A stretch of 64,000 nt of DNA from Bradyrhizobium sp. OK095 (lineage in GTDB: Bacteria; Pseudomonadota; Alphaproteobacteria; Rhizobiales; Xanthobacteraceae): the NCBI RefSeq assembly GCF_900109945.1, contig NZ_FOBX01000001.1:992001-1056000 (forward strand). Reading direction: 5' to 3'. Made by a program: the position numbers and the translations under genes. A model generated the notes under the pieces. It was not told the origin of the DNA. It made no database searches and was given only the letters and a program-made list of their open reading frames with translations. Below are positions 1 to 64,000 of the stretch, in pieces (position 1 is the stretch's first letter; every line of letters starts with the position of its first letter).

Positions 1-154
1 GCCCGAGAGCATCCGGGGCAGCTATCAATACTTCACCCAGAGCAAGGTCGATCGTCTGCTCGGCGCCGGCTATAATGGCGGCTTCACGACGCTCGAGGAT
101 TCGGTGAAGGCCTATGTCGGGGATTATCTCGACCGGCCCGACCGCTTCCGCTGA
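1..154 (+). CDS. hldD: ADP-glyceromanno-heptose 6-epimerase, C-terminal end (partial)
   Basis: Only the last 50 codons are in the window; the reading frame opens at base 2 and stops at TGA 152-154. The residues (PESIRGSYQYFTQSKVDRLL, then AGYNGGFTTLEDSV) match the conserved C-terminal end of HldD/RfaD, where the YQYFT segment and the YxxxFTxLE(D/E)gV tail are characteristic. HldD epimerises ADP-D-glycero-manno-heptose to the L-glycero form for the lipopolysaccharide inner core. The identity is supported by the next gene, hldE, which makes the substrate of HldD; the two are 12 bases apart and probably co-transcribed. The N-terminal Rossmann domain is outside the window. Confidence 0.85.
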   Translation, partial: PESIRGSYQYFTQSKVDRLLGAGYNGGFTTLEDSVKAYVGDYLDRPDRFR

Positions 155-166
155 GGGCTTTGGATC

Positions 167-1651
167 ATGGTGACGCCCATTCTCGATTTTGATTCGCTCG
201 CGCAGGACATCGCGCGCCGCACGGTGCTGTGCATCGGCGACATCATGCTGGACGAGTTCGTCTATGGCGAGGTGTCGCGGATTTCGCCGGAAGCGCCGAC
301 GCCTGTCATCCTTGCCCAGCGCAGCGAGATCCATATCGGCGGCGCCGGCAACGTCGCGCGCAATGTCGCCTCGCTCGGCGCGCGCTGCGTCTTCGTCGGT
401 CTCGTCGGCGAGGATGATGCGGGCAAGCGGCTGGCCTCGGCGCTGGTCGAGCATGCCGGGATCGAAAGCGTGCTGGTGTGCGATCCGTCGCGGCCGACCA
501 CGCGAAAGGTCCGCTTCGTCTCCGAGCATTTCTCCACGCACATGCTGCGCGCGGACTGGGAGCAGGCAGCGCCTGCCTCCGACGGCATCGAGACCAAGCT
601 GATCGAGGCGATCCTGCCGCAGATCGCGCGCGCCGACATCGTGCTGCTCTCCGACTACGCCAAGGGCGTGCTGACCGCACGCGTGATCCGCCACACCATC
701 GACGCCGCGCGAAAACTCAATAAGCCCGTGATCGTCGATCCCAAGAGCCTGAACTGGGCGATCTATCGCGGCGCCACGCTGCTCACGCCCAACCGCAAGG
801 AATTTGCGGAAGCCACCCGCAGCCGCGCCGACACGCCTCAGAGCATCGTCGATGCCTCGGAGGACGTGATGCGGCTCGCCGATTGCGAGGCGATCCTGGT
901 CACGCAAGGCGAGCACGGCATGACGCTGGTGCCGCGCAATGGCGAGGCCGTCCATGTGCCCGCTGTCCCGGTGAAGGTGCGCGACGTCTCCGGCGCCGGC
1001 GACACCGTCGCAGCGGCGCTCGCGGTCTCGCTCGCCACGGGCGCGGACTGGGATACGGCGTTGCGCATGGCGAATGCGGCCGCCGCCGTCGCCGTCGGCA
1101 AGCAGGGCACCGCCAGCGTCAGCGCGGCCGAGCTGCGGCAAAAGATTTTGCCGCATGCTTATCTCGCGGCCGAGGAGAAGATCGTGCTCGCGCCCGCCGC
1201 GCTCGATGCGCAGCTCGCCGAGTGGAAGCGGCAGGGCCTGCGGGTCGGCTTCACCAATGGCTGCTTCGACATCCTGCATCCCGGCCACGTCAAGGTGCTG
1301 ACCGCGGCGCGCGCCGCCTGCGATCGCCTGATCGTGGGCCTCAACAGCGACGCCTCGGTGCGGCGCCTGAAGGGCGCGGATCGCCCGGTGCAGGACGAAC
1401 GCGCGCGCGCGGAGGTGCTGGCGGCGCTCGAAGCCGTCGACCTCGTCGTGATCTTCGAGGAGGACACGCCGATCGAGCTGATCACGCAGATCAAGCCGAG
1501 TGCGTTGGTGAAGGGCGGCGACTACACCCGCGAGCAGGTGGTCGGCCACGAGGTCGTCGAAGCCGCGGGCGGAATGGTCGTGCTGGTCGACATCCTCCAG
1601 GGTTTCAGCACCACCGCGCTGGTCCATCGCGCGCGGGGAGCGACCAAGTGA
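167..1651 (+). CDS. hldE: Bifunctional heptose-7-phosphate kinase / heptose-1-phosphate adenylyltransferase
   Basis: The 494-residue cytoplasmic protein has the two-domain layout of HldE/RfaE. The N-terminal ribokinase/PfkB-type domain (about residues 10-330) carries the GGAGNVARN substrate segment and the DVSGAGDT anion-hole/catalytic-base motif near residue 275. The C-terminal cytidylyltransferase-like domain (about 350-494) carries [12 protein letters not shown] near residue 363 and an LNSD segment. The kinase makes heptose-1,7-bisphosphate and the C-terminal domain makes ADP-heptose; the GmhB phosphatase step between them is not encoded here. Length is normal for a fused HldE. It lies between hldD and the ligase gene and overlaps the latter by 4 bases, so translational coupling is likely. 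Confidence 0.95.
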
Positions 1652-2946
1652 CTGACCAAGTGACGGCGCTGGCCAGCGAGACGACCGGCCAAATGCTGTG
1701 GCGGCGCTTTCGCAGCCCCGCGGCCTGGGGCGAGACGGTCGATCTGTTCGCGATCCTGACCGTGGCCTCGCTGCCCTGGTCGACCTCGCTCGTGGCGATT
1801 TTCAACGCCGCGTTCCTGGTCTGCATGGTGCCGTTCCTCGACGTTCGCGCCTTCCTGCAATCATTGAAGCGTCCGATCGCGGCGGTGCCGATCGCGCTGG
1901 TCCTGCTCGCGGTGGTGGGCATGCTGTGGTCGGATGCGGCCTGGGGCGCGCGCCTCTATGCGCTCAGTCCGACCGTCAAGCTGCTGGTGCTGCCCGTCCT
2001 GCTCTACCATTTCGAGCGCTCGCCGCGCGGACACTGGATCTTCATCGCCTTCCTGGTGTCCTGCGCGCTGCTGTCGGTGATGTCATGGCTGGTCGTGTTC
2101 GATCCCGATCTGACACTCAAGCCCGACCACCTCGAACGCGGCATCTTCGTCAAGAACTACATCAACCAGAGCCAGGAATTCGCGCTGTGCGCGGTCGCGC
2201 TCGCTTTTCCCATCGTGATGCTGCTGCGCCAGAAGCGCTATTGGCTCGCGGGATTGTTGACCGCGCTGGCGCTGAGCTTCTTCGTCAACATGGCCTTCGT
2301 GGTGGTGTCGCGCACAGCGCTCGTCACCGTTCCGATCATGTTCGGCGTGTTCGCGCTGCTGCACCTGCGCTGGCGCAGCATTGCGATCATCTCCGTGGCT
2401 CTGCTGGTCGGTGCCGTCCTTGCCTGGCAGGCCTCGCCGCAATTGCGCAAGACCGCCGACACCTTTGTCAGCGACTACACGCGCTATGTGGAAAAGGGCG
2501 AGCCGACCTCGCTGGGCCTGCGGCTCGAATTCTGGCGGAAGTCGCTCATCTTCTTCGCGGAGGCGCCGATCAAGGGCCACGGCACCGGCTCGACGCGCGG
2601 ATTGTTCGAGGCGGTCGCGACGCCGGGCGGCCACTACCAGGCCTCCGCCGAGGTGATCGGCAACCCGCATAACCAGACGTTGAACGTCGCCGTGCAATGG
2701 GGCCTTATCGGTGTCGGCGTTCTCTACGCGATCTGGGTCCTGCATCTCCTGCTGTTTCGTGGCGACGGGCTCGCCAACTGGGTCGGCCTTCTGGTCGTTG
2801 TCCAGAACGTCTTCACCTCGCTGTTCAACTCCCATCTGTTCGACTTCCACGAGGGCTGGATGTACGTCATCGGCGTCGGGGTTGCCGGCGGCATGGTGCT
2901 CCGGGCCCAACAGGGCGAGGCGAAGGTGGGGGAAGCCGGTTCCTGA
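1648..2946 (+). CDS. O-antigen ligase family membrane protein (WaaL/Wzy_C type)
   Basis: A polytopic membrane protein of 432 residues with roughly ten or more hydrophobic segments. I chose GTG 1648 because it overlaps the hldE stop (GTGA), has GGGAG seven bases upstream (1636-1640), and the upstream extension of this frame is only a shadow of hldE. The large periplasmic region near residue 340 has [14 protein letters not shown], the Asn/His-containing signature of the Wzy_C/O-antigen ligase family. Such proteins transfer undecaprenyl-linked glycan to lipid A-core at the periplasmic face. The position after hldD-hldE favours the WaaL role over a Wzy polymerase, but sequence alone does not separate them. 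Confidence 0.8.
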
Positions 2947-2957
2947 ACGGCCGAGTG

Positions 2958-3000
2958 GCTGGCAAGTCTTGTGCTGGCAAGTCTTGTGCTGGCAAGTCTG
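2958..3000. repeat. 15-bp tandem repeat, about 2.8 copies
   Basis: The unit GCTGGCAAGTCTTGT occurs twice in full and once in part, without mismatch, just after the ligase stop codon and about 60 bases before the next start. The unit length is a multiple of three. Nothing indicates that it is translated. Confidence 0.9.
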
Positions 3001-3059
3001 GTCGAGATGGGCTATCAGCGCGGTCAGGTTGCACTCACAGGATTATCATCGGTCGGCGG

Positions 3060-4973
3060 ATGACGCGTCTTTCGCATCTCACCTTGCGCAATTTCCTGAT
3101 CGCGCTCCACGACCTGCTGGCGACCGCGGCGGCGCTGTTCGCTGCGTTCTATCTGCGTTTCGAGGGCGGCGAATTCTTCTATGACCGCCTGCCGCTGCTG
3201 TTCCAGATCCTGCCCTATTTCCTCGCCTTCAGCGTGGTCGTGTTCTTCGTCTTCAACCTGACCACGACGAAATGGCGCTTCATCTCGCTGCCCGACGCGC
3301 TGAACATCATCCGCGTCGCGTCCGTGCTGACGGTGGCGCTGCTGGTGCTCGACTACATCTTCGTCGCCCCCAATGTCCGCGGCGCGTTCTTCCTCGGCAA
3401 GGTGACGATCGTCCTCTACTGGTTCCTCGAAATCGCCTTCCTCAGCGCGCTACGCATGGCCTACCGCTATTTCCGCTATACGCGGGTGCGGCGTCATGCT
3501 CGCACCGAGGACGCCGCGCCGACGCTGCTGATCGGCCGCGCCGCGGATGCCGAGGTGCTGCTGCGCGGAATCGAGAGCGGCGCGATCAAGCGCGTCTGGC
3601 CGGTCGGCGTACTGTCGCCGTCGAGCTCCGATCGCGGCCAGTCGATCCGCAGCGTGCCGGTGCTGGGCGACATCGGCGACATCGAGGACGTCGTCGCCGA
3701 CTTCGCCAAGCGCAACAAGGCGATCGCGCGCCTCATTATGACGCCGTCGGCGTTCGAACCCGATGCGCATCCGGAGCAGATCCTGATGCGGGCGCGCAAG
3801 CTCGGCGTCATCGTCAACCGCATGCCGTCGCTCGAGAGCGGCGATGCGCCGCGCCTCACGGCCGTCGCGGTCGAGGACCTCTTGCTGCGGCCGAGCGAGA
3901 AGATCGACTACGCACGGCTCGAGGCGTTGATCAAGGGCAAGGCCGTCATCGTCACCGGCGGCGGCGGCTCGATCGGCTCCGAGATCTGCGAGCGCGTCGT
4001 TGCCTTCGGCGCCGCACGCTTGCTGGTCGTGGAAAATTCCGAGCCCGCGCTCTACGCCGTCACGGAAACACTCGCCGCGCATGGCTCAGCTGCCGAAATC
4101 GAAGGGCGCATCGCCGATATCCGCGACCGCGAGCGCATCATGCGCCTGATGGCCGAGTTCAAGCCTGATATCGTGTTCCACGCCGCAGCGTTGAAGCACG
4201 TGCCGATCCTTGAGCGCGACTGGAGCGAGGGCGTCAAGACCAACATCTTCGGCTCGATCAACGTGGCCGATGCCGCGCACAGCGCCGGCGCGGCAGCCAT
4301 GGTGATGATCTCGACCGACAAGGCGATCGAGCCGGTGTCGATGCTCGGCCTCACCAAGCGTTTTGCCGAGATGTATTGCCAGGCGCTCGATCATGATCTT
4401 GCCTCCGGCAGCAGCGTTGCCAGGCCGCCGATGCGGCTGATCTCGGTCCGGTTCGGCAACGTGCTGGCGTCGAACGGCTCGGTGGTGCCGAAGTTCAAGG
4501 CGCAGATCGAAGCCGGCGGTCCCGTGACCGTCACCCATCCCGACATGGTCCGCTACTTCATGACCATCCGCGAGGCCTGCGATCTCGTCATCACAGCGGC
4601 AACGCATGCGCTCGGAACGCAGCGGCATGATGTCTCGGTCTACGTGCTCAACATGGGCCAGCCGGTGAAGATCGTCGACCTCGCCGAGCGCATGATCCGC
4701 CTCTCGGGCCTGCAGCCCGGCTACGACATCGAGATCGTGTTCACCGGCATGCGGCCGGGCGAACGCCTGCACGAAATCCTGTTCGCTTCCGAGGAGCCGA
4801 CCCGCGAGATCGGGGTCGCCGGCATCATGGCCGCGCAGCCGAACGAGCCGCCGATGCAGACGCTGCGCAAATGGATCGCAGCGCTCGAGCAGGCGATCGC
4901 GCGCGACGATCGCACCACGATCAGAACCATCCTCAAGGATGCGGTTCCGGAATTCGGGTCGACTGCGGCCTGA
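3060..4973 (+). CDS. CapD/FlaA1-type membrane nucleoside-diphosphate-sugar epimerase/dehydratase
   Basis: The 637-residue protein has about four N-terminal transmembrane helices (residues 10-130), a CoA-binding-like Rossmann region, and a C-terminal extended-SDR domain starting with the NAD motif GGGGSIGSE near residue 300. This is the WbpM/CapD/FlaA1 architecture, whose members 4,6-dehydrate UDP-N-acetylhexosamines for O-antigen or capsule. The catalytic-region motif reads SMLGLTKR; in WbpM the residue four before the Lys is Met replacing the SDR Tyr, here it is Leu with Met next to it. ATG 3060 is chosen because it begins the hydrophobic N-terminus, while the frame extends upstream only inside the ligase gene. 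It is followed two bases later by a glycosyltransferase, an operon-like arrangement. Confidence 0.88.
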   Translation: MTRLSHLTLRNFLIALHDLLATAAALFAAFYLRFEGGEFFYDRLPLLFQILPYFLAFSVVVFFVFNLTTTKWRFISLPDALNIIRVASVLTVALLVLDYIFVAPNVRGAFFLGKVTIVLYWFLEIAFLSALRMAYRYFRYTRVRRHARTEDAAPTLLIGRAADAEVLLRGIESGAIKRVWPVGVLSPSSSDRGQSIRSVPVLGDIGDIEDVVADFAKRNKAIARLIMTPSAFEPDAHPEQILMRARKLGVIVNRMPSLESGDAPRLTAVAVEDLLLRPSEKIDYARLEALIKGKAVIVTGGGGSIGSEICERVVAFGAARLLVVENSEPALYAVTETLAAHGSAAEIEGRIADIRDRERIMRLMAEFKPDIVFHAAALKHVPILERDWSEGVKTNIFGSINVADAAHSAGAAAMVMISTDKAIEPVSMLGLTKRFAEMYCQALDHDLASGSSVARPPMRLISVRFGNVLASNGSVVPKFKAQIEAGGPVTVTHPDMVRYFMTIREACDLVITAATHALGTQRHDVSVYVLNMGQPVKIVDLAERMIRLSGLQPGYDIEIVFTGMRPGERLHEILFASEEPTREIGVAGIMAAQPNEPPMQTLRKWIAALEQAIARDDRTTIRTILKDAVPEFGSTAA

Positions 4974-4975
4974 CC

Positions 4976-6196
4976 ATGCAGTCCCAAGGCAAGATCGTCG
5001 TCGCGAGCCAGCATTATCCGCCTGATCCGAGTACGACCGCGGCGATCATGGCCGAGATCGCCTGCCGCGTCGCCGGGGATCACGAGGTCGTCGTGCTGTC
5101 GGGCTCGCCCGGCGCGCTGCCGGCCTCGCAGATCGGCCCGGGCAAGCCGCGTGTCATTGCGATCAAGAACCGGATGGCAGGCAAGGCGGCGCTGGTGCGG
5201 CGCGGGGTGTCCGAGTTGCTGTTCGCTGCGCGCACATTCTTCGCGCTGATCCGTGAGCTCAAGGCAGGCGACGTCGTGCTCACCGTCACCGCGCCGTTCA
5301 TGCTGCCTTATGCCGTTGCGGCAGCTGCAAAGCTCAAGGGCGCGCGCTCGGCGCTGATCATGCACGACCTCTTCCCCGATGTGCTGGTGATGGCGGGCAT
5401 CCTGAAGCCCGGCTCGATCGTGACGCGGACGATGCGCTTCGCCAACAGCCTGATGTTCCGCGCGCTCAACGCCGTCATCACCATCGGCCGTGATGCGGAG
5501 CAGCCGCTGCTGAGCTATTCCGGCATGAGGCGGAACAAGATCCGCTTCATTCCGAACTGGGCGACGCTGGTGCCCGGGGCGCGTCCGCTCGCATCGGACA
5601 ATCCGTTCCGAAAAGCGCTCCCCGCGCGCTTCATCGTCGGCCTGTCGGGCAATCTCGGCTTTACCCATGATCCCGAGATCGTGTTCGAGGCGGCCCGCCT
5701 GCTCAGGGACGAGCCGGACATCCATTTCCTGCTCTCGGGCTGGGGCATCGGCTTCGAGCAGCTGAAGCAGTTGCAGGCCGAAGCGAACTTGCCCAATGTC
5801 TCCTTCGTGGGACGCGTCGAGGATGTCGAGCTCGAGGCATTCCTGGCGTCTGCCAATCTCTGGATCATTCCGTACCGGAAGGACGTTGCGGGGGTGTCGG
5901 TGCCGAGCCGGTTCTACAATCTGCTGGCGGTCGGCCGTCCCGTGGTGCTGGTCTCCGAGCCCGAGGCCGAGGCTGCGTTGACGGTGGTGGAGAACGGGCT
6001 CGGCTGGGTTGTGACGCCGGGCCGCGCTGATCAGCTTGCGGAGGCGATCCGCGCGGCCTCCCGTGCCGACGCTGCCGCCATGGCGGAGCGCGCGGTGAAG
6101 GCGGCAACGAGATTCGACCGGACGGTTGCGATGAACGCCTATGCCGGTCTGATCGACGAATTGTTGCGCAACCCTGATCTGGCGGAGCAACGATGA
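4976..6196 (+). CDS. Glycosyltransferase, GT-B fold, family 4 (WcaI/WbuB-like)
   Basis: The 406-residue protein starts at ATG 4976, two bases after the preceding stop, with the N-terminal motif IVVASQHYPPDPSTTA typical of the WcaI/WbuB branch of GT4 enzymes. A Gly-rich donor-site loop (VGLSGNLGFTHDPE, near residue 222) and the PSRFYNLLAVGRPVV segment near residue 308 match the nucleotide-sugar-binding C-terminal domain. Such enzymes add a sugar from a nucleotide donor to a lipid-linked O-antigen intermediate at the cytoplasmic face; donor and acceptor cannot be read from sequence. The last four bases overlap the start of the next gene (ATGA). Confidence 0.85.
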   Translation: MQSQGKIVVASQHYPPDPSTTAAIMAEIACRVAGDHEVVVLSGSPGALPASQIGPGKPRVIAIKNRMAGKAALVRRGVSELLFAARTFFALIRELKAGDVVLTVTAPFMLPYAVAAAAKLKGARSALIMHDLFPDVLVMAGILKPGSIVTRTMRFANSLMFRALNAVITIGRDAEQPLLSYSGMRRNKIRFIPNWATLVPGARPLASDNPFRKALPARFIVGLSGNLGFTHDPEIVFEAARLLRDEPDIHFLLSGWGIGFEQLKQLQAEANLPNVSFVGRVEDVELEAFLASANLWIIPYRKDVAGVSVPSRFYNLLAVGRPVVLVSEPEAEAALTVVENGLGWVVTPGRADQLAEAIRAASRADAAAMAERAVKAATRFDRTVAMNAYAGLIDELLRNPDLAEQR

Positions 6197-7140
6197 GCGA
6201 GCGCAGGCCGGTCGTGCTGGTGACGGGAGCGAGCGGCTTCGTCGGCCGTCATGTCGCGCCCGCGCTGGCGCGCGAAGGATGGTCGGTTCGCCGCGCCGTG
6301 CGCAGCCCGGAGGGCATGGACGACGAGGTCGTGATCGAAACGATCGGCCCGGAGACCGACTGGCAGGCCGCGCTCGAAGGCGTCGATGCCGTCGTCCATC
6401 TCGCCGCGCGCGTGCATCACAAGCACGAGGAGCACGCGGTCCAGCTCTACCGCAACGTCAACATCGCCGGCACGCTGCATCTGGCGCGCTGCGCGGCGAC
6501 GGCGGGCGTGGGCCAGTTCATCTTCGTCAGCACCGTTCTCGTGCATGGCCGCAGCAATGAAGGCCGCGCGCCGTTCAACGAGGACGACATCCTGACGCCG
6601 CGCGGTCTCTACGGCATGTCCAAGGCCGCGGCCGAGGCGGGCCTGAGGACACTGGCGCGCGACAGCGCCATGAAGATCTCGGTGATCAGGCCGCCACTGG
6701 TCTATGGTGCGGGCGCCAAGGGCAATTTCGCGCTGCTGACGCGTGCGGTGAATCTGGGAATGCCGTTGCCCTTTGCCGCGATCCATAATCATCGCGCCTT
6801 CCTGGCCGTGCAGAACCTGTCGTCGTTCATCCAGCGCCGGCTCGCTCATCCCGATCCCGCCAGCAATTTCGAGATATTCCTGGTGGCCGACAAGGAGCAG
6901 GTCTCGACGCCCGAATTCATCGAGCGGCTGGCGAAAGCCGCCGGCAAGAACTCGCGGCTGTTCGGCATACCTCCCGACCTGCTCGGCACGCTGCTCAGCC
7001 TGCTGGGGCGGCAGGATACGCATGACAGCCTGATCGGCTCGCTCGAGCTCAACATTTCCAAGGCGGTTGCGACCGGCTGGCAGCCGCAAGTTTCCCTCGA
7101 CGAGGGCTTGCGGCTCGCGCTGTCGGCTCAGGAGACTTGA
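6193..7140 (+). CDS. NAD-dependent epimerase/dehydratase (WbpV/GalE-like extended SDR)
   Basis: A 315-residue extended-SDR enzyme with TGASGFVGRH for NAD binding at residues 10-19, HLAARVHH in the central sheet, an STVLVHG serine region, and YGMSK as the catalytic Tyr-x-x-x-Lys. ATG overlaps the preceding glycosyltransferase stop. In Pseudomonas and many alphaproteobacteria such 310-residue SDRs sit beside a WbpL-type initiating transferase and epimerise or reduce the UDP-N-acetyl sugar that this transferase uses. Here exactly such a gene is next, convergent and overlapping 13 bases at the 3' ends. The exact sugar is unknown. Confidence 0.85.
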   Translation: MSERRPVVLVTGASGFVGRHVAPALAREGWSVRRAVRSPEGMDDEVVIETIGPETDWQAALEGVDAVVHLAARVHHKHEEHAVQLYRNVNIAGTLHLARCAATAGVGQFIFVSTVLVHGRSNEGRAPFNEDDILTPRGLYGMSKAAAEAGLRTLARDSAMKISVIRPPLVYGAGAKGNFALLTRAVNLGMPLPFAAIHNHRAFLAVQNLSSFIQRRLAHPDPASNFEIFLVADKEQVSTPEFIERLAKAAGKNSRLFGIPPDLLGTLLSLLGRQDTHDSLIGSLELNISKAVATGWQPQVSLDEGLRLALSAQET

Positions 7141-8147
7141 GGGCGGGAGAAGCGACGCAGCACGAAGCCAATCGCGACCGCAGCTGCGAGCAGCGAGACG
7201 ATCGTGATCTCCGTCGACCCCGCGCGAACGGTGACGAGGGCCAGCGCTGCCAGCACGAGATTGAGCGCAAACACCTCGCCGATCACGCGCGGGACCGAAA
7301 AACCGTTGTCGGTCGCACGCTGATAGAAATGCGAGCGGTGCGCCGACCAGAACTGCTCGCGGCGCGCGATGCGGCGAAACAGCGTGATGGTGGCATCGAC
7401 GAGATAGTATGCCGGCAGCAGCAGCGCTGCGGCGGCCTGTTCGTGCCAAGCCAGCTCCAGCAGGCACCAGCCGAGCAGAAGGCCGATCGGCAGGCTGCCG
7501 ACATCGCCCAGAAATACCTTTGCGACCGGTTTGTTGAATGGTGCAAAGCCGAGCATGGCGCCGCACAGCGCCGCGGCGATCAATGCGGCCGGCCACGACA
7601 GCTCGCCGAGCCATCCCAGCAGCAGCAGTGAAGCGGCGACCGGCACCACTTCCGCTACCGTCATCAGATCGAGCCCGTCCATGAAGTTGACGAGGTTCAC
7701 GAACCAGACGCCTGCGAGCAAGATCAGGCCGCGTTCGAGCGCAAGCGGCAAGGCCGGCACGATGCGGGCCTCCTCGGGCGCCGTGAACACGATCGCGCCG
7801 ACGCAGGCTGCCTGCAGCACGAGACGCACCGGCACCGGAAGCGACACGATGTCGTCGGCAAATCCGACCAGTGCGATCACGATTGTCGCAATGACCAGTA
7901 CGAGCGGGATCGCGACATTCGCCCAGGCCGCCCACATGTATGCGACGACAAGCGTCGCCGCGATCACCGCGATGCCCGCACCTTGCGGGGTGGGGATGCG
8001 ATGGGAGGACCGCGCGTTGGGCCGCGCCAGTGCATAGCGCTGGAGGAGGGGACGGCTGGTCCAGGTGATGACGGCCGATATCAGTGCGGCGATCGCAACG
8101 GCAAGCAGCAAGGGCAGGGCGGCGAGCGCATCGGTCGCCGGGCTCAC
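7128..8147 (-). CDS. Polyprenyl-phosphate sugar-1-phosphate transferase (WecA/WbpL, GT4 MraY family)
   Basis: A 339-residue polytopic membrane protein of about 10-11 helices. Family signatures are NARSSHRIPTPQGAG in the first cytoplasmic loop, the Mg-binding Asp pair in GFADDIVS, NFMDGLD, and FLGDVGSLPIG. It transfers a sugar-1-phosphate from a UDP-sugar to undecaprenyl phosphate and so starts O-antigen or another glycan. The start overlaps the stop of the upstream membrane-protein gene by four bases (8144-8147), so the two form a two-gene minus-strand operon facing the polysaccharide genes. Confidence 0.92.
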   Translation of the reverse strand: MSPATDALAALPLLLAVAIAALISAVITWTSRPLLQRYALARPNARSSHRIPTPQGAGIAVIAATLVVAYMWAAWANVAIPLVLVIATIVIALVGFADDIVSLPVPVRLVLQAACVGAIVFTAPEEARIVPALPLALERGLILLAGVWFVNLVNFMDGLDLMTVAEVVPVAASLLLLGWLGELSWPAALIAAALCGAMLGFAPFNKPVAKVFLGDVGSLPIGLLLGWCLLELAWHEQAAAALLLPAYYLVDATITLFRRIARREQFWSAHRSHFYQRATDNGFSVPRVIGEVFALNLVLAALALVTVRAGSTEITIVSLLAAAVAIGFVLRRFSRPQVS

Positions 8148-9103
8148 TCCGGCACTCCGAGCGGGGCGGAGCCTTGCGCGGCTTTCTCCGCACTGAGAAT
8201 CCAGACGAGGCCGCCGACCGCGCCGACGATGAAGGACACGGCGCCAAACAGCAGCGAGACGTTGACGCCCTCATTAGCAGCAAGTCCGGCGAAGCCGAAG
8301 GCGAGGCCCATCGTCGCCTCGCGTACGCCCCAGCCGGCGATCGAGATCGGCATCAGGGTGATCAGCATGACCGGCGGAATCAGCAGGAAGATCTGACCGA
8401 AGCTGACGGGCGCGGCGATCGCCTGTACCACGCACCAGGCGATGACGACGGCAAGCACGTGAACGACGAATGACAGGATCGCGATGATTGGTCCGCGCGT
8501 GGGGCTGAAGATCACGCGGTTGGCGATCACGGCGCAGGCGTGGATGTGGTGGGTGGCCCACCAGGTCTTCAGCCACGGCCATTTCAGCGCGCCGAAGATC
8601 AGGAAGCCGAGGCCGCCCGCGAGTGCGACGAAGTCGATCAGCAGCAGCGCCGAGCGTCCGTGCGGGTCGGTGATGAGCTCGTAGCTCCAGGGCAGGCTCG
8701 CGACGACGACGATCGCGAGCGCGACGAGGCCGATCGCGCGATCGACGAAGATCGAGTAGGTGGCCGCGCGCCATCCGGCGCCGGCGCGCGCGACCAGCCA
8801 CAGCCGCACCGCGTCGCCGCCGATCGCGGACGGCAGGGTCTGGTTGAAGAAGGCGCCGATCACGTTGTAGCGCATGGCGCGGCCGAGCTCGAGCGGCGCA
8901 CCGCAGGCGGCGCTGATCTCGCGCCAGCGCAGCACGCCGATGAAGATTTGCAGGAACGTGACCGCGATCGCCATGGCGATCCAGAACAGGCTGCTTGCGG
9001 TGAAGCGCGACAACAGTTCGGTCAGATCGACCTTGCGCAGCGCCAGATAGAGTAGCGCCGCGGAAATCAGGATCTTGGCCGTCGACAGCAGGATTCGGCG
9101 CAT
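8144..9103 (-). CDS. Lysylphosphatidylglycerol-synthase transmembrane (UPF0104/AglD-like) protein
   Basis: A 319-residue integral membrane protein with seven to eight helices and no soluble domain. Conserved points of the flippase-like UPF0104/LPG_synthase_TM family are visible: an N-terminal RKVDLTELLSRF turn after helix 1, LPSAIGGDAVRLWLV, and GWGVREATMG near the C-terminus. This fold is the membrane half of MprF and occurs alone in many glycolipid loci, where a lipid-translocation or glycosylation accessory role has been proposed. Operonic overlap with the WecA-type transferase suggests work on the same lipid-linked intermediate; that is inference. Confidence 0.85.
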   Translation of the reverse strand: MRRILLSTAKILISAALLYLALRKVDLTELLSRFTASSLFWIAMAIAVTFLQIFIGVLRWREISAACGAPLELGRAMRYNVIGAFFNQTLPSAIGGDAVRLWLVARAGAGWRAATYSIFVDRAIGLVALAIVVVASLPWSYELITDPHGRSALLLIDFVALAGGLGFLIFGALKWPWLKTWWATHHIHACAVIANRVIFSPTRGPIIAILSFVVHVLAVVIAWCVVQAIAAPVSFGQIFLLIPPVMLITLMPISIAGWGVREATMGLAFGFAGLAANEGVNVSLLFGAVSFIVGAVGGLVWILSAEKAAQGSAPLGVPE

Positions 9104-9322
9104 CTCGCCCGTTTATCAGAGTTTGCGAAGATTTGAGGCAACCCGACGCGAGGCGCCGAATTCGGCCGCTTTGGTATGGTTTTGGCGCCAATCTTGCAAT
9201 AGCCGTTGTAAACGGACGTTATGAAGGGCCGTTGCGGGGCTATTGCGACCCCCTCGATGCGGCGGCTAAAGAGGTCCCGCGGGGTGGCTTAGGGATCGGT
9301 TCAAGGATCCCTTGGGAACAGG

Positions 9323-10312
9323 ATGACGGATCAGGCGATTTTGGTCACGGGGGCCGCGGGCTTCATCGGCTTTCACGTTGCCCGGCAGCTTCTGGCCGAA
9401 GGCCGGCCCGTGGTCGGGCTCGACAATCTCAACAGCTATTATGATCCGGCGCTGAAGACGGCGCGCCTGGAACTGCTGCAAAAGGATTTTCGCTTTTCCT
9501 TCGTCAAGGCCGATCTCGCCGACCGCGAGACCATCGCGGCGCTGTTTGCGCGCCACCGGTTTACGGAGGTCGTGCATCTGGCGGCCCAGGCCGGCGTGCG
9601 CTACTCGATCGACCATCCGCAGGCCTATGCCGAGTCCAATCTCCAGGGCTTTCTCAACGTGCTGGAGGGCTGCCGCAACAATGGTTGTCGTCATCTCGTC
9701 TACGCCTCGTCATCCTCGGTTTACGGCGCCAACACAAAACTGCCATTTGCAGTCAAGGATCGCACTGACCATCCCGTGAGCTTCTACGCCGCGACCAAGA
9801 AGGCGAACGAGGTGATGGCGCAGTCCTACAGCCATCTCTACCGGCTGCCGGTCACGGCCTTGCGCTTCTTCACCATCTACGGGCCGTGGGGACGGCCCGA
9901 TATGGCCCTGTTTCTGTTTGTGAACGCCATTATGGCGGGAAAGCCGATCCGGCTCTTTAACCATGGCAAAATGCGCCGCGACTTCACCTATATTGACGAC
10001 GTCACCCGTGTAGTATCCAAGCTCATTGATCTTGTGCCCGCGGATGACCCGGCTGCCGCAAATGCGCCGTCTAAGGTCTACAATGTCGGCAACCACCATC
10101 CCGAAGAGCTGATGCACGTCGTCGGACTTCTGGAGCAGGAGCTGGGTCGGACGGCGGTCAAAGAATTGCTGCCGATGCAGCCGGGAGACGTTTTGGAAAC
10201 GTTCGCGGATGTCGAGGATCTGATGCGCGACACCGGCTTTGCACCGTCAACGCCGATTGCGCACGGGGTTCGTAATTTTGTCACCTGGTATCGGGACTAC
10301 TTCAAGGTTTGA
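9323..10312 (+). CDS. UDP-glucuronate 4-epimerase-like NAD-dependent epimerase
   Basis: A 329-residue extended SDR: TGAAGFIGFHVA NAD motif at residue 9, GLDNLNSYYDP just after the second strand (characteristic of UDP-glucuronate 4-epimerases such as LspL/CapI), HLAAQAGVRYS, SSSSVYG and the catalytic YAATK. RRDFTYIDDV near residue 222 is also typical. The expected reaction is UDP-GlcA to UDP-GalA, which supplies galacturonate for lipopolysaccharide core, lipid A or exopolysaccharide. The next gene starts one base after its stop, so the pair probably shares a transcript. Confidence 0.9.
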   Translation: MTDQAILVTGAAGFIGFHVARQLLAEGRPVVGLDNLNSYYDPALKTARLELLQKDFRFSFVKADLADRETIAALFARHRFTEVVHLAAQAGVRYSIDHPQAYAESNLQGFLNVLEGCRNNGCRHLVYASSSSVYGANTKLPFAVKDRTDHPVSFYAATKKANEVMAQSYSHLYRLPVTALRFFTIYGPWGRPDMALFLFVNAIMAGKPIRLFNHGKMRRDFTYIDDVTRVVSKLIDLVPADDPAAANAPSKVYNVGNHHPEELMHVVGLLEQELGRTAVKELLPMQPGDVLETFADVEDLMRDTGFAPSTPIAHGVRNFVTWYRDYFKV

Positions 10313-10313
10313 A

Positions 10314-11732
10314 ATGACGATGGACAAACGCATTATTCCCCTGATCATGTGCGGCGGTGCCGGCACGCGGCTGTGGCCGGCCTCGCGCGAGGTGCGCCCG
10401 AAACAATTCCTGCCGCTGTTCGGCACGCGCTCGACCTTCCAGGACACGCTGCTGCGCGTCTCGGACAGCACGCTGTTCGATCGCCCGATCGTCATCACCA
10501 ACGCGTCCTACCGCTTCATGGTGCTGGAGCAGCTCGCCGAGATCGGCATCGAGGCCGACGTGATCCTCGAGCCGATGCGGCGTGATTCCGGGCCCGCGAT
10601 CGCAGCCGGCGCGGTGTTCGCGCAGAACCGCGCGAGTGATGCGATCGTGCTCGCGCTCGCCGCCGACCACGTCGTGCAGGACAATGCCGCCTTTGTCGCG
10701 GCCTGCCGCGAAGGCCTCACGGCTGCGAGCACCGGGCGCATCGTCACCTTCGGCGTCAAGCCGGAGCGGCCGGCGACCGAATACGGCTATATCAGCCCGG
10801 GCGAGGTGATCTCCGGCGAGGTACATGCGGTCGCGCGCTTCGTCGAGAAGCCTGATGCCGTGAAGGCCGCCGACTACGTCAATTCGGGCTATCTCTGGAA
10901 CAGCGGCAACTTCATGTTCCCGGCCGCTGTGCTGCTCGATGAATACCGCAAGGTCGATGCGGCGAGCGTGGAGACGATCTCCAATGCTGTCGCCAATGCC
11001 GGCCGCGATCTCGGCTTTGTGACGCTGGAGCCCGAGGCGTTTGCTGCTGCGAAGGCGATCTCGATCGACTATGCCGTGATGGAGAAGACCTCGCGCGCCG
11101 CGGTCGTGCCGGTGTCGTGCGGCTGGTCCGATGTCGGCTCCTGGCACGCGGTGTGGGAGCTCTCGGCCAAGGACGCGCAAGGCAATGCGTCGCATGGCAC
11201 CGCCGTGTTCGAAGACTCGCGCAACTGCAACGTCACCACTGACTCCGCGCTGGTTGCGCTCGAAGGCGTCGACGATCTCATCGTGGTCGCGACCGCGGAC
11301 GCGGTGCTGGTCTCGCGGCAGAAGGATGCCAACGGCCTGAAGCGTCTCGTGACGAAGCTGAAGACGGTGGCACCGAAGGTCACCGAGGAGCATCTGAAGG
11401 TGCATCGGCCCTGGGGCAGCTACCAGTCCGTCGACAATGGCGAGCGCCACCAGGTCAAGCGCATCGTGGTGAAGCCGGGCGGACGCCTGTCGCTCCAGAA
11501 GCACCATCATCGCGCCGAGCACTGGATCGTCGTTCGCGGTGCGGCTCGCGTGACCGTCAACGAGACCGTCAAGACAGTGCACGAGAATGAGTCCATCTAC
11601 ATCCCGATGGGCGCGGTGCACCGGATGGAGAATCCCGGCAAGATCATGCTGGAACTGATCGAGGTCCAGACTGGAAGCTATCTCGGGGAAGACGACATCA
11701 TCCGGATTGAAGACGACTATCAAAGGTCGTAA
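10314..11732 (+). CDS. manC: Mannose-1-phosphate guanylyltransferase / mannose-6-phosphate isomerase (ManC type)
   Basis: A 472-residue bifunctional protein. The N-terminal pyrophosphorylase domain begins with IMCGGAGTRLWPASRE (about residues 10-25) followed by PKQFLPLFG, and has FVEKP in the active site. The C-terminal cupin domain (from about residue 360) has RPWGSY, then a metal-binding QKHHHRAEHW segment and the GAVHRMEN strand of the phosphomannose-isomerase domain. It makes GDP-mannose from fructose-6-phosphate with a phosphomannomutase encoded elsewhere. The ATG at 10314 directly follows the epimerase stop; a second ATG two codons on (10320) is possible. Confidence 0.93.
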   Translation: MTMDKRIIPLIMCGGAGTRLWPASREVRPKQFLPLFGTRSTFQDTLLRVSDSTLFDRPIVITNASYRFMVLEQLAEIGIEADVILEPMRRDSGPAIAAGAVFAQNRASDAIVLALAADHVVQDNAAFVAACREGLTAASTGRIVTFGVKPERPATEYGYISPGEVISGEVHAVARFVEKPDAVKAADYVNSGYLWNSGNFMFPAAVLLDEYRKVDAASVETISNAVANAGRDLGFVTLEPEAFAAAKAISIDYAVMEKTSRAAVVPVSCGWSDVGSWHAVWELSAKDAQGNASHGTAVFEDSRNCNVTTDSALVALEGVDDLIVVATADAVLVSRQKDANGLKRLVTKLKTVAPKVTEEHLKVHRPWGSYQSVDNGERHQVKRIVVKPGGRLSLQKHHHRAEHWIVVRGAARVTVNETVKTVHENESIYIPMGAVHRMENPGKIMLELIEVQTGSYLGEDDIIRIEDDYQRS

Positions 11733-11754
11733 CCAGCAGGCTCCGAATCACGCC

Positions 11755-11800
11755 CCCCGGGCCGAAAGGCCGCATTCTTTCAGTAGCTTAAGGCCCGGGG
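11755..11800. terminator. GC-rich inverted repeat after manC, possible terminator
   Basis: CCCCGGGCC at 11755-11763 is perfectly complementary to GGCCCGGGG at 11792-11800 across a 28-base loop that contains a smaller GGCC/GAAA hairpin. There is no clean T-run, so termination is only suggested. The remaining bases up to 11915 hold an AT-richer stretch likely to contain the promoter of the next gene. Confidence 0.4.
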
Positions 11801-11915
11801 AACGTGTAACTTTTTGAATCAAATCGTGTCCGGTCAGTTTGGCCGGCATTCGCCACAAATGTGGCGTCCGTGCTAGGAGTGGCCCGGGGTTTGAGTTGAA
11901 TCGGGGTTCGATCAG

Positions 11916-12923
11916 ATGAGTTCCAAAGTGTCACAACCGGCAAAGGCCGGCTTGCGCGTCGGCGTCATTGGTGCCGGCGTGATGGGCAGCAACCACGCGC
12001 GCGTGCTCGCAGGGTTGCCCGGCGTCACCCTGGTCGGCGTGGTCGATCCGTCGCCGGCGCACCGGACGCGCACCACCGAGCTTGCGAGCTGCGAGGGTTT
12101 CGAGACCATCGACCAGCTGTTCGCCGCGGGCGTCGATGCCGTCACCATCGCGGCGCCGACCCATCTGCATCACGAGGTCTCGCTCGCCTGCATCGCCAAG
12201 AACATCCACGTGCTGGTCGAAAAGCCGATCGCGTCCACGGTCGCGGAAGGCCGCGAGATCGTCACTGCCGCGCAAAAGGCCGGCGTGACGCTGATGGTCG
12301 GCCATGTCGAGCGCTTCAATCCGGCGGTCGCCGCGGTCAAGCAGGCGATTGCGGGCGAGGACATTCTGTCGATCGCGATCACGCGCGTCGGCCCGTTCCC
12401 GCCGCGCATGTCCAATGTCGGCGTCGTCATCGACCTCGCCGTGCATGATATCGATTTGATCCGCTGGTTCACCGAATCCGACATCGTCGAGGTGCAGCCG
12501 CAATTGTCGAGCGCGATCGCCGAGCGCGAGGACATTGCGCTCTTGCAGTTCCGCACCGCCAACGGCGTGCTCGCCCACATCAACACCAACTGGCTGACGC
12601 CGTTCAAGGCGCGCAGCGTCACGGTCGCAACCCGCGGCAAATACGTGATGGGCGATTTGCTCACGCGTCAGGTCACCGAGTGCTTCGGCTTCAAGCCGGA
12701 TGGCAGCTATTCGATGCGGCATCTGCCGGTCGGCCATGACGAGCCGCTGCGCGCCGAGTTGCTCGCGTTCCTCAAGGCCGTGCGGAGCGGCGAGACCCCG
12801 GCGGTCACGGGCGATGAAGGCGTCGCCAGCCTCGAGATTGCGACGCAGTGCCTGGAGACGCCATCGCGGCCTGCGGCCACGTCATCGTCGGCCCGCAAGG
12901 GTCCGCGCCGCGTCGCCGGCTGA
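11916..12923 (+). CDS. Gfo/Idh/MocA family sugar oxidoreductase
   Basis: A 335-residue NAD(P)-dependent oxidoreductase. The Rossmann motif GVIGAGVMGSNHARVL is near residue 11, VEKPIA (the conserved EKP) near residue 93, and HVERFNP and VIDLAVHDIDL match the substrate-binding C-terminal domain. In nucleotide-sugar loci such enzymes oxidise the C3 hydroxyl of a UDP-sugar (WlbA/WbpB-type), giving a keto sugar for a PLP aminotransferase. The next gene is exactly such an aminotransferase, so the pair probably makes a 3-amino sugar for the surface glycan; the specific sugar is inference. Confidence 0.88.
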   Translation: MSSKVSQPAKAGLRVGVIGAGVMGSNHARVLAGLPGVTLVGVVDPSPAHRTRTTELASCEGFETIDQLFAAGVDAVTIAAPTHLHHEVSLACIAKNIHVLVEKPIASTVAEGREIVTAAQKAGVTLMVGHVERFNPAVAAVKQAIAGEDILSIAITRVGPFPPRMSNVGVVIDLAVHDIDLIRWFTESDIVEVQPQLSSAIAEREDIALLQFRTANGVLAHINTNWLTPFKARSVTVATRGKYVMGDLLTRQVTECFGFKPDGSYSMRHLPVGHDEPLRAELLAFLKAVRSGETPAVTGDEGVASLEIATQCLETPSRPAATSSSARKGPRRVAG

Positions 12924-12956
12924 TCCCTTTCCGTGTCGACCATTCAAGAAGGCGCC

Positions 12957-14108
12957 ATGAACCAGCATCTGCGTTCCGAACCCATTCCCTTCATCGACGT
13001 CGCCTCGCAGCGCCGCCGGCTCGGCGCCTCGCTCGATGCGGCCGTCAAGCGCGTGATGGACCATTGCCAGTTCGTCAATGGTCCTGAGGTTTTCGAGCTC
13101 GAGAAGCAACTCGCGGCCTATTGCGGCGCCAAGCACGTGGTGGCCTGCTCCAACGGCACAGATGCGCTTCTGATGGTGCTGATGGCGAAGAACGTCGGGC
13201 CCGGCGATGCCGTGCTGTGTCCCTCCTTCACCTTCATTGCGACCGCGTCGCCGGCGGCACGGACCGGCGCGACGCCGGTTTATGTCGACGTCGATGAGAC
13301 GACCTTCAACATGAGCCCGGAGTCGCTCAAGCGCGGCATCGCGGCCGCGCGCAAGGCCGGCCTGAAGCCTGTCGCGGTCATTCCGGTCGATCTGTTCGGA
13401 CAGCCGGCCGACCACGATGCGATTGCCGAGATCGCAAAGGCCGAAGGCCTGTTCGTGATCGATGACGCCGCGCAAGGTTTTGGCGCGAGCTACAAGGGTC
13501 GCAAGCTCGGCACTTTCGGGCTCGCCACCACGACCAGCTTCTTCCCGGCAAAGCCGCTCGGCTGCTTCGGCGACGGCGGCGCGATCCTCACCGATGACGA
13601 CGAGCTCGCAGCGACGCTGCGCAGCATCCGCGTGCACGGGCAGGGCGTCGATAAATACGACAACGTCCGCCTCGGCCTGACCGGCCGGCTCGACACCATG
13701 CAGGCCGCGATCCTGATCGAGAAGCTGAAGATCTTTGACGACGAGATCGCCGCCCGCAACAGGGTTGCCGAACGCTATGAACGCGGCCTGTCCAACGTGG
13801 TCACCGTGCCGCGCCTTGCACCCGGCAATACCTCGGTCTGGGCGCAGTACACGATCCGCTTGCCCGAGGGCACCGACCGCGATGGCTTCGCTGCCGCGCT
13901 AAAAGCCCAGGGCGTGCCGACCGCGATCTATTACGGCAAGTCGATGCATCAGCAGACCGCCTACAAGCAGTATCCGGTCGCAGAGGGCGGCCTGCCGGGT
14001 TGCGAGGCCCTGTCGCAGGACGTCATCAGCCTGCCGATGCACCCCTATCTGACCGAAGCCGACCAGGAGCGAATCATCGCCGCCGTCCGCGGCGCGCTTT
14101 CGGCGTGA
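12957..14108 (+). CDS. DegT/DnrJ/EryC1/StrS family sugar aminotransferase
   Basis: A 383-residue PLP enzyme of aspartate-aminotransferase fold. Family features: PFIDVASQRRRLG at the N-terminus, VVACSNGTDALLM near residue 61 (phosphate contact), PVDLFGQPAD, DDAAQGFGASYKG with the PLP-ring Asp and the following Gln, and SFFPAKPLGCFGDGGA with the Schiff-base Lys near residue 197. It transfers an amino group to a keto nucleotide sugar, in keeping with the upstream Gfo/Idh oxidase. ATG 12957 follows an AAGAAGG ribosome-binding site; a GTG eight codons upstream is less likely. Confidence 0.92.
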   Translation: MNQHLRSEPIPFIDVASQRRRLGASLDAAVKRVMDHCQFVNGPEVFELEKQLAAYCGAKHVVACSNGTDALLMVLMAKNVGPGDAVLCPSFTFIATASPAARTGATPVYVDVDETTFNMSPESLKRGIAAARKAGLKPVAVIPVDLFGQPADHDAIAEIAKAEGLFVIDDAAQGFGASYKGRKLGTFGLATTTSFFPAKPLGCFGDGGAILTDDDELAATLRSIRVHGQGVDKYDNVRLGLTGRLDTMQAAILIEKLKIFDDEIAARNRVAERYERGLSNVVTVPRLAPGNTSVWAQYTIRLPEGTDRDGFAAALKAQGVPTAIYYGKSMHQQTAYKQYPVAEGGLPGCEALSQDVISLPMHPYLTEADQERIIAAVRGALSA

Positions 14109-14155
14109 TCTGCCCTGATTTTGCAGCGAGCCGTCTCTTCCTCTAGAAGAGACGC

Positions 14156-15682
14156 ATGCTCGGACGCATCTTCACGGTTGGTGGTTACACGCTGCTCTCG
14201 CGGCTGACGGGATTTGCCCGCGACATCATGCTCGCGGCGATCCTCGGCGCCGGCCCGGTGGCCGACGCCTTTTTCGTGGCGCTGCGGCTGCCCAACCATT
14301 TCCGCGCGATCTTCGCCGAGGGGGCCTTCAACGCCGCCTGGGTGCCGGCCTATGCCCATGTCCATGGCGAGCGCGGGGAGGGCGCGGCAAAACTGTTCGC
14401 CGACCGCATCTTCACGCTGCTGCTGGCCTCGCAAGTGGTGCTGCTGATCGTCGCCTGGCTGTTCATGCCGCAGGCCATGAGCTTACTTGCGCCCGGCTTT
14501 TCCGAGGACGCCGAGCAGCGCAAGCTCGCGATCGAGCTGACAAGGATCACCTTTCCCTATCTGCTGCTGATCACGCTGGTGACGCTCTATGGCGGCATGC
14601 TCAACGTGATGCAGCGCTTTGCCAGCGCCGCGGCCGCGTCGATCTTCCTCAACATCTCGATGATGATGACGCTGGCCGTCGCTGCCTGGTTTCCGACGGC
14701 GGGCCACGCAGCCGCCTGGGGCGTCCTGATTTCAGGCTTCCTGCAATATTTCCTGCTGGCCGGCGATCTCGCCCGCCATGGCGGCTTGCCGCGCTTTGCG
14801 CCGTTGAAGCTTGATGAAGACGTCCGCGCCTTCTTCAGGGCGCTCGGGCCGGCGACGCTGGGATCGATGGGCACGCAGGTCGCGCTGTTCGCCGACACCA
14901 TCATCGCGACCTTCCTGCCCGCGGGTGCGCTGTCGGCGCTCTATTATGCCGACCGCCTCAATCAATTGCCGATCGGCGTCATCGGCATCGCCATTGGCAC
15001 CGTGCTGCTGCCGGAGATGTCGCGGCGGATCACGGCCAATGACCATGACGGCGCGATGAAGGCGCAGCGCCGCGCATTCGATTTCACGCTGCTGTTCTCG
15101 GTCCCATTCGTTGCGGCCTTCCTCACCGTGCCAGATGAAATCATGCGCGCGCTGTTCGCGCGCGGCGCGTTCTCGAAGGCCGATGCGGCCGCTGCCGGTG
15201 CGACGCTCGCCGCCTACGCGATCGGCCTGATCCCCTTCGTGCTGATCCGCAGCGCGGTCGCGACCTTCTATGCCCGCAAGGACACCGCGACGCCAGTTCG
15301 CGCGTCGCTGACCGGCATCGCCGTCAACGTCGCGCTGAAACTTGCCTTGATGGGATCGTTCGCCCAGATCGGCCTGGCGCTGGCGACAGCCGTCGGGGTC
15401 TGGACCAATCTGCTGCTGGTGCTGTTCTTCGCTGTGCGACGAGGCTTTCTCGTGCTGGACCGCGCATGGCTGTTGTCCCTCGCCAAATTCCTGCTGACGG
15501 GCATCATCCTCGCCGTCGCCTTCTGGCTGATCGCACGCTTTGGCGGTTCTGCGCTGGGCGCGATGCACTTCCGGGATGAAGTGACGCTGGTCCTGTTGGC
15601 TCTGGGCGGGACGATTGTCTACGCAATCACAATCGTCGCGCTGTTCGGCCGAAGTTGGTTGGTCGCGCTGATACGCGGTTAG
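14156..15682 (+). CDS. murJ: Lipid II flippase MurJ
   Basis: A 508-residue MOP-superfamily membrane protein with about 14 helices. It begins with the MurJ signature GGYTLLSRLTGFARDIMLAAILGAG and continues with DAFFVALRLPNHFRAIFAEGAFN, which holds the charged residues of the central cavity. YYADRLNQLPIGVIGIAIGTVLLP at about residues 263-286 is also diagnostic. It translocates lipid II to the periplasm for peptidoglycan synthesis. It is next to the sugar-modification genes but is a housekeeping gene. Confidence 0.96.
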   Translation: MLGRIFTVGGYTLLSRLTGFARDIMLAAILGAGPVADAFFVALRLPNHFRAIFAEGAFNAAWVPAYAHVHGERGEGAAKLFADRIFTLLLASQVVLLIVAWLFMPQAMSLLAPGFSEDAEQRKLAIELTRITFPYLLLITLVTLYGGMLNVMQRFASAAAASIFLNISMMMTLAVAAWFPTAGHAAAWGVLISGFLQYFLLAGDLARHGGLPRFAPLKLDEDVRAFFRALGPATLGSMGTQVALFADTIIATFLPAGALSALYYADRLNQLPIGVIGIAIGTVLLPEMSRRITANDHDGAMKAQRRAFDFTLLFSVPFVAAFLTVPDEIMRALFARGAFSKADAAAAGATLAAYAIGLIPFVLIRSAVATFYARKDTATPVRASLTGIAVNVALKLALMGSFAQIGLALATAVGVWTNLLLVLFFAVRRGFLVLDRAWLLSLAKFLLTGIILAVAFWLIARFGGSALGAMHFRDEVTLVLLALGGTIVYAITIVALFGRSWLVALIRG

Positions 15683-15697
15683 GGATCAAGAGAAGCC

Positions 15698-16087
15698 ATG
15701 GAACTAATCGGTCAAGCGCCCGAATTGACTGGACTCTTGTGCGAGGCGTTTATTTGTGAGGGCTGCGTCTTTAAGGGCAAACCTTTAGATAATGCCGGCG
15801 TCGTTTACCTCCGGTTCGACGGTGTTTGGCACCGGTTGGTCATCGACTGTGGCGTCATATTTTGGCGGCCGTTTTCCGACCAGCCGAGCCCATGGGACAT
15901 TGCAAGCGAGGGCTGGGAGTATCCTCACGTAGACGTGGGCGCCATCGCCAGCGTTGTCGGCCATCGTCTCAGAGAATACAGGATGGAAACCTTCTCAGCT
16001 GGCGGCAGCGTCATCTTCTATTTTGATAACGACCGCACGGTCACGATCCATAACGAAAACGATGCATCGAATTTCCGGATTGACTGA
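15698..16087 (+). CDS. Hypothetical protein, low-GC orphan
   Basis: I do not recognise this 129-residue protein. It has no signal peptide or membrane helix, contains several Trp and Cys residues (three Cys in the first 24 residues) and looks like a small soluble mixed alpha/beta domain. Base composition and codon use are visibly less GC-rich than murJ and the genes around it, and it follows the murJ stop by only 15 bases without being related to it. Small acidic orphan proteins of this size are often immunity-like or phage-derived, but nothing in the sequence proves either. Confidence 0.6.
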   Translation: MELIGQAPELTGLLCEAFICEGCVFKGKPLDNAGVVYLRFDGVWHRLVIDCGVIFWRPFSDQPSPWDIASEGWEYPHVDVGAIASVVGHRLREYRMETFSAGGSVIFYFDNDRTVTIHNENDASNFRID

Positions 16088-16183
16088 CATCCTGAATGCG
16101 CCGGGGTGAGGTTCGCCTCCAGGATGCAGCCGACCTCAGTACATCCCTTGATTTTGCGCGATTGCCGTGCTATTGGCGTTCTC

Positions 16184-16261
16184 ATGATTAAATCGTCGCG
16201 CAAACTCAACTGCAACCACATGACCCGCTTCGGCTGGGCCGTGGAAGGAGTCGCGCGCTAG
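16184..16261 (+). other. Possible 25-residue small ORF or small-RNA unit
   Basis: An ATG-to-TAG frame of 25 codons (MIKSSRKLN..., basic, two Cys/His-like residues, one Trp) lies in the 272-base gap between the orphan gene and the DUF1127 gene, and is followed 27 bases later by a strong terminator. TTGATT near 16148 and CTATTG about 16 bases on could be a weak promoter. I see no convincing Shine-Dalgarno sequence, so the transcript may be a small RNA instead of a messenger. Confidence 0.25.
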
Positions 16262-16287
16262 AATTCGACGACGACATCTTTTCACCA

Positions 16288-16317
16288 GGCCCCGCCGGCA
16301 TCGGACGGGGCCTTTTT
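16288..16317 (+). terminator. Intrinsic terminator
   Basis: GGCCCCG (16288-16294) pairs with CGGGGCC (16306-16312) across a short loop, followed by TTTTT. It is on the plus strand and ends whatever is transcribed from the 16.1-16.28 kb gap. Confidence 0.75.
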
Positions 16318-16359
16318 GTTTGGCCACGCTCCCTGCCGGCACAACAGCAGGAGCGTGCG

Positions 16360-16635
16360 ATGCCACCACAACTGACTAACGTCTCACCCGAGACGGAGGG
16401 CGATGCCGCGAGGCTGCGCCTCGACCTCTCCATTGTCTTGAGCCTGCTCAAGCAATATTGGCGTGCGTTTCAGCAGCGGCGCCAGGGCCAGCTGGTCACC
16501 TTGCAGGATCTGAGTGACAGGGAGCTGATGGATATCGGCCTGACGCGCGGTGAGATCGACTACTTCACGCCTGAACGCGCTATCGATAGGCTGAGAGATC
16601 GCGCCACGGATCCATGGAGCCGAGGGGTGATGTAG
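16360..16635 (+). CDS. DUF1127 (YjiS-like) small protein
   Basis: A 91-residue protein whose C-terminal part has the DUF1127 motif: an Arg/Gln-rich helix (YWRAFQQRRQGQ) followed by LQDLSDRELMDIGLTRGEIDYF. DUF1127 proteins are small, basic and abundant in alphaproteobacteria; some act with small regulatory RNAs or bind RNA in phosphate and carbon metabolism. The N-terminal half is family-unspecific. The DUF1152 gene follows by 25 bases. Confidence 0.85.
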   Translation: MPPQLTNVSPETEGDAARLRLDLSIVLSLLKQYWRAFQQRRQGQLVTLQDLSDRELMDIGLTRGEIDYFTPERAIDRLRDRATDPWSRGVM

Positions 16636-16660
16636 ATGATCAACAGTACGGTTCTCAAAT

Positions 16661-17596
16661 ATGATTCCGTTTCTCGAACGACTCGATCGTGCAAGCAAAG
16701 TGCTTGTTGCGGGCTGCGGCGGCGGCTTCGACGTCTTCGCCGGAGTCCCGCTCGCTCAGCATCTGATGGCGCAGGGCACGCAGGTGGTGTTTGCCAGCTT
16801 CTCCTTCACGAATCTGTGGCTGTGCGACGGTGAGCGTGTCGGGGAGACGGTTTGGCGCGTCGATCAGCGCGCCGCCGAGATTCCGTACTTCCCGGAGAAG
16901 TGGCTGGCCGAATGGCTCGGCCGCCGCGAGCAGCTCGTGCCGGTCTACGCTTTTGCGAAGAGTGGCGTTCGCCCACTCGCGACGGCGTATCGCTGGATCG
17001 TCGACCATCATGACATCGACACCGTTGTCCTGGTCGACGGCGGAACAGACAGTCTTGTATTCGGCGACGAGCCTGGCGTCGGCAGCGTCGTCGAGGACGC
17101 CATCTCGCTCGTGGCCGCCGATCAAGCGGCGGGTGAACGTGTCTTGCTTGCTGCGATTGGCTTCGGCGTAGATCACTATCACGGCGTCTCGCACCATGCG
17201 TTCCTGGAGAACGCGGCGCAGTTGATTCGCGAAGGCGGGTTTCTCGGCATGTTTTCGTTGTCGCAGGGCAGCAAGGAGGCCGATGCCTTCCTCGATCTGG
17301 TCGACTACGCCAACCAGCGCCAGCCGCAGCACCCGAGCATCGTCTGCAATTCGATCGCGAGTGCATTGCGGGGCGAGTTCGGCAACTATCATGCCACCAA
17401 CCGGACAAGTGGGAACGAACTCTTCATCAACCCGCTGATGACGCAATACTGGACGTTCCAGTCCTCGGCGGTGGTTCGTCGCATGGCCTATGCGGGACAG
17501 CTGGCCGGGACCGAGCGTGCCGAGGACGCCCGCAAGATCATCGACCTTCACAGGGAAATGACCGAGCTGCGGCCGTTCCGTCCGATCCCGCTCTGA
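16661..17596 (+). CDS. DUF1152 domain protein
   Basis: The 311-residue protein begins with a nucleotide-binding-like loop VLVAGCGGGFDVFAGVPLAQHL and contains DTVVLVDGGTDSLVFGDEP, both typical of DUF1152, an uncharacterised soluble family with a Rossmann-like fold. Reaction and substrate are unknown. The C-terminal helix, ending in IIDLHREMTELRPFR, is of note because a diverged second copy of this 3' end occurs 7.1 kb downstream just before the CoxL-like gene. Confidence 0.85.
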   Translation: MIPFLERLDRASKVLVAGCGGGFDVFAGVPLAQHLMAQGTQVVFASFSFTNLWLCDGERVGETVWRVDQRAAEIPYFPEKWLAEWLGRREQLVPVYAFAKSGVRPLATAYRWIVDHHDIDTVVLVDGGTDSLVFGDEPGVGSVVEDAISLVAADQAAGERVLLAAIGFGVDHYHGVSHHAFLENAAQLIREGGFLGMFSLSQGSKEADAFLDLVDYANQRQPQHPSIVCNSIASALRGEFGNYHATNRTSGNELFINPLMTQYWTFQSSAVVRRMAYAGQLAGTERAEDARKIIDLHREMTELRPFRPIPL

Positions 17597-17631
17597 AACG
17601 CAAGGGCGCCGGACAATTTTTCGCAGACGGC

Positions 17632-17758
17632 GCCCGCCTAAACCCGTTTGCCTTGCCACTTTTTCCACGGCGATATGGTCCGCAAAACAACCATAGGACG
17701 GGACAAGAAAATGGCGGCTCCCATCGAGTTCGGCGAGCCAAAGCCTGCTGCGGTTGAT
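17632..17758 (+). repeat. Direct repeat copy A, with a decayed start of the CoxL-like gene
   Basis: About 100 bases (17632-17731) are roughly 95 percent identical to 24774-24872: a leader, GGGACAAGAAA and then ATGGCGGCTCCCATC, the start of the CoxL-like gene. After the ATG at 17711 the similarity fades within about 15 codons, and the frame goes on to unrelated residues before ending. This is therefore a relic gene start placed after the DUF1152 stop. The two copies are 7.14 kb apart with one single-base indel. Confidence 0.85.
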
Positions 17759-17760
17759 GA
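17711..17760 (+). pseudogene. Truncated 5' end of a CoxL-like gene
   Basis: ATG 17711 starts MAAPIEFG, compared with MAAPIKFG in the intact gene at 24852. The following GEPKPAAVDE can still be aligned at DNA level to the intact gene by a two-base gap, which means a frameshift. No molybdopterin-binding sequence follows, so this fragment cannot be functional. Confidence 0.75.
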
Positions 17761-17871
17761 GATATGTCTGAAGCAGCCATCACGTATACGGCTCTCCTCC
17801 GGGGCCCGGTACATGCTAACGTTTAACCTCGGTCGAGTTCGAAAGGGTGCAGTGTCACCGACGGTTATGCG

Positions 17872-20670
17872 ATGGCCAGACGGGCAAAAAAGGCAGCCTC
17901 GCCGCGGAAAGGGCGCCCTGGTGCTGCCCTTGCGTCCCCCAGTTTGCAGGGGCGAGCGCAAGAACTTGCCCTGATCGATCACCTGATCGAACGGATCGAC
18001 CAAGGTGGATCCACGCTGGTTATCAGTGGCGAGCCCGGCATCGGGAAATCTGCGCTCCTCGAGGTGGCCAGGCACAGAGCCAGTGAACGTGGCTTCACCG
18101 TCCTTAGCATGACCGGCGTCCTAGCCGAAGTCCATCTGCCGTTTGCAGCACTTGAACAGGCCCTGCGTCCTCTGATGAAGGGGGGCGTGGGCCTTGTCCC
18201 GCGCCAGAGATCGGCCTTGCTGGCCGCTTTTGGCATGCATGATGAAGCGGGGGCACCCGATATTTTCCTGGTAGCACTCGCGACGCTGTCTCTTCTAAGC
18301 GAAAGGGCGACGCGCGAGCCCCTCCTGCTTGTTGCCGACGATGCCCAATGGCTGGATCAGGCGACCTATGAAGTCCTGGCCTTCATCTCGCGCAGATTGA
18401 GTTCGGACCCGATCGTTCTCGTGGTGGCCATGCGCGATGACTTCAAAAGTTCGCTCGTCGACGCCTCCGCCCAGAGGCTGCGACTTTCAGGGCTTGACGA
18501 GGCCGACGCGGAGCATTTGCTGGACGCCAATGCGCCGTGCCTCCCGGCGGAGTTGCGCAGCCGCTTCCTTAAGGAAGCTTCGGGCAATCCTCTGGCCCTT
18601 GTGGAGCTGCCCCGCGGAGAACGAGCCACAGAGGCTGGAGACGCACCGTGGCTTCCGCTGACCGACCGGCTCGAACGCGCCTTCTCCAGCCGCTTGTCCG
18701 ACCTCCCGCAGCTCACGCGATTGCTGTTGTTCGTGACGGCAGAAAACGACGGGACATCGCTCCACGAAATCCTTCGCGCCGGCGAAGCCGTGTTGGGCGA
18801 GCGCCTGGGGATCGATGCCATGGCGCCTGCGGTCGCCGCCAAGCTGATCGAAATCAACGGAACGGAGGTGAGGTTTCGGCATCCGCTCGTTCGCTCCGCC
18901 ATGCACCAAGCCGCCGACCCGGTGACCCGTCAAAGGATCCACGCGGCGCTTGCTGCCGTTATTCACGATCAGCTTGACCGCCAATTATGGCATCGCGCCG
19001 CCGCGACAATCGGACCTGACGACGAACTCGCTGGCGAGTACGACCGGATGGCGGCGCGGGCGTTGCGGCGAGGCGCGGTGGCCATGGCGATCGAGGTTCT
19101 GGAAAGTGCGGCACGGCTGAGCAGCACGGCGAGAGCCAGAAGCGACCGGTTGTTGCAAGCCGCTGAGCTCGCTGCCGATCTTGGACAGCCGGAGCTTATG
19201 GAACGCCTGCTGCGTCAGGCCGACATCGACGAATCGAATCAGCTGGCGCTTGTCCGGATCGCCTGGTGTCGCGAGATCAGTCAGCCTCCAGCCGTCAACG
19301 ATCCCGCTAAGATTCTCGCCCTGGTCGGGTTCGCCGCCCGAGCGCGGGCCGCCGGGGCGATCGATCTCGCTGGCAATCTTCTTTGGCGAGCCGCGCAACG
19401 CTGCTGGTGGAGCAGCGCAAGCGCTGAACTTTGCACAACGGTTCACGATGCGGCAACGCGGTTGGAGTTGCCTGAGACGGACCCCCGCCTGATCGCGATC
19501 TCCGCTTACGTCGAACCGCTGCGGCGGGGCGCCGATTTATACCTCAGGCTCCAGTGGCTCGCGGAAACTGCGCACAGCGATCCCACCGCCGCGAGCATCC
19601 TCGGTAGCACCGCCAATGTCATCGGGACCTTCGACATCGGCGTGACCTTCCTCGCCGAGTCCAGCGCTGCGCTGCGTACGCAGGGACGGCTTAGCAATCT
19701 TGCCCGGGTGCTTTTCGCCCAAGGGTGGGCGGAAACTGAAGTCGGTGACTGGAGGGGAGCCATGAGGGAGGCCGAGGAATCCGCTCGGCTCGCCGAAGAG
19801 ACGGGCGGGCTCCCGTGGATTGCTGCGGCCACGATCCTGAAAGCCAGGCTTGCAGGAATGCAAGGCAATCTGGAGCAATCAGAAGCGTATGCGGCGCAGG
19901 CGGAAGCCTTGGCGCTGTCCGTCGGCGCCAGTTTCCTGCCGGCCATGTTGCAGATCGCACGAGGGGTATCCGCAATCGGCGCGGGCCGTCATTGGGAGGC
20001 CTACGAGTATCTGCGACGCCTGTTCACGCCGGCCGATCCCGCTTTCAATTTCGGCCTTCAGTTCTTTGGGCTCGCGGATTTCGTGGAGGCCGCCGTTTCC
20101 TCCGGCAATGCGAGCGCGGCGAGGGGCGTGCTCGACGAGATAGAACGCGTATCGGCTCCGACGCCGGTGCCATGGGTCGGGACGATGCTGCAATATGGCA
20201 AGGCGCTCCTTGCTGAGCCTGATGATGCCGAACAGTTTTTCCTGCAAGGTCTTGGGCCGGCCGCGAAAAAGTGGCCGTTCTTGCGTGCCCGCTTTCTCCT
20301 GGCATATGGCGGGTGGCTGCGCCGCCAACGCAGGTCTGCCAATGCGAGAGCTCCATTGCGAGAGGCTCGTGACATTTTCGATGCGCTCGGGGCTTCGCCC
20401 TGGAGTGATCGTGCCCGGGAGGAATTGCGTGCTTCGGGCGAAACCAGCCGTCGGCGAACCGAGCAGGTGTGGGAAACACTGACCCCGCAGGAGCTTCACA
20501 TCGCGCAACTCGCCGTCGAAGGTCTTTCGAACAAGGAAATCGGCGCCAGACTCTATCTGTCTCACAGGACCGTCGGCTACCACCTGCACCGGATATTTTC
20601 GAAAGCCGGAATCACCTCGCGGTCCGGACTACGTCCCATTCTTGCCAGCATCGGCCATCCCGCAAGCTGA
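17872..20670 (+). CDS. Large ATP-binding LuxR-type (LAL/MalT-like) transcriptional regulator
   Basis: A 932-residue regulator. After a basic N-terminus comes an AAA/STAND ATPase domain with Walker A SGEPGIGKSALL near residue 50 and Walker B LLLVADDAQWLD near residue 150. A long helical TPR-like region follows (about 380-850), and a C-terminal LuxR helix-turn-helix (LTPQELHIAQLAVEGLSNKE, then GARLYLSHRTVGYHLHRIF) at about 870-925. LAL regulators sense small ligands through the middle region and activate neighbouring genes. The next four genes on the same strand encode hydrolytic and redox enzymes and are the obvious targets. It lies immediately inside the left repeat of the cassette. Confidence 0.9.
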   Translation: MARRAKKAASPRKGRPGAALASPSLQGRAQELALIDHLIERIDQGGSTLVISGEPGIGKSALLEVARHRASERGFTVLSMTGVLAEVHLPFAALEQALRPLMKGGVGLVPRQRSALLAAFGMHDEAGAPDIFLVALATLSLLSERATREPLLLVADDAQWLDQATYEVLAFISRRLSSDPIVLVVAMRDDFKSSLVDASAQRLRLSGLDEADAEHLLDANAPCLPAELRSRFLKEASGNPLALVELPRGERATEAGDAPWLPLTDRLERAFSSRLSDLPQLTRLLLFVTAENDGTSLHEILRAGEAVLGERLGIDAMAPAVAAKLIEINGTEVRFRHPLVRSAMHQAADPVTRQRIHAALAAVIHDQLDRQLWHRAAATIGPDDELAGEYDRMAARALRRGAVAMAIEVLESAARLSSTARARSDRLLQAAELAADLGQPELMERLLRQADIDESNQLALVRIAWCREISQPPAVNDPAKILALVGFAARARAAGAIDLAGNLLWRAAQRCWWSSASAELCTTVHDAATRLELPETDPRLIAISAYVEPLRRGADLYLRLQWLAETAHSDPTAASILGSTANVIGTFDIGVTFLAESSAALRTQGRLSNLARVLFAQGWAETEVGDWRGAMREAEESARLAEETGGLPWIAAATILKARLAGMQGNLEQSEAYAAQAEALALSVGASFLPAMLQIARGVSAIGAGRHWEAYEYLRRLFTPADPAFNFGLQFFGLADFVEAAVSSGNASAARGVLDEIERVSAPTPVPWVGTMLQYGKALLAEPDDAEQFFLQGLGPAAKKWPFLRARFLLAYGGWLRRQRRSANARAPLREARDIFDALGASPWSDRAREELRASGETSRRRTEQVWETLTPQELHIAQLAVEGLSNKEIGARLYLSHRTVGYHLHRIFSKAGITSRSGLRPILASIGHPAS

Positions 20671-20769
20671 CCGCCGATCTGTCATCGGACTGGTCATTTG
20701 ACAGAAGCGGCAGCCCCTCCTGGCGGGCTATCTGTGCGGCTGCGTGTAACCCCCGAGACAAAGTTGACC

Positions 20770-21801
20770 ATGAAAATCTTCTCGCTCGCAACCCTCAGCC
20801 TTGGAGCAATCCTCATGACCCAAGCCGCCCATGCGGCTCCGGACGCCGGCACCGACCCCCGGATCGATCCCCAGGTTCGCGCCTTCCTGCGTGAGATCAA
20901 CAAGGATCCGAGCCCGTTCTGGGAACTCCCGCAACCGAAGCCGCAGGAGATCCTGACAGCGCTTCAGAACAAGACCCCGGTCGATATGTCAGGAGTGAAT
21001 ACGACCGAGCAGACCATCACCCAAGATGGTCAAGCCGTGAAGATCTATATCATGAAGCCCGAGCAAGTTACCGGTAAGCCTGGTGTGCTGCTATTCATTC
21101 ACGGCGGCGTCTGGATCGTCGGCAACTTCCAGAACCATCAGCGTCTGCTGCGAGACCTGGTGGTCGGCTCCGGCCAGATCGGCGTGTTTGTGGAGTACAC
21201 CTCCTTGCCCGCGGCGCGATTCCCCACTCAGCTCGATCAATCCTATGCGGTGCTGAAGTGGGTAGCGAGCCACGCCGAAGAGTTCGGCGCTGACGGCAGC
21301 CGGATTGCCGTGGCCGGTAACTCGGTTGGCGGCAACATGACCGCGGCGCTGACGCTCATGGCCAAAGATCGCGGCGGCCCAAAGATCAGCTACCAGGCAA
21401 TGATGATCCCGGCGACCGACGCCAGCGTGGATACCGCGTCCTATCACGAATACGGCACGGGGCGATTTCTGGCCCGCGCCTTCATGAAGTATGGTTGGGA
21501 CCTGTACGCACCGGACGCAGCAACGCGCAACAACCCCTACGTCTCGCCGCTGCGCGCGAGTTTGCAGCAGTTGCAAGGACTTCCGCCGGCCTTGGTCATC
21601 ACCTCGGAAAACGACCCGTTGCGCGACGAAGGCGAGGCCTACGCCCGCAAGCTCAAGGAGGCCGGGGTCTCCGTGATCGCTACCCGCTACAATGGCATGA
21701 TCCACGACTTCGTCCTGCTGAACGGTATCCTGACCGACCCCGAGCCCCAGGCTGCGATCCGTCAGATATCTGCGGAGATCAAGGCACATCTGGCGCCCTG
21801 A
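20770..21801 (+). CDS. Secreted alpha/beta-hydrolase (HSL-type esterase/lipase)
   Basis: I start at ATG 20770 because it gives a clean signal peptide (MKIFSLATLSLGAILMTQAAHA, in two parts: positive end, hydrophobic core, AHA cleavage site); the frame is open further upstream without one. The mature enzyme has the hormone-sensitive-lipase oxyanion motif FIHGGVW, nucleophile elbow AGNSVGGN, an acid in SENDPLRDEG and the His in GMIHDF. Expected activity is periplasmic hydrolysis of a small ester; the substrate is unknown. It is 99 bases downstream of the LAL regulator. Confidence 0.88.
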   Translation: MKIFSLATLSLGAILMTQAAHAAPDAGTDPRIDPQVRAFLREINKDPSPFWELPQPKPQEILTALQNKTPVDMSGVNTTEQTITQDGQAVKIYIMKPEQVTGKPGVLLFIHGGVWIVGNFQNHQRLLRDLVVGSGQIGVFVEYTSLPAARFPTQLDQSYAVLKWVASHAEEFGADGSRIAVAGNSVGGNMTAALTLMAKDRGGPKISYQAMMIPATDASVDTASYHEYGTGRFLARAFMKYGWDLYAPDAATRNNPYVSPLRASLQQLQGLPPALVITSENDPLRDEGEAYARKLKEAGVSVIATRYNGMIHDFVLLNGILTDPEPQAAIRQISAEIKAHLAP

Positions 21802-22007
21802 TCCCGGGGTTGGGAACGGGAGTCGGCGACACGGTCGCCGCCTCCCGGCGTCCTGACCGATCGCGAACTGACGAGGGCGCTGTGCCGCTCACCTTCTAAT
21901 CGATCAAATTGGTTACGAACTCAGGCTGCGGGATCGACATCGTGCCGTGCCGTAGCCTGAGCACCCTCGAGCCACGGGTGGCCGAAGGTTTCCTATCGAA
22001 AGTCACC

Positions 22008-22871
22008 ATGAGCCTCATTCTACTACCGATCCCAAGCCGCGATTTCGACCCATCGGAAGTTGCGGTGAGTTGGAAGGTGCTGACGCAGCGCGGTCATCAG
22101 GTCGTTTTCGCGACGCCAGATGGCAAGGCGGGCACCTGCGATCCGATCATGCTTTCCGGTATCGGACTTGACCTCTGGAGCGGCATCCCTGTGCTTCGCA
22201 ATATCCGTGTCCTCGGGCTCCTGCTGAGCGCCAATGCTGACGCGCGGAACGCCTACGCCGAAATGCTGCGCGATCCGGCTTTTAAAAGCCCGATTTGCTG
22301 GGACCAGATCGCGTCCGGCGGCTTCGACGGCCTGTTGCTGGGAGGCGGGCACCGGGCGCGCGGCATGCGCGAATATCTCGAAAGTATTGTTCTTCAAAGG
22401 GTCACCACCGAATTCTTCGCCGACGAAAAGCCGGTGGCCGCGATCTGTCATGGCGTGCTGCTTGCCGCCCGTAGCAAGTGGGTCGATGGCCGGTCCGTGC
22501 TGCACGGAAGAAAAACCACGGCATTGCCCTGGGCTCTGGAACGCAAGGGCAGCGCGCTCGCTCATGTCGGGCGCTTCTGGGACCGCAACTATTATCGCAC
22601 CTATACTGAGGCGGCGGGGCAACCCGCGGGATACATGTCCGTGCAGCAGGAGGTCACGCGCGCGCTTGCCGATCCTGCGGATTTCATCGACGTTCCCGAG
22701 AACGACATGGACTTCAAGAGCAAGACCAGCGGCACAGCACGCGATACGGCGACCAATGATCGCCCCGCCTTTGTGGTGCGGGATGAAAATTATGTCTCGG
22801 CGCGCTGGCCCGGCGACACCCATAGCTTTGCCCGCACATTCGCCGAAGTGCTCGAGGCAAGGGCACCGTGA
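22008..22871 (+). CDS. DJ-1/PfpI (type 1 glutamine-amidotransferase-like) protein
   Basis: The 287-residue protein has the DJ-1/PfpI nucleophile elbow AAICHGVLLAAR with its reactive Cys, a first strand LILLPIPSRDFDPSEVAVSWKV with the expected acidic residue, and FDGLLLGGGHRARG. Members act as chaperones, glyoxalases or amidases; this longer form with an extended C-terminal half is of unknown specificity. ATG 22008 is chosen as it starts the first beta-strand, while an upstream frame (from 21909) has atypical codons. It belongs to the repeat-flanked cassette. Confidence 0.82.
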   Translation: MSLILLPIPSRDFDPSEVAVSWKVLTQRGHQVVFATPDGKAGTCDPIMLSGIGLDLWSGIPVLRNIRVLGLLLSANADARNAYAEMLRDPAFKSPICWDQIASGGFDGLLLGGGHRARGMREYLESIVLQRVTTEFFADEKPVAAICHGVLLAARSKWVDGRSVLHGRKTTALPWALERKGSALAHVGRFWDRNYYRTYTEAAGQPAGYMSVQQEVTRALADPADFIDVPENDMDFKSKTSGTARDTATNDRPAFVVRDENYVSARWPGDTHSFARTFAEVLEARAP

Positions 22872-23017
22872 CCGATCGCGGCTCGCGGACTGAAGACCCG
22901 CCGACCGACCGCATTTGTCGATACGGCGCAGATCTGCCCCGCCTGATTCCTCGACGAACGATCACGATGAAGCTGCACCTTCAACGCGATTTCCAGACAT
23001 AACGAACGAGCAAGATC

Positions 23018-23905
23018 ATGGTTGGTCAAGACGCATCCGACTATACGCGCCGCTGGTGCCCCAATCAGAAACTGGAATTTCTATCGTTGACCTCGGTCGG
23101 TCCAAAGGTCCGCTATTTGCGCGCCGGCCAAGGTCCGGTGCTGGTCCTGCTGCATTCAATCCGCACCCAGCTGGATCTGTTTCAACGGGTGATTCCGAAG
23201 CTCACCGATCGCTTTACCGTATACGCATTCGACTATCCGGGATTTGGCTGGTCGGAAATCGTTCCGGGCGCCGACTATCGAGAACCAGCGATGCGAGGGC
23301 ATGTTGTTGATTTTATCGAAGGGCTCGACTTGCGCGACGTCATCCTGGCTGGCGAGTCGATGGGTGCCACGCTGGCATTGACGGTCGCGGCGGTACTTGG
23401 GGATCGCGTGAAACAGGTTGTCGCATTCAACCCGTATGACTATTGGCCGGGTGTGGAGCGGGCCAGCTTTCTCGCATCAATCATTATCAAAAGTGTTCGC
23501 GCGCCCCTCATCGGGCCGATTTTTGCCGCCTTGGAAAGCCCGGCCACTCTTGCCGGCATATTAAGAGGCGGTTTCCACGACCCACGCTGCTTGCCGTCGG
23601 ACTTTGTCGACGAGTTGATAAGGAGCGGGAGGCGGCCCGGTTATTCGGAAGTTGCGCGCGCCATTTATCGTAGCCTCGAGAGCTACGTCGCCGCGCGATC
23701 GTATTACATGCAGATCGATGTCCCGGTGACACTGGTCTATGCCGATCACGATTGGTCGCGCCCGGCCGAGCGCGAAGCAAATCTGGCTCGAATCAAGCAA
23801 GGGAAGATGATTGCTATCAACGATGCAAGCCATATTTGCTCACTCGAAAAGCCGGAAGAAGTCGCCCAAATTCTCATAAACGCGGTCCCACTGTCGAGGA
23901 GATAG
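23018..23905 (+). CDS. Alpha/beta-fold hydrolase
   Basis: A 295-residue soluble hydrolase with LLHSIRTQ as oxyanion loop, FDYPGFGWSE, the nucleophile elbow GESMG near residue 114, acid Asp in YADHDWSRP, and a C-terminal NDASHICSLEKPEEVA with the catalytic His. This is the epoxide-hydrolase/haloperoxidase-like branch and the substrate is unknown. Base composition is less GC-rich than flanking core genes. The SDR gene starts three bases after its stop, so the two are surely co-transcribed. Confidence 0.85.
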   Translation: MVGQDASDYTRRWCPNQKLEFLSLTSVGPKVRYLRAGQGPVLVLLHSIRTQLDLFQRVIPKLTDRFTVYAFDYPGFGWSEIVPGADYREPAMRGHVVDFIEGLDLRDVILAGESMGATLALTVAAVLGDRVKQVVAFNPYDYWPGVERASFLASIIIKSVRAPLIGPIFAALESPATLAGILRGGFHDPRCLPSDFVDELIRSGRRPGYSEVARAIYRSLESYVAARSYYMQIDVPVTLVYADHDWSRPAEREANLARIKQGKMIAINDASHICSLEKPEEVAQILINAVPLSRR

Positions 23906-23908
23906 ATC

Positions 23909-24583
23909 ATGAAGACCTTTCTCAGCATCGGATCTGGTCCGGGTATTGGCTTGGCGACCGCCGAGCGATTTGCCCGCGACGGGTTCCGGATCATCTTGAG
24001 TGCTCGGAACGAGACCAAGACGAATGAGCTTGCCGGGCAACTCAGGGCGAAGGGCCACAGGGTTGAGGTGCGCGCGGTCGACGCAGCTGAGCCGTCCAGC
24101 ATCGCTGCGCTCGTAGGGCAGGTTGAAAGCGAGTTCGCCGGGTTAGACGTTCTGCATTTCAATGCAGCCTCGATGCGGAAGGCTACGTTGGCAGATCAAC
24201 CGCGCGAGACGTTCAACCATGATCTCGCCGTCAATATCGGTGGCGCATTGGTGGCCGCGCAGGCTGCGGCGTCCAACATGATCGCGCGGGGCTCAGGCTC
24301 CATCCTGTTCACAGGCGGCGGCTTCGCTCTTCAGCCGCACCCCGACTATCTCTCTCTGAGCATCGGTAAGGCGGGTATTCGTGCGCTGGCGCAAGGCATC
24401 TTCGAGCCGTTCCAGAAAAATGGCGTCCACGTCGCGACTGTTACCGTGGCAGGCCTCGTTATGAGCCGCAAAGACGCCGATGCCGTGGCCGAGCAGTTCT
24501 GGCAATTGCACAGCCAGCCCGCCGGCTCGTGGCAGGTCGAGATCGTCTATACGCCCGTCGGCCAAGAGCAGAGAAGCGGCTGA
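23909..24583 (+). CDS. Short-chain dehydrogenase/reductase-like protein lacking the usual catalytic Tyr
   Basis: A 224-residue Rossmann protein: SIGSGPGIGLATAERF replaces the classical TGxxxGIG, followed by SARNETK and HFNAAS in place of NNAG. In the active-site region the sequence is DYLSLSIGKAGIRALAQG; the conserved Lys is present, but the residue four before it is Leu instead of Tyr, with a Tyr three residues earlier. Close atypical SDRs of this form exist in proteobacteria. It may bind NAD(P) without classical oxidoreductase chemistry. It ends the cassette and is followed by the right-hand repeat. Confidence 0.8.
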   Translation: MKTFLSIGSGPGIGLATAERFARDGFRIILSARNETKTNELAGQLRAKGHRVEVRAVDAAEPSSIAALVGQVESEFAGLDVLHFNAASMRKATLADQPRETFNHDLAVNIGGALVAAQAAASNMIARGSGSILFTGGGFALQPHPDYLSLSIGKAGIRALAQGIFEPFQKNGVHVATVTVAGLVMSRKDADAVAEQFWQLHSQPAGSWQVEIVYTPVGQEQRSG

Positions 24584-24671
24584 TCGGGCTGTGCTCAAGT
24601 CCATGGGCGGACGGCTGAGGGCATGATCAACGTGCTCGTTACGGCTGTGACGAGGTTGTTGTGAGCCCGTC

Positions 24672-24743
24672 GCGGAGATGCGCAGGATCGTCAACCTCCA
24701 TAGCGAAACCAGCGAACTCCGGCAATTCCGCGACGGAGGATGA
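24672..24743 (+). pseudogene. Remnant of a DUF1152 gene 3' end
   Basis: The last 20 codons before TGA 24741-24743 encode RRIVNLHSETSELRQFR, clearly similar to the C-terminus of the DUF1152 protein at 16661-17596 (RKIIDLHREMTELRPFR). The upstream part is missing, with stops in the frame. It sits just before the repeat copy leading into the CoxL-like gene, so the junction DUF1152-CoxL is present twice, in diverged form. Confidence 0.7.
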
Positions 24744-24773
24744 ACGGCGCTTTTCCCGCCCTGCGACCCTTGT

Positions 24774-24900
24774 GCCCGCCTAAACCCGTTTGCCTTGCCA
24801 CTTTTTCCACGGCAATATGCTGGCAAAACAACCATAGGACGGGACAAGAAAATGGCGGCTCCCATCAAGTTCGGCGTTGGCCAAAGCGTGCTGCGCAAGG
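24774..24900 (+). repeat. Direct repeat copy B, intact leader and start of the CoxL-like gene
   Basis: This is the partner of 17632-17758. It contains the same 78-base leader, a purine-rich GGGACAAGAAA ahead of ATG 24852 and the first codons of the intact gene. Differences from copy A are a few substitutions and one indel, mostly around 24818-24824. Confidence 0.85.
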
Positions 24901-27161
24901 AGGATGACGCGCTCATCCGCGGCAAGGGCCGCTATACCGACGATTACGCGCCGCAGGCCGTGCTCCGCTGCCTGATGCTGCGCTCGCCGCACGCGCATGC
25001 CAAATTCACCATCGATGCGAGCCGTGCCCGCACCCTTCCCGGCGTCGCGTTGATTCTGACCGCGACCGAAATCGCCGGTCTCGGCGATCTGCCGTGCCTG
25101 TTCAATCTCGAGACCGACCCGTTCAAGGGGCCTCCTTACCCGATCCTCGCCAAGGATGAGGTGCGTCACGTCGGCGATTCCATCGCCTTCGTGGTCGCCG
25201 AGACCATCGACCAGGCCCGCGACGCGATCGAGGCGATCGAGGTCAAATGGAGCCCGCTGCCGGCGGTGACCGGCGTCGTCAACGCCGTGAAGAAGGGCGC
25301 GCCGCAAGTCTGGCCCGACAAGGCCGGCAATGTCCTGTTCGACGTCTCGATCGGCGACAAGGCCGCGACTGAGGCTGCGTTTGCCAAGGCGCATGCGGTC
25401 GCCGAGATCGCCATCGTCAATCCGCGCGTGGTCGCGAGCTTCATGGAGACGCGCGGGGCGGTCTGCGAATACGATGCCAAGAACGATCACCTCACGCTGA
25501 CAATTGGCAGCCAGGGCAGCCACCGCCTGCGCGACATCCTCTGTCAGAACGTGCTGAACATCCCGACCGAGAAGATGCGGGTGATCTGCCCCGATGTCGG
25601 CGGCGGCTTTGGCACGAAGCTGTTTCCGTACCGCGAATACGCCTTGGTGGCGGTCGCAGCGCGCAAGCTGAAAAAAGCGGTGAAATGGGCGGCCGACCGC
25701 ACCGAGCATTTCATGGGCGACGCGCAGGGCCGCGACAACGTCACCACCGCCAAGATGGCGCTGACTGAAGACGGCAAATTCCTCGCGATGGATTGCGACC
25801 TGATGGGCGACATGGGCGCCTATCTCTCGACCTTCGGGCCCTACATTCCCCACGGGGGCGCCGGCATGCTGCCGGGCCTCTACGACATCCAGGCCTTCCA
25901 CTGTCGCGTGCGCACCATCTTCACCAACAGCGTGCCGGTGGACGCCTATCGTGGCGCAGGCCGGCCCGAGGCCGCCTATGTCATCGAGCGGCTCGTCGAT
26001 GCCTGCGCGCGAAAACTCGACATGACGCCGGACGCCATCCGTCGCAAGAATTTCATCCAGCCGAAGGCGCTGCCCTACAAGACGGCCACGGGCAAGGTCT
26101 ACGATTCCGGCGACTTCGCCGCGCATCTCAAGCGCGCGATGGAGATCGGCGACTGGAAGGAGTTTTCCAAGCGCGCAAAACTCGCCAAGAAGAACGGCCT
26201 GATCCGGGGCATTGGGCTGGCGAGCTATGTCGAGGTCTGCGGCACCATGGGTGAGGAGACCGCCAATGTGCGGATGGATCCCAATGGCGATATCACCGTT
26301 CTGATCGGCACGCAGTCGAGCGGGCAGGGCCACCAGACCGCCTATGCGCAGATCGTCGCCGAGCAGTTCGGCGTTGCACCTGAGCGCGTGCACGTCCACC
26401 AGGGCGATACTGACATGATTGCCACGGGCCTTGGCACCGGCGGCTCGGCCTCGATCCCCTCAGGCGGCGTTAGCGTCGAGCGCGCCACGCGTGAGCTCGG
26501 CGAGAAGCTGAAGGCGATCGCGGCGCAGGCGCTGGAGGCCAGCGCCGGTGACCTCGAGATCACCGACGGCATCGTGCGCATCGCCGGCACCGACCGTTCG
26601 ATCTCGTTCGCCGATCTCGCCAAGCGGCCCGGCGCCGATCCGTCGAAGCTGAATGCGAGTGCGACCTTCGCCAGCGCCGACGGCACCTATCCCAACGGCA
26701 CCCATGTCGCGGAGGTCGAGATTGATCCCGCGACCGGCATCATCAAAATCGTGAACTACGTCATCGTCGATGATTTCGGCAAGACGCTCAATCCGCTGCT
26801 GCTCGCAGGGCAAGTGCATGGCGGCGCCATGCAGGGTATCGGCCAGGCGTTGATGGAGCAGGTGGTCTATGGCGCCAGTGACGGCCAGCTCATCACCGCG
26901 ACCTTCATGGATTACGCGCTGCCGCGCGCAGCGGACGGGCCGGACTTCGTGTTCGAGACCAACAACATTCCCTGCACGACCAATCCGCTGGGCGTGAAGG
27001 GGGCGGGCGAGGCCGGTGCGATCGGCTCCTGTCCGGCCGTCGTCAACGCCATCGTCGACGGGCTCTGGCGCGAATACAAGATCGACCACATCGACATGCC
27101 GGCGACGCCCGAGCGGGTGTGGATCGCCATCAACGAGCACCATCGCCGTCACAGCCTGTGA
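24852..27161 (+). CDS. Xanthine dehydrogenase-family molybdopterin-binding subunit, form-II CoxL-like
   Basis: A 769-residue molybdenum hydroxylase large subunit. It begins GVGQSVLRKEDDALIRGKGRYTDD, typical of the CoxL/CutL branch. The active-site loop reads AYRGAGRPEAAY, the form-II (putative CODH) signature in place of the AYxCSFR of true form-I CO dehydrogenase. The catalytic Glu lies in VKGAGEAGAIGS near the C-terminus. It should bind molybdopterin-cytosine dinucleotide and hydroxylate an aldehyde or heterocycle. FAD (CoxM) and 2Fe-2S (CoxS) subunits are not adjacent, which is unusual. The start is at ATG 24852, the point shared with the decayed repeat copy. Confidence 0.9.
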   Translation: MAAPIKFGVGQSVLRKEDDALIRGKGRYTDDYAPQAVLRCLMLRSPHAHAKFTIDASRARTLPGVALILTATEIAGLGDLPCLFNLETDPFKGPPYPILAKDEVRHVGDSIAFVVAETIDQARDAIEAIEVKWSPLPAVTGVVNAVKKGAPQVWPDKAGNVLFDVSIGDKAATEAAFAKAHAVAEIAIVNPRVVASFMETRGAVCEYDAKNDHLTLTIGSQGSHRLRDILCQNVLNIPTEKMRVICPDVGGGFGTKLFPYREYALVAVAARKLKKAVKWAADRTEHFMGDAQGRDNVTTAKMALTEDGKFLAMDCDLMGDMGAYLSTFGPYIPHGGAGMLPGLYDIQAFHCRVRTIFTNSVPVDAYRGAGRPEAAYVIERLVDACARKLDMTPDAIRRKNFIQPKALPYKTATGKVYDSGDFAAHLKRAMEIGDWKEFSKRAKLAKKNGLIRGIGLASYVEVCGTMGEETANVRMDPNGDITVLIGTQSSGQGHQTAYAQIVAEQFGVAPERVHVHQGDTDMIATGLGTGGSASIPSGGVSVERATRELGEKLKAIAAQALEASAGDLEITDGIVRIAGTDRSISFADLAKRPGADPSKLNASATFASADGTYPNGTHVAEVEIDPATGIIKIVNYVIVDDFGKTLNPLLLAGQVHGGAMQGIGQALMEQVVYGASDGQLITATFMDYALPRAADGPDFVFETNNIPCTTNPLGVKGAGEAGAIGSCPAVVNAIVDGLWREYKIDHIDMPATPERVWIAINEHHRRHSL

Positions 27162-27249
27162 CAATCTTTCATGGAATGAAATTGGCCACGTGGTGTTGGC
27201 CCCATTGTGGGGTCAGCACGATCCTGTCTCAGGGAAAGGGATTTTGCGA

Positions 27250-27696
27250 ATGAAGCGAGTTTTGGTTGTTGGGGGCGCGCTGCTGCTCGGCATGGGCGCG
27301 GTTTGGGCACAGCAGGACTCCGTCAAGGAGGTCCAGACCCTGATGAAGGGCAACGGCAAGAATGCCGGCGCGGTGGCGGCGATAGTCAAGGGCGAGAAGC
27401 CTTACGACCAGGCCACCGTCGATACGGCCCTGGCGCAGTTCGAGGAGACCTCCAAAAAGCTGCCGAACCTGTTTCCGGCCAGCGCCAAGGGCATGAAGCC
27501 CGAGGGCGACTACAGCGCCTCGCCGAAGATCTGGGAGGACAAGGCCGGTTTCGACGCCAAGGCCGCAGGTTTCGGCAAGGTCGTCAGCGAGGCCAAGGGC
27601 AAGATCAAGGATCTGGACTCGCTCAAGGCGACTTTCCCCGCAATCGGCAAGGAATGCGGCGGCTGCCACGAGACGTTCCGCGTGAAGAACGGCTGA
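27250..27696 (+). CDS. Cytochrome c' (class II c-type cytochrome)
   Basis: A 148-residue periplasmic cytochrome. The signal peptide (MKRVLVVGGALLLGMGAVWA) ends near residue 20; the mature part is an Ala/Lys-rich four-helix bundle with the heme-binding CGGCH very near the C-terminus, the hallmark of class II cytochromes. Such proteins bind NO or act in electron transfer. It lies 88 bases after the CoxL-like gene, and the gap contains a short GGCCCCA/TGGGGTC hairpin around 27197-27215. It might accept electrons from the molybdoenzyme, but this is inference. Confidence 0.92.
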   Translation: MKRVLVVGGALLLGMGAVWAQQDSVKEVQTLMKGNGKNAGAVAAIVKGEKPYDQATVDTALAQFEETSKKLPNLFPASAKGMKPEGDYSASPKIWEDKAGFDAKAAGFGKVVSEAKGKIKDLDSLKATFPAIGKECGGCHETFRVKNG

Positions 27697-27702
27697 GGTT
27701 TT

Positions 27703-27739
27703 TGTAGCCCGGTTTGCGCGAAGCGCAATCCGGGCTACA
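27703..27739. repeat. REP-like palindrome (TGTAGCCCGG...CCGGGCTACA)
   Basis: TGTAGCCCGG at 27703 is the exact reverse complement of CCGGGCTACA ending at 27739, with an inner TTGCGC-GAA-GCGCAA hairpin. The same family of TGTAGCCCG palindromes is seen at 61966-62034. I recall very similar intergenic repeats in Bradyrhizobium genomes. Confidence 0.8.
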
Positions 27740-27753
27740 GGGAATTCGGAAAG

Positions 27754-27781
27754 GGCGGCTGCGAGAGCAGCCGCCTTTTTT
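27754..27781 (+). terminator. Intrinsic terminator of the cytochrome c' transcript
   Basis: GGCGGCT pairs with AGCCGCC across GCGAGAGC and is followed by six T residues. It is 57 bases downstream of the cytochrome stop codon. Confidence 0.85.
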
Positions 27782-27950
27782 GTTGCGCGACCATGGCCGC
27801 GAGTCGCAACGCTGCGCCGCAGGAAATTCTGCCCGCAAGCCCTGACGGATTGCCGTTGGAGCAGCTATCTTCACGCCAACCGCGGCGACGTTGATGTGAG
27901 CTGTCGGACCCAGCGCCGCGGGCACTGAATCAGGAACAGCGAGACAGGCC

Positions 27951-29234
27951 ATGGCAAAACCGTTCCCGTCAAAAACCCACATCGGCAACCATATGCTGCA
28001 TCCGGAAACCCTGATGCTGACCTATGGCTATGACCCGCAACTGTCGGAAGGCGCCATCAAGCCGCCGGTGTTCCTGACCTCGACCTTCGTGTTCAAGACG
28101 GCCGAGGACGGGCAGGACTTTTTCGATTTCGTCGCCGGCCGGCGCGAGCCGCCGGAAGGGATGGGCGCGGGGCTCGTCTATTCGCGCTTCAACCATCCCA
28201 ACAGCGAGATCGTCGAGGACAGGCTCGCGATCTACGAGCGCACCGAGAGCTGCGCGCTGTTCTCGTCCGGCATGGCGGCGATCTCGACCACGATCCTGGC
28301 TTTCGTCCGCCCCGGCGATGTCATCCTGCATTCACAGCCGCTCTATGGCGGCACGGAAACCCTGCTGACGAACACGCTTGCGCGCCTGTCGATCGGCGCC
28401 GTCGGATTCGCCGACGGCATTGATGAAGCGGCGGTCAGTCAGGCCGCGGAGGAGGCGATGCGCAAGGGCCGGGTCTCGATGATCCTGATCGAAACCCCGG
28501 CCAACCCGACCAATGGCCTGGTCGACATCGCGATGATCCGCCGTATTGCCGATTCAATCGGAAAGGCCCAGGGGCACACGCCGATCATCGCCTGCGACAA
28601 TACGCTGCTTGGTCCCGTGTTTCAGCGGCCGATCGAGCACGGCGCGGATATTTCGCTGTATTCGCTGACAAAGTATGTCGGCGGCCATTCCGACCTGATT
28701 GCAGGCGCTGCGCTCGGCGCGAAGGCAATCATGAAGGGCATCAAGCAGCTCCGCGGCGCCATCGGCACCCAGCTCGATCCGCATTCCTGCTGGATGATCA
28801 ACCGCTCGCTCGAGACGCTGAGCCTGCGCATGGAAAAGGCCGATGCGAATGCGCGCCTCGTCGCGGACTATCTGCGCGACCACCCCAAGGTGGCCAAGGT
28901 CCACTATCTCGGCCATCACGAGGACGCCTCGCCCGCCGGCCGCGTGTTCGCGCGGCAATGCCTGGGGGCGGGATCGACGTTCTCGTTCGACATCGTCGGC
29001 GGCAAGGCGGCGGCCGTGAAATTCCTCAACGCGCTGCAAATCCTCAAGCTGGCGGTGAGCCTTGGCGGAACGGAATCGCTTGCGAGCCTGCCTGCCACCA
29101 TGACCCATTCCGGCGTTCCCGCCGACATCCGCCAGAAAATCGGCGTGCTCGATTCCACGATCCGGCTGTCGATCGGCATCGAGAACCCGTCGGATTTGAT
29201 CGCGGATCTCGCCCAGGCGCTGAACGCGGCTTGA
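27951..29234 (+). CDS. Cys/Met-metabolism PLP enzyme (cystathionine gamma-synthase/methionine gamma-lyase family)
   Basis: A 427-residue fold-type I PLP enzyme. [17 protein letters not shown] (phosphate-contacting Tyr/Arg), [37 protein letters not shown] and the Schiff-base [15 protein letters not shown] are all family hallmarks. The C-terminal [18 protein letters not shown] and RLSIGIE complete the motif set. Reaction could be cystathionine gamma-synthase, O-acylhomoserine sulfhydrylase or methionine gamma-lyase type; the family is too uniform to decide here. Monocistronic, between a terminator and a convergent small gene. Confidence 0.9.
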
Positions 29235-29241
29235 GCGCGCT

Positions 29242-29631
29242 TCACAGCGGATTGGACGCGCGGCACGCCGACATGATCGCTGCGGCAGCCTCGTTGCTCT
29301 GTGCACCCGAGAGCTGCCGCACGAGGCAAACATAATAACCCTTGCTGGATGCGTTCAGCAGGGAATCCCCGTTGACGACCAGCCAATTGCAGGCCGAGCG
29401 GATATACTGGACCGCAAGCGGCGATCGCGTGTCGCGGATGGCGGACAGCTCGCATTGAGCCTGTCTTTCCATGTCGGATTGCGCGACGACTGGTCCTGAG
29501 AACGAAAGAACCGTTGCGGCAACGGCCACGGCCGCCAGAATATGCGATGGTGCATGAGCAGGCTTCCGGCAGGCCCCTTGGTGCGATAATTTGCCAGGGA
29601 AGGCGGGATAAATCTCGTTGGGAGTGGTCAT
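29242..29631 (-). CDS. Hypothetical secreted protein
   Basis: A 129-residue protein of unknown function. I start at ATG 29631 because an AAAGGGA ribosome-binding site sits about eight bases upstream; the frame is open ten codons further. After about 30 polar residues comes a hydrophobic segment (HILAAVAVAATVLSFSG) and an AQ-type cleavage site, then a mature part of about 80 residues with four Cys that may form two disulfides. It is convergent with the PLP enzyme gene, seven bases apart. Confidence 0.65.
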   Translation of the reverse strand: MTTPNEIYPAFPGKLSHQGACRKPAHAPSHILAAVAVAATVLSFSGPVVAQSDMERQAQCELSAIRDTRSPLAVQYIRSACNWLVVNGDSLLNASSKGYYVCLVRQLSGAQSNEAAAAIMSACRASNPL

Positions 29632-29721
29632 GTTGCGTCCCTTTGCTCTGGAGGCGATCATAAAGAGTCAGGTCGATGGCACAATGGTGGGCGTCGTCGC
29701 ACAGCCAAGGTCCCGCCTCTC

Positions 29722-30342
29722 ATGAGCGGGTCATCCCGATTGACGCAGCTTCGCGCGCGGGTTGTCGCGCTGGCGCGGGCCCAGGACCCCTACGCTCACA
29801 TCTTTGCGGGCAAGGAGTTTCGGCGCGACTATGTGGCGGGGCGCACGATGGTCTGGAGTACGCTCTTCAGCGATATGCGCGATACGACGTCCCGAGTGCT
29901 GGAGATCGGCTCCAAGGAGGGGCGATCCGCACTGTTCTGGCTCGCGTTCTTCGCCGGTGCGCATCTGACCTGCGTGGACCTCTTCCCGGAGGAGGACGGC
30001 GAGCGCTTCGACCGTAATCTTGCCGCCTATGGTCCGCGCCTTCGCAAGATCGTGGGCACCTCGATCAAGGCGCTCGGTAGCTTGCGCGAAGAGAACGCGG
30101 TGTTCGATTTCATCTATGTCGACGGCAGCCATCAGCGCGACGACGTGATGATCGATTGCCTCGGCGCCTGGCGCCTGCTGCGCGTTGGCGGCGTGATGCT
30201 GATGGACGACTACACGTGGAAGCCCGACAATCCCGACGCCGAACGGGTTGCGCCTGCCGTCGACACGTTCCTCGCCTGGCACGGCGATGCCGAAGTGATT
30301 CTGAAGAGCCATCAGGTCGCAGTGCGGAAGCGTCCCGCCTGA
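29722..30342 (+). CDS. Class I SAM-dependent methyltransferase
   Basis: A 206-residue Rossmann-fold methyltransferase of the Methyltransf_24 type: VLEIGSKEGRSALFW is the SAM-binding motif I with acidic second-strand residue in LTCVDLFPEEDG, FDFIYVDGSHQRDDVMID is motif IV with the typical DGSH, and LLRVGGVMLMDDYTW follows. Related small methyltransferases occur in surface-glycan and cephalosporin-hydroxylase-like families; the substrate is unknown. Confidence 0.82.
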   Translation: MSGSSRLTQLRARVVALARAQDPYAHIFAGKEFRRDYVAGRTMVWSTLFSDMRDTTSRVLEIGSKEGRSALFWLAFFAGAHLTCVDLFPEEDGERFDRNLAAYGPRLRKIVGTSIKALGSLREENAVFDFIYVDGSHQRDDVMIDCLGAWRLLRVGGVMLMDDYTWKPDNPDAERVAPAVDTFLAWHGDAEVILKSHQVAVRKRPA

Positions 30343-30355
30343 GACATGGGGAATC

Positions 30356-30383
30356 GAAAAGACCGGACTCGCGTCCGGCCTTT
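30356..30383. terminator. Bidirectional terminator between methyltransferase and CHRD genes
   Basis: AAAAG, CCGGAC, a TCGC loop, GTCCGG and CCTTT form a short hairpin flanked by A and T runs on either side. It lies 14-40 bases after the methyltransferase stop and just beyond the stop of the convergent CHRD gene. Confidence 0.6.
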
Positions 30384-30406
30384 CCGAGACGAAGCGGCGT
30401 TTTCGC

Positions 30407-30823
30407 CTACTTCGTCACCTGACCGCGGATCTCGCCGCCCGGATTGGCCGCGGTGTGAATGTTGACGTAGAGCTTGCCGGCGAGCAGGTCGGAGGCCTGC
30501 GCGTCGGTGAGCGTTGCCGAGCCCTCGACCGGGCTGTTGGCGGCGCCCGGAATTGGGACCGCGACGCCGGCGTTCTTGCCGGTCTCGGCCGGGCCGTGGA
30601 AATGGGCCGCGGTGGCGGGGCCGGACAGGCCGGAATAGCTGAGCTTCCAGGACAATTTCTTGCTGGCGGCGTCATAGTCCAGATCGGCCGTTCCCGTGCC
30701 GCTGCTGGTGGTTGCCGGCACCTCGGACTTGGCGTCGAGCGTTGCTTTCAGCTTTTCGGCGCTGGCCGAGCCGGTAAAGGCAACGGCGCCGAGCGCGAAT
30801 ACGGCGATGACGGTTTTGTTCAT
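30407..30823 (-). CDS. CHRD-domain secreted protein
   Basis: A 138-residue exported protein. ATG 30823 is preferred because it starts a clear signal peptide (MNKTVIAVFALGAVAFTGSASA). The mature part is one CHRD domain: LDAKSEVPATTSSGTG, LSYSGLSGPATAAHFHGPA and the terminal YVNIHTAANPGGEIRGQV are the diagnostic strands, with the His pair of HFHGPA and the IHT/NPGGEIRGQ end. CHRD domains are Ig-like beta-sandwiches of uncertain role, common in bacterial envelopes. It is divergent from the diheme cytochrome gene. Confidence 0.88.
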   Translation of the reverse strand: MNKTVIAVFALGAVAFTGSASAEKLKATLDAKSEVPATTSSGTGTADLDYDAASKKLSWKLSYSGLSGPATAAHFHGPAETGKNAGVAVPIPGAANSPVEGSATLTDAQASDLLAGKLYVNIHTAANPGGEIRGQVTK

Positions 30824-30967
30824 AACATTCTCCCTGGTGGCCTGGTTGAGCTGCCAAACTTCCAACAGCCGCCGTTTCAGTTTATTCCCGTTACCGCGGG
30901 GGATTGCCTAAATTCTTCGTGGCTGGAGCCGCGCGGATATCGGTCATAGGCTCGACCCAACGCGTGG

Positions 30968-31906
30968 ATGGACCGAATGTTGCAACGAACAATTCTGGCG
31001 GCGCTGTTTGCAGCGATTGCCGCTGTCGGTGTCTATTGGTGGCTCAGCGCGCCGGTGGTCGCCGCCGTCAACGCCGGGCCGGCCCATGTGCCTGACCTCG
31101 CCAATGGCGAGGTGATCTTCAACGCCGGCGGCTGCGCGTCCTGCCATGCCGTTCCCGACCAGCCCGATCGTCTCAGGCTCGGCGGCGGGGTCGCGATCAA
31201 GTCGCCGTTCGGAACGTTCTACGCGCCGAACATCTCCTCAGATCCGACCTACGGCATCGGCAAATGGAGCGAGGCCGATTTCGTCAACGCGGTCATGCAC
31301 GGGGTCTCGCCTGGCGGGCAGCATTATTTCCCGGCCTTTCCCTACACCTCCTACCAGCACGCCAAGCGCGCGGACGTGCTCGATCTCTTTGCCTATCTGA
31401 AAACGCTGCCGGCGGTTGCAGGAAAAGTGCGTGATCACGATTTGCCCTTTCCGTTCAATATAAGGCGCAATGTCGGCATCTGGAAATTCCTGTTTCTGGA
31501 CGGCAAGCCGTTCGTCGCCGATGGCGGCAAGTCGCCGCAATGGAATCGCGGCGCCTATCTCGTGAATAGCTTTGGCCATTGCGCCGAATGTCACAGCCCG
31601 CGCAATGTGCTGGGCGGCATCATCTCGAGCGAGTGCTTTGCCGGTGGGCCCAATCCGGAAGGCGAGGGATGGGTGCCGAACATCACGCAGAAGCGCCTTG
31701 GCGAGTGGAGCGTGAAGGATATCGCCTATTTCCTCAAGACTGGCGAATTGCCCGACGGCGACAGCGTCGGCGGCGCGATGACGCGCGTGATCAAGAATAC
31801 GTCGCAATTGTCCGACGACGACCTTGCCGCGATGGCGGATTACCTGAAGTCGCTGCCACCGGTGGACGGTCCGCCGCGACCGAAGCGCAAGGAGGGCGGC
31901 GCCTGA
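30968..31906 (+). CDS. Diheme cytochrome c, membrane-anchored
   Basis: A 312-residue protein with an uncleaved N-terminal helix or signal anchor (LAALFAAIAAVGVYWWL) and two cytochrome c domains with heme sites CASCH near residue 57 and CAECH near residue 203. This matches the cytochrome subunits of flavin- or molybdenum-dependent periplasmic dehydrogenases (alcohol or aldehyde dehydrogenases), but no dehydrogenase gene is adjacent. It may take electrons from an enzyme encoded elsewhere. The C-terminus is charged and Pro-rich. Confidence 0.88.
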   Translation: MDRMLQRTILAALFAAIAAVGVYWWLSAPVVAAVNAGPAHVPDLANGEVIFNAGGCASCHAVPDQPDRLRLGGGVAIKSPFGTFYAPNISSDPTYGIGKWSEADFVNAVMHGVSPGGQHYFPAFPYTSYQHAKRADVLDLFAYLKTLPAVAGKVRDHDLPFPFNIRRNVGIWKFLFLDGKPFVADGGKSPQWNRGAYLVNSFGHCAECHSPRNVLGGIISSECFAGGPNPEGEGWVPNITQKRLGEWSVKDIAYFLKTGELPDGDSVGGAMTRVIKNTSQLSDDDLAAMADYLKSLPPVDGPPRPKRKEGGA

Positions 31907-32048
31907 CGCAGGCCCTTTCCAATTGACACGCAAGGGGCGCGCCCGCATGTTTTGTTGCCGGTTGAGAATTGGAATTGCGTCACGATGGGTTGTCTGGTCT
32001 CTGCGCGAGTAGTGCCTGTTGTTTCGACGCGTGATTGTACCGGGTCGG

Positions 32049-33680
32049 ATGCAGTGGGCCTCGCGGTTCAACCGTTTGGTTGAGATGGCGCGCACAGCAA
32101 AGCTCCCGACCGTGCTCCATGGGCGTTTCCTGACGCTGTTTCGGGCCGCTCTCGGACAGGGGCAGACCGCTGTCGACGCCTATCGGAACTGGCGCGCCTC
32201 CGAGCCGCTGGAGGCTGCCGACGAGATCGTCTACCGCACCATGCCGTTGCTCGTCGCCACGGTCGACAGGGCCGGAATTGTCGATGCCGATACCAAGCGG
32301 ATGCGCGGCGTCGTCAAGCATGTCTGGCTGTCGAACGCGACGCGGGTGCGCGATCTCGTCGAGGCCAATCGAGCGCTCGAAAGCGCCGGCATCGCCGCGC
32401 TGCTGATCAAGGGCGGTGCGCTGTTTGCGCGCGACGAGAGCTACATGGCGAAGCGCATGACGGGGGATTACGATCTCCTGGTTCGCCGCGTTGAGGCGCA
32501 GCGCGCCATCGAGGTGCTGCGGCAGGCTTCGTTCCGCAGCCATGGCATGAAGGTCGAGCTGTTCTCGGAGTCCGATTTCGACCGCGACATCCATGCTGTC
32601 GCGATGTCGCGCGCCGGCTTCAGCCGGGCCATCGACCTGCATTGGCGCGCGATCTTCTGGCTCGACGACACCGGTTTCACCGAAGAATTGTTCAGGACCG
32701 CCGAGCGGGCGAAGCTGCTGACCCATGACGTGTTGATCCCGGGTCTTGCCGAGCAGCTGGCGATCGCGGCCATGCGGCCGGAGCCCGCCGATCAGAAGGA
32801 GATGGTTTTCCGGGCGCTCGAGGTCGTCCACGTGCTGGAAAACTACGGCGACAAGGTCGATTGGGATCGCTTCCGCTCGATCGTGACGCGTTACAACGGC
32901 AGCCTGTTCGCGGCGCAATTGCTCGACGTCGTCGCGCGGGAGATGCCGGCGCTCGTGCCGGATGGTCTGGTGGGCCAGTTGTGGCACTACGGTCCGCCCG
33001 GGAAATCCGTCGAGATCGCGGTGCGCAGCGTGCCGCGGGCGCAGCGCACGCAATGGCAGCAGTTCTGGGTCGCCTTCTTCGCGGCGTTGCGCGCGCAGTT
33101 CAAGGCGCCGTTTCGCGGGTTGGATTGGCTGAGGCTGCCGGGCGCGGCCATCGCCGCGTTCGACGCCAGCGTCATGCATTTCCCCTTGTTTCGGGACGCG
33201 ATCCTGAAGCGGGTCTGGCAGCAGGCGGCCGATACGCCGCATCCGCGGCGCGGAAAAGGCGTCTGGTTCGGGCAGGGGTTTTCCATTCCGGAAGACGAGG
33301 GGCGGTGGACTGATCATCAGTTCGCGGTCATCGACGTGCCGATCGACGGACAGGCGCAGACGTTCGCTGAGGTCGAGCTAGGCGTGATCCCGTTCCTGCC
33401 GCCGGGCACGGAAAGCTTTCGCTTTGCGGCCTATACCGGGACCGGTGAAGTGTTGCAGATGATTGCGGGGCGCAACGATCCGATGCCGTTCAAGCTGACG
33501 CTGAAGGCGAAGATCGTCGGCACAGGCGAGCGGAAGATCGTCGTTGCGTTGCGCATGCTCGATACCGGCCGTCCGATGGATATCGGCCATTCGATCGACC
33601 ATCGCCTGCTCGGATTGTTCGTGAAGTCGGTGTCGGTCAACGGCGTGCCGGTGTTCACTCCGGCGGCCGCTGCGCCTTGA
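32049..33680 (+). CDS. Uncharacterised nucleotidyltransferase family protein (NTP_transf_5-like)
   Basis: A 544-residue protein. LLIKGGALF near residue 120 and TGDYDLLVR with Asp140 and Asp142 match the Gly/Asp-x-Asp motif of the Pol-beta-type family called uncharacterised nucleotidyltransferase. A helical middle part follows, and the last 180 residues are beta-rich and unrelated to known transferase parts. Start is uncertain: ATG 32049, or TTG 32019 further upstream. Its 3' end overlaps the convergent GT2 gene by 26 bases. Related nucleotidyltransferases occur with PqqD and HprK-like proteins, as here, which suggests a common pathway modifying a peptide or glycan. Confidence 0.75.
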   Translation: MQWASRFNRLVEMARTAKLPTVLHGRFLTLFRAALGQGQTAVDAYRNWRASEPLEAADEIVYRTMPLLVATVDRAGIVDADTKRMRGVVKHVWLSNATRVRDLVEANRALESAGIAALLIKGGALFARDESYMAKRMTGDYDLLVRRVEAQRAIEVLRQASFRSHGMKVELFSESDFDRDIHAVAMSRAGFSRAIDLHWRAIFWLDDTGFTEELFRTAERAKLLTHDVLIPGLAEQLAIAAMRPEPADQKEMVFRALEVVHVLENYGDKVDWDRFRSIVTRYNGSLFAAQLLDVVAREMPALVPDGLVGQLWHYGPPGKSVEIAVRSVPRAQRTQWQQFWVAFFAALRAQFKAPFRGLDWLRLPGAAIAAFDASVMHFPLFRDAILKRVWQQAADTPHPRRGKGVWFGQGFSIPEDEGRWTDHQFAVIDVPIDGQAQTFAEVELGVIPFLPPGTESFRFAAYTGTGEVLQMIAGRNDPMPFKLTLKAKIVGTGERKIVVALRMLDTGRPMDIGHSIDHRLLGLFVKSVSVNGVPVFTPAAAAP

Positions 33681-34335
33681 TCGCCTTGCGCAGCGCCATC
33701 AGCGTCTGGAGGTTTTGAGCCTCCGTATTGGTGCGGCCGCCATTGCCGAGATGCAGTCGGCGCCGGACGACGATGTCATCGACATGGGCGGTTTTCATCC
33801 CGCCCTGCTTGGCGTGACCGAGCCAGGCGATGAAGAAGGTCGCCGGCAGCGTCTCGTCGAACGGGCCGGCCCGGTCGAGCGCAGCGCGGTGGATCAGCAT
33901 GCATTGCTTCAGCTCGCCCGGCATGATCTCGACGGCGGGCTTGATGCGCGCGCGGTGCTGTTCCGGCACATCGGGGCTGACGAATTGCTGCACCTTGCCG
34001 AACGCGGCCTCGATGCCGCCGTCATGGTCGAGCAGCGCCAATTGCAGTTCAAGCTTGCGCGGGGTCCAGAGGTCATCTGCATCGCAGAAGCCGATCAGCT
34101 CGCCGCGTGCGCGTGCCAGGCCCTTGTTGACGGCGACGGCCTGACCGCTGTTGGCCTGGCTGAGCGCGACGATGCGACCACTGAAGCCATCGAGAATGCC
34201 GCGCGTGCCGTCCGTGGAGCCGTCATCGATGACGATGACCTCATCGGGCGGGACGGTCTGGCCGAGCACGCTCTCGATCGCCTCGGCGATGTAGGCCTCG
34301 GAATTGTAGGCGGCGATGACCACGGAGACGCGCAT
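33655..34335 (-). CDS. Glycosyltransferase family 2
   Basis: A 226-residue GT-A transferase: VSVVIAAYNSEAYIAEAIES at the N-terminus, VIVIDDGSTDGT, NSGQAVAVNKGLARARGE and GFCDADDLW with the metal-binding DxD. It is short, near the catalytic-core minimum, with no membrane segment. It is the last gene of the minus-strand run PqqD-HprK-GT2, six bases after the kinase stop. Donor and acceptor are unknown. Confidence 0.85.
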   Translation of the reverse strand: MRVSVVIAAYNSEAYIAEAIESVLGQTVPPDEVIVIDDGSTDGTRGILDGFSGRIVALSQANSGQAVAVNKGLARARGELIGFCDADDLWTPRKLELQLALLDHDGGIEAAFGKVQQFVSPDVPEQHRARIKPAVEIMPGELKQCMLIHRAALDRAGPFDETLPATFFIAWLGHAKQGGMKTAHVDDIVVRRRLHLGNGGRTNTEAQNLQTLMALRKAIKAQRPPE

Positions 34336-34341
34336 GCGGCC

Positions 34342-35334
34342 TCACAGCCGTTCCAGCTGGTGGGCGAAGGCCGCAGGAATCTCCATCGGCGCGGTGCCGG
34401 TGTCGACGAAAAACACCGGCGCGAGGCCTGCGATCTTCGCGACCTTGTCGGCGATTTCGTTCGGCCATCCCGGCAATTCGTAGGCGGTGGTCGGCAGCAG
34501 CGCGCGAAACGCGTCCGACTGTTTTGCCGGCGCAAACTCGGGAGACGCCGCGCCACGCCGACGCGGGATGAACGTCGCGCGCAGCCTGCCGCCGCCGATG
34601 CGGTCGCCGAGACCGGCGAGGCTCAGCTCGTGGCGCGGCTCGCCGTTGAAATCCGAGACCGCCGTGGTTTCGCCGATGAAATTCTGAAAGGTCTCGACGA
34701 GGGCAGGGCGCAAGCGCGCCGAGCAGAACAGCGGCTCGATCTGGCCGGTGGCGCTGTTGACCGCGACAAAGTCGTCACCCGCATAGCGCCAGCCGGCCTT
34801 GGTGCAGGCCAGCGCCGCCGTGGTCTTGCCGCTGTGGCCTTCGCCCGCGAGCAGCGTAAAACCTGCGTCGTGTCCCACGGCCGCGCCATGGACGGCGCAC
34901 CAGGGCGTGTCGTGCATCATGGCATGGATCAGCGAAATCGCCGGACGGCTGCGGATCCAGGGCGGCGCGTCGCCCTTCGGCAGCCAGGCAATGCCGCGCT
35001 TTGCGGTGAGATCGACCGCATAGAGCACGGGAATGACGGCGGGCTGCCATACCGAATAGATGCCGTCCTCGATCAGCAGGCGCGGCTTCTCGGCCGCCTC
35101 CGGCACCAGCGCGGAGAGATCATGGTGGGCGGCGGTTATGACGCGCAGGTCGAGATCGATCGTGCTGGGCGTGGACTGGATATAGGCCGGCAGGAACATG
35201 CCGGCCAGATCCTGTGAGGCAAAGCCGATGTGCATGCCGAACGGGCCGCAGCGGGCGTACGCTTCGACTGGCACCGACGCCGTCTCGGCGAAGATCGCCG
35301 CGATCTCCTGCCGGATGAGGCCGCTAGCTTTCAT
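34342..35334 (-). CDS. HprK-related serine kinase-like protein
   Basis: A 330-residue protein. The P-loop GEGHSGKT is at residues 164-171 and is preceded by AVHGAAVG with His149, the arrangement found in HPr kinase/phosphorylase, where HG lies just before the P-loop; WRYAGDDFVAV follows like the HprK catalytic Asp region. The first 150 residues are a separate domain not seen in true HprK. No HPr or PTS gene is nearby. In lasso-peptide clusters such HprK homologues phosphorylate a peptide C-terminus. ATG 35334 overlaps the PqqD-like gene end by 11 bases, so coupling is tight. Confidence 0.78.
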   Translation of the reverse strand: MKASGLIRQEIAAIFAETASVPVEAYARCGPFGMHIGFASQDLAGMFLPAYIQSTPSTIDLDLRVITAAHHDLSALVPEAAEKPRLLIEDGIYSVWQPAVIPVLYAVDLTAKRGIAWLPKGDAPPWIRSRPAISLIHAMMHDTPWCAVHGAAVGHDAGFTLLAGEGHSGKTTAALACTKAGWRYAGDDFVAVNSATGQIEPLFCSARLRPALVETFQNFIGETTAVSDFNGEPRHELSLAGLGDRIGGGRLRATFIPRRRGAASPEFAPAKQSDAFRALLPTTAYELPGWPNEIADKVAKIAGLAPVFFVDTGTAPMEIPAAFAHQLERL

Positions 35335-35758
35335 GAGGCTCGCGCAGCGGCCAGCCTTCGTCGCCGGCGTCATGCACGGGATCCATCAGCAGCAGCTCCC
35401 TCAGATTGTCGAAGCGCTGGAATTCCGGGGCGACGAATGCGCCCGACAACACCGGCGCCCAAGCCTCAATGGAGGCCTCACTGCGCGCATCGGCTACGCC
35501 TTCGGCGATGAGCCCTTCCGCCAGCATGCTGTCGACGAAGGCCTGCACCTGTTGTGTGATGGACGGCACATCGCCAGCGGTCGCGGTCGCGACGGCGCTG
35601 CCGATCTCCTCAACCGTTCGGTTGGCCTTGAGGCCGAGCCAGACTTGCGCGGCGCTGCCGTCGAGGTTGTAGTAGACGCCGTTCTGATAGTTGGCGAGCA
35701 CCACTTCACTATCAAATTGCTGGCTGATCAGCAGCGGCACCGACGTCGTGAGAGCCAT
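35324..35758 (-). CDS. PqqD-like peptide-chaperone family protein
   Basis: A 144-residue protein: the first 90 residues show the PqqD fold features SEVVLANYQNGVYYNLDGSAAQVW (the strand-turn with conserved Asn/Gly then the helix), followed by a helix with VEEIGSAV and a C-terminal helix DSMLAEGLI. PqqD proteins bind precursor peptides for radical-SAM or other modifying enzymes. No radical-SAM gene and no PQQ genes are present; the partner is the HprK-like kinase directly downstream. A 50-residue tail of unknown role extends the domain. Confidence 0.78.
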   Translation of the reverse strand: MALTTSVPLLISQQFDSEVVLANYQNGVYYNLDGSAAQVWLGLKANRTVEEIGSAVATATAGDVPSITQQVQAFVDSMLAEGLIAEGVADARSEASIEAWAPVLSGAFVAPEFQRFDNLRELLLMDPVHDAGDEGWPLREPHES

Positions 35759-35848
35759 GACTTGCAGTACTCAGTTCAATTTCAACGGCCGAACGCTAGC
35801 ACAGGCGGCCGGCTGCGCAACCATGCGGCTTGCGCCAAAGGCGGGCAG

Positions 35849-36094
35849 TCAGCTGGCGCCAAAGGCCTTGAAGGTGATGATGGTGAGGGTGTCCTGGATG
35901 CCCGGCAGCACCTGCACCTTCTCGTTGATGAAGTGGCCGATGTCGGTGTCGTTGTCGACGTAGAACTTCACCAGCAGATCGTAATGGCCGGCGGTGGAGT
36001 AGATCTCGGAGGCGATCTCGGCTTCGGCAAGCGCATTGGCGACCGTGTAGGACTGGCCGAGCTTGCATTTGATCTGGACGAAAAAGGGAACCAT
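35849..36094 (-). CDS. Stand-alone Lrp/AsnC ligand-binding (RAM) domain protein
   Basis: An 81-residue protein made only of the AsnC_trans_reg/RAM sensor domain: MVPFFVQIKCKLGQSYTVAN, AGHYDLLVKFYVDNDTDIGHFINEKV and GIQDTLTIITFKAF. There is no DNA-binding helix-turn-helix, so it is a SraA-like stand-alone effector sensor, perhaps pairing with full-length Lrp proteins. I choose ATG 36094 because it begins the first strand of the domain; a frame 20 codons longer exists. It is 90 bases upstream of the PqqD-like gene and might share its promoter. Confidence 0.85.
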   Translation of the reverse strand: MVPFFVQIKCKLGQSYTVANALAEAEIASEIYSTAGHYDLLVKFYVDNDTDIGHFINEKVQVLPGIQDTLTIITFKAFGAS

Positions 36095-36182
36095 TGCAGT
36101 CACTCCGAAAGCGTAGCTGGCGGATAATAGGCCAAAACTGCCCCGCTTTAGCAAGCGGACTTGCCGGCCGCCAGTCCGGCGC

Positions 36183-38165
36183 TCAGGAGGTCACGGTCGC
36201 CGCGGCAAATGCGTCCCTGAGCCGCTCCGCCAGCTCGGCCTTGCGGTAGGGCTTGGTCAGGATGATCGCCTGCGCCTGCGCGCGGCCCTGCTCGACCAGG
36301 GCCTCCAGCGCATAGCCCGAGGTGAACAGGACCGGCAGCGAGGGGCGAAGCCGCCGGGCCTGTTCGGCGAGGTCCCAGCCGCTCATGCCGCCGGGCATGA
36401 TGATGTCGGTGAACAGCATGTCGATGCCGGGGTCGGTACGCAGCCGCTGCAAGGCCTCCTTGCCGTTGACGGCGGCGACGACGCGATAGCCGAGCGCCTC
36501 CACCCTCTGGATCACCGAGGAGCGCACGAACGGATCGTCCTCCGCGATCAGGATCGTCTCGTGGCCGCGCGGCGCGGCCTCGTCGTTCTCCAGCATGTCG
36601 CCTGAGGATTGTCCGGCGCCGGCGCGCGGCAGGTAGATCCGGACCGTCGTCCCCAGCCCCTGCTCGCTATAGATCGAGACGTGGCCGTCGGATTGCTTGG
36701 CGAAGCCATAGACCATCGAGAGCCCGAGTCCCGAACCCTTGCCCACGTCCTTGGTCGTGAAGAACGGCTCGAAGGCATGCTCGACGACCTCAGGCGTCAT
36801 GCCTTCGCCGTCGTCGGTGACGGAGATCAGGGCGTAGCTGCCGGACGTCACCTCCGGGTGCATAGCGCGATAGTCCTCGTCGATCGCGGCGAACTCCGTG
36901 CTCAGCGTCAGATGTCCTCCGGATGGCATGGCGTCTTGTGCGTTCAGCGCAAGGTTCAGCACGGCGGATTCGAGCTGGGCGCGGTCGGCGAATGCCAGGA
37001 CCGTGCCGAGCCCGAAGGCCGTCCTGATCTCGATGCTCTCGCGCAAGGTGCGCTTGAGCAGCTTGACCATGGATTCGAGCAGCTCGCGGCAATCGATCGC
37101 TTGCGGCTGGAGGAACTGGCGGCGGCTGAACGCGAGCAGCCGCTGCGTCAGCTCCGCGCCGCGTTCGCCGGACTCGCAGATGTCGTCGGCAAACTGCCGC
37201 AAGTCGGGGCGGGCCTTGAGCTGCTCGCTCAGATGCTCGGCATTGCCGATGATGACGGTCAGCAAATTGTTGAAGTCGTGGGCGATGCCGCCGGAGAGCT
37301 GGCCGACCGTTTCCATCTTCTGTGCCTGCTGGAGCTGCTGCTCGGTCAGCTTGCGCGCGGTCAGGTCGTGGATGATTCCGACGAAGATCAGTTCGCCGTC
37401 CTGCGTCGCCTGTCCGACCGACAGCTCCATCGGAAAGGTCGATCCGTCCTTGCGCAGGCCCGTGGCTTCGCCGCCGGTCGCGAAATGCCTGGCGTCGCGG
37501 TCGGGCAACATGCTCGCTCCGCCGGGCATCAGCATTCTGACGTTGCGGTTCATCACCTCGCTGGCGTTGTAGCCGAACAATCTTTCGCAGGCCGGGTTGA
37601 ACAACAGGATGCGGTCCTGCGCGTCGAACAGGATGACCCCGTCGACTGCGGTCTCGACGATCGCGGTGAGGCGGGTCATGCTTTCACGCGTCGCGCGCTG
37701 GGCATCTCTGACCTGCCGGAGCAGCAGCGTTGCGTCCCGGCTCTTGATCTCCTCCTCCTCGAGCGCGGCCTGGACCTTCTGGAGCTCGAACGGGGAGGGG
37801 ATCGTCAGGATCTTCGGCAACAGCGGCCAGAGCGCCCCGGCCGTGAAGATCGATGCAACCGCCGTCGCCGCCTTGACCAGGCCCTCGATGCCGTAGACCG
37901 GGACCCAGAGGGTGTAGATCGACAGCACATGGGTCAGGCCGCACGCCATGATGAAGATCGCGAAGGCCCAATAGACCCAGCCGAACTGGAGGTCGCGCCG
38001 CTTGGTGACGAGGATCGTGAGGGCAAACGGAATCGAGAAATAGGCGGCCGCGATGAGGGCGTCCGAGACCACGTGGAGCCAGATCAACTCGGGCTCCCAC
38101 AGCAAGCAGATGCCGTGCGGTGAAAACATCGAGGAGTCGAGGATGCGTTCGAAGTAGGCCCACAT
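36183..38165 (-). CDS. Hybrid sensor histidine kinase with an ETR1-like ethylene/copper-binding membrane domain
   Basis: A 660-residue hybrid kinase (or 683 if an ATG at 38234 is used; GGTGG precedes ATG 38165). The first 110 residues have three membrane helices like plant ethylene receptors: Asp35, Tyr42, Ile45, Pro46, Ile72, Cys75 and His79 stand at exactly the spacing of ETR1 Asp25, Tyr32, Ile35, Pro36, Ile62, Cys65 and His69. A PAS domain follows (about 165-285), then HisKA with phospho-acceptor His in GGIAHDFNNLL (about 295), HATPase with NLALNAQDAM and GKGSGLGLSMVYG, and a receiver domain with the phospho-Asp in MLFTDIIMP (about 586). The output partner is not adjacent. Confidence 0.88.
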   Translation of the reverse strand: MWAYFERILDSSMFSPHGICLLWEPELIWLHVVSDALIAAAYFSIPFALTILVTKRRDLQFGWVYWAFAIFIMACGLTHVLSIYTLWVPVYGIEGLVKAATAVASIFTAGALWPLLPKILTIPSPFELQKVQAALEEEEIKSRDATLLLRQVRDAQRATRESMTRLTAIVETAVDGVILFDAQDRILLFNPACERLFGYNASEVMNRNVRMLMPGGASMLPDRDARHFATGGEATGLRKDGSTFPMELSVGQATQDGELIFVGIIHDLTARKLTEQQLQQAQKMETVGQLSGGIAHDFNNLLTVIIGNAEHLSEQLKARPDLRQFADDICESGERGAELTQRLLAFSRRQFLQPQAIDCRELLESMVKLLKRTLRESIEIRTAFGLGTVLAFADRAQLESAVLNLALNAQDAMPSGGHLTLSTEFAAIDEDYRAMHPEVTSGSYALISVTDDGEGMTPEVVEHAFEPFFTTKDVGKGSGLGLSMVYGFAKQSDGHVSIYSEQGLGTTVRIYLPRAGAGQSSGDMLENDEAAPRGHETILIAEDDPFVRSSVIQRVEALGYRVVAAVNGKEALQRLRTDPGIDMLFTDIIMPGGMSGWDLAEQARRLRPSLPVLFTSGYALEALVEQGRAQAQAIILTKPYRKAELAERLRDAFAAATVTS

Positions 38166-38427
38166 GATTCCACCCCGGGAGAGCTGCGGGCCGGGGGTGG
38201 CCCGCAACATGGTGTCGCTGGACGGTTCCACCACCTAACTTCTCACTCATCGATGTGGACGCCAAGGCCTAAGCTAAATCGCCCTTATATTTTGCAGCCT
38301 GTGCACGATTCCGGGACGACAAGGCCGCGCCGCATTGTCTCCGCCTGATTCGTCCGGCTTGCCGGCGTTCCGTGGTCGCGCTAGGACAGGCCATGGCGGT
38401 GTCCCTCTCAAGCGAATGTCTCCGGCG

Positions 38428-39228
38428 ATGACAACTGCAGTCGCGCTCACCATTGCGGGCTCGGATTCGAGCGGCGGCGCCGGCATCCAGGCCGACCTCA
38501 AGACCTTTGCCGCGCTCGGCGTCTATGGCGCCTCCGCCATCACGGCGCTCACCGCGCAGAACACGCGCGGCGTGACCGGCATTCACGCGGTGCCCGCCGA
38601 ATTCGTCACCGCGCAGATCGATGCCGTGTTTTCCGATCTCGACATCGGTGCAGTGAAGATCGGCATGGTGGCGCAGGCTGCCAGCATCGATGCGATCGCG
38701 GCCGCGCTGTCGCGCTGGAAGCCTCAACACATCGTGCTCGATCCCGTGATGGTCGCAACCTCCGGCGACCGCCTGCTGGCGTCCGAGGCCGTCGAAGCGT
38801 TGCGCAAAAAACTGATGCCGCTCGCCTCGGTGATCACACCGAACCTGCCGGAGGCCGCGGCTCTGCTCGACGAGCCCATTGCACGAAGCGAAGCCGAGAT
38901 CGAGAGCCAGGGGCGGCGGCTGATGGCGCTCGGCTGCCGTGCGGTCCTGATCAAGGGCGGCCACGGCGAGGGTGCCGAGAGCACCGACTATCTCGTCGAT
39001 TCCCGGAAAACGATCGCGCTCGCCGCGCCGCGCGTCGCCACTCAAAACACCCATGGCACCGGCTGCTCGCTGTCCTCGGCGGTCGCGGCGGGGCTCGCCA
39101 AGGGCGAGGATCTCGAGCACGCGGTGCGCAATGCCAAGGCCTGGATCAGCGCCGCGATTGCGGCCGCCGACCGTTTCAGCGTCGGTCACGGCCACGGGCC
39201 GATCCATCATTTCCACAAGTTCTACTGA
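38428..39228 (+). CDS. thiD: Hydroxymethylpyrimidine/phosphomethylpyrimidine kinase
   Basis: A 266-residue ribokinase-fold kinase. It begins [22 protein letters not shown], the ThiD N-terminal signature, with [24 protein letters not shown] and the C-terminal anion hole [15 protein letters not shown]. It phosphorylates HMP and HMP-phosphate in thiamine biosynthesis. ATG 38428 is chosen over ATG 38416, four codons earlier, because it directly precedes the family motif. No TPP riboswitch can be recognised upstream. Confidence 0.93.
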
Positions 39229-39327
39229 CGCCGGCGGCGCGCGGCGCCACTGATCCCGGCATGAACCACCAAGGCCGTGCGATTCCGCAGCTTTGCGGAG
39301 GCCGCCGCGGCCCCATGTCGCCTGATT

Positions 39328-39339
39328 GTCGCATGCGAC
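39328..39339. promoter_or_regulatory. Perfect 12-bp palindrome GTCGCATGCGAC
   Basis: A perfect palindrome within the 217-base gap before the phospholipase gene, 65 bases upstream of the PHO box. It could be an operator half-site pair or chance; no regulator is known to me for it. Confidence 0.3.
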
Positions 39340-39403
39340 TGATATTCGCGGGGAGGGCGAGGCAAGGTCTGATTCGTATCTGAGGGTGCCTCAAGGGTTC
39401 AAT

Positions 39404-39421
39404 CTGTCATCCCCCTGTCAC
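39404..39421 (+). promoter_or_regulatory. PHO box (PhoB-binding site)
   Basis: CTGTCAT, CCCC, CTGTCAC: the two 7-base direct repeats separated by four bases match the PhoB consensus CTGTCAT-N4-CTGTCAT at 13 of 14 positions. It ends 24 bases before the ATG at 39446. The site suits the genes below, which resemble the phosphate-starvation lipid-remodelling pair plcP-agt of rhizobia. Confidence 0.82.
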
Positions 39422-39445
39422 GGGACATTTGTTACAGGCTGACGC

Positions 39446-40258
39446 ATGGGAAGTTACGATGTGAGTGACGAGAGCCCGGAACGGCGCTTTCGCACGTTGT
39501 TTATCTCCGACGTCCATCTCGGAGCCCGCGGTTCTCAGGCCGACCTTCTGCTCGACTTCCTGCGTTTCCATGATGCCGACACGATCTATCTCGTCGGCGA
39601 TATCGTCGACGGCTGGGCGCTGAAATCGAGCTGGCACTGGCCGCAATCGCATAACGACCTGGTCCAGAAGCTGCTGCGCAAGGCGCGCAAGGGCGCCAAG
39701 GTCATCTACATCCCCGGCAATCACGACGAATTCCTGCGCAACTATTACGGCACCCATTTCGGCGGCATCGACGTGGTCGAGAACACCGTCCACACCAGCG
39801 CGGACGGCAAGCGCTACCTCGTCATCCACGGCGACATCTTCGACCTCGTGGTGCAGAACGCGCGCTGGCTCGCGCATCTCGGCGACAAGGCCTACGACTT
39901 CGCGATCCAGATGAATCGCTTCGTCAACTTCTTCCGGCGCATGTTCAAGGTGCCCTATTGGTCGCTGTCGCAATGGGCCAAGCAGAAGGTGAAGAACGCC
40001 GTCAACTATATCGGCGCGTTCGAGCAGGCGCTTGCCGCGGAAGCGCGCCGCCATGACGCCGACGGCGTGATCTGCGGCCACATTCACTACGCCGTGATCC
40101 GTGACGAGGGCGGCATCCGCTACATGAATTGCGGCGACTGGGTGGAGAGCTGCACCGCGCTGGTCGAGCACGACGACGGCCATTTCGAGATCATCACCTG
40201 GGCGGATCACGCGCAGAAGCCTGCGGAAGTCCCGCAGGTCGCGGCAAGGGCTGCCTGA
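39446..40258 (+). CDS. plcP: Metallophosphoesterase, PlcP-like phospholipase C (annotated family: UDP-2,3-diacylglucosamine diphosphatase)
   Basis: A 270-residue metallophosphoesterase: TLFISDVHLGARG, YLVGDIVDGW, IPGNHDEFLR, VIHGDIFD and CGHIHYAVI carry the two-metal ligands Asp, His, Asn. The family is that of LpxH-like enzymes, but the rhizobial member PlcP cleaves phosphatidylcholine to diacylglycerol under phosphate limitation (known in Sinorhizobium). Three things point to PlcP instead of LpxH: the PHO box upstream, the DADTIYLVGDI segment I recall from PlcP, and the following glycosyltransferase, which corresponds to Agt. The assignment is from memory and context. Confidence 0.75.
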   Translation: MGSYDVSDESPERRFRTLFISDVHLGARGSQADLLLDFLRFHDADTIYLVGDIVDGWALKSSWHWPQSHNDLVQKLLRKARKGAKVIYIPGNHDEFLRNYYGTHFGGIDVVENTVHTSADGKRYLVIHGDIFDLVVQNARWLAHLGDKAYDFAIQMNRFVNFFRRMFKVPYWSLSQWAKQKVKNAVNYIGAFEQALAAEARRHDADGVICGHIHYAVIRDEGGIRYMNCGDWVESCTALVEHDDGHFEIITWADHAQKPAEVPQVAARAA

Positions 40259-41301
40259 TGCGCATCCTGGTCGCGACCGACGCCTGGCACCCGCAAGTCA
40301 ACGGTGTGGTTCGGACGCTGACCAAGCTTGCCGACGCAGCCGAGGCGCTCGGCGCCGAATTCACGTTCCTGACGCCGCAATCGTTCCCAACATTTGCGAT
40401 GCCGAGCTATCGCGACGTGCGGCTGGCGATGCCGCGCCCGGCGCGAATCGCAAAGCTGATCGCAGAAGCACGCCCGGACAGCATCCACATTGCGACGGAA
40501 GGGCCGATCGGCCTGATGGTCCGCCGATATTGCCGCCAGCGCAAACTGCCGTTCACGAGCAGCTTCCACACGCGCTTTCCCGAATATGTCCGCGCCCGGA
40601 TGCCGGTTCCGGAATCTCTGATCTGGCGGGCGCTGCGTCGTTTCCATGCGCCCAGCCGCGCCGTGTTGGCGGCAACCCCGGCACTCGCCCGCGAACTGAC
40701 CGACCGCGGCTTCGACAATGTGCTGCTGTGGCCGCGCGGCGTCGACACCGGTTTGTTCCATCCCCGCGCCATCGATCTCTGCCTGCCGGCGCCGGTGTTC
40801 CTGTCGGTCGGCCGCGTCGCGGTGGAGAAGAATCTCGAGGCGTTCCTCGACCTCGATCTGCCCGGCACCAAGGTGATCGTCGGCGACGGACCCGCACGTG
40901 TCGCGCTGGAGGAAGCCTATCCGGATGCGATCTTCCTTGGGGAAAAGCACGGCGAGGCGCTGGCGGACATCTATGCTGCCGCCGACGTGTTCGTGTTTCC
41001 CAGCAAGACCGACACGTTCGGTCTGGTCCTGCTGGAGGCGCTCGCGAGTGGCCTGCCGGTTGCGGCCTTCCCGGTGAAGGGCCCCCGCGACGTGATCGGC
41101 GATGCGCCGGTTGGCGCGCTGGATCACGACCTGCGCAACGCCTGCTTCGCGGCGCTCGACGTCTCCCGGCAGGACTGTGTGGAGTTCGCCTCCAACTACA
41201 CCTGGGAGGCCTCGGCGAGGGCCTTCATAGACAGCATTTTGGCGGTCGGCGCGGTGCTGCCGGGCCGAAACGGCACGGAACAGCCACGCTTCGTCGCCTG
41301 A
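40258..41301 (+). CDS. Glycosyltransferase family 4, Agt-like diacylglycerol glycosyltransferase candidate
   Basis: A 347-residue GT-B enzyme starting at ATG 40258, which overlaps the phosphoesterase stop (TGATG), so the two are translationally coupled. ILVATDAWHPQVNGVVRTL is the typical N-terminus of the GT4 group that includes PimB-like mannosyltransferases and rhizobial Agt; the donor site has FPSKTDTFGLVLLEALASGLPV. With PlcP supplying diacylglycerol, this enzyme would make glucosyl- or glucuronosyl-diacylglycerol that replaces phospholipids under phosphate starvation. The sugar specificity is inference. Confidence 0.75.
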   Translation: MRILVATDAWHPQVNGVVRTLTKLADAAEALGAEFTFLTPQSFPTFAMPSYRDVRLAMPRPARIAKLIAEARPDSIHIATEGPIGLMVRRYCRQRKLPFTSSFHTRFPEYVRARMPVPESLIWRALRRFHAPSRAVLAATPALARELTDRGFDNVLLWPRGVDTGLFHPRAIDLCLPAPVFLSVGRVAVEKNLEAFLDLDLPGTKVIVGDGPARVALEEAYPDAIFLGEKHGEALADIYAAADVFVFPSKTDTFGLVLLEALASGLPVAAFPVKGPRDVIGDAPVGALDHDLRNACFAALDVSRQDCVEFASNYTWEASARAFIDSILAVGAVLPGRNGTEQPRFVA

Positions 41302-41364
41302 GGGGAAGAAATCCTCACGCCGGGGTGTCTTGCCCGGGCCTCGATAGCCGCGGTACAGTCGGCA

Positions 41365-42348
41365 ATGACCGAACAGCTCCTCCCGATCGGGCCTGCCGAT
41401 ATCGATGCCGCGGCGCGCGTGCTCGCGCCCTTCGCCGTCCGCACCCCACTGTTGTCCTTTCCCGTGCTCAACGAGCGCGTCGGTGCAAAAGTGTTCCTGA
41501 AGCCGGAGATGCTCCAGCGCACCGGCTCCTTCAAGTTCCGAGGCGCCTTCAACAAAGTGTACTCGATCCCGCAGGACAAGCGCGCCGGCGGCGTCGTCGC
41601 GTTCTCGTCCGGCAATCATGCGCAGGGCGTGGCGGCGGCGGCAAAGATCCTCGACATGCACGCAACCATCGTGATGCCCGCGGACGCGCCGCTGTCCAAG
41701 CGCGAGCGCACCAAATCCTATGGCGCCGACGTCGTGCTGTACGACCGCTACAACGACGACCGCGAGGCGATCTCGCGCGGCATCGCCGAGAAGCGCGGCG
41801 CGACTCTGGTCAGGCCCTACGACGATCCCTTCGTGATCGCGGGGCAGGGCACCGCCGGCCGTGAGATCGCCGAGGACATGGCAACGCTCGGCCTTTCGCC
41901 TGACATCGTGGTAGCGCCGGCCTCGGGCGGCGGCCTGATCGCAGGCGTCGCGACCGCCGTGAAAGCGCGCTATCCGCTGGCCGAGATCGTGGTGGCCGAG
42001 CCCGAAGCGTTCGACGATCACAGCATTTCGCTGACTGCGGGGCACCGTGAGCCGCATGCGCCTGCGGGCCGCACCATCTGCGATGCGCTCATGGCCCTGA
42101 TCCCCGGTGAGATGACCTTTGCGATCAACAGCAAGCTGCTGGCGCGCGGCGTGACCGCCTCGGACAAGGAAGTCGGCGCGGCGGTTTCGTTCGCCTACCA
42201 CGAGCTGAAGCTCGTGGTCGAGCCGGGCGGCGCCGTCGGCCTCGCCGCGTTGCTCGCGGGGCGTCTCAACGTCGCCGGCAAGAACGTGGTCATCGTGCTC
42301 TCCGGCGGCAATGTCGATGCGGATCTGTTTGCCGAGCTGGTGGCCTGA
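41365..42348 (+). CDS. Threonine/serine dehydratase (PLP fold type II)
   Basis: A 327-residue enzyme of the tryptophan-synthase-beta PLP family: PEMLQRTGSFKFRGAFNK contains the Schiff-base Lys, FSSGNHAQGVAAAAKIL is the substrate-binding loop, VAPASGGGLIAG binds the PLP phosphate, and VEPGGAVGLAALL with LSGGNVD completes the motif set. It lacks the C-terminal regulatory ACT domain of biosynthetic IlvA, so it belongs to the catabolic threonine dehydratase/serine racemase group. It may deaminate threonine or serine or racemise serine. Confidence 0.9.
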   Translation: MTEQLLPIGPADIDAAARVLAPFAVRTPLLSFPVLNERVGAKVFLKPEMLQRTGSFKFRGAFNKVYSIPQDKRAGGVVAFSSGNHAQGVAAAAKILDMHATIVMPADAPLSKRERTKSYGADVVLYDRYNDDREAISRGIAEKRGATLVRPYDDPFVIAGQGTAGREIAEDMATLGLSPDIVVAPASGGGLIAGVATAVKARYPLAEIVVAEPEAFDDHSISLTAGHREPHAPAGRTICDALMALIPGEMTFAINSKLLARGVTASDKEVGAAVSFAYHELKLVVEPGGAVGLAALLAGRLNVAGKNVVIVLSGGNVDADLFAELVA

Positions 42349-42371
42349 GTTTCTAAGCTTTTGACATGAAG

Positions 42372-42402
42372 AAGGGGCAGAGCGTTTCCGCTCTGCCCCT
42401 TT
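42372..42402. terminator. Bidirectional terminator between dehydratase and caspase-like genes
   Basis: AAGGGGCAGAGCG (42372-42384) pairs with CGCTCTGCCCCTT (42389-42401) over a TTTC loop. The stem has A residues on one side and T residues on the other. The genes converge here. Confidence 0.85.
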
Positions 42403-42421
42403 GTCGTTTGGCGTGTGGCGA

Positions 42422-44200
42422 TCAGTGCATGAAGCCGCGGTGGTTGTTGCCGCCGCCATTGTTGCCCTGCGACTGGTTCATCGACTGGCGGAAGTTGTTG
42501 CTGCCGCCATTGCCCGTCGCGTTGAATTGCGGCCGGTTGTTCTGCTGGGTATTCTGAACCTGCACCTTGTTCACCGGGTTATTGTTGATCTTCGCGCCAT
42601 TGTTGATGCGGATCGGGTTGGTCTGCGTCTGAACGACCGGCTTCGTATCGACCGTCGTGCCACCCTTGCCGACATTCACCGGCATGCTCACGATCTTGCC
42701 AGGAGTGCCGTTGGCATTGCCGGCGTTCGGCGTAGTGTTGGTCGCAGGCAGCGTCACGATCTTGCCGATGCCGCCATTGGTGTTGGTCGGCGCAGGCAGG
42801 GTGACGATCTTGCCCGGGGTTTGCGACGACGTGCCGTTCGGCTGGTTGTTGCCGGCCGGCAAATTGACGATCTGGCCGCCATTGCCGAGCTTGCCGATGA
42901 CGTTGCTGTCGACCGGCTTCTGCACGACCGGCAGATTGCCGTTCATCTGCGACCCGCCATTGCCCTGCTGCATCAGCGGCATGTATTTGGGCTGGCCGAG
43001 ATTGCCGATCTTGAAGATCGGATTGACGTTCTGTGGCGCCAGGAACTTGGTGGCCTGCATCAGGGGGATTTGCTTCGGCTGCGCCTCGAGGTTCAGCGCT
43101 ACCTTCGCATAAGGGGTGTTGCCGTAGCTGTCGTAGAAGTTCTTGTAGCCGAGCGGCGAGTTCGCGAGTACCGCCTTGTGCCAGGCCTGCGTGAGCAGCA
43201 GGTTGTTCAGCAGCCAGCGGACGTGGTCGCACAGCGGGTCGTGCGGATACATCTGGATGAACTCCTGATAGTACTCCGGCCGAGCCTCGGACACGACGTA
43301 GTCATAGGCCTGCCGGGTCGAGCGGCTCGGCAGGTTGGAGGCCATCTGCACGACGGGCGCATTCACCGGCGCGCGGTTGGCGGCAATGGCGGTGTCACCG
43401 AAGAAGGTGAAGTCAGACGTCAGCGACGAGCTCTCCCACGGGATCTGCGCGCCGAGGGTGGTCTGGTTCACTTCGAGGCGCACGCGCTTGAACAGCTGCT
43501 CGATCGGCACGTTGGGCTCGCGCGCAACGTTCAGGAAGGCCTGGGTGTAGGGGCTGTGGCCGCCGGTGCCGTCCTGCGCTTCCGCGCCCGGGGCGGTCGA
43601 GTAGCCGACGATCGAGCCGTTCGGGGCATCGACGATGGCGAGGCCGCGGCCGGCATCATTCACGTTCGGGAACGGGTTGTTGCGGCAGGCATCGAGGATG
43701 ACGATACGCATGCGGCTCGGGATCGTCTCCAGCGTCGACATCACGTCGACGAGACGAACCGAATTGTTGACGAGTTCGGTCTGGCTGGAGACCTTGGCAT
43801 CGACCGGAACCAGATAGTTCTCGCCGGCGAGCTGCACGCCGTGGCCGGCGTAATAGATCATCGCCACCGTGTTCGGACCGCGCGCGGAGACTTTTGCGGA
43901 AAAGTCCTGCACGACGCGGAGCATGTCGTTCTGGGTCAGGTCGGTCGCCGCAACCACCTCGAAGCCGGCCGAGTTCAAGAACTGCGCCATCGACTCGGCA
44001 TCATTGTCGGGATTGGCGAGCTGCGGCGCGTTCTGGTAGTTCGAATTGCCGATCACCAGCGCAACCCGCTGTTCTGGGCCTTGCAGCGCGGTGGGGGCCG
44101 GCTGGACCGGGGCGACTTGCGCGGAGACAGGGCCGCAGGCGAAGCCGAACAGGCTTCCCACGAGGCTAGCCGTCATCAGGAAAGGCTTTAGGCGGAACAT
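42422..44200 (-). CDS. Caspase-family (orthocaspase/C14) protein with Asn/Gly-rich repeat tail
   Basis: A 592-residue secreted or periplasmic protein. ATG 44200 is chosen because it starts a signal peptide (MFRLKPFLMTASLVGSLFGFACG, ending about residue 28); a longer frame upstream has unlikely composition. The caspase p20 domain (about 44-275) has RVALVIGNSNY, the catalytic His120 in YYAGHG and Cys172 in ILDACRNNP. After residue 275 comes a helical region, and from about 438 the protein is low-complexity: four imperfect G-x-I-V-x-(L/M)-P repeats at about 438-505, then an Asn/Gln/Gly-rich tail ending in NNHRGFMH. Substrate and activation are unknown. Confidence 0.88.
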   Translation of the reverse strand: MFRLKPFLMTASLVGSLFGFACGPVSAQVAPVQPAPTALQGPEQRVALVIGNSNYQNAPQLANPDNDAESMAQFLNSAGFEVVAATDLTQNDMLRVVQDFSAKVSARGPNTVAMIYYAGHGVQLAGENYLVPVDAKVSSQTELVNNSVRLVDVMSTLETIPSRMRIVILDACRNNPFPNVNDAGRGLAIVDAPNGSIVGYSTAPGAEAQDGTGGHSPYTQAFLNVAREPNVPIEQLFKRVRLEVNQTTLGAQIPWESSSLTSDFTFFGDTAIAANRAPVNAPVVQMASNLPSRSTRQAYDYVVSEARPEYYQEFIQMYPHDPLCDHVRWLLNNLLLTQAWHKAVLANSPLGYKNFYDSYGNTPYAKVALNLEAQPKQIPLMQATKFLAPQNVNPIFKIGNLGQPKYMPLMQQGNGGSQMNGNLPVVQKPVDSNVIGKLGNGGQIVNLPAGNNQPNGTSSQTPGKIVTLPAPTNTNGGIGKIVTLPATNTTPNAGNANGTPGKIVSMPVNVGKGGTTVDTKPVVQTQTNPIRINNGAKINNNPVNKVQVQNTQQNNRPQFNATGNGGSNNFRQSMNQSQGNNGGGNNHRGFMH

Positions 44201-44370
44201 GGCGTGCTCCTCTGGCACTGATCTCGATGCGAGATTGGTTGCGAGGAAGCCTGGCCGCGTTCGAGGCGGAGGTCCGTGATGGCGATCACCATGGTAGGCT
44301 GCGTGATCTGAATCACGCTTGGAACCTGCTATGGTGAGCGGAAGAGACGCTTGGGAGGACATTCCGTCAC

Positions 44371-44814
44371 ATGCTGAAATCGATCGATCCGATCCTCACG
44401 CCCGATTTGCTCTGGCTGCTGGCCTCCATGGGCCATGGCGACGACCTCGTGTTCGTCGATGCCAATCATCCGGCCACCCGCATCGCGCAGAGCACGACAT
44501 CGCAGCGCCTGATCCAGCTGCCGGGCATGAGCATGGAGACCGCCATCCGCGCCATCATGTCGGTCTACCCGCTCGACGATTTCGATCCCGATCCGGTGCG
44601 CGTGATGGCGCCGGTCGACGATGCCGACCGTGTGCCTGATGTCCAACGCGCGGTGCTGGCGGAAATCGAACGCGCCGCCGGCCGCACTGTTGCTCCCGGA
44701 AAACTCTCGCGGCCGGATTTTTATCGCGCGGCGGCGGCGAGCTTTGGTGTGGTGCAGGTGGGGGACAGCCGGGGCTATGGCTGCTTCCTGATCAGGAAGG
44801 GCGTGATCGGCTAG
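44371..44814 (+). CDS. RbsD/FucU-family sugar mutarotase
   Basis: A 147-residue protein. LTPDLLWLLASMGHGDDLVFVDANHPA is the RbsD/FucU signature with the catalytic His of MGHGD, and YGCFLIRKGV is the C-terminal strand with the conserved Tyr. FucU and RbsD interconvert sugar anomers. No sugar kinase or transporter is adjacent, so the sugar is unknown. It is divergent from the caspase-like gene; the 170-base gap between them should hold both promoters. Confidence 0.88.
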   Translation: MLKSIDPILTPDLLWLLASMGHGDDLVFVDANHPATRIAQSTTSQRLIQLPGMSMETAIRAIMSVYPLDDFDPDPVRVMAPVDDADRVPDVQRAVLAEIERAAGRTVAPGKLSRPDFYRAAAASFGVVQVGDSRGYGCFLIRKGVIG

Positions 44815-44878
44815 GAGACGTCATCGGCTCGGAAGGCCAGCGATGCGAAGCGGCGAAAAGTCTCGCACCCGGATTTGA

Positions 44879-45274
44879 ATGGCCATCTCGCGAGCGACTG
44901 TCTATGGTCTCTCCATGTCGCGCCTTATGTGTCTATCCGTTGCTGTCATCCTGTCGCTGCTGCCCGCTATCGCGTCCGCTGCGTCAATTCAAAAACGCCC
45001 CAAGCAGGCCTGGCATGGCTATGGCTTCCTGCCGGGCTATCGTCAGCCGCTGAGCAACAGCGTTCCGCTCTACAAGCAGAAAGAGGCGATGCGGCGCATG
45101 TCGCCCAGCGACCGCCGCCACTGGTACATCGATCCGGTTCCCCAATATTACGGCTGGGATGGCGAATGGCGCTATTTCGGCCGGCCCGGCTTCGGTGGTG
45201 GCCGCTACAATGGCGGCAGTTTTGGCCCGTGCTGGACGCGGACGCCGATCGGCGCGGTCTGGAATTGCGGCTAA
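44879..45274 (+). CDS. Hypothetical exported Gly/Tyr/Trp-rich protein
   Basis: A 131-residue protein of unknown function; 119 residues if ATG 44915 is used, which begins a shorter signal peptide (MSRLMCLSVAVILSLLPAIASA). The mature part is rich in aromatic residues and Gly: WHGYGFLPGYRQP, HWYIDPVPQYYGWDGEWRYF and a GGGRYNGG run, and it ends with two Cys. Small proteins of this type are frequent in Bradyrhizobium envelopes. Confidence 0.7.
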   Translation: MAISRATVYGLSMSRLMCLSVAVILSLLPAIASAASIQKRPKQAWHGYGFLPGYRQPLSNSVPLYKQKEAMRRMSPSDRRHWYIDPVPQYYGWDGEWRYFGRPGFGGGRYNGGSFGPCWTRTPIGAVWNCG

Positions 45275-45624
45275 GGGAAGCTGCGGACGACTTCGATCAG
45301 GCCGACGATCGCGGCATTGAACGCATCGAGGTCTTCGGCCGGGATCCAGTACTCAAGATGCGAGCGGCCACCGGCCTCCTGCACGTCGTATTTTGCGATG
45401 AAGTCGCGCCTGACCTCAAAGCGCGTCACGAAGCCCGCGCCGCTCGCCGGGACATTCCAGTCGCGTGCGATCTTGACGGCGTAGTCTTCGGTCAGCACCG
45501 GATAGAAGATCGGCTGGTCCGGCAGGCGCGGCGGAAACGTGCGCATGCCGGATTGCTGGATCAGTTCCAGCTCCTGCGGGCCGACGGGACGCCAGAGGGT
45601 GAGAGTCTCTTCGGTGGGGGACAT
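45271..45624 (-). CDS. Hypothetical protein (family often labelled ADP-ribosylation/crystallin J1)
   Basis: A 117-residue soluble protein. LWRPVGPQELELIQQSGMRTFPPRLPDQPIFYPVL and DWNVPASGAGFVTRFEV resemble a short alphaproteobacterial family that databases label ADP-ribosylation/crystallin J1; I recall the label but see no ADP-ribosylation catalytic motif. It overlaps the stop of the convergent upstream gene by four bases. Real gene, unknown function. Confidence 0.65.
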   Translation of the reverse strand: MSPTEETLTLWRPVGPQELELIQQSGMRTFPPRLPDQPIFYPVLTEDYAVKIARDWNVPASGAGFVTRFEVRRDFIAKYDVQEAGGRSHLEYWIPAEDLDAFNAAIVGLIEVVRSFP

Positions 45625-45650
45625 GGTTGTGACGATCGGGCTTATGGGAT

Positions 45651-45728
45651 GTCATTGCGAGCGTAGCGAAGCAATCCAGATTTTTGCTGCGGAGGGATTC
45701 TGGATTGCTTCGCTGCGCTCGCAATGAC
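45651..45728. repeat. Large inverted repeat, 30-bp arms
   Basis: GTCATTGCGAGCGTAGCGAA at 45651 onward and its nearly perfect complement ending at 45728 enclose an 18-base loop. The arms differ at about two positions. I recall this GTCATTGCGAGCG palindrome as a dispersed intergenic repeat in Bradyrhizobium and relatives. It lies between two minus-strand genes. Confidence 0.85.
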
Positions 45729-45749
45729 GATGGAGAGAGTCTGCGCGCC

Positions 45750-47096
45750 TTACGAGAAGAACGCGATCTTCTCGGCCTGGGTCATGCGGCGGATGGGCGC
45801 CATGGGATCGTTGGCAGCCGCGCGGGGCTTTTGCAGGATGCCGCTGGCGAGGATGGTGGCGCCGAGCGAGGGCTCGGACAAGGGCGAGGGCATCGGCAGC
45901 GTCGCGGTCGGCGCCGCGCCGAATATTGCCGTGGCGGCGATGGCCTGCGGCGGCTGCTCCATCACTTCGGCGGCAGCTTCCGCAATCGCGTTGGTAAGAC
46001 GCGCCAGCGACTCCATCGCGATCGGCGCTTCCTCGGCAGGCTCTTCCATGATCGGTGCGGCGGGCGCCGGTGCGATCGGTTCCGGAAGCTCGGCGGCAAT
46101 CGGCGCTGCGACCTCCATCGGCTCCGGAACAGCCACTTCCATCTCGACCGGCTCGATGATCGCGTCGAACTCCGGATCGGGCGCGGCCATCTCCAGCGCG
46201 ATGGCGTCGAGGATGGCTTCGTCCTCGGCTTCCGCGGCGGCGTCGAGCGAGACCTCGTCGGTGACCTCCGCGAAGGCGGCGGGCTCGACGATCGGCTCTT
46301 GCGCGACGTTTTCGAGCACGGTGTGGTCTTCGGCGGCGACCTCCGGCGCGACGGCAGCGTCCATTGCCGCCTCGGCAATTGCCAACGCCTCGGTCGTGCT
46401 GGACGCTTCAATTGCTGCTTCGGGCTCGATAGCCTCCGCGATGTCTTGCGGCGCCTCCGTAAAAGCCACGGGTGCTTCGCTGACCATCGCCGCAGGCTCC
46501 GCCACGGATGGCGGTGCTTCCTGTACCGGCGCCGGACTCACTGCCGCTTGCGGCGCTGTGTCGCCGTCGAGCTGCCCGATCCGATCCCTGAGCAGATCGA
46601 ATGCGGCCTTGAGCTCGGCGCGGGGGTCGATGGTCGAAATCTGTCCGCAAGCCGCCTCGATGGAGGAGAGCTGCGAATCAATGAGGTCGCAGATTCGCCC
46701 GTCGGCGCCGATCTCGCGCCAGCGCCAGGAGATTTCCTTGATGATGCGCACGCCGCGCGGGATCGCTGCGAGGCTCGCCTCGATCTCCGCGGGATCGCAG
46801 GCCGCGATCGCGATCGTCTCGGCCTCGCGAATCGCGCGGCGGATCTCGACCAGCGCCTCGGGCAGGCGGTCCTCGACGACGGGTTGCCGCTGTGCCGCAA
46901 GGGTTTCTTCGATTTTCGCGACCGCGTCGAGCACCATGCTGGTGTCGGCATTGCGGTTGCGCCTGGCATATTCGCCGAGGAACCAGCGGCCGCGCGCGGT
47001 CTCCATGAAGGCTTCGCTGATCGCGTCGTAATCCTGCTCGTTCGGCTCGGCCGCGCGGGCAGACATAGGCGAGAGGGCGAATGCTTCGTTGGCCAT
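45750..47096 (-). CDS. Hypothetical acidic Ala/Glu/Pro-rich protein
   Basis: A 448-residue protein not recognised beyond being conserved in the Bradyrhizobium group. I use ATG 47096 (MANEAFALSP); the frame runs 16 codons further with unusual composition. The first 190 residues are ordered and helical (ISEAFMETARGRWFLGEYARRN, then a LDAVAKIEETL helix and a WRWREIGADGRICDLIDSQ segment). The region 200-430 is low-complexity, rich in Ala, Glu, Pro and Ile, likely disordered. The ordered N-terminal part is faintly like CheZ-type or flagellar helical proteins, but this is weak. The MFS gene is divergent from it. Confidence 0.7.
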   Translation of the reverse strand: MANEAFALSPMSARAAEPNEQDYDAISEAFMETARGRWFLGEYARRNRNADTSMVLDAVAKIEETLAAQRQPVVEDRLPEALVEIRRAIREAETIAIAACDPAEIEASLAAIPRGVRIIKEISWRWREIGADGRICDLIDSQLSSIEAACGQISTIDPRAELKAAFDLLRDRIGQLDGDTAPQAAVSPAPVQEAPPSVAEPAAMVSEAPVAFTEAPQDIAEAIEPEAAIEASSTTEALAIAEAAMDAAVAPEVAAEDHTVLENVAQEPIVEPAAFAEVTDEVSLDAAAEAEDEAILDAIALEMAAPDPEFDAIIEPVEMEVAVPEPMEVAAPIAAELPEPIAPAPAAPIMEEPAEEAPIAMESLARLTNAIAEAAAEVMEQPPQAIAATAIFGAAPTATLPMPSPLSEPSLGATILASGILQKPRAAANDPMAPIRRMTQAEKIAFFS

Positions 47097-47171
47097 GTCA
47101 ATCTCGTCGCGCAAATCAGTGCGCGTTACTGTAACGATCACCACGATATCGACCGAATCGCAATTGGTTTG

Positions 47172-48368
47172 ATGCCGCCCGAATCACAAATCCCCATCGC
47201 AGCAACCGTCAAGCGGCGATTCGCCGTGAGTCTCGCGCTGTTCTATTCGGCTGTCTTTGCTGTTTCGGGCACGCATCTGCCGTTCTTTCCGGTCTGGCTG
47301 AAGGCGATCGGCATCGACCCAAGCTGGATCGGTCTGATCAACGCGCTGCCGGCGATCACGCGCTTCACCACGCTGCCGCAGATCACTGCCATTGCCGAAA
47401 AGCGACACGCCATTCGCACCGCAATGATGGTGTCGGTGCTGGCGACCGCGATCGGCTTTACGGCGGTCGGCTTGCAGCAGCAGCCGCTGGCGCTGTTCCT
47501 GATCTACGCGATCACCTGCATGATGTGGACCCCGACCACCCCGCTGACGGACGCCTATGCGCTCCGCGGCGTCGCGCGCTACGGGCTCGACTACGGGCCT
47601 TTGAGGCTGTGGGGTTCGGCGGCGTTTGCGGCCGGCTCGCTCGCCTGCGGCTTTCTCGTCGACCACATCGCGGCGCGCGATCTGATCTGGGTGATCGTCG
47701 CATGGGCCGTCGTTGCGGTCGCGGCCAGCCTTCTGCTTCAGCCGCTCGACGATGTCAGGCGCAAGACCGCTGAAGCGCATCCAGGCAAAGCGTTGCTGCG
47801 CGACGGCGGCTTCTGGGCCGTGATCGTCTCGGCCGCGCTGATCCAGGGCAGCCACGTCGCGTACTACACGTTCTCCGCCATCAACTGGCAGCTCCACGGT
47901 CTCGGGGGCTTAACCATCGCGGGGCTGTGGACGCTGGGCGTGATCGCCGAGATCGTCGTGTTCGCGCTGTCACCGCGCTTCTCGCTGCATCCGTCCACGA
48001 TGATCGCGATCGGGGGCTTGAGCGCCGTGGCGCGCTGGATCGTCACCGCCAACGAGCCGCCGCTCGCGCTGCTCGCAATCGCACAGCTTGGTCACGGCCT
48101 GACCTTCGGCATGACCATCGTCGGCACGATGACTTTGCTGGTGCAGCGTGTGCCCTCGCATCAGATCGCACGTGGGCAGGGCTACTATGCCGCATGCAGC
48201 GGATTATTGGGCGCGACGACCTCGATCGCGTCAGGCGCGATCTACGCCCGCATCGGCGACAATCTCTATTACGTCATGGCTGCGATGGCCGCTGCCGGCG
48301 CGCTCGTCATCTGGTCGGCGCGGGATCGGCTGAGCGCTCATCCCCAGAGCGAGGCATCAGGCGGATAG
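47172..48368 (+). CDS. MFS permease (MFS_1-like, phenylpropionate-permease branch)
   Basis: A 398-residue membrane protein with twelve predicted helices. FYSAVFAVSGTHLPFFPVWLKAIG at the first helix and LPAITRFTTLPQITAIAEKR, then YGPLRLWGSAAFAAGS match the PPP/HcaT-like branch of the major facilitator superfamily. Transported substrate is not clear. I use ATG 47172; the frame continues 500 codons upstream only as a shadow of the opposite-strand acidic-protein gene. Its 3' end overlaps the convergent dipeptide-epimerase gene by 31 bases. Confidence 0.88.
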   Translation: MPPESQIPIAATVKRRFAVSLALFYSAVFAVSGTHLPFFPVWLKAIGIDPSWIGLINALPAITRFTTLPQITAIAEKRHAIRTAMMVSVLATAIGFTAVGLQQQPLALFLIYAITCMMWTPTTPLTDAYALRGVARYGLDYGPLRLWGSAAFAAGSLACGFLVDHIAARDLIWVIVAWAVVAVAASLLLQPLDDVRRKTAEAHPGKALLRDGGFWAVIVSAALIQGSHVAYYTFSAINWQLHGLGGLTIAGLWTLGVIAEIVVFALSPRFSLHPSTMIAIGGLSAVARWIVTANEPPLALLAIAQLGHGLTFGMTIVGTMTLLVQRVPSHQIARGQGYYAACSGLLGATTSIASGAIYARIGDNLYYVMAAMAAAGALVIWSARDRLSAHPQSEASGG

Positions 48369-49333
48369 ACCAGGCTGTCGTCGTAACGCAGGGCGTGATC
48401 GCGGTCGCGCGCCAGCAGCAGGGGACCGTCGAGATCGACGAAGCGCGCCTGCGGCGTCACCAGCATGGCGGGGGCCATCGACAATGAGGTTGCGACCATG
48501 CAGCCGATCATGATTTCGAAGCCGAGCGCCTGCGCGGCATCCGCCATGGCGAGGGCCTCGGTGAGGCCGCCGGTCTTGTCGAGCTTGATGTTCACGGCGT
48601 CGTAGCGCTCGCGGAGCGGCGCGAGCGAGTTGCGGTCATGAACGCTCTCGTCGGCGCAGACCGCGAGCGGCCGCTTGATTCGCGCCAGCGCCTCGTCCTT
48701 CCCGGCCGGCAGCGGCTGCTCCACCAGGGTAACGCCGACGGCATCGCAGGCGGCAAGATTCTGCTCCAGATTGGCCTCGGTCCAGGACTCGTTGGCATCG
48801 ACGATCAGCTCGGATTCGGGGGCCGCCTTGCGCACGGCCGCGATTCGCTCGGGATCGCCGTCGCCGCCGAGCTTGATCTTGAGCAGCGGCCGGTGCGCCG
48901 CCTTGGCTGTGGCGGCCGCCATGGCCTCGGGGGTGCCCAGCGAGATCGTGTAGGCCGTGGTGCGCTCACCCGGGATCGGGCGGGCCAGCAGGTTCCAGGC
49001 TCGCAGGCCCGCCGCCTTGGCCTCGAGGTCGATCAGGGCGCAATCCAGCGCGTTACGGGCCGCACCGGGCGGCATGGCGGCTTGCAGGGCCTCTCGCGAG
49101 AGGCCGCCCGCCACGGCCGCCTGCATGGCCTGGATGGCCGCAAGGGTCGCCTCGGGCGTCTCGCCATAGCGCGGATAGGGCACGCATTCGCCGCGGCCGG
49201 TCAGGCCGCTCCGGCTGATTTCGGCCACAACGGTCACAGCCTCGGTCTTGGCGCCCCGGCTGATGGTGAAACTGCCAGCGATGGGAAAGCGCTCGATTCG
49301 CGCGGCCAGGGCCGGAACTTTGCTGGAAGTCAT
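48338..49333 (-). CDS. Dipeptide epimerase (L-Ala-D/L-Glu epimerase type, enolase superfamily)
   Basis: A 331-residue muconate-lactonizing-enzyme-type protein. The acid-base Lys pair is in LLKIKLGG, metal ligands are Asp in LIVDANESW, Glu in LVEQPLP and Asp in CADESVHD, and the opposite Lys is in NIKLDKTGG. This arrangement (KxK, D/E/D, K) defines dipeptide epimerases such as YcjG, which epimerise L-Ala-D-Glu from murein recycling. The convergent MFS transporter overlapping its 3' end could be functionally linked, but not clearly. Confidence 0.88.
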   Translation of the reverse strand: MTSSKVPALAARIERFPIAGSFTISRGAKTEAVTVVAEISRSGLTGRGECVPYPRYGETPEATLAAIQAMQAAVAGGLSREALQAAMPPGAARNALDCALIDLEAKAAGLRAWNLLARPIPGERTTAYTISLGTPEAMAAATAKAAHRPLLKIKLGGDGDPERIAAVRKAAPESELIVDANESWTEANLEQNLAACDAVGVTLVEQPLPAGKDEALARIKRPLAVCADESVHDRNSLAPLRERYDAVNIKLDKTGGLTEALAMADAAQALGFEIMIGCMVATSLSMAPAMLVTPQARFVDLDGPLLLARDRDHALRYDDSLVYPPDASLWG

Positions 49334-49476
49334 TTTGAACTCTGGCGAAATCTGAACCTGCTAGTTACCTCTAGCAACTAACATTAACCAGTTGGGGATA
49401 GCTTCTCCGGGTAAGGGCGCGTGCGCAACCATCTGATTTCATCCGTTTCTGGCGCCCCGGCACGGGAGCGGACATC

Positions 49477-50610
49477 TTGAGCGGCGATCCGAAGCTGGAG
49501 CGGATAACCAAGGGCAATGCGCTGGCACTCTGCGCCACCGGAACCTGGACCGCGAGTTTCGCGCCGGTCCTTGAGCGGATGGTGGCGGATGCCGAGAAAC
49601 TGGCCGGCAGCCCCCAAAGCATCTTCATCGACGTCTCCGAGGTCGCCAAGCTCGACACTTTTGGCGCTTGGCTGATCGAGCGGCTGCGCCGCAGCCTGAC
49701 GCAGGGAGCGGTCGAGGCGCAGATCGCGGGCCTCTCGGCGAACTATTCGAGCCTCGTGGACGAGGTGCGGCGGGTTAGGGCAAACCCCGTGACCGACTCG
49801 GGCACGATCACCATCACCGGCATGCTGGAGCAAATCGGGCGCACTGTTGCCGGCGTGGCCGGTACGGTGGCTGGCCTCGTCGACATGCTCGGCGCGGTGC
49901 TCGCGGCAGGCTTTCGCACTCTGATCCACCCCCGCTCGTTCCGCCTGACCTCGACCGTGCATCACATGGAGCAGGTCTGCTGGCGCGCTGTGCCGATCGT
50001 GGTGCTGATCACCTTCCTGATCGGCTGCATCATCGCGCAACAAGGGATTTTCCATTTCCGCCGCTTCGGCGCCGACATCTTCGTCGTCGACATGCTCGGC
50101 GTGCTGGTGCTGCGCGAGATCGGGGTGCTGCTGGTCGCGATCATGGTCGCGGGCCGCTCGGGCAGCGCTTACACCGCCGAGCTCGGCTCGATGAAGATGC
50201 GGGAAGAAATCGACGCGCTGCGCACCATGGGTTTTGATCCGATCGAGGTGCTGGTGCTGCCGCGCATGTTGGCTTTGGTGCTCGCGCTGCCGATCCTCGC
50301 CTTCCTCGGTGCGATGGCTGCGCTCTATGGCGGCGGTCTCGTCGCCTGGCTCTACGGCGGCGTCGATCCCGAAGCCTTCCTGCTGCGTCTGCGCGACGCC
50401 ATCTCGATCGACCATTTCATCGTCGGCATCGTCAAAGCACCTGTGATGGCCGCGGTGATCGGCATCGTCGCCTGCGTCGAGGGCCTCGCCGTGCAGGGCA
50501 GCGCGGAATCGCTCGGCCAGCACACCACCGCGTCGGTGGTGAAGGGCATCTTCTTCGTCATCGTCATGGACGGCGTGTTCGCCATCTTCTTCGCCTCGAT
50601 CGGGATGTGA
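49477..50610 (+). CDS. mlaE: Mla-type ABC transporter permease with N-terminal STAS domain
   Basis: A 377-residue protein starting at TTG 49477, with GGGAG about ten bases before it. Residues 1-100 form a STAS-like domain (LALCATGTWTASF, SIFIDVSEVAKLDTFGAWLIERL); the rest is the MlaE permease with five to six helices and the typical AGRSGSAYTAELGSMKMREEIDALRTMG segment. It forms the inner-membrane core that moves phospholipids between membranes. STAS-permease fusions are usual in alphaproteobacteria, where no separate MlaB exists. It starts a three-gene operon. Confidence 0.92.
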   Translation: MSGDPKLERITKGNALALCATGTWTASFAPVLERMVADAEKLAGSPQSIFIDVSEVAKLDTFGAWLIERLRRSLTQGAVEAQIAGLSANYSSLVDEVRRVRANPVTDSGTITITGMLEQIGRTVAGVAGTVAGLVDMLGAVLAAGFRTLIHPRSFRLTSTVHHMEQVCWRAVPIVVLITFLIGCIIAQQGIFHFRRFGADIFVVDMLGVLVLREIGVLLVAIMVAGRSGSAYTAELGSMKMREEIDALRTMGFDPIEVLVLPRMLALVLALPILAFLGAMAALYGGGLVAWLYGGVDPEAFLLRLRDAISIDHFIVGIVKAPVMAAVIGIVACVEGLAVQGSAESLGQHTTASVVKGIFFVIVMDGVFAIFFASIGM

Positions 50611-50612
50611 CG

Positions 50613-51395
50613 ATGGCAAGAGAAGCTCAAAGCGAGATTCAAGATCCCATCATCCGCGTCCGCGACATCACCGTGCAGTTCGGCGCAACGCGTGTGCTCG
50701 ACGGCCTCGACCTCGACGTCAAGCGCGGCGAGATTTTGGGATTTGTCGGCCCGTCGGGCGCCGGCAAATCGGTGCTGACGCGCACCATCATCGGCCTCGT
50801 GCCGAAGGTCGCGGGCTCCATCGAGGTGTTCGGGGTTGATCTGGATGCCTCCAACACCTTGCAGCGCCGCAAGGTGGAGCGGCGCTGGGGCGTGCTGTTC
50901 CAGCAGGGCGCGCTGTTCTCCTCGTTGACCGTGCGGCAGAACATCCAGTTTCCGATGCGCGAATATCTCAGGGTTTCGCAACGGCTGATGGACGAGATCA
51001 CCATTGCCAAGCTGACTATGGTGGGCCTCAAGCCCGAAGTGGCCGATCGGTTTCCCTCGGAGCTGTCCGGCGGCATGATCAAGCGCGTCGCGCTGGCCCG
51101 TGCGCTGTCGCTCGATCCCGACCTCGTGTTCCTCGACGAGCCGACCTCAGGCCTCGATCCGATCGGTGCCGGCGATTTCGACGAGCTGGTCCGGACCCTC
51201 CAGCGCACTTTGGGGCTGACCGTTTTCATGGTAACGCACGACCTCGACAGCCTTTACACAGCATGTGACCGCATCGCCGTTTTAGGGAACGGTAAGATCA
51301 TTGCGGCAGGCTCGATCGCCGACATGCAGGCTTCGCAGCATCCCTGGCTGCGGCAATATTTCCATGGCAAGCGCGCCCGCGCGGTGATGGGCTGA
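50613..51395 (+). CDS. mlaF: Mla-type ABC transporter ATP-binding protein
   Basis: A 260-residue ATPase with Walker A GPSGAGKS, Q-loop LFQQGALFSSL, signature LSGGMIKR and Walker B LVFLDEPTSGLDPIGA. The Met-Ile-Lys-Arg signature and FQQGALF are typical of MlaF. The start could also be GTG 50607, inside the preceding stop region; ATG 50613 lies two bases after it. It powers the lipid transport of the MlaE permease. Confidence 0.93.
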   Translation: MAREAQSEIQDPIIRVRDITVQFGATRVLDGLDLDVKRGEILGFVGPSGAGKSVLTRTIIGLVPKVAGSIEVFGVDLDASNTLQRRKVERRWGVLFQQGALFSSLTVRQNIQFPMREYLRVSQRLMDEITIAKLTMVGLKPEVADRFPSELSGGMIKRVALARALSLDPDLVFLDEPTSGLDPIGAGDFDELVRTLQRTLGLTVFMVTHDLDSLYTACDRIAVLGNGKIIAAGSIADMQASQHPWLRQYFHGKRARAVMG

Positions 51396-51411
51396 GGTGC
51401 CGGAGTAGCTG

Positions 51412-52296
51412 ATGGAAACGCGCGCCAATTACGTATTGATCGGGTCGTTCACGCTGGCGGTGATCGCTGCGGCGATCGGCTTCGTGCTGTGGTTCCAGTC
51501 GCTGCACTCCACCAAGCAGCGCAGCCCGCTGCGCGTGGTGTTCGAGGGTCCCGCCGCGGGCCTGCGCAATGGCGGCAGCGTCAATTTCAACGGTATCCGG
51601 GTGGGTGAGGTGGTCTCGGTGAAGCTCGACAACCCGCGTCGGGTTGTCGCACTCGCCATGATCGAGAACAACGCCCCGATCCGCAAGGACACCCTGGTCG
51701 GCCTCGAATTCCAGGGCCTGACCGGCGTCGCCGCGATCTCGCTCAAGGGCGGTGAGGAGGCCGCACCTCCGCCGCCGCTCGACGAGGACGGCATCCCGAC
51801 GCTGCTGGCCGATCCGAACAAGCTCCAGGACGTCACTGAAGCCATCCGCGGCACGCTCCAGAACATCAACAAGATCGTCGCCGACAATCAGGAATCGGTG
51901 AAGAACTCGCTGAAGAACCTCGAGACCTTCACCAACTCGCTCGCGCGCAACTCCGAGAAAATCGACAACGTGATGGCCAAGGTCGACGGCGTGATGCTCA
52001 AGGCCGACAGCCTCATGCTCGGCCTCAACACGCTCGCGGGCGGCAAGGACGGCGGTGAGTTGTTCCTGGCGGTGAAGTCGATCCGCGAACTCGCCGACGA
52101 TTTTGACAAGCGCTCCGGCGCGTTGATGACCGACGGCCGCCGTACGCTCGGCGACATCAGCCGCGCCGTGAACAATTTTGACCGCAACCCGACCCGCGTG
52201 TTGTTCGGCGCCAGCAACAGCGCACCGGCCGCCGCTCCGCCGCCGGCGGCCGAGCCGCCGAAGCCCGCCGCGACGCCCGAACGCAGGCGGCAGTAA
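51412..52296 (+). CDS. mlaD: MlaD-family (MCE domain) periplasmic lipid-binding protein
   Basis: A 294-residue protein with an N-terminal membrane anchor (YVLIGSFTLAVIAAAIGFVLWF), one MCE domain (about 38-120: FEGPAAGLRNGGSVNFNGIRVGEV, then FQGLTGVAAISLKGG), and a long helical region (120-260) with leucine- and asparagine-rich coiled-coil character that forms the oligomeric lipid channel in homologues. The C-terminus is Pro/Ala-rich. It completes the mlaE-mlaF-mlaD operon. No mlaC or outer-membrane lipoprotein gene follows. Confidence 0.9.
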   Translation: METRANYVLIGSFTLAVIAAAIGFVLWFQSLHSTKQRSPLRVVFEGPAAGLRNGGSVNFNGIRVGEVVSVKLDNPRRVVALAMIENNAPIRKDTLVGLEFQGLTGVAAISLKGGEEAAPPPPLDEDGIPTLLADPNKLQDVTEAIRGTLQNINKIVADNQESVKNSLKNLETFTNSLARNSEKIDNVMAKVDGVMLKADSLMLGLNTLAGGKDGGELFLAVKSIRELADDFDKRSGALMTDGRRTLGDISRAVNNFDRNPTRVLFGASNSAPAAAPPPAAEPPKPAATPERRRQ

Positions 52297-52338
52297 GCGT
52301 GTAGTCGACGGATCTCTCCTCGTTATCGCAGCGTCCGG

Positions 52339-52482
52339 TCTCGTGTCCCGGACGCGCTGCAGCGTGTAACGCTGCTGCGCAGAGCCGGGACCCAGAACGC
52401 AGCACGGTAAAATGCAGCGCGATGGGCCCCGGCTCTGCAGCGCACCGCCGAAGAGGCGCTGCGCAGCGTCCGGGGCACGAGA
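52339..52482. repeat. Nested inverted-repeat element, about 144 bp
   Basis: Outer arms TCTCGTGTCCCGGACGCGCT (from 52339) and its imperfect complement ending near 52482 enclose an inner pair: about 52375-52394 with GCAGAGCCGGGACCCA, and about 52423-52443 with TGGGCCCCGGCTCTGC. A transcript would fold into a two-tier hairpin. I recall close relatives of this element between Bradyrhizobium genes. It fills most of the 293-base gap after mlaD. Confidence 0.75.
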
Positions 52483-52540
52483 GTGCCGGGTGACGCGCAA
52501 GCTTTCTCAACGGCATCCTCGCAAGGACGAGCTCAAACAA

Positions 52541-52568
52541 AAACGGAGGCCGCGAGGCCTCCGTTTTC
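52541..52568. terminator. Bidirectional terminator between mlaD and the growth-pole-ring gene
   Basis: AAACGGAGGC, CGCGAG, GCCTCCGTTTT: a ten-base GC-rich stem with A residues before and T residues after it, between convergent genes. Confidence 0.88.
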
Positions 52569-52589
52569 TCATTCGTTATTTGTTGTCGC

Positions 52590-55500
52590 TCACCCCAGCC
52601 GGCCCGCGCTGTGCGCGAGCAGCGTGTAGACCAACCCCGTCTCCGAGGTCAGGTGGTTGCGCAGCTCCTGCGGGCCGCGGCCGTCGCGGGCGACTTCGTC
52701 GAGCAGGCGTTCGAACTCGGCGACATAGCGGTCGACCGTGGCCTTGAAGTTGCGATCGGAACGGTACTTGCGGGCGACCTCGTCAAAGGCCTTCTGGCCG
52801 GCGGGCGTGTAGAGGCGCTTGGTGAAGGCCTTGTTCTCGCCGCGCTGGTAGCGGTCCCACATCTCGGCGGCTAGGTTGCGGTCCATCAGCCGGCCGATGT
52901 CGAGCGACAGCGATTCCAGCGGATTGCTGCTGGCCTGCGGGGCCTGCGGCTGCGGCGCGGGTGCCGCACGGCCGCGGGGCGCCTCACGACCGGTCGGCGC
53001 GCCCTGGTTGGCGTCCGTGCGGTTGAGGAGGTCCGACAGCCAGCCGTCACGGCCCTGGTCGTTGCTGGAGGGCGCAACCGGCGGCGCTTCGGTGCGGCGC
53101 GAGGGGGCGGGCATGCCGAGGTCCGGCGGCGGCAGCGTGGAGGCGCTGCCGGTGTCGCGGCCGCGGGTCTCGGTGCTGCGCGCGCCGGCGGTTGCCATCA
53201 TCGGCTCTTCCTGCTGGCGCTGGACGGCGACAGAAGCGCGGCCCGTCGTCGAGACGTCGAGACCACGGCCATGCTGGGCCACGATGCGGTTGAGCTCGGC
53301 GAGGGCCTCGATCTGGTCGACGATCACCTTGCGCATCTGCGCAGTGCTCTCGGCGGCCTCCTGCGGCATCTCGAGCACGCCGCGGCGCAGCTCGTTGCGG
53401 GTGGCTTCGAGCTCGTTGTGCATCTCGAAGGCCATCTGCTTCATGCTGGAGACGAGATTGGAGAACTTCTCGGTCGACTGCTTGAACATCGCATCCGCCT
53501 CGTCCGTGGTCTGGCGGTAGATGTCGTGCATGGACTCGACGGTCTGGCGGTGCTCCTCCTCCGACGCCGCGCGCACGGCCTCGAACTGGCGGGTGATCGC
53601 GGCGGAACCTGCGCCGGCGGTCTCCGCGACCACGCGGGCGATGTCGCGGGCACGCTCTTCGGCGGCGGCCAGCGATTCATCGAGCAGGCCGGTGAAGCGC
53701 GACAGGCGCTGGTCGAGATCGGTCGTGCGCAGGTCGATCGTGGTGACGAGCGATTCCAGCCCGAGCTTGCGTTCGGCGAGCGAGGCGGTGGTGTTCTTGT
53801 TGCTCTGCTCCACAACCTGGGCGGCTTCGACGAGCGCCTTGCCGTGCGCGTCGAACTGGGTCGACAGCTCGCCGAGATCCTGGAGCGCCCGCGTGGTCTT
53901 CGTATTGAAGACGTTGAGCTGGTCTTCCAGGTTCTGCGTCGCCGCGCCGTTGCGCGAGGTGACGTCGTTCATCGCCGAGACGAAGTCGGCGACACGTGTC
54001 ACCAGCGCCCGCTCGAGCGAATTGAGGTTGTCGTGCGCACCGGTCAGCACCTCCTGGAGCAGGATGTTGCCTTCGCGCAGCCGCTCGAACAGGGCGACCG
54101 TGTCGGTGCGCAGGATCTTGCTGGTCTCCTGCATCTCGGTGACGGCCGCAATCGACACCTGGCGCGACTGGTCGATCGCCGAGCGCGAGGCCTGCTCGAG
54201 GTCCTTGAGCGACTTGTTGACCGCGCCGGTGGCCATCTCGCTTGCCGAGTTGATGGTCCGGGCCACCTCGGAGCCGTTGCCCATCATGGTCTGCGAGAAC
54301 GCGGTACCGCGAGTCTCGATCGACTTCAGCGCGTCGGAGGTGACGCGATCGATGTCGAGCGTGAGCTGGCTGGTCTTCGAGCCGATCGCATCCACGAGCG
54401 AGCCGCGCTTGGCGTCGATCATGTTCGAGAGGCGGTCGGCCTGCTGCTGCACATAGGTGACGATTTCGTCGGTCTTGCCGGTCATGGCCTGGCCGAAGCT
54501 GCTGCTGGCGGCGAGCACCGAGCGCTCGACGTCCGCCGAACTCGACTTGACCCGCGAGCTCGCCTCGTTGGAGGCGTTGATCAGCGCGTTCTGGGCGTTC
54601 ATTGCGCTGGTCTGGATGTCGTTGGTCGCATTCGCGGTGGCTGCGCCGAGCGCACGCTCGATCTCGGTCGAGATCGTGCGGATCTGGCTCGCGGCATCCG
54701 CCGAGGTCGAGGTCAGCGAGGTCTGCGCCTCGCGCGCGCTGTTGAGGATGGTCGAGGCGGTGTCGGCACCGACCGCGGTCAGCGTGCGCTCGATGTCGGT
54801 GGTCAGCGACTTGATCTGGCTGGCCGCATCGGTCGAGGCGGAGATCAGCGTGCCCTGGGCCTCGCGGACGCCGCTGGTGAGCGCCTCGATGGTGGCGCCG
54901 CCGGCGGTCGCCAGCGCGCGCTGCATCTCGGCTGCGAGCGAACGGACCTGGCCGGTCTGTTCGGCCGAGACGGAGAGCAGGGTGCTCTGGGCGTCGCGGG
55001 CGCTGGTGGTGATCGTCTCGGCGGTCGACTGGCCGACCTGAGAGAGCGAACGATGCACTTCGGCCGCGAGCGACTTGACCTGGCTCGCCGCATCCGTGGA
55101 CGCATTGACGAGCGTGCTTTGCGCTTCGCGGGCGCCGGTCATGATGGTCTCTGCCGTCGAGGTGCCGGCCATCGAGAGCGAGCGCTGCACGTCGGAGGAC
55201 AGCGCCTTGATCTGGTTGGCGGTCTCGCTCGAGGCCGCGATCAGCGCGCTCTGCGCGTCGCGGGCGCCGGCGGTGATCGCCTCGGCCGTGGTGGTGCCGG
55301 CCAGCGACAGCGAGCGCTGCACGTCGGCGGTGAGCGTCTTGACGTGGTTGGCCGCGTCCGATGAGGCCGTGACGAGCGTGGTCTGCACCTCGCGGGCGCC
55401 GGCCAGGATCGAGGCTGCGGTGGCAGAACCGGTCGCCGACAGCGTGCGCTCGACGTCGGCTGCGAGACCCTTGATCTGGTTGGAGGCATCGCCGGAGGCG

Positions 55501-58304
55501 GCGACCAGGGTCGACTGCGCTTCGCGGGCGCTGGTCAGGATCGAGTTCGCAGCACCGGTGCCGACCGCAGTCAGCGCGCGCTCGACCTCGGCGGAGGTCA
55601 TCTTGAGCTGGGCGTTGACGTCGGAGGAGACCGTCATCAGCGATTGCTGCGCGGTGCGCGCACCGGTCTGGATCGTCTCGCTGGTGTTGACGACGAGGTT
55701 GGTGAGCGAGCGCTCGGCGTCCTCGACATGCGAGCGGATCGCGGTCGAGATCATTTCGGCGCGGGACATCATGTCCTCGCTGGCCTGGCGGCCGCTGCTT
55801 TCGATGCGGCCGGCGACGGCCTCGACACGCGAGCCGAGCAGGTCCTCGAACTGCGCCACGCGCACGTCGATGTCGCTGGCGACCGAGCCGACCTTGGTCT
55901 CGATGGCCTGGTGGATCTCCTGGAAGCGCGCCGTGACCGTGTCGGTCAGATGCATGCTGCGGCCGTCGATGACCTCGGTGACGCCGGTGATGCGGCGGTC
56001 AACCGCCTCGATCGCCTGCGCGGTGCCGTCGGTGAGCGTCGAGGTCAGCAGTGTGAGACGGGTGTCGATCGACTGCACGGCCTGCGAGGCGCCGTTGGTC
56101 ACGGCGGTGGTCAGGTAGGTGAGGCGGGAGTCGATGGATTCGAGCGCCTGCGTCGCGCCGCCCGTCAGGGTCGTCGTGAGGTGCGTCAGTCGGGTGTCGA
56201 TCGAATGGATGGTCTGCGAGGCGCCATCGGTCAGCGAGGTCGTGAGGTAGTTGAGGCGGGTATCGATCTGCTCGATGGCCTGCGACGCGCCGTCGGTCAG
56301 CGACGTCGTGAGGTGGGTGAGGCGGGAGTCGATCGACTGGATCGCCTGCGCGGCACCGTCGGTCAGCGTCGAGGAGAGCGTATTGAGACGACCGTCGATG
56401 GTCTCGGTCACCGACCTGGCGCGGGTGTCGAACGACTGCTCGAGCGCGCCGACGCGACCGCCGAGCTGCTCGTCGAAGGTCTTGATGTGGCCTTCGATCG
56501 TGCTGTCGAGGCCGGCGATCTTGCCGTTCAGCGAGGCATCGAGATGGGTGACGCGTTCGCCGACCGTGGTCTCGAACTGCAGCAGGCGCTGGTCGAGCAC
56601 CGCCGTGATCGCGCCGCCGTTGGAGGTGAAGCGGGTGTCGAAATTGTCGACATAGGTCTTCAGCGACTCATTGATGTCGTGGGTGCGCTGGCCCATCCGC
56701 TCGACGATCTCGCCGCCGAACGTCTTCACGGTGCGGTCGAACTCGGAGATGTGGCGGGTGATCAGCGCGCCCAGCGTGCCGGAATCTCGGGCGAACTTCT
56801 CGACCAGCTCGGTGCCCTGGTTCTTCACCAGCTCGTCGAACGCGCTCATCTGCAGCGACAGCGAGTCGTGCGCGGTCTCGGTCTGGCTCACGACCTTCGC
56901 GACGAGGGTGTTGACGGTGGCGTCGAGCGCCTCGCTGGCCTTGTCGCCGGAGGTCATGATGTGGCCGGCGAGGCGGTTGCCGGCGTCGTCGATCTTGGCG
57001 GAGAGGTCGTTGGAGCGCAGCTCGAGCTCGAGCAGCAGCGAGTCCGACGAATTCTTGAGGCTATCGTGCACCTGCTCGGTGCGATCGGAGATGCCGTCGA
57101 CGATCGCCGAGGAGCGCTGCTCGAATTCGCCGGTGATGCGGTCGATGCGCTCGTTCAGCATCTCGTGGACGCGGTCGGCGAGGTCGACGAACTCGTCGTG
57201 GACGTGGCCGGTCTTGAAGTTGAGGCTGGTGGTCAGCCGCTCGCTGGCGTCGAGCACGGCGCGCGTGGTCTCGTTGCTGGCTTCCTCGAGGCGGTCGAGC
57301 AGGTCGCCGCCGCGCTCGCCCAGAGCGAGGATCATGTTGTCGCCGGCATTGCTCAGAGCGCCCGTGATGTGGGCACCGCGCTCTTCGAGAGCGCCAGTGA
57401 TGGACTTGGCAACCTCGTCGACGCGCGAGGCGATCGCGTCCGAGATCAGGGCGATGTCGTGGCGCAGATCGATCTGTACGCCGGAGATGGCGCTGCGGAC
57501 CTGCTCGGCCTGGCCGACCAGATTGTCGCGCTGATGGGCGATGTCCTGGAGCAGGGCGCGAATGCGCACTTCATTGTCGGAATAGGCGCGTTCGAGCGCT
57601 GCGACCTCGTTGGCGACCAGCGTCTCGAGCTCGCCAGCGCGCGCAATGGCGCGCTCGATGCCGTCGCCCATCGCCGCGACCTCGCGGCGGATGGCCTGGC
57701 CGACGGTGACCATGGAATCGGAGGCCGAGCCTTCCGGCTCGGAGAAGCGGATCGCGACCTGCGCCATCGCCTGTGCGACCGAACTCATTTGCTGGCCGCG
57801 CCAGACCAGGCTCGCCAGGAAGAAGAACAGCATGATCGGCGCGAAGAACATCGTGACGAGGCCGGCAATCGCCAACACGCCGCCACTCTGGCCCATCGCC
57901 GCCTGGATCGAGGGCAGGAAGCCGACCGTCAGCGCGGCGCAGGCCGCGAGCCAGACGAGGGTGAAGATGATCGCGCCGGTGTAGATGTTGCGGGTCGGGC
58001 GTGCCGTCTGCAACGTCTGCAGCAGCTGGCCGATGGTCGCACGGTCGTCGTTTGCGGCGCGGCGCTGGGAACGCGGCTCCTCGATCGGGTCGAACACGGC
58101 ACGTTCGTTGGCGGCAGGACGCGGCTCGAAGTTCGGCTCGTCGAACATCGGGGGAGCGGGCGGCGCCATGGAAGATGCCGTTTCGTTGCGCATGGATGCG
58201 CTGCGGCTGGTATCGGCCGCGGTGTCGCTGATGTTCAGGGCTTCCTGGATCGCAGAAAGCGCAACTTCCGTGGGGTCTTTGGCCTTTTTCGGAGTGTTTG
58301 CCAT
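52590..58304 (-). CDS. Growth-pole-ring (GPR/RgsE-like) giant coiled-coil membrane protein
   Basis: A 1904-residue protein. The N-terminus is polar and Pro-rich; two membrane helices follow (about 108-130 and 142-166), then an extremely long helical region rich in Ala, Ser, Thr, Gln and Glu, and an ordered C-terminus (from about 1790: LSLDIGRLMDRNLAAEMWDRYQ and further). The helical part has a 22-residue repeat around residues 640-770 (IDSRLTHLTTSLTDGASQAI type) and a 44-residue repeat around 870-1250 (AREAQSTLVAAS...DVERTLS type). These 11-residue multiples and the size match the GPR protein of Agrobacterium and RgsE of Sinorhizobium, apolipoprotein-like scaffolds that form a ring at the growing pole. 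Assignment rests on architecture. Confidence 0.85.
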   Translation of the reverse strand: MANTPKKAKDPTEVALSAIQEALNISDTAADTSRSASMRNETASSMAPPAPPMFDEPNFEPRPAANERAVFDPIEEPRSQRRAANDDRATIGQLLQTLQTARPTRNIYTGAIIFTLVWLAACAALTVGFLPSIQAAMGQSGGVLAIAGLVTMFFAPIMLFFFLASLVWRGQQMSSVAQAMAQVAIRFSEPEGSASDSMVTVGQAIRREVAAMGDGIERAIARAGELETLVANEVAALERAYSDNEVRIRALLQDIAHQRDNLVGQAEQVRSAISGVQIDLRHDIALISDAIASRVDEVAKSITGALEERGAHITGALSNAGDNMILALGERGGDLLDRLEEASNETTRAVLDASERLTTSLNFKTGHVHDEFVDLADRVHEMLNERIDRITGEFEQRSSAIVDGISDRTEQVHDSLKNSSDSLLLELELRSNDLSAKIDDAGNRLAGHIMTSGDKASEALDATVNTLVAKVVSQTETAHDSLSLQMSAFDELVKNQGTELVEKFARDSGTLGALITRHISEFDRTVKTFGGEIVERMGQRTHDINESLKTYVDNFDTRFTSNGGAITAVLDQRLLQFETTVGERVTHLDASLNGKIAGLDSTIEGHIKTFDEQLGGRVGALEQSFDTRARSVTETIDGRLNTLSSTLTDGAAQAIQSIDSRLTHLTTSLTDGASQAIEQIDTRLNYLTTSLTDGASQTIHSIDTRLTHLTTTLTGGATQALESIDSRLTYLTTAVTNGASQAVQSIDTRLTLLTSTLTDGTAQAIEAVDRRITGVTEVIDGRSMHLTDTVTARFQEIHQAIETKVGSVASDIDVRVAQFEDLLGSRVEAVAGRIESSGRQASEDMMSRAEMISTAIRSHVEDAERSLTNLVVNTSETIQTGARTAQQSLMTVSSDVNAQLKMTSAEVERALTAVGTGAANSILTSAREAQSTLVAASGDASNQIKGLAADVERTLSATGSATAASILAGAREVQTTLVTASSDAANHVKTLTADVQRSLSLAGTTTAEAITAGARDAQSALIAASSETANQIKALSSDVQRSLSMAGTSTAETIMTGAREAQSTLVNASTDAASQVKSLAAEVHRSLSQVGQSTAETITTSARDAQSTLLSVSAEQTGQVRSLAAEMQRALATAGGATIEALTSGVREAQGTLISASTDAASQIKSLTTDIERTLTAVGADTASTILNSAREAQTSLTSTSADAASQIRTISTEIERALGAATANATNDIQTSAMNAQNALINASNEASSRVKSSSADVERSVLAASSSFGQAMTGKTDEIVTYVQQQADRLSNMIDAKRGSLVDAIGSKTSQLTLDIDRVTSDALKSIETRGTAFSQTMMGNGSEVARTINSASEMATGAVNKSLKDLEQASRSAIDQSRQVSIAAVTEMQETSKILRTDTVALFERLREGNILLQEVLTGAHDNLNSLERALVTRVADFVSAMNDVTSRNGAATQNLEDQLNVFNTKTTRALQDLGELSTQFDAHGKALVEAAQVVEQSNKNTTASLAERKLGLESLVTTIDLRTTDLDQRLSRFTGLLDESLAAAEERARDIARVVAETAGAGSAAITRQFEAVRAASEEEHRQTVESMHDIYRQTTDEADAMFKQSTEKFSNLVSSMKQMAFEMHNELEATRNELRRGVLEMPQEAAESTAQMRKVIVDQIEALAELNRIVAQHGRGLDVSTTGRASVAVQRQQEEPMMATAGARSTETRGRDTGSASTLPPPDLGMPAPSRRTEAPPVAPSSNDQGRDGWLSDLLNRTDANQGAPTGREAPRGRAAPAPQPQAPQASSNPLESLSLDIGRLMDRNLAAEMWDRYQRGENKAFTKRLYTPAGQKAFDEVARKYRSDRNFKATVDRYVAEFERLLDEVARDGRGPQELRNHLTSETGLVYTLLAHSAGRLG

Positions 58305-58701
58305 GTTCAGTCCGAGCCCTCGTTACTTTTACGCGTCCCCCCGCGAGCCCCGCGCGCTACGCAAGCTCACAGACCGGATCATGCCGCTTACGCGGATTTC
58401 CGAGCCGTCCCCACCCGGACGGCTTGTCCGCCAATTTCCAAAACATCCTATTGGCAGAGCGTCGCGAATGAAATGCCTGCGATTAAGACAATCTTAATCA
58501 TCGTTAACAGGATCGCGCCGTAACGCCTTAGCAATAAATGAAATTCTCCACCGGACTCGCCGGATTGCGGCAACTTTTCGGCAATAAACGGGCAGAATTA
58601 GGTAAAACAGCCCAAACATTTCGTTAACCATTTTCATGCTTGGGTGGGCGGAACCTGACCGCCGTACCGGCGGACCATCGTGCGATGCCGGGGCCTGCGC
58701 C
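58305..58701. promoter_or_regulatory. Divergent promoter region of the growth-pole-ring and Hpt genes
   Basis: The 397-base gap is AT-richer than its surroundings, with repeated GTTAAC, TTAA and AATAAA-like stretches between 58440 and 58640. It contains the CtrA-type site at 58483 and a TTAACCATTTTCAT half-site near 58624. No gene is seen in it. Confidence 0.6.
58483..58497. promoter_or_regulatory. CtrA-type binding site TTAA-N7-TTAA
   Basis: TTAA at 58483-58486, seven bases (GACAATC), then TTAA at 58494-58497 is a perfect match to the CtrA consensus. It is about 180 bases upstream of the growth-pole-ring start and about 205 upstream of the Hpt start. CtrA is the cell-cycle master regulator of alphaproteobacteria, and both genes are plausible targets. 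Confidence 0.6.
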
Positions 58702-59076
58702 ATGACGCCTGAACTGCAACGGATGGACTGGATGCCCTCGCCCCCGCTTGCACCGATCGACAGCCCGCTCGATTTCGACCATCTCTCCCGGATGACGCTC
58801 GGCGATTCCGAGCTGGAACAGGAAGTGCTCGCGATGTTTGCCGAGCAGGCGGTCCGCCTGATCGCGGCCATGGCGGCGCTGCCGACTGATGCCGGCGCGC
58901 TCGCCCACAAGCTCAAGGGCTCGGCGCGCGGGATCGGCGCCTTTGCGGTGGCGGACGCCGCCGCAAGCCTGGAGACCGCAATCCGGATCGGCCACAACCA
59001 GCCCCACGCCTTCGCCGCGCTGAAAGAGGCGGTGGCCGAGGTCCGCGCCGCCATCGAGACGATCCTGAAGCACTAG
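58702..59076 (+). CDS. Hpt-domain phosphotransfer protein
   Basis: A 124-residue protein: the phospho-acceptor His69 lies in LAHKLKGSARGIGA, the classic Hpt motif, within a four-helix bundle of about 100 residues. ATG 58702 is used since the frame upstream is a spurious extension. It would relay a phosphate from a hybrid histidine kinase receiver to a response regulator. Divergent from the growth-pole-ring gene, with a CtrA-type site between them; a role in cell-cycle phosphorelay is possible but unproven. Confidence 0.88.
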   Translation: MTPELQRMDWMPSPPLAPIDSPLDFDHLSRMTLGDSELEQEVLAMFAEQAVRLIAAMAALPTDAGALAHKLKGSARGIGAFAVADAAASLETAIRIGHNQPHAFAALKEAVAEVRAAIETILKH

Positions 59077-59190
59077 GCCGGCGATCCCCGTAAAAAGCGC
59101 GCGGCCTACGCACTAGCGCGGGCCTGATCGACCCGTTATAGGACAGCCCAGACCCTCCTTTTTCCCAAGATCGCGGCAGCACGAGCACAC

Positions 59191-59511
59191 ATGGCCAAAA
59201 TTCACTTTGTCGATCACAAGGGCGAAACCCGCACGGTGGACGTCGAGAACGGCGCGACCGTGATGGAAGCCGCCATCCGTAACAGCATCCCCGGTATCGA
59301 AGCCGAATGCGGCGGTGCCTGTGCCTGCGCGACTTGCCACGTCTATGTCGACGAAGCCTGGCGCGAGAAGGTCGGCAGCCCGACACCGATGGAAGAGGAC
59401 ATGCTCGACTTCGGCTTCGACGTTCGCCCGAACTCGCGCCTGTCCTGCCAGATCAAGGTCGCCGACGAGCTCGACGGGCTGGTCGTGGCGACGCCGGAAC
59501 GCCAGGCCTAA
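59191..59511 (+). CDS. Adrenodoxin-type 2Fe-2S ferredoxin
   Basis: A 106-residue ferredoxin with cluster ligands Cys40, Cys46, Cys49 and Cys86, the C-x5-C-x2-C-x36-C pattern of adrenodoxin and putidaredoxin; an additional Cys44 is present. [16 protein letters not shown] opens the beta-grasp fold. It transfers single electrons in the cytoplasm, for example to cytochrome P450s or Fe-S assembly. A ferredoxin-NADP reductase gene lies 0.7 kb downstream and is a natural electron donor. Confidence 0.93.
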
Positions 59512-59537
59512 ACATTTCAGGCCTAAACATTTCTCGT

Positions 59538-61216
<1,679 letters not shown>

Positions 61217-61323
61217 CGGCGGCGGGAACGGGCGGCGATGCCCCATGTTTCTGGTGCTGGAATCGTTCGCGAAATCGCCGTAGTCTGCGGCCATTCAAGT
61301 CGCGGCTTAGCAAGGTGATCATA

Positions 61324-61947
61324 ATGCGGAATCTCTTTTTCAGCTTTCGGCTGCTCTCGCTGCTCGCGCTCGCGCTGTCATTCGGCGCGGTGAACCCGGC
61401 TGCTGCGCAAGCCCCGGCCGCGGTGCCGGCCCAGCCAACCGCCGCGGGCCTTTGGCAGAAGGTCGAGGACGGCAAGACGGTGGGATGGTTCCTCTTCATC
61501 GACCACAACGGCATCTTCGAAGGCGTGATCGCAAAGACCTTTCCGCGGCCCGGCGACGACCCGAACGAAATCTGCGCGAAATGCGCCGACGATCGGAAGA
61601 ACGCGCCGGTGCTCGGGCTCTCCTTCATCCGCGACATGAAGCGCGACGGAATGGGATTGAAGTATGAAGGTGGCAACGTGGTCAATCCGCGCGACGGCAA
61701 CATCTGGAAGGCCAAGATGTCGGTAAGCCCGGACGGGCAGACGCTGACTATGCGCGGCTTCCTCGGCATCTCCCTGTTCGGCAAGGACGAGACCTGGCAG
61801 CGCCTTCCGGACGCCAGCATCGCCGAAGTCGATCCCGCCATCGTCGCCAAATATCTCCCCGCGCAGGCCGCCGCGACCAAGCCGCCGCCCGCGCCTGCGA
61901 CCAAGAAGGGCGGCGCGATGATGATGGCGCCGGCGGCGAAGAAGTAG
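61324..61947 (+). CDS. DUF2147-domain exported protein
   Basis: A 207-residue periplasmic protein. The signal peptide ([22 protein letters not shown]) ends near residue 29; the DUF2147 domain follows: [52 protein letters not shown] and [33 protein letters not shown]. Function is unknown. The C-terminus is Ala/Lys/Pro-rich with a short Met run. The start is ATG 61324; a GTG three codons earlier is possible. Confidence 0.88.
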
Positions 61948-61965
61948 GCTGCTAGCGCATCCCTT

Positions 61966-62034
61966 TGTAGCCCGCATGAGCGAAGCGATCTGCGGGGTCG
62001 CTTTTCCCGGGTATCGCTGCGCTCACCCGGCTAC
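61966..62034. repeat. REP-like inverted repeat (TGTAGCCCGC...CCCGGCTAC)
   Basis: TGTAGCCCGCATGAGCGAAG (61966 onward) and ATCGCTGCGCTCACCCGGCTAC (ending 62034) form an imperfect hairpin. The family is the same as at 27703-27739. It lies between convergent genes and may also act as a terminator. Confidence 0.78.
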
Positions 62035-62042
62035 GGAAACCG

Positions 62043-63182
62043 TCAATACGTCCGCGCCTTCTTGCACGGCGCATAGAACGTGCCGTTGCCGGCGGCGACG
62101 CGCTCGAGGCATTGGCGCGGATCGGTGATCTCGCCGTCGACTTGGAAATAATAGGCCTGCGATCCCAGGCTCAGGACGTAATATCCCGGCGCAAGCTCAA
62201 GCTCTGAATCGCTGGCGTGAAGCTCGTACATCTCGGCCTTGCCCGGAATCGGCGAGACCCGGAACGGATAGGAGAAGTTGCGGATGACCCCGACATCGTC
62301 TCCGCCGCTCGACGTCTTGCCTGCGGCGTCAGTTGAAAACTCCCTGACTTTCGCGGCAACCCGGACTTCGACGCGCTCCGGGATCACGTTTGCAATATCG
62401 CGGCGGAACACGATGAACTTGACGCGGCCGTTCGGCAGATGCGGCCGATCAGGCTTCTTGAACTCCGGTGAAATCGCGATGCGCATGTCCGGCGCCATCA
62501 CGCCGGTCGCGTTCAACTCCGCCAGCGACTTGTCGTCGATCAATGCGTAGATGCCGTAGTCGGTCGGAAGCACCCGCGTCGGCGGAGGCGGGACCGGCGT
62601 CACCATTTCCGGCTTGGCAACCGTGATCGTCGTCTCCGGCTTGGGCGCGACCAGCGCGATCTCCGAAGGCTGCGATGACATCAGCCGGCGCAGCGACGCG
62701 ATATTCTCGCGCTGCGAGACGATCAGGATGACTGCGCCGACGGCAAGCAGGATAGCCGCCGTGCGCTTGATCACGGGGAGAAGCGGGCCCGAGATCGCAG
62801 GCGGCTTGCTGCGCGGCCTGCCGATTCCCGATGGCAAAACCGTCGCGTCGCCGGACACCAGAAGACCGCCCGTCTCCTTTGACGATGTGAGTTGTTGCGA
62901 CGGCAGGCGCTCGAGCGGCGCCGCGTCACGCGAGAACTTCTCGACCTCCTCGATGGCGACCTCGAGAGCGCGCTTCATCTGGTCGATGTTCTTGGCGTCG
63001 GCGTAGGTGAACTGCTCCTGGAGCTTGTAGCGGGCAAGATCGTAGACCATCTGCCGCCTGGCCTCCGGATCCTCCTTCACCGTATCCAGCATGCGCGAAA
63101 TCACGAGCGCAAACTGCACCTGGTTCGCGGGCAAATCGGTCGGGTCCTGCTGGCTGGGAAGCAGGTCTTTCGAATCACTCAT
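62043..63182 (-). CDS. Hypothetical single-pass membrane protein
   Basis: A 379-residue protein. Residues 1-110 are cytoplasmic and helical (NQVQFALVISRMLDTVKEDPEARRQMVYDLARYKLQEQF in part), one membrane helix lies near 137-157 (TAAILLAVGAVILIVSQ), and the remaining 220 residues should be periplasmic: a Pro-rich linker, then a beta-rich domain of about 170 residues with two Cys near the end. I recognise no family. It may sense or support envelope functions. Confidence 0.75.
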   Translation of the reverse strand: MSDSKDLLPSQQDPTDLPANQVQFALVISRMLDTVKEDPEARRQMVYDLARYKLQEQFTYADAKNIDQMKRALEVAIEEVEKFSRDAAPLERLPSQQLTSSKETGGLLVSGDATVLPSGIGRPRSKPPAISGPLLPVIKRTAAILLAVGAVILIVSQRENIASLRRLMSSQPSEIALVAPKPETTITVAKPEMVTPVPPPPTRVLPTDYGIYALIDDKSLAELNATGVMAPDMRIAISPEFKKPDRPHLPNGRVKFIVFRRDIANVIPERVEVRVAAKVREFSTDAAGKTSSGGDDVGVIRNFSYPFRVSPIPGKAEMYELHASDSELELAPGYYVLSLGSQAYYFQVDGEITDPRQCLERVAAGNGTFYAPCKKARTY

Positions 63183-63538
63183 AGCGCTGACGGTCCGATG
63201 CCAGTCACGACAGCACCCGATTTCTCTAATCGAAACAGCTGGTTAAACAATGCGATAAGGTTCGCGGCAATGTTCGTACACGTCCCGGCGCGCCAAGGAA
63301 AGCCTCGAAAACAGCTGCGTTAAATCGCCGGCGCGTCACATCTGCACGACGCGCACGATCGTGGGCAAGTGCGTGCGGCAGTAGTTCCCCGGAATGCACG
63401 CTGGCGCCGGATTTGCATAGCTGTCGCAAAGCTGCCGGGGGAGCTGAGTCGCTGTCTCTGCGCCTGCCGCCACCGCGCGGCAGGCGGACGGCGGTGCCTG
63501 TCCCTCGCGGCGCTGACTTCGATCCGCGGGAAGACGAC
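63183..63538. promoter_or_regulatory. Gap between divergent genes, possible small ORF on the minus strand
   Basis: The 356-base stretch holds the promoters of the divergent genes at 63182 and 63539. A minus-strand frame ending at 63336 contains LCDSYANPAPACIPGNYC and RTHLPTIVRVVQM, which looks protein-like with three Cys, but no clear start or ribosome-binding site is visible. Confidence 0.4.
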
Positions 63539-63895
63539 ATGAGACTTGCAAGACCGTGTGCGGCGATGCTGCTCGGTTTGACGGCGCTGCTGGCGACGTC
63601 GGCGCAGGCACGCGACGACGGACGCTACGCCAACTCGCCGCTCAAACCCTGGTTCGAGAGCCTGCATAGCGAATACGGGCAATGCTGCTCGGATGCCGAC
63701 GGCTATGTCGTCGCCGATGTCGATTGGGAATCCGACAAGGGGCGTTACCGCGTGCACCTCGATGACGAATGGGTCGTCGTGCCCGACGGCGCCGTCCTCA
63801 CCGAGCCGAACAAGATCGGCCGCACCATGGTGTGGAAGCACTACATCGACGGCCATCCGCGCGTGCGCTGCTTCATGCCGGGCAGCATGACGTAG
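63539..63895 (+). CDS. Hypothetical exported protein
   Basis: A 118-residue protein with a signal peptide (MRLARPCAAMLLGLTALLATSAQA). ATG 63539 is chosen because of it. The mature domain begins RDDGRYANSPLKPWFESLHSEYGQCCSDADGY and has a double Cys plus a Cys near the end; a WYRVH-like strand and a WKHYIDGHPRVRCFMPG end are similar to small secreted proteins common in Bradyrhizobium. Function unknown. Confidence 0.8.
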   Translation: MRLARPCAAMLLGLTALLATSAQARDDGRYANSPLKPWFESLHSEYGQCCSDADGYVVADVDWESDKGRYRVHLDDEWVVVPDGAVLTEPNKIGRTMVWKHYIDGHPRVRCFMPGSMT

Positions 63896-63904
63896 AGGTG
63901 AGAC

Positions 63905-63937
63905 GTCTTTCCGGGACGACGCACGCCCCGGAAAGAC
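63905..63937. terminator. Inverted repeat between convergent genes, likely terminator
   Basis: GTCTTTCCGG (63905-63914) is perfectly complementary to CCGGAAAGAC (63928-63937) over a 13-base loop. It lies between the stop at 63895 and the stop at 63947 of the gene on the other strand. Confidence 0.6.
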
Positions 63938-63946
63938 AGGAGTCGC

Positions 63947-64000
63947 TCAGCGCGCCTCGCTCTCCGCATTCACACTCGCAAGCCGCTTCACGCGCGGCGA
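63947..64000 (-). CDS. C-terminal end of an unidentified gene (partial)
   Basis: The last 17 codons (SPRVKRLASVNAESEAR) followed by a TGA at 63947-63949 are read on the minus strand. The terminator-like repeat just downstream supports a gene end. Too short to assign a family. Confidence 0.4.
   Translation of the reverse strand, partial: SPRVKRLASVNAESEAR

Follow-up and report, generated by a model that had tools for sequence, protein, structure and literature searches.

A predicted lasso-type RRE protein with a hyperconserved C-terminal tail in a recurring kinase, nucleotidyltransferase and GT2 gene module of Bradyrhizobium sp. OK095

Results

Organisation of the locus

The window analysed here, a 64,000-nucleotide stretch of the Bradyrhizobium sp. 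OK095 genome, holds a compact four-gene cluster. As the initial annotation had it, minus-strand genes for a PqqD-like protein, an HprK-like kinase and a GT2 converge with a nucleotidyltransferase gene, and all four lie where they had been placed:

32049..33680, plus strand: nucleotidyltransferase (NTase), PF14907 at 59 bits, 29-row alignment
about 32235-32936, plus strand: PF14907 domain of the NTase, whose C-terminal ~250 aa have no family match
33655..34335, minus strand: short GT2 glycosyltransferase of 226 aa, PF00535 at 113.8 bits, with solved GT2 relatives
34342..35334, minus strand: predicted HprK/PEPCK-fold kinase of 330 aa, from invariant residues, an AlphaFold2 model and PDB matches
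34342..35373, minus strand: the same kinase read from an alternative start at 35373, 343 aa
35324..35758, minus strand: PqqD-like RRE protein with a conserved C-terminal tail, PF05402 at 45.3 bits and an AlphaFold2 model
35507..35707, minus strand: RRE (PqqD) domain, residues 18-84, from Pfam
35411..35437, minus strand: leader-like FVAPEFQRF, residues 108-116, from conservation, with a predicted strand at 113-116
35384..35404, minus strand: tail helix LRELLLM, residues 119-125, a predicted helix lying partly in a block of pLDDT 58
35348..35383, minus strand: core-like DPVHDAGDEGWP, residues 126-137, with five invariant residues in alignment A2 and low pLDDT

The PqqD-like and kinase genes overlap by 11 bp (kinase start at 35334), the kinase and GT2 genes are separated by 6 bp, and the 3' ends of the GT2 and NTase genes overlap by 26 bp. 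The 12 genes scanned in 27292-42345, apart from the kinase gene and an unmatched gene at 29245-29661, fell into other families, with neither PQQ nor PTS genes among the window neighbours scanned, and the cluster models gave zero matches in two 19.9-kb stretches of the window away from the cluster. Assignment to a lasso peptide cluster was rejected, as local profiles found neither an asparagine-synthase-like cyclase nor a transglutaminase-like B2 protease in the window; matches to these proteins in the host genome come from elsewhere, namely contig C14, which carries a lasso-type locus, and, weakly, contig C26.

The enzymes of the cluster

The NTase belongs to PF14907 (cut-off 31.2 bits), and, of 29 aligned rows, 26 have letters at its R..DxD residues, which are retained in 23 to 26 of them. 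The GT2 lies far above the PF00535 cut-off of 23.3 bits; its identification as MftF was rejected, since 52.1 bits falls far below the cut-off of 280. No Pfam model matches the kinase above cut-off, and its proposed membership of the HprK-related-kinase-A family (HprK_rel_A, TIGR04352) did not hold, with 23.3 bits against the NCBIfam cut-off of 200. When modelled with AlphaFold2 (mean pLDDT 93.3), the kinase resembles structures of PEP carboxykinase at E 1e-11 and of HPr kinase at E 3e-4, and H149, K170, D187 and D188 are invariant among 26 kinase rows, suggesting a P-loop HprK/PEPCK-type kinase with a His-Lys-Asp-Asp set. The structure is given as predicted because PDB searches by sequence were fruitless: the kinase itself found nothing at E <= 1, and the sole match to its alignment was a chymotrypsin, unrelated, with E 2.5. 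The suggested likeness to lasso-peptide kinases was supported by the retention of their His-Lys-Asp-Asp residues, as described in the available part of PMC9266682, and relatives of the kinase phosphorylate peptides with the aid of an RRE, according to the accessible text of PMC10368454. A single branch with 100/100 support separates the kinases of tail loci from those of lasso loci.

A lasso-type RRE with a conserved tail

The PqqD-like protein, well above the PF05402 cut-off of 23.4 bits, was modelled by AlphaFold2 with strands at residues 10-15, 18-23 and 28-33 followed by helices at 34-44, 49-60 and 64-80, and the best PDB match of the model is TbiB1 (5v1v). This lasso B1/RRE fold, as evidenced by structure comparison of the model, supports the earlier placement of the protein among those of peptide-chaperone type. 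A true PqqD of PQQ biosynthesis (TIGR03859), and with it the PQQ pathway, was rejected at 13.5 bits against a cut-off of 46. As modelled, a lasso-type RRE is followed in this protein by a hyperconserved C-terminal tail.

The tail reads roughly [FWY]xxPx[LF]xx[YF]xDM..LLLLDP[IV]H[DE]V...GWP, exceeds the RRE in conservation and forms a separate conserved module joined to it by a variable linker. A tailed-RRE profile matched 3202 proteins at E <= 0.001, and the tail, checked in the best-scoring 120 of these, was found in all 120, many of them ~30% identical to the window protein. D126, P127, H129, W136 and P137 are invariant in the 14 rows of alignment A2, which were chosen independently of the motif. 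In a set of 74 tails selected by DPxH..WP, and hence with those five letters fixed by selection, the unforced core positions were I/V in 73, D/E in 74, V in 70 and G in 73, and the upstream positions F/W/Y in 70, P in 69, L/F/I in 73 and Y/F in 71. Not every tail has the [FWY]xxP part: a tolerant version of it matches 33 of 50. No Ser or Thr is invariant in the tail; 6 of 50 tails have neither in the stretch that starts 10 residues ahead of the core and runs to the terminus, and 14 of 50 have neither from the core onward, so that the tail may be a docking peptide only.

AlphaFold2 gave mean pLDDT values of 92 for residues 101-110, 86 for residues 111-120 (with a strand at 113-116), and 58 and 49 for the core blocks. 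A strand and a helix are predicted at the front of the tail, and DPVHDAGDEGWP is left flexible. In this one monomer model, with its partly low-confidence helix, the front of the tail probably lies on the RRE of the same protein. A search of NCBIfam with the window tail, including the curated lasso leader model NF033521, gave zero matches. The lasso precursor found by a curated model in locus L132 reads YEAPEL, compared to FVAPEF in the window tail, and RRE recognition motifs of the W/Y/LxxP type are described in the available parts of PMC12710340 and PMC13381572.

Short proteins matching the tail profile number 330, and the motif is present in 119 of the 120 listed, of which 48 start without Met. 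Many of these proteins are likely to be fragments, and some may be stand-alone genes; P0252 is a 45-aa ORF carrying the tail alone (longest contig, 88 kb). A variant core, DIVHDTDDAGWP, in which the tail is without the P of DPxH, occurs in locus L124, and three half-tail loci (L123, L125 and L126) have kept the leader-like part and lost the core-like part. Our literature search found no published description of the tail motif or of such an RRE fusion, although one may be in print.

Recurrence of the module

In 12 of the 13 Bradyrhizobium loci retrieved (L025-L035 and L037), the genes keep both their order and their AsnC and cytochrome c neighbours; the thirteenth (L036) has a variant at the same site. 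A probe consisting of the tail only, run on 347 genomes of the host's order, gave 23 new loci. The tail sits on an RRE protein in all 23, accompanied by the kinase in 23, the GT2 in 23 and the NTase in 21, in varying gene order; the lasso protease is present in none and an asparagine-synthase-like protein in one. The families thus recur together across genomes, and the four-gene cluster represents a genuine module that recurs. The 51 tail loci in total, 16 of which were found via the kinase, contain the GT2 in 51, the kinase in 49 and the NTase in 43 cases, compared to 0 for the lasso protease B2 and 1 for the asparagine-synthase-like protein. The kinase was not found in L119, where the contig ends, or in L121; the NTase was not found in eight. 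Tail-less loci, ten of them taken as controls and picked down the ranking, have the asparagine-synthase-like protein in 10 of 11 cases, or 9 of 10 without the model seed L050. In one locus, L060, the four families are all present but the PqqD has no tail, showing that the gene set may also occur where the tail is lacking.

The module was also found on a cyanobacterial plasmid. Accessory genes in other tail loci encode a GT4, a sugar-region GT, a DegT aminotransferase, a carbamoyltransferase and an FkbM methyltransferase, as for a variable glycan. A non-systematic look through the genes scanned found no peptidase, and one exporter query matched 4 of 51 tail loci (the window not among them) versus 5 of 11 lasso-type loci. 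Searches bearing on a viral or phage origin gave no confirmed IMG/VR relatives and no match in a phage collection.

When 1352 small ORFs of 25-130 aa, lying no more than 4 kb from the cluster in 41 divergent loci, were compared all against all by BLAST, none was common to more than two of these loci; a single-genome or fast-evolving precursor would escape such a comparison. The conserved short ORF sought near the cluster was therefore not recovered, and the expectation of a peptide substrate survives in altered form: a separate peptide was not found, and the candidate is the tail of the PqqD-like protein itself.

Discussion

The closest known systems are the linear polyphosphorylated peptides (LPP) and paeninodin-type lasso tailoring. 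As far as the available part of PMC13381572 describes them, LPP loci likewise have a discrete RRE, an HprK-like kinase and an NTP transferase without a lasso cyclase, a YxxP in the leader and a glycosyltransferase-rich setting; their precursor is encoded separately, they include an SpI signal peptidase and an MsbA-like exporter, and they have been described predominantly from Bacillota. The window cluster contains the genes by which LPP loci are recognised (RRE, HprK-like kinase and NTP transferase), while an LPP kinase is defined by the addition of several phosphates to a serine. Unlike in LPP, the candidate peptide of the window system is fused to the RRE, the GT2 is constant, and neither an SpI signal peptidase nor an MsbA-like exporter is among the scanned neighbours. 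Paeninodin, pseudomycoidin and Bsf tailoring (PadeK, PsmK, PsmN and BsfK) shares the B1-type RRE, the His-Lys-Asp-Asp kinase and a nucleotidyltransferase gene, going by the accessible portions of PMC9266682 and PMC10368454. In the tail loci, by contrast, no B2 was found, just one of 51 has a cyclase-like protein, a separate precursor was not found and the kinases belong to a separate clade.

Mycofactocin and PQQ combine an RRE with a hyperconserved core peptide, a likeness to the tailed RRE, and mycofactocin also has a GT2 (MftF); unlike in both, a radical SAM gene is absent among the scanned neighbours of the window. Borosins such as OphMA have the precursor peptide fused to a modifying enzyme of their own pathway, whereas the candidate peptide here is fused to a recognition domain. 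The proposal of a peptide- or glycan-modifying system agrees with these observations, in that the four families belong together and most resemble such a system.

We speculate, at somewhat under even odds (a probability of roughly 0.42), that the RRE-borne tail is a built-in peptide, likely to be offered to the kinase, NTase and GT2 to receive a phosphate-linked sugar. In this reading [FWY]xxPx[LF], at the front, would be the leader, bound in cis or by a partner molecule, and DP[IV]H[DE]V...GWP, at the back of the tail, would be the modified core. The kinase would act first, and the NTase would then link the phosphate to a sugar in the manner suggested for PsmN, which the available text of PMC9266682 links to hexose addition on phosphoserine; the GT2 and accessory enzymes may elongate and decorate this sugar. 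It is a doubtful extension that the system represents a new RiPP class common to Alphaproteobacteria, Cyanobacteria and other phyla, in which RRE and precursor are one polypeptide, with the leader in cis and an exposed DPxHDV..GWP core phosphorylated, possibly on His/Asp, and glycosylated, to give a protein-borne or cofactor-like phosphoglycopeptide.

A competing explanation that deserves serious consideration is that the tail acts as a docking peptide gathering the kinase, GT2 and NTase, with the phosphate-linked glycan built on another molecule, such as a sugar, a lipid or a surface protein. It is consistent with the missing invariant phospho-acceptor and the six of 50 tails devoid of Ser/Thr in the relevant stretch, as well as with the GT2 in every tail locus and the glycan-type accessory genes. 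However, conservation of the tail extends over >20 residues, whereas the partner enzymes of distant loci share only ~20-45% identity with those of the window, a pattern that would be more expected of a ligand in an active site than of contact with a surface, and the half-tail loci keep the leader-like part without the core-like part.

It is unlikely that the RRE serves a precursor encoded elsewhere, as in lasso and LPP systems, with the tail covering the groove until the peptide arrives. The characterised relatives do use separate precursors, in the accounts available from PMC9266682, PMC13381572 and PMC10368454, and some short ORFs, such as P0252, consist of the tail alone, but the comparison of small ORFs across 41 divergent loci points the other way, and a groove-covering tail would have little need of a constant DPxH..GWP core. 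Very improbable is a noncanonical lasso or LPP cluster whose cyclase, protease or signal peptidase genes were lost or relocated: the RRE, kinase and NTase families are held in common and a lasso-type locus lies on contig C14, but B2 and the asparagine-synthase-like protein are scarce in tail loci (0/51 and 1/51) against 10/11 tail-less loci for the latter, and the tail-locus kinases form their own clade. Random neighbours of unrelated function, set beforehand as the outcome that would speak against a module, are scarcely credible even with each family common by itself, being contradicted by the kinase and GT2 in all 23 loci of the tail-only probe, in varied gene orders, and by the same genes on a cyanobacterial plasmid.

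If the tail is indeed a built-in peptide, there are consequences for genome mining. RRE-based mining seeks an RRE and a nearby precursor gene, and where the precursor is part of the RRE protein it may have overlooked a large number of proteins, represented here by the 3202 profile matches at E <= 0.001. This is in line with the remark, in the available part of PMC12710340, that 21% of PF05402 proteins exceed discrete-RRE length without other Pfam annotation. The near-constant core would also provide a defined peptide for testing the chemistry of the HprK-like kinase, the PF14907 NTase and the small GT2 together.

The four-gene cassette and its site in Bradyrhizobium

Re-inspection confirmed the coordinates that the initial annotation had assigned to the genes for the PqqD-like protein, the HprK-like kinase, the short GT2 and the nucleotidyltransferase (NTase). 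PF14907, PF00535 and PF05402 each scored above cut-off in these genes, while the window kinase gave nothing above cut-off in Pfam and a weak match to HprK_rel_A in NCBIfam; some kinase homologues bear a newer Pfam number, PF27840. Elsewhere in the window, positions 36183-38234 (minus strand) encode a hybrid histidine kinase whose N-terminal domain is ethylene-receptor-like (PF25487 ETR1_N, 129 bits) and which also contains PAS and receiver domains.

The genome containing the window is 7.85 Mb in size, and the nearest named relatives of the four-gene locus are Bradyrhizobium. A strong kinase match (E <= 8.5e-126) was found in 18 of 265 genus genomes, the window's own genome counted, with weak matches in four more. 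The gene order AsnC, PqqD, kinase, GT2, NTase and cytochrome c is common to the window and 12 named Bradyrhizobium loci (L025-L035 and L037). A further Bradyrhizobium locus, L036 (8613-14364), holds a diverged cassette at the same site: its NTase is 44% identical, compared with 99% in the adjoining AsnC and 71% in the adjoining cytochrome c. This cassette also has two GT2 genes instead of one and an extra gene for a protein of 472 aa that has no Pfam match and whose relative adjoins the NTase in L039. Among 14 genus genomes lacking a kinase match at E <= 1e-8, three of which (G024, G105 and G122) have weak matches (E 2e-4 to 9e-6), AsnC and cytochrome c lie <=140 bp apart in nine and ~1.1 kb apart in one, and the AsnC match falls beyond the 1.5-kb flank in four. 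Gain and loss therefore appear to affect the four genes as one set.

A conserved tail on the PqqD-like protein

Distant kinase homologues (~21-45% identity), one of them in a planctomycete MAG (L040), reside in rearranged clusters of the same families. Alignment of the PqqD-like proteins over these loci revealed much stronger conservation at the end of the protein than in the RRE, with the columns of D126, P127, H129, W136 and P137 (window numbering) invariant in 14 rows, none selected by motif. At E <= 0.001 a profile recovered 3202 proteins; the best-scoring 120 all contain DPxH..WP, ending 2-20 residues short of the C-terminus. A set of 74 tails (52 listed proteins and 22 loci) was selected on DPxH..WP, which fixes those letters; among the unforced positions, -18 is F/W/Y in 70 tails, -15 is P in 69, -13 is L/F/I in 73 and -10 is Y/F in 71 upstream of the core, and within the core DPxH holds I/V in 73, H is followed by D/E in 74 and WP is preceded by G in 73. 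Exceptions in the core are DIVH in L124 and DPVF in P0352. Each tailed locus scanned holds one copy of the motif, inside the PqqD-like ORF, the sole exception being a chance match in L135.

Three half-tailed loci (L123, L125 and L126) keep the leader-like part and the next DP, have lost the core-like H..GWP, and possess two NTase genes apiece. L125 also encodes a type I phosphodiesterase, with relatives of its gene in L123 and L126. Five short proteins (P0252, P0327, P0357, P0302 and P0349) consist chiefly of the tail, P0302 and P0349 with a hydrophobic stretch at the start; some of the five may be fragments.

Gene content of tailed and lasso-type loci

Neighbours were counted using local models. 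Those of the kinase, NTase, GT2 and PqqD started from the genes in the window and were extended over the first 37 loci, and those of the B2 protease and asparagine-synthase-like protein started from L050. The 11 tail-less loci, namely L050 from the window's own genome and L128-L137, selected from the PqqD search, contain the asparagine-synthase-like protein in ten, B2 in six, the kinase in nine, the NTase in two and GT2 in one (two with a looser cut-off). The 23 first-stage tailed loci (22 plus L124) contain GT2 in 23, the kinase in 21 and the NTase in 18, and the local models detected B2 or the asparagine-synthase-like protein in none of them. Sixteen of these loci were found via the kinase and seven via PqqD, so the kinase count is circular in this set; four further loci found via PqqD (L168-L171) have the kinase in 4/4, GT2 in 4/4 and the NTase in 3/4.

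The fairest test was a probe of the tail alone (18-row alignment) on 347 order genomes, which hit 28 places in 24 of them. At all 23 new places the tail is the end of an RRE protein; within the retrieved stretch of up to ~10 kb each side, the kinase and GT2 occur at 23 and the NTase at 21, with B2 at none and an asparagine-synthase-like protein at one (L228, Pfam-confirmed). PqqD, kinase, GT2 and NTase are consecutive in L218, L219 and L222. On the Crinalium epipsammum PCC 9333 plasmid NC_019735.1, a tailed PqqD protein is accompanied by a nucleotidyltransferase, an HPr kinase, an FkbM methyltransferase and two family A glycosyltransferases. Altogether, 51 tail loci hold GT2 in 51, the kinase in 49 and the NTase in 43. 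In two tailed clusters an ABC exporter is flanked by the kinase and a GT2 (L220, 10625-14191; L221, 10524-14108, Pfam-confirmed in the latter).

Three loci speak against a strict rule tying the tail to the gene set. L060 (8352-8666 and neighbours; weak kinase match) combines kinase, NTase and GT2 with a PqqD that lacks the tail, and is possibly a tail-less relative of the module; in L062 and L064, kinase and NTase are present but PqqD is not. The lasso-type locus of the window's genome (L050, 4572-9272, contig C14) encodes an asparagine-synthase-like cyclase, a B2-like protease, an HprK-like kinase and a tail-less PqqD, with a PF14907 NTase ~17 kb away. In L132, a precursor (10248-10364, minus strand) that ends in Ser and scores 25.2 bits with the lasso leader model NF033521 (cut-off 19) adjoins a tail-less PqqD.

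Kinase phylogeny and predicted structures

In a tree of 11 lasso-type, 21 tailed and two half-tailed kinases, one branch with 100/100 support divides the lasso-type rows from the other 23, the half-tailed rows falling inside the tailed group. His, Lys, Asp and Asp are present in 33 or 34 of the 34 kinases, in both clades. Compared with PDB structures, the kinase model ranks PEP carboxykinases first and HPr kinases second.

The AlphaFold2 model of the PqqD-like protein (66 sequences) has mean pLDDT by block of 89-97 over residues 1-80, 60 in the linker 91-100, 92 at 101-110, 86 at 111-120, and 58, 49 and 44 in the core-holding blocks. Its closest PDB structures are TbiB1 with its leader and 6jx3, another lasso B1 with leader. 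A strand at 113-116 and a helix at 119-125 are predicted in the tail. Since a DSSP-assigned strand requires a partner strand, and the remaining long strands of the model belong to the RRE, the tail strand is probably docked on the RRE groove.

Proposed role of the module

In published work, related kinases phosphorylate precursor serines, with PadeK acting on a C-terminal Ser and BsfK and LppK on Ser3 (PMC9266682, PMC10368454 and PMC13381572), and BsfK is accelerated by the RRE BsfB1 (PMC10368454). PsmN is linked to hexoses on phosphoserine, an indirect route being possible (PMC9266682). W/Y/LxxP-type motifs are recognition targets of RREs (PMC12710340).

The simplest account using all parts is that the PqqD-like protein may be an RRE bearing its own leader and core as a built-in substrate (tentative; probability about 0.42). 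This reading does not explain the acceptor residue. None of the Ser or Thr residues in the tail is invariant. The acceptor would then be His, Asp or some other residue, or else the tail would be just a docking peptide, with the glycan assembled elsewhere; the latter, which the lack of an invariant Ser/Thr favours, we rate only a little less probable than the built-in substrate. An RRE with its own leader and core would explain why no separate precursor gene was found near the cluster, and would account for the conservation of the tail, the predicted fold and the modifying enzymes that constantly accompany it.
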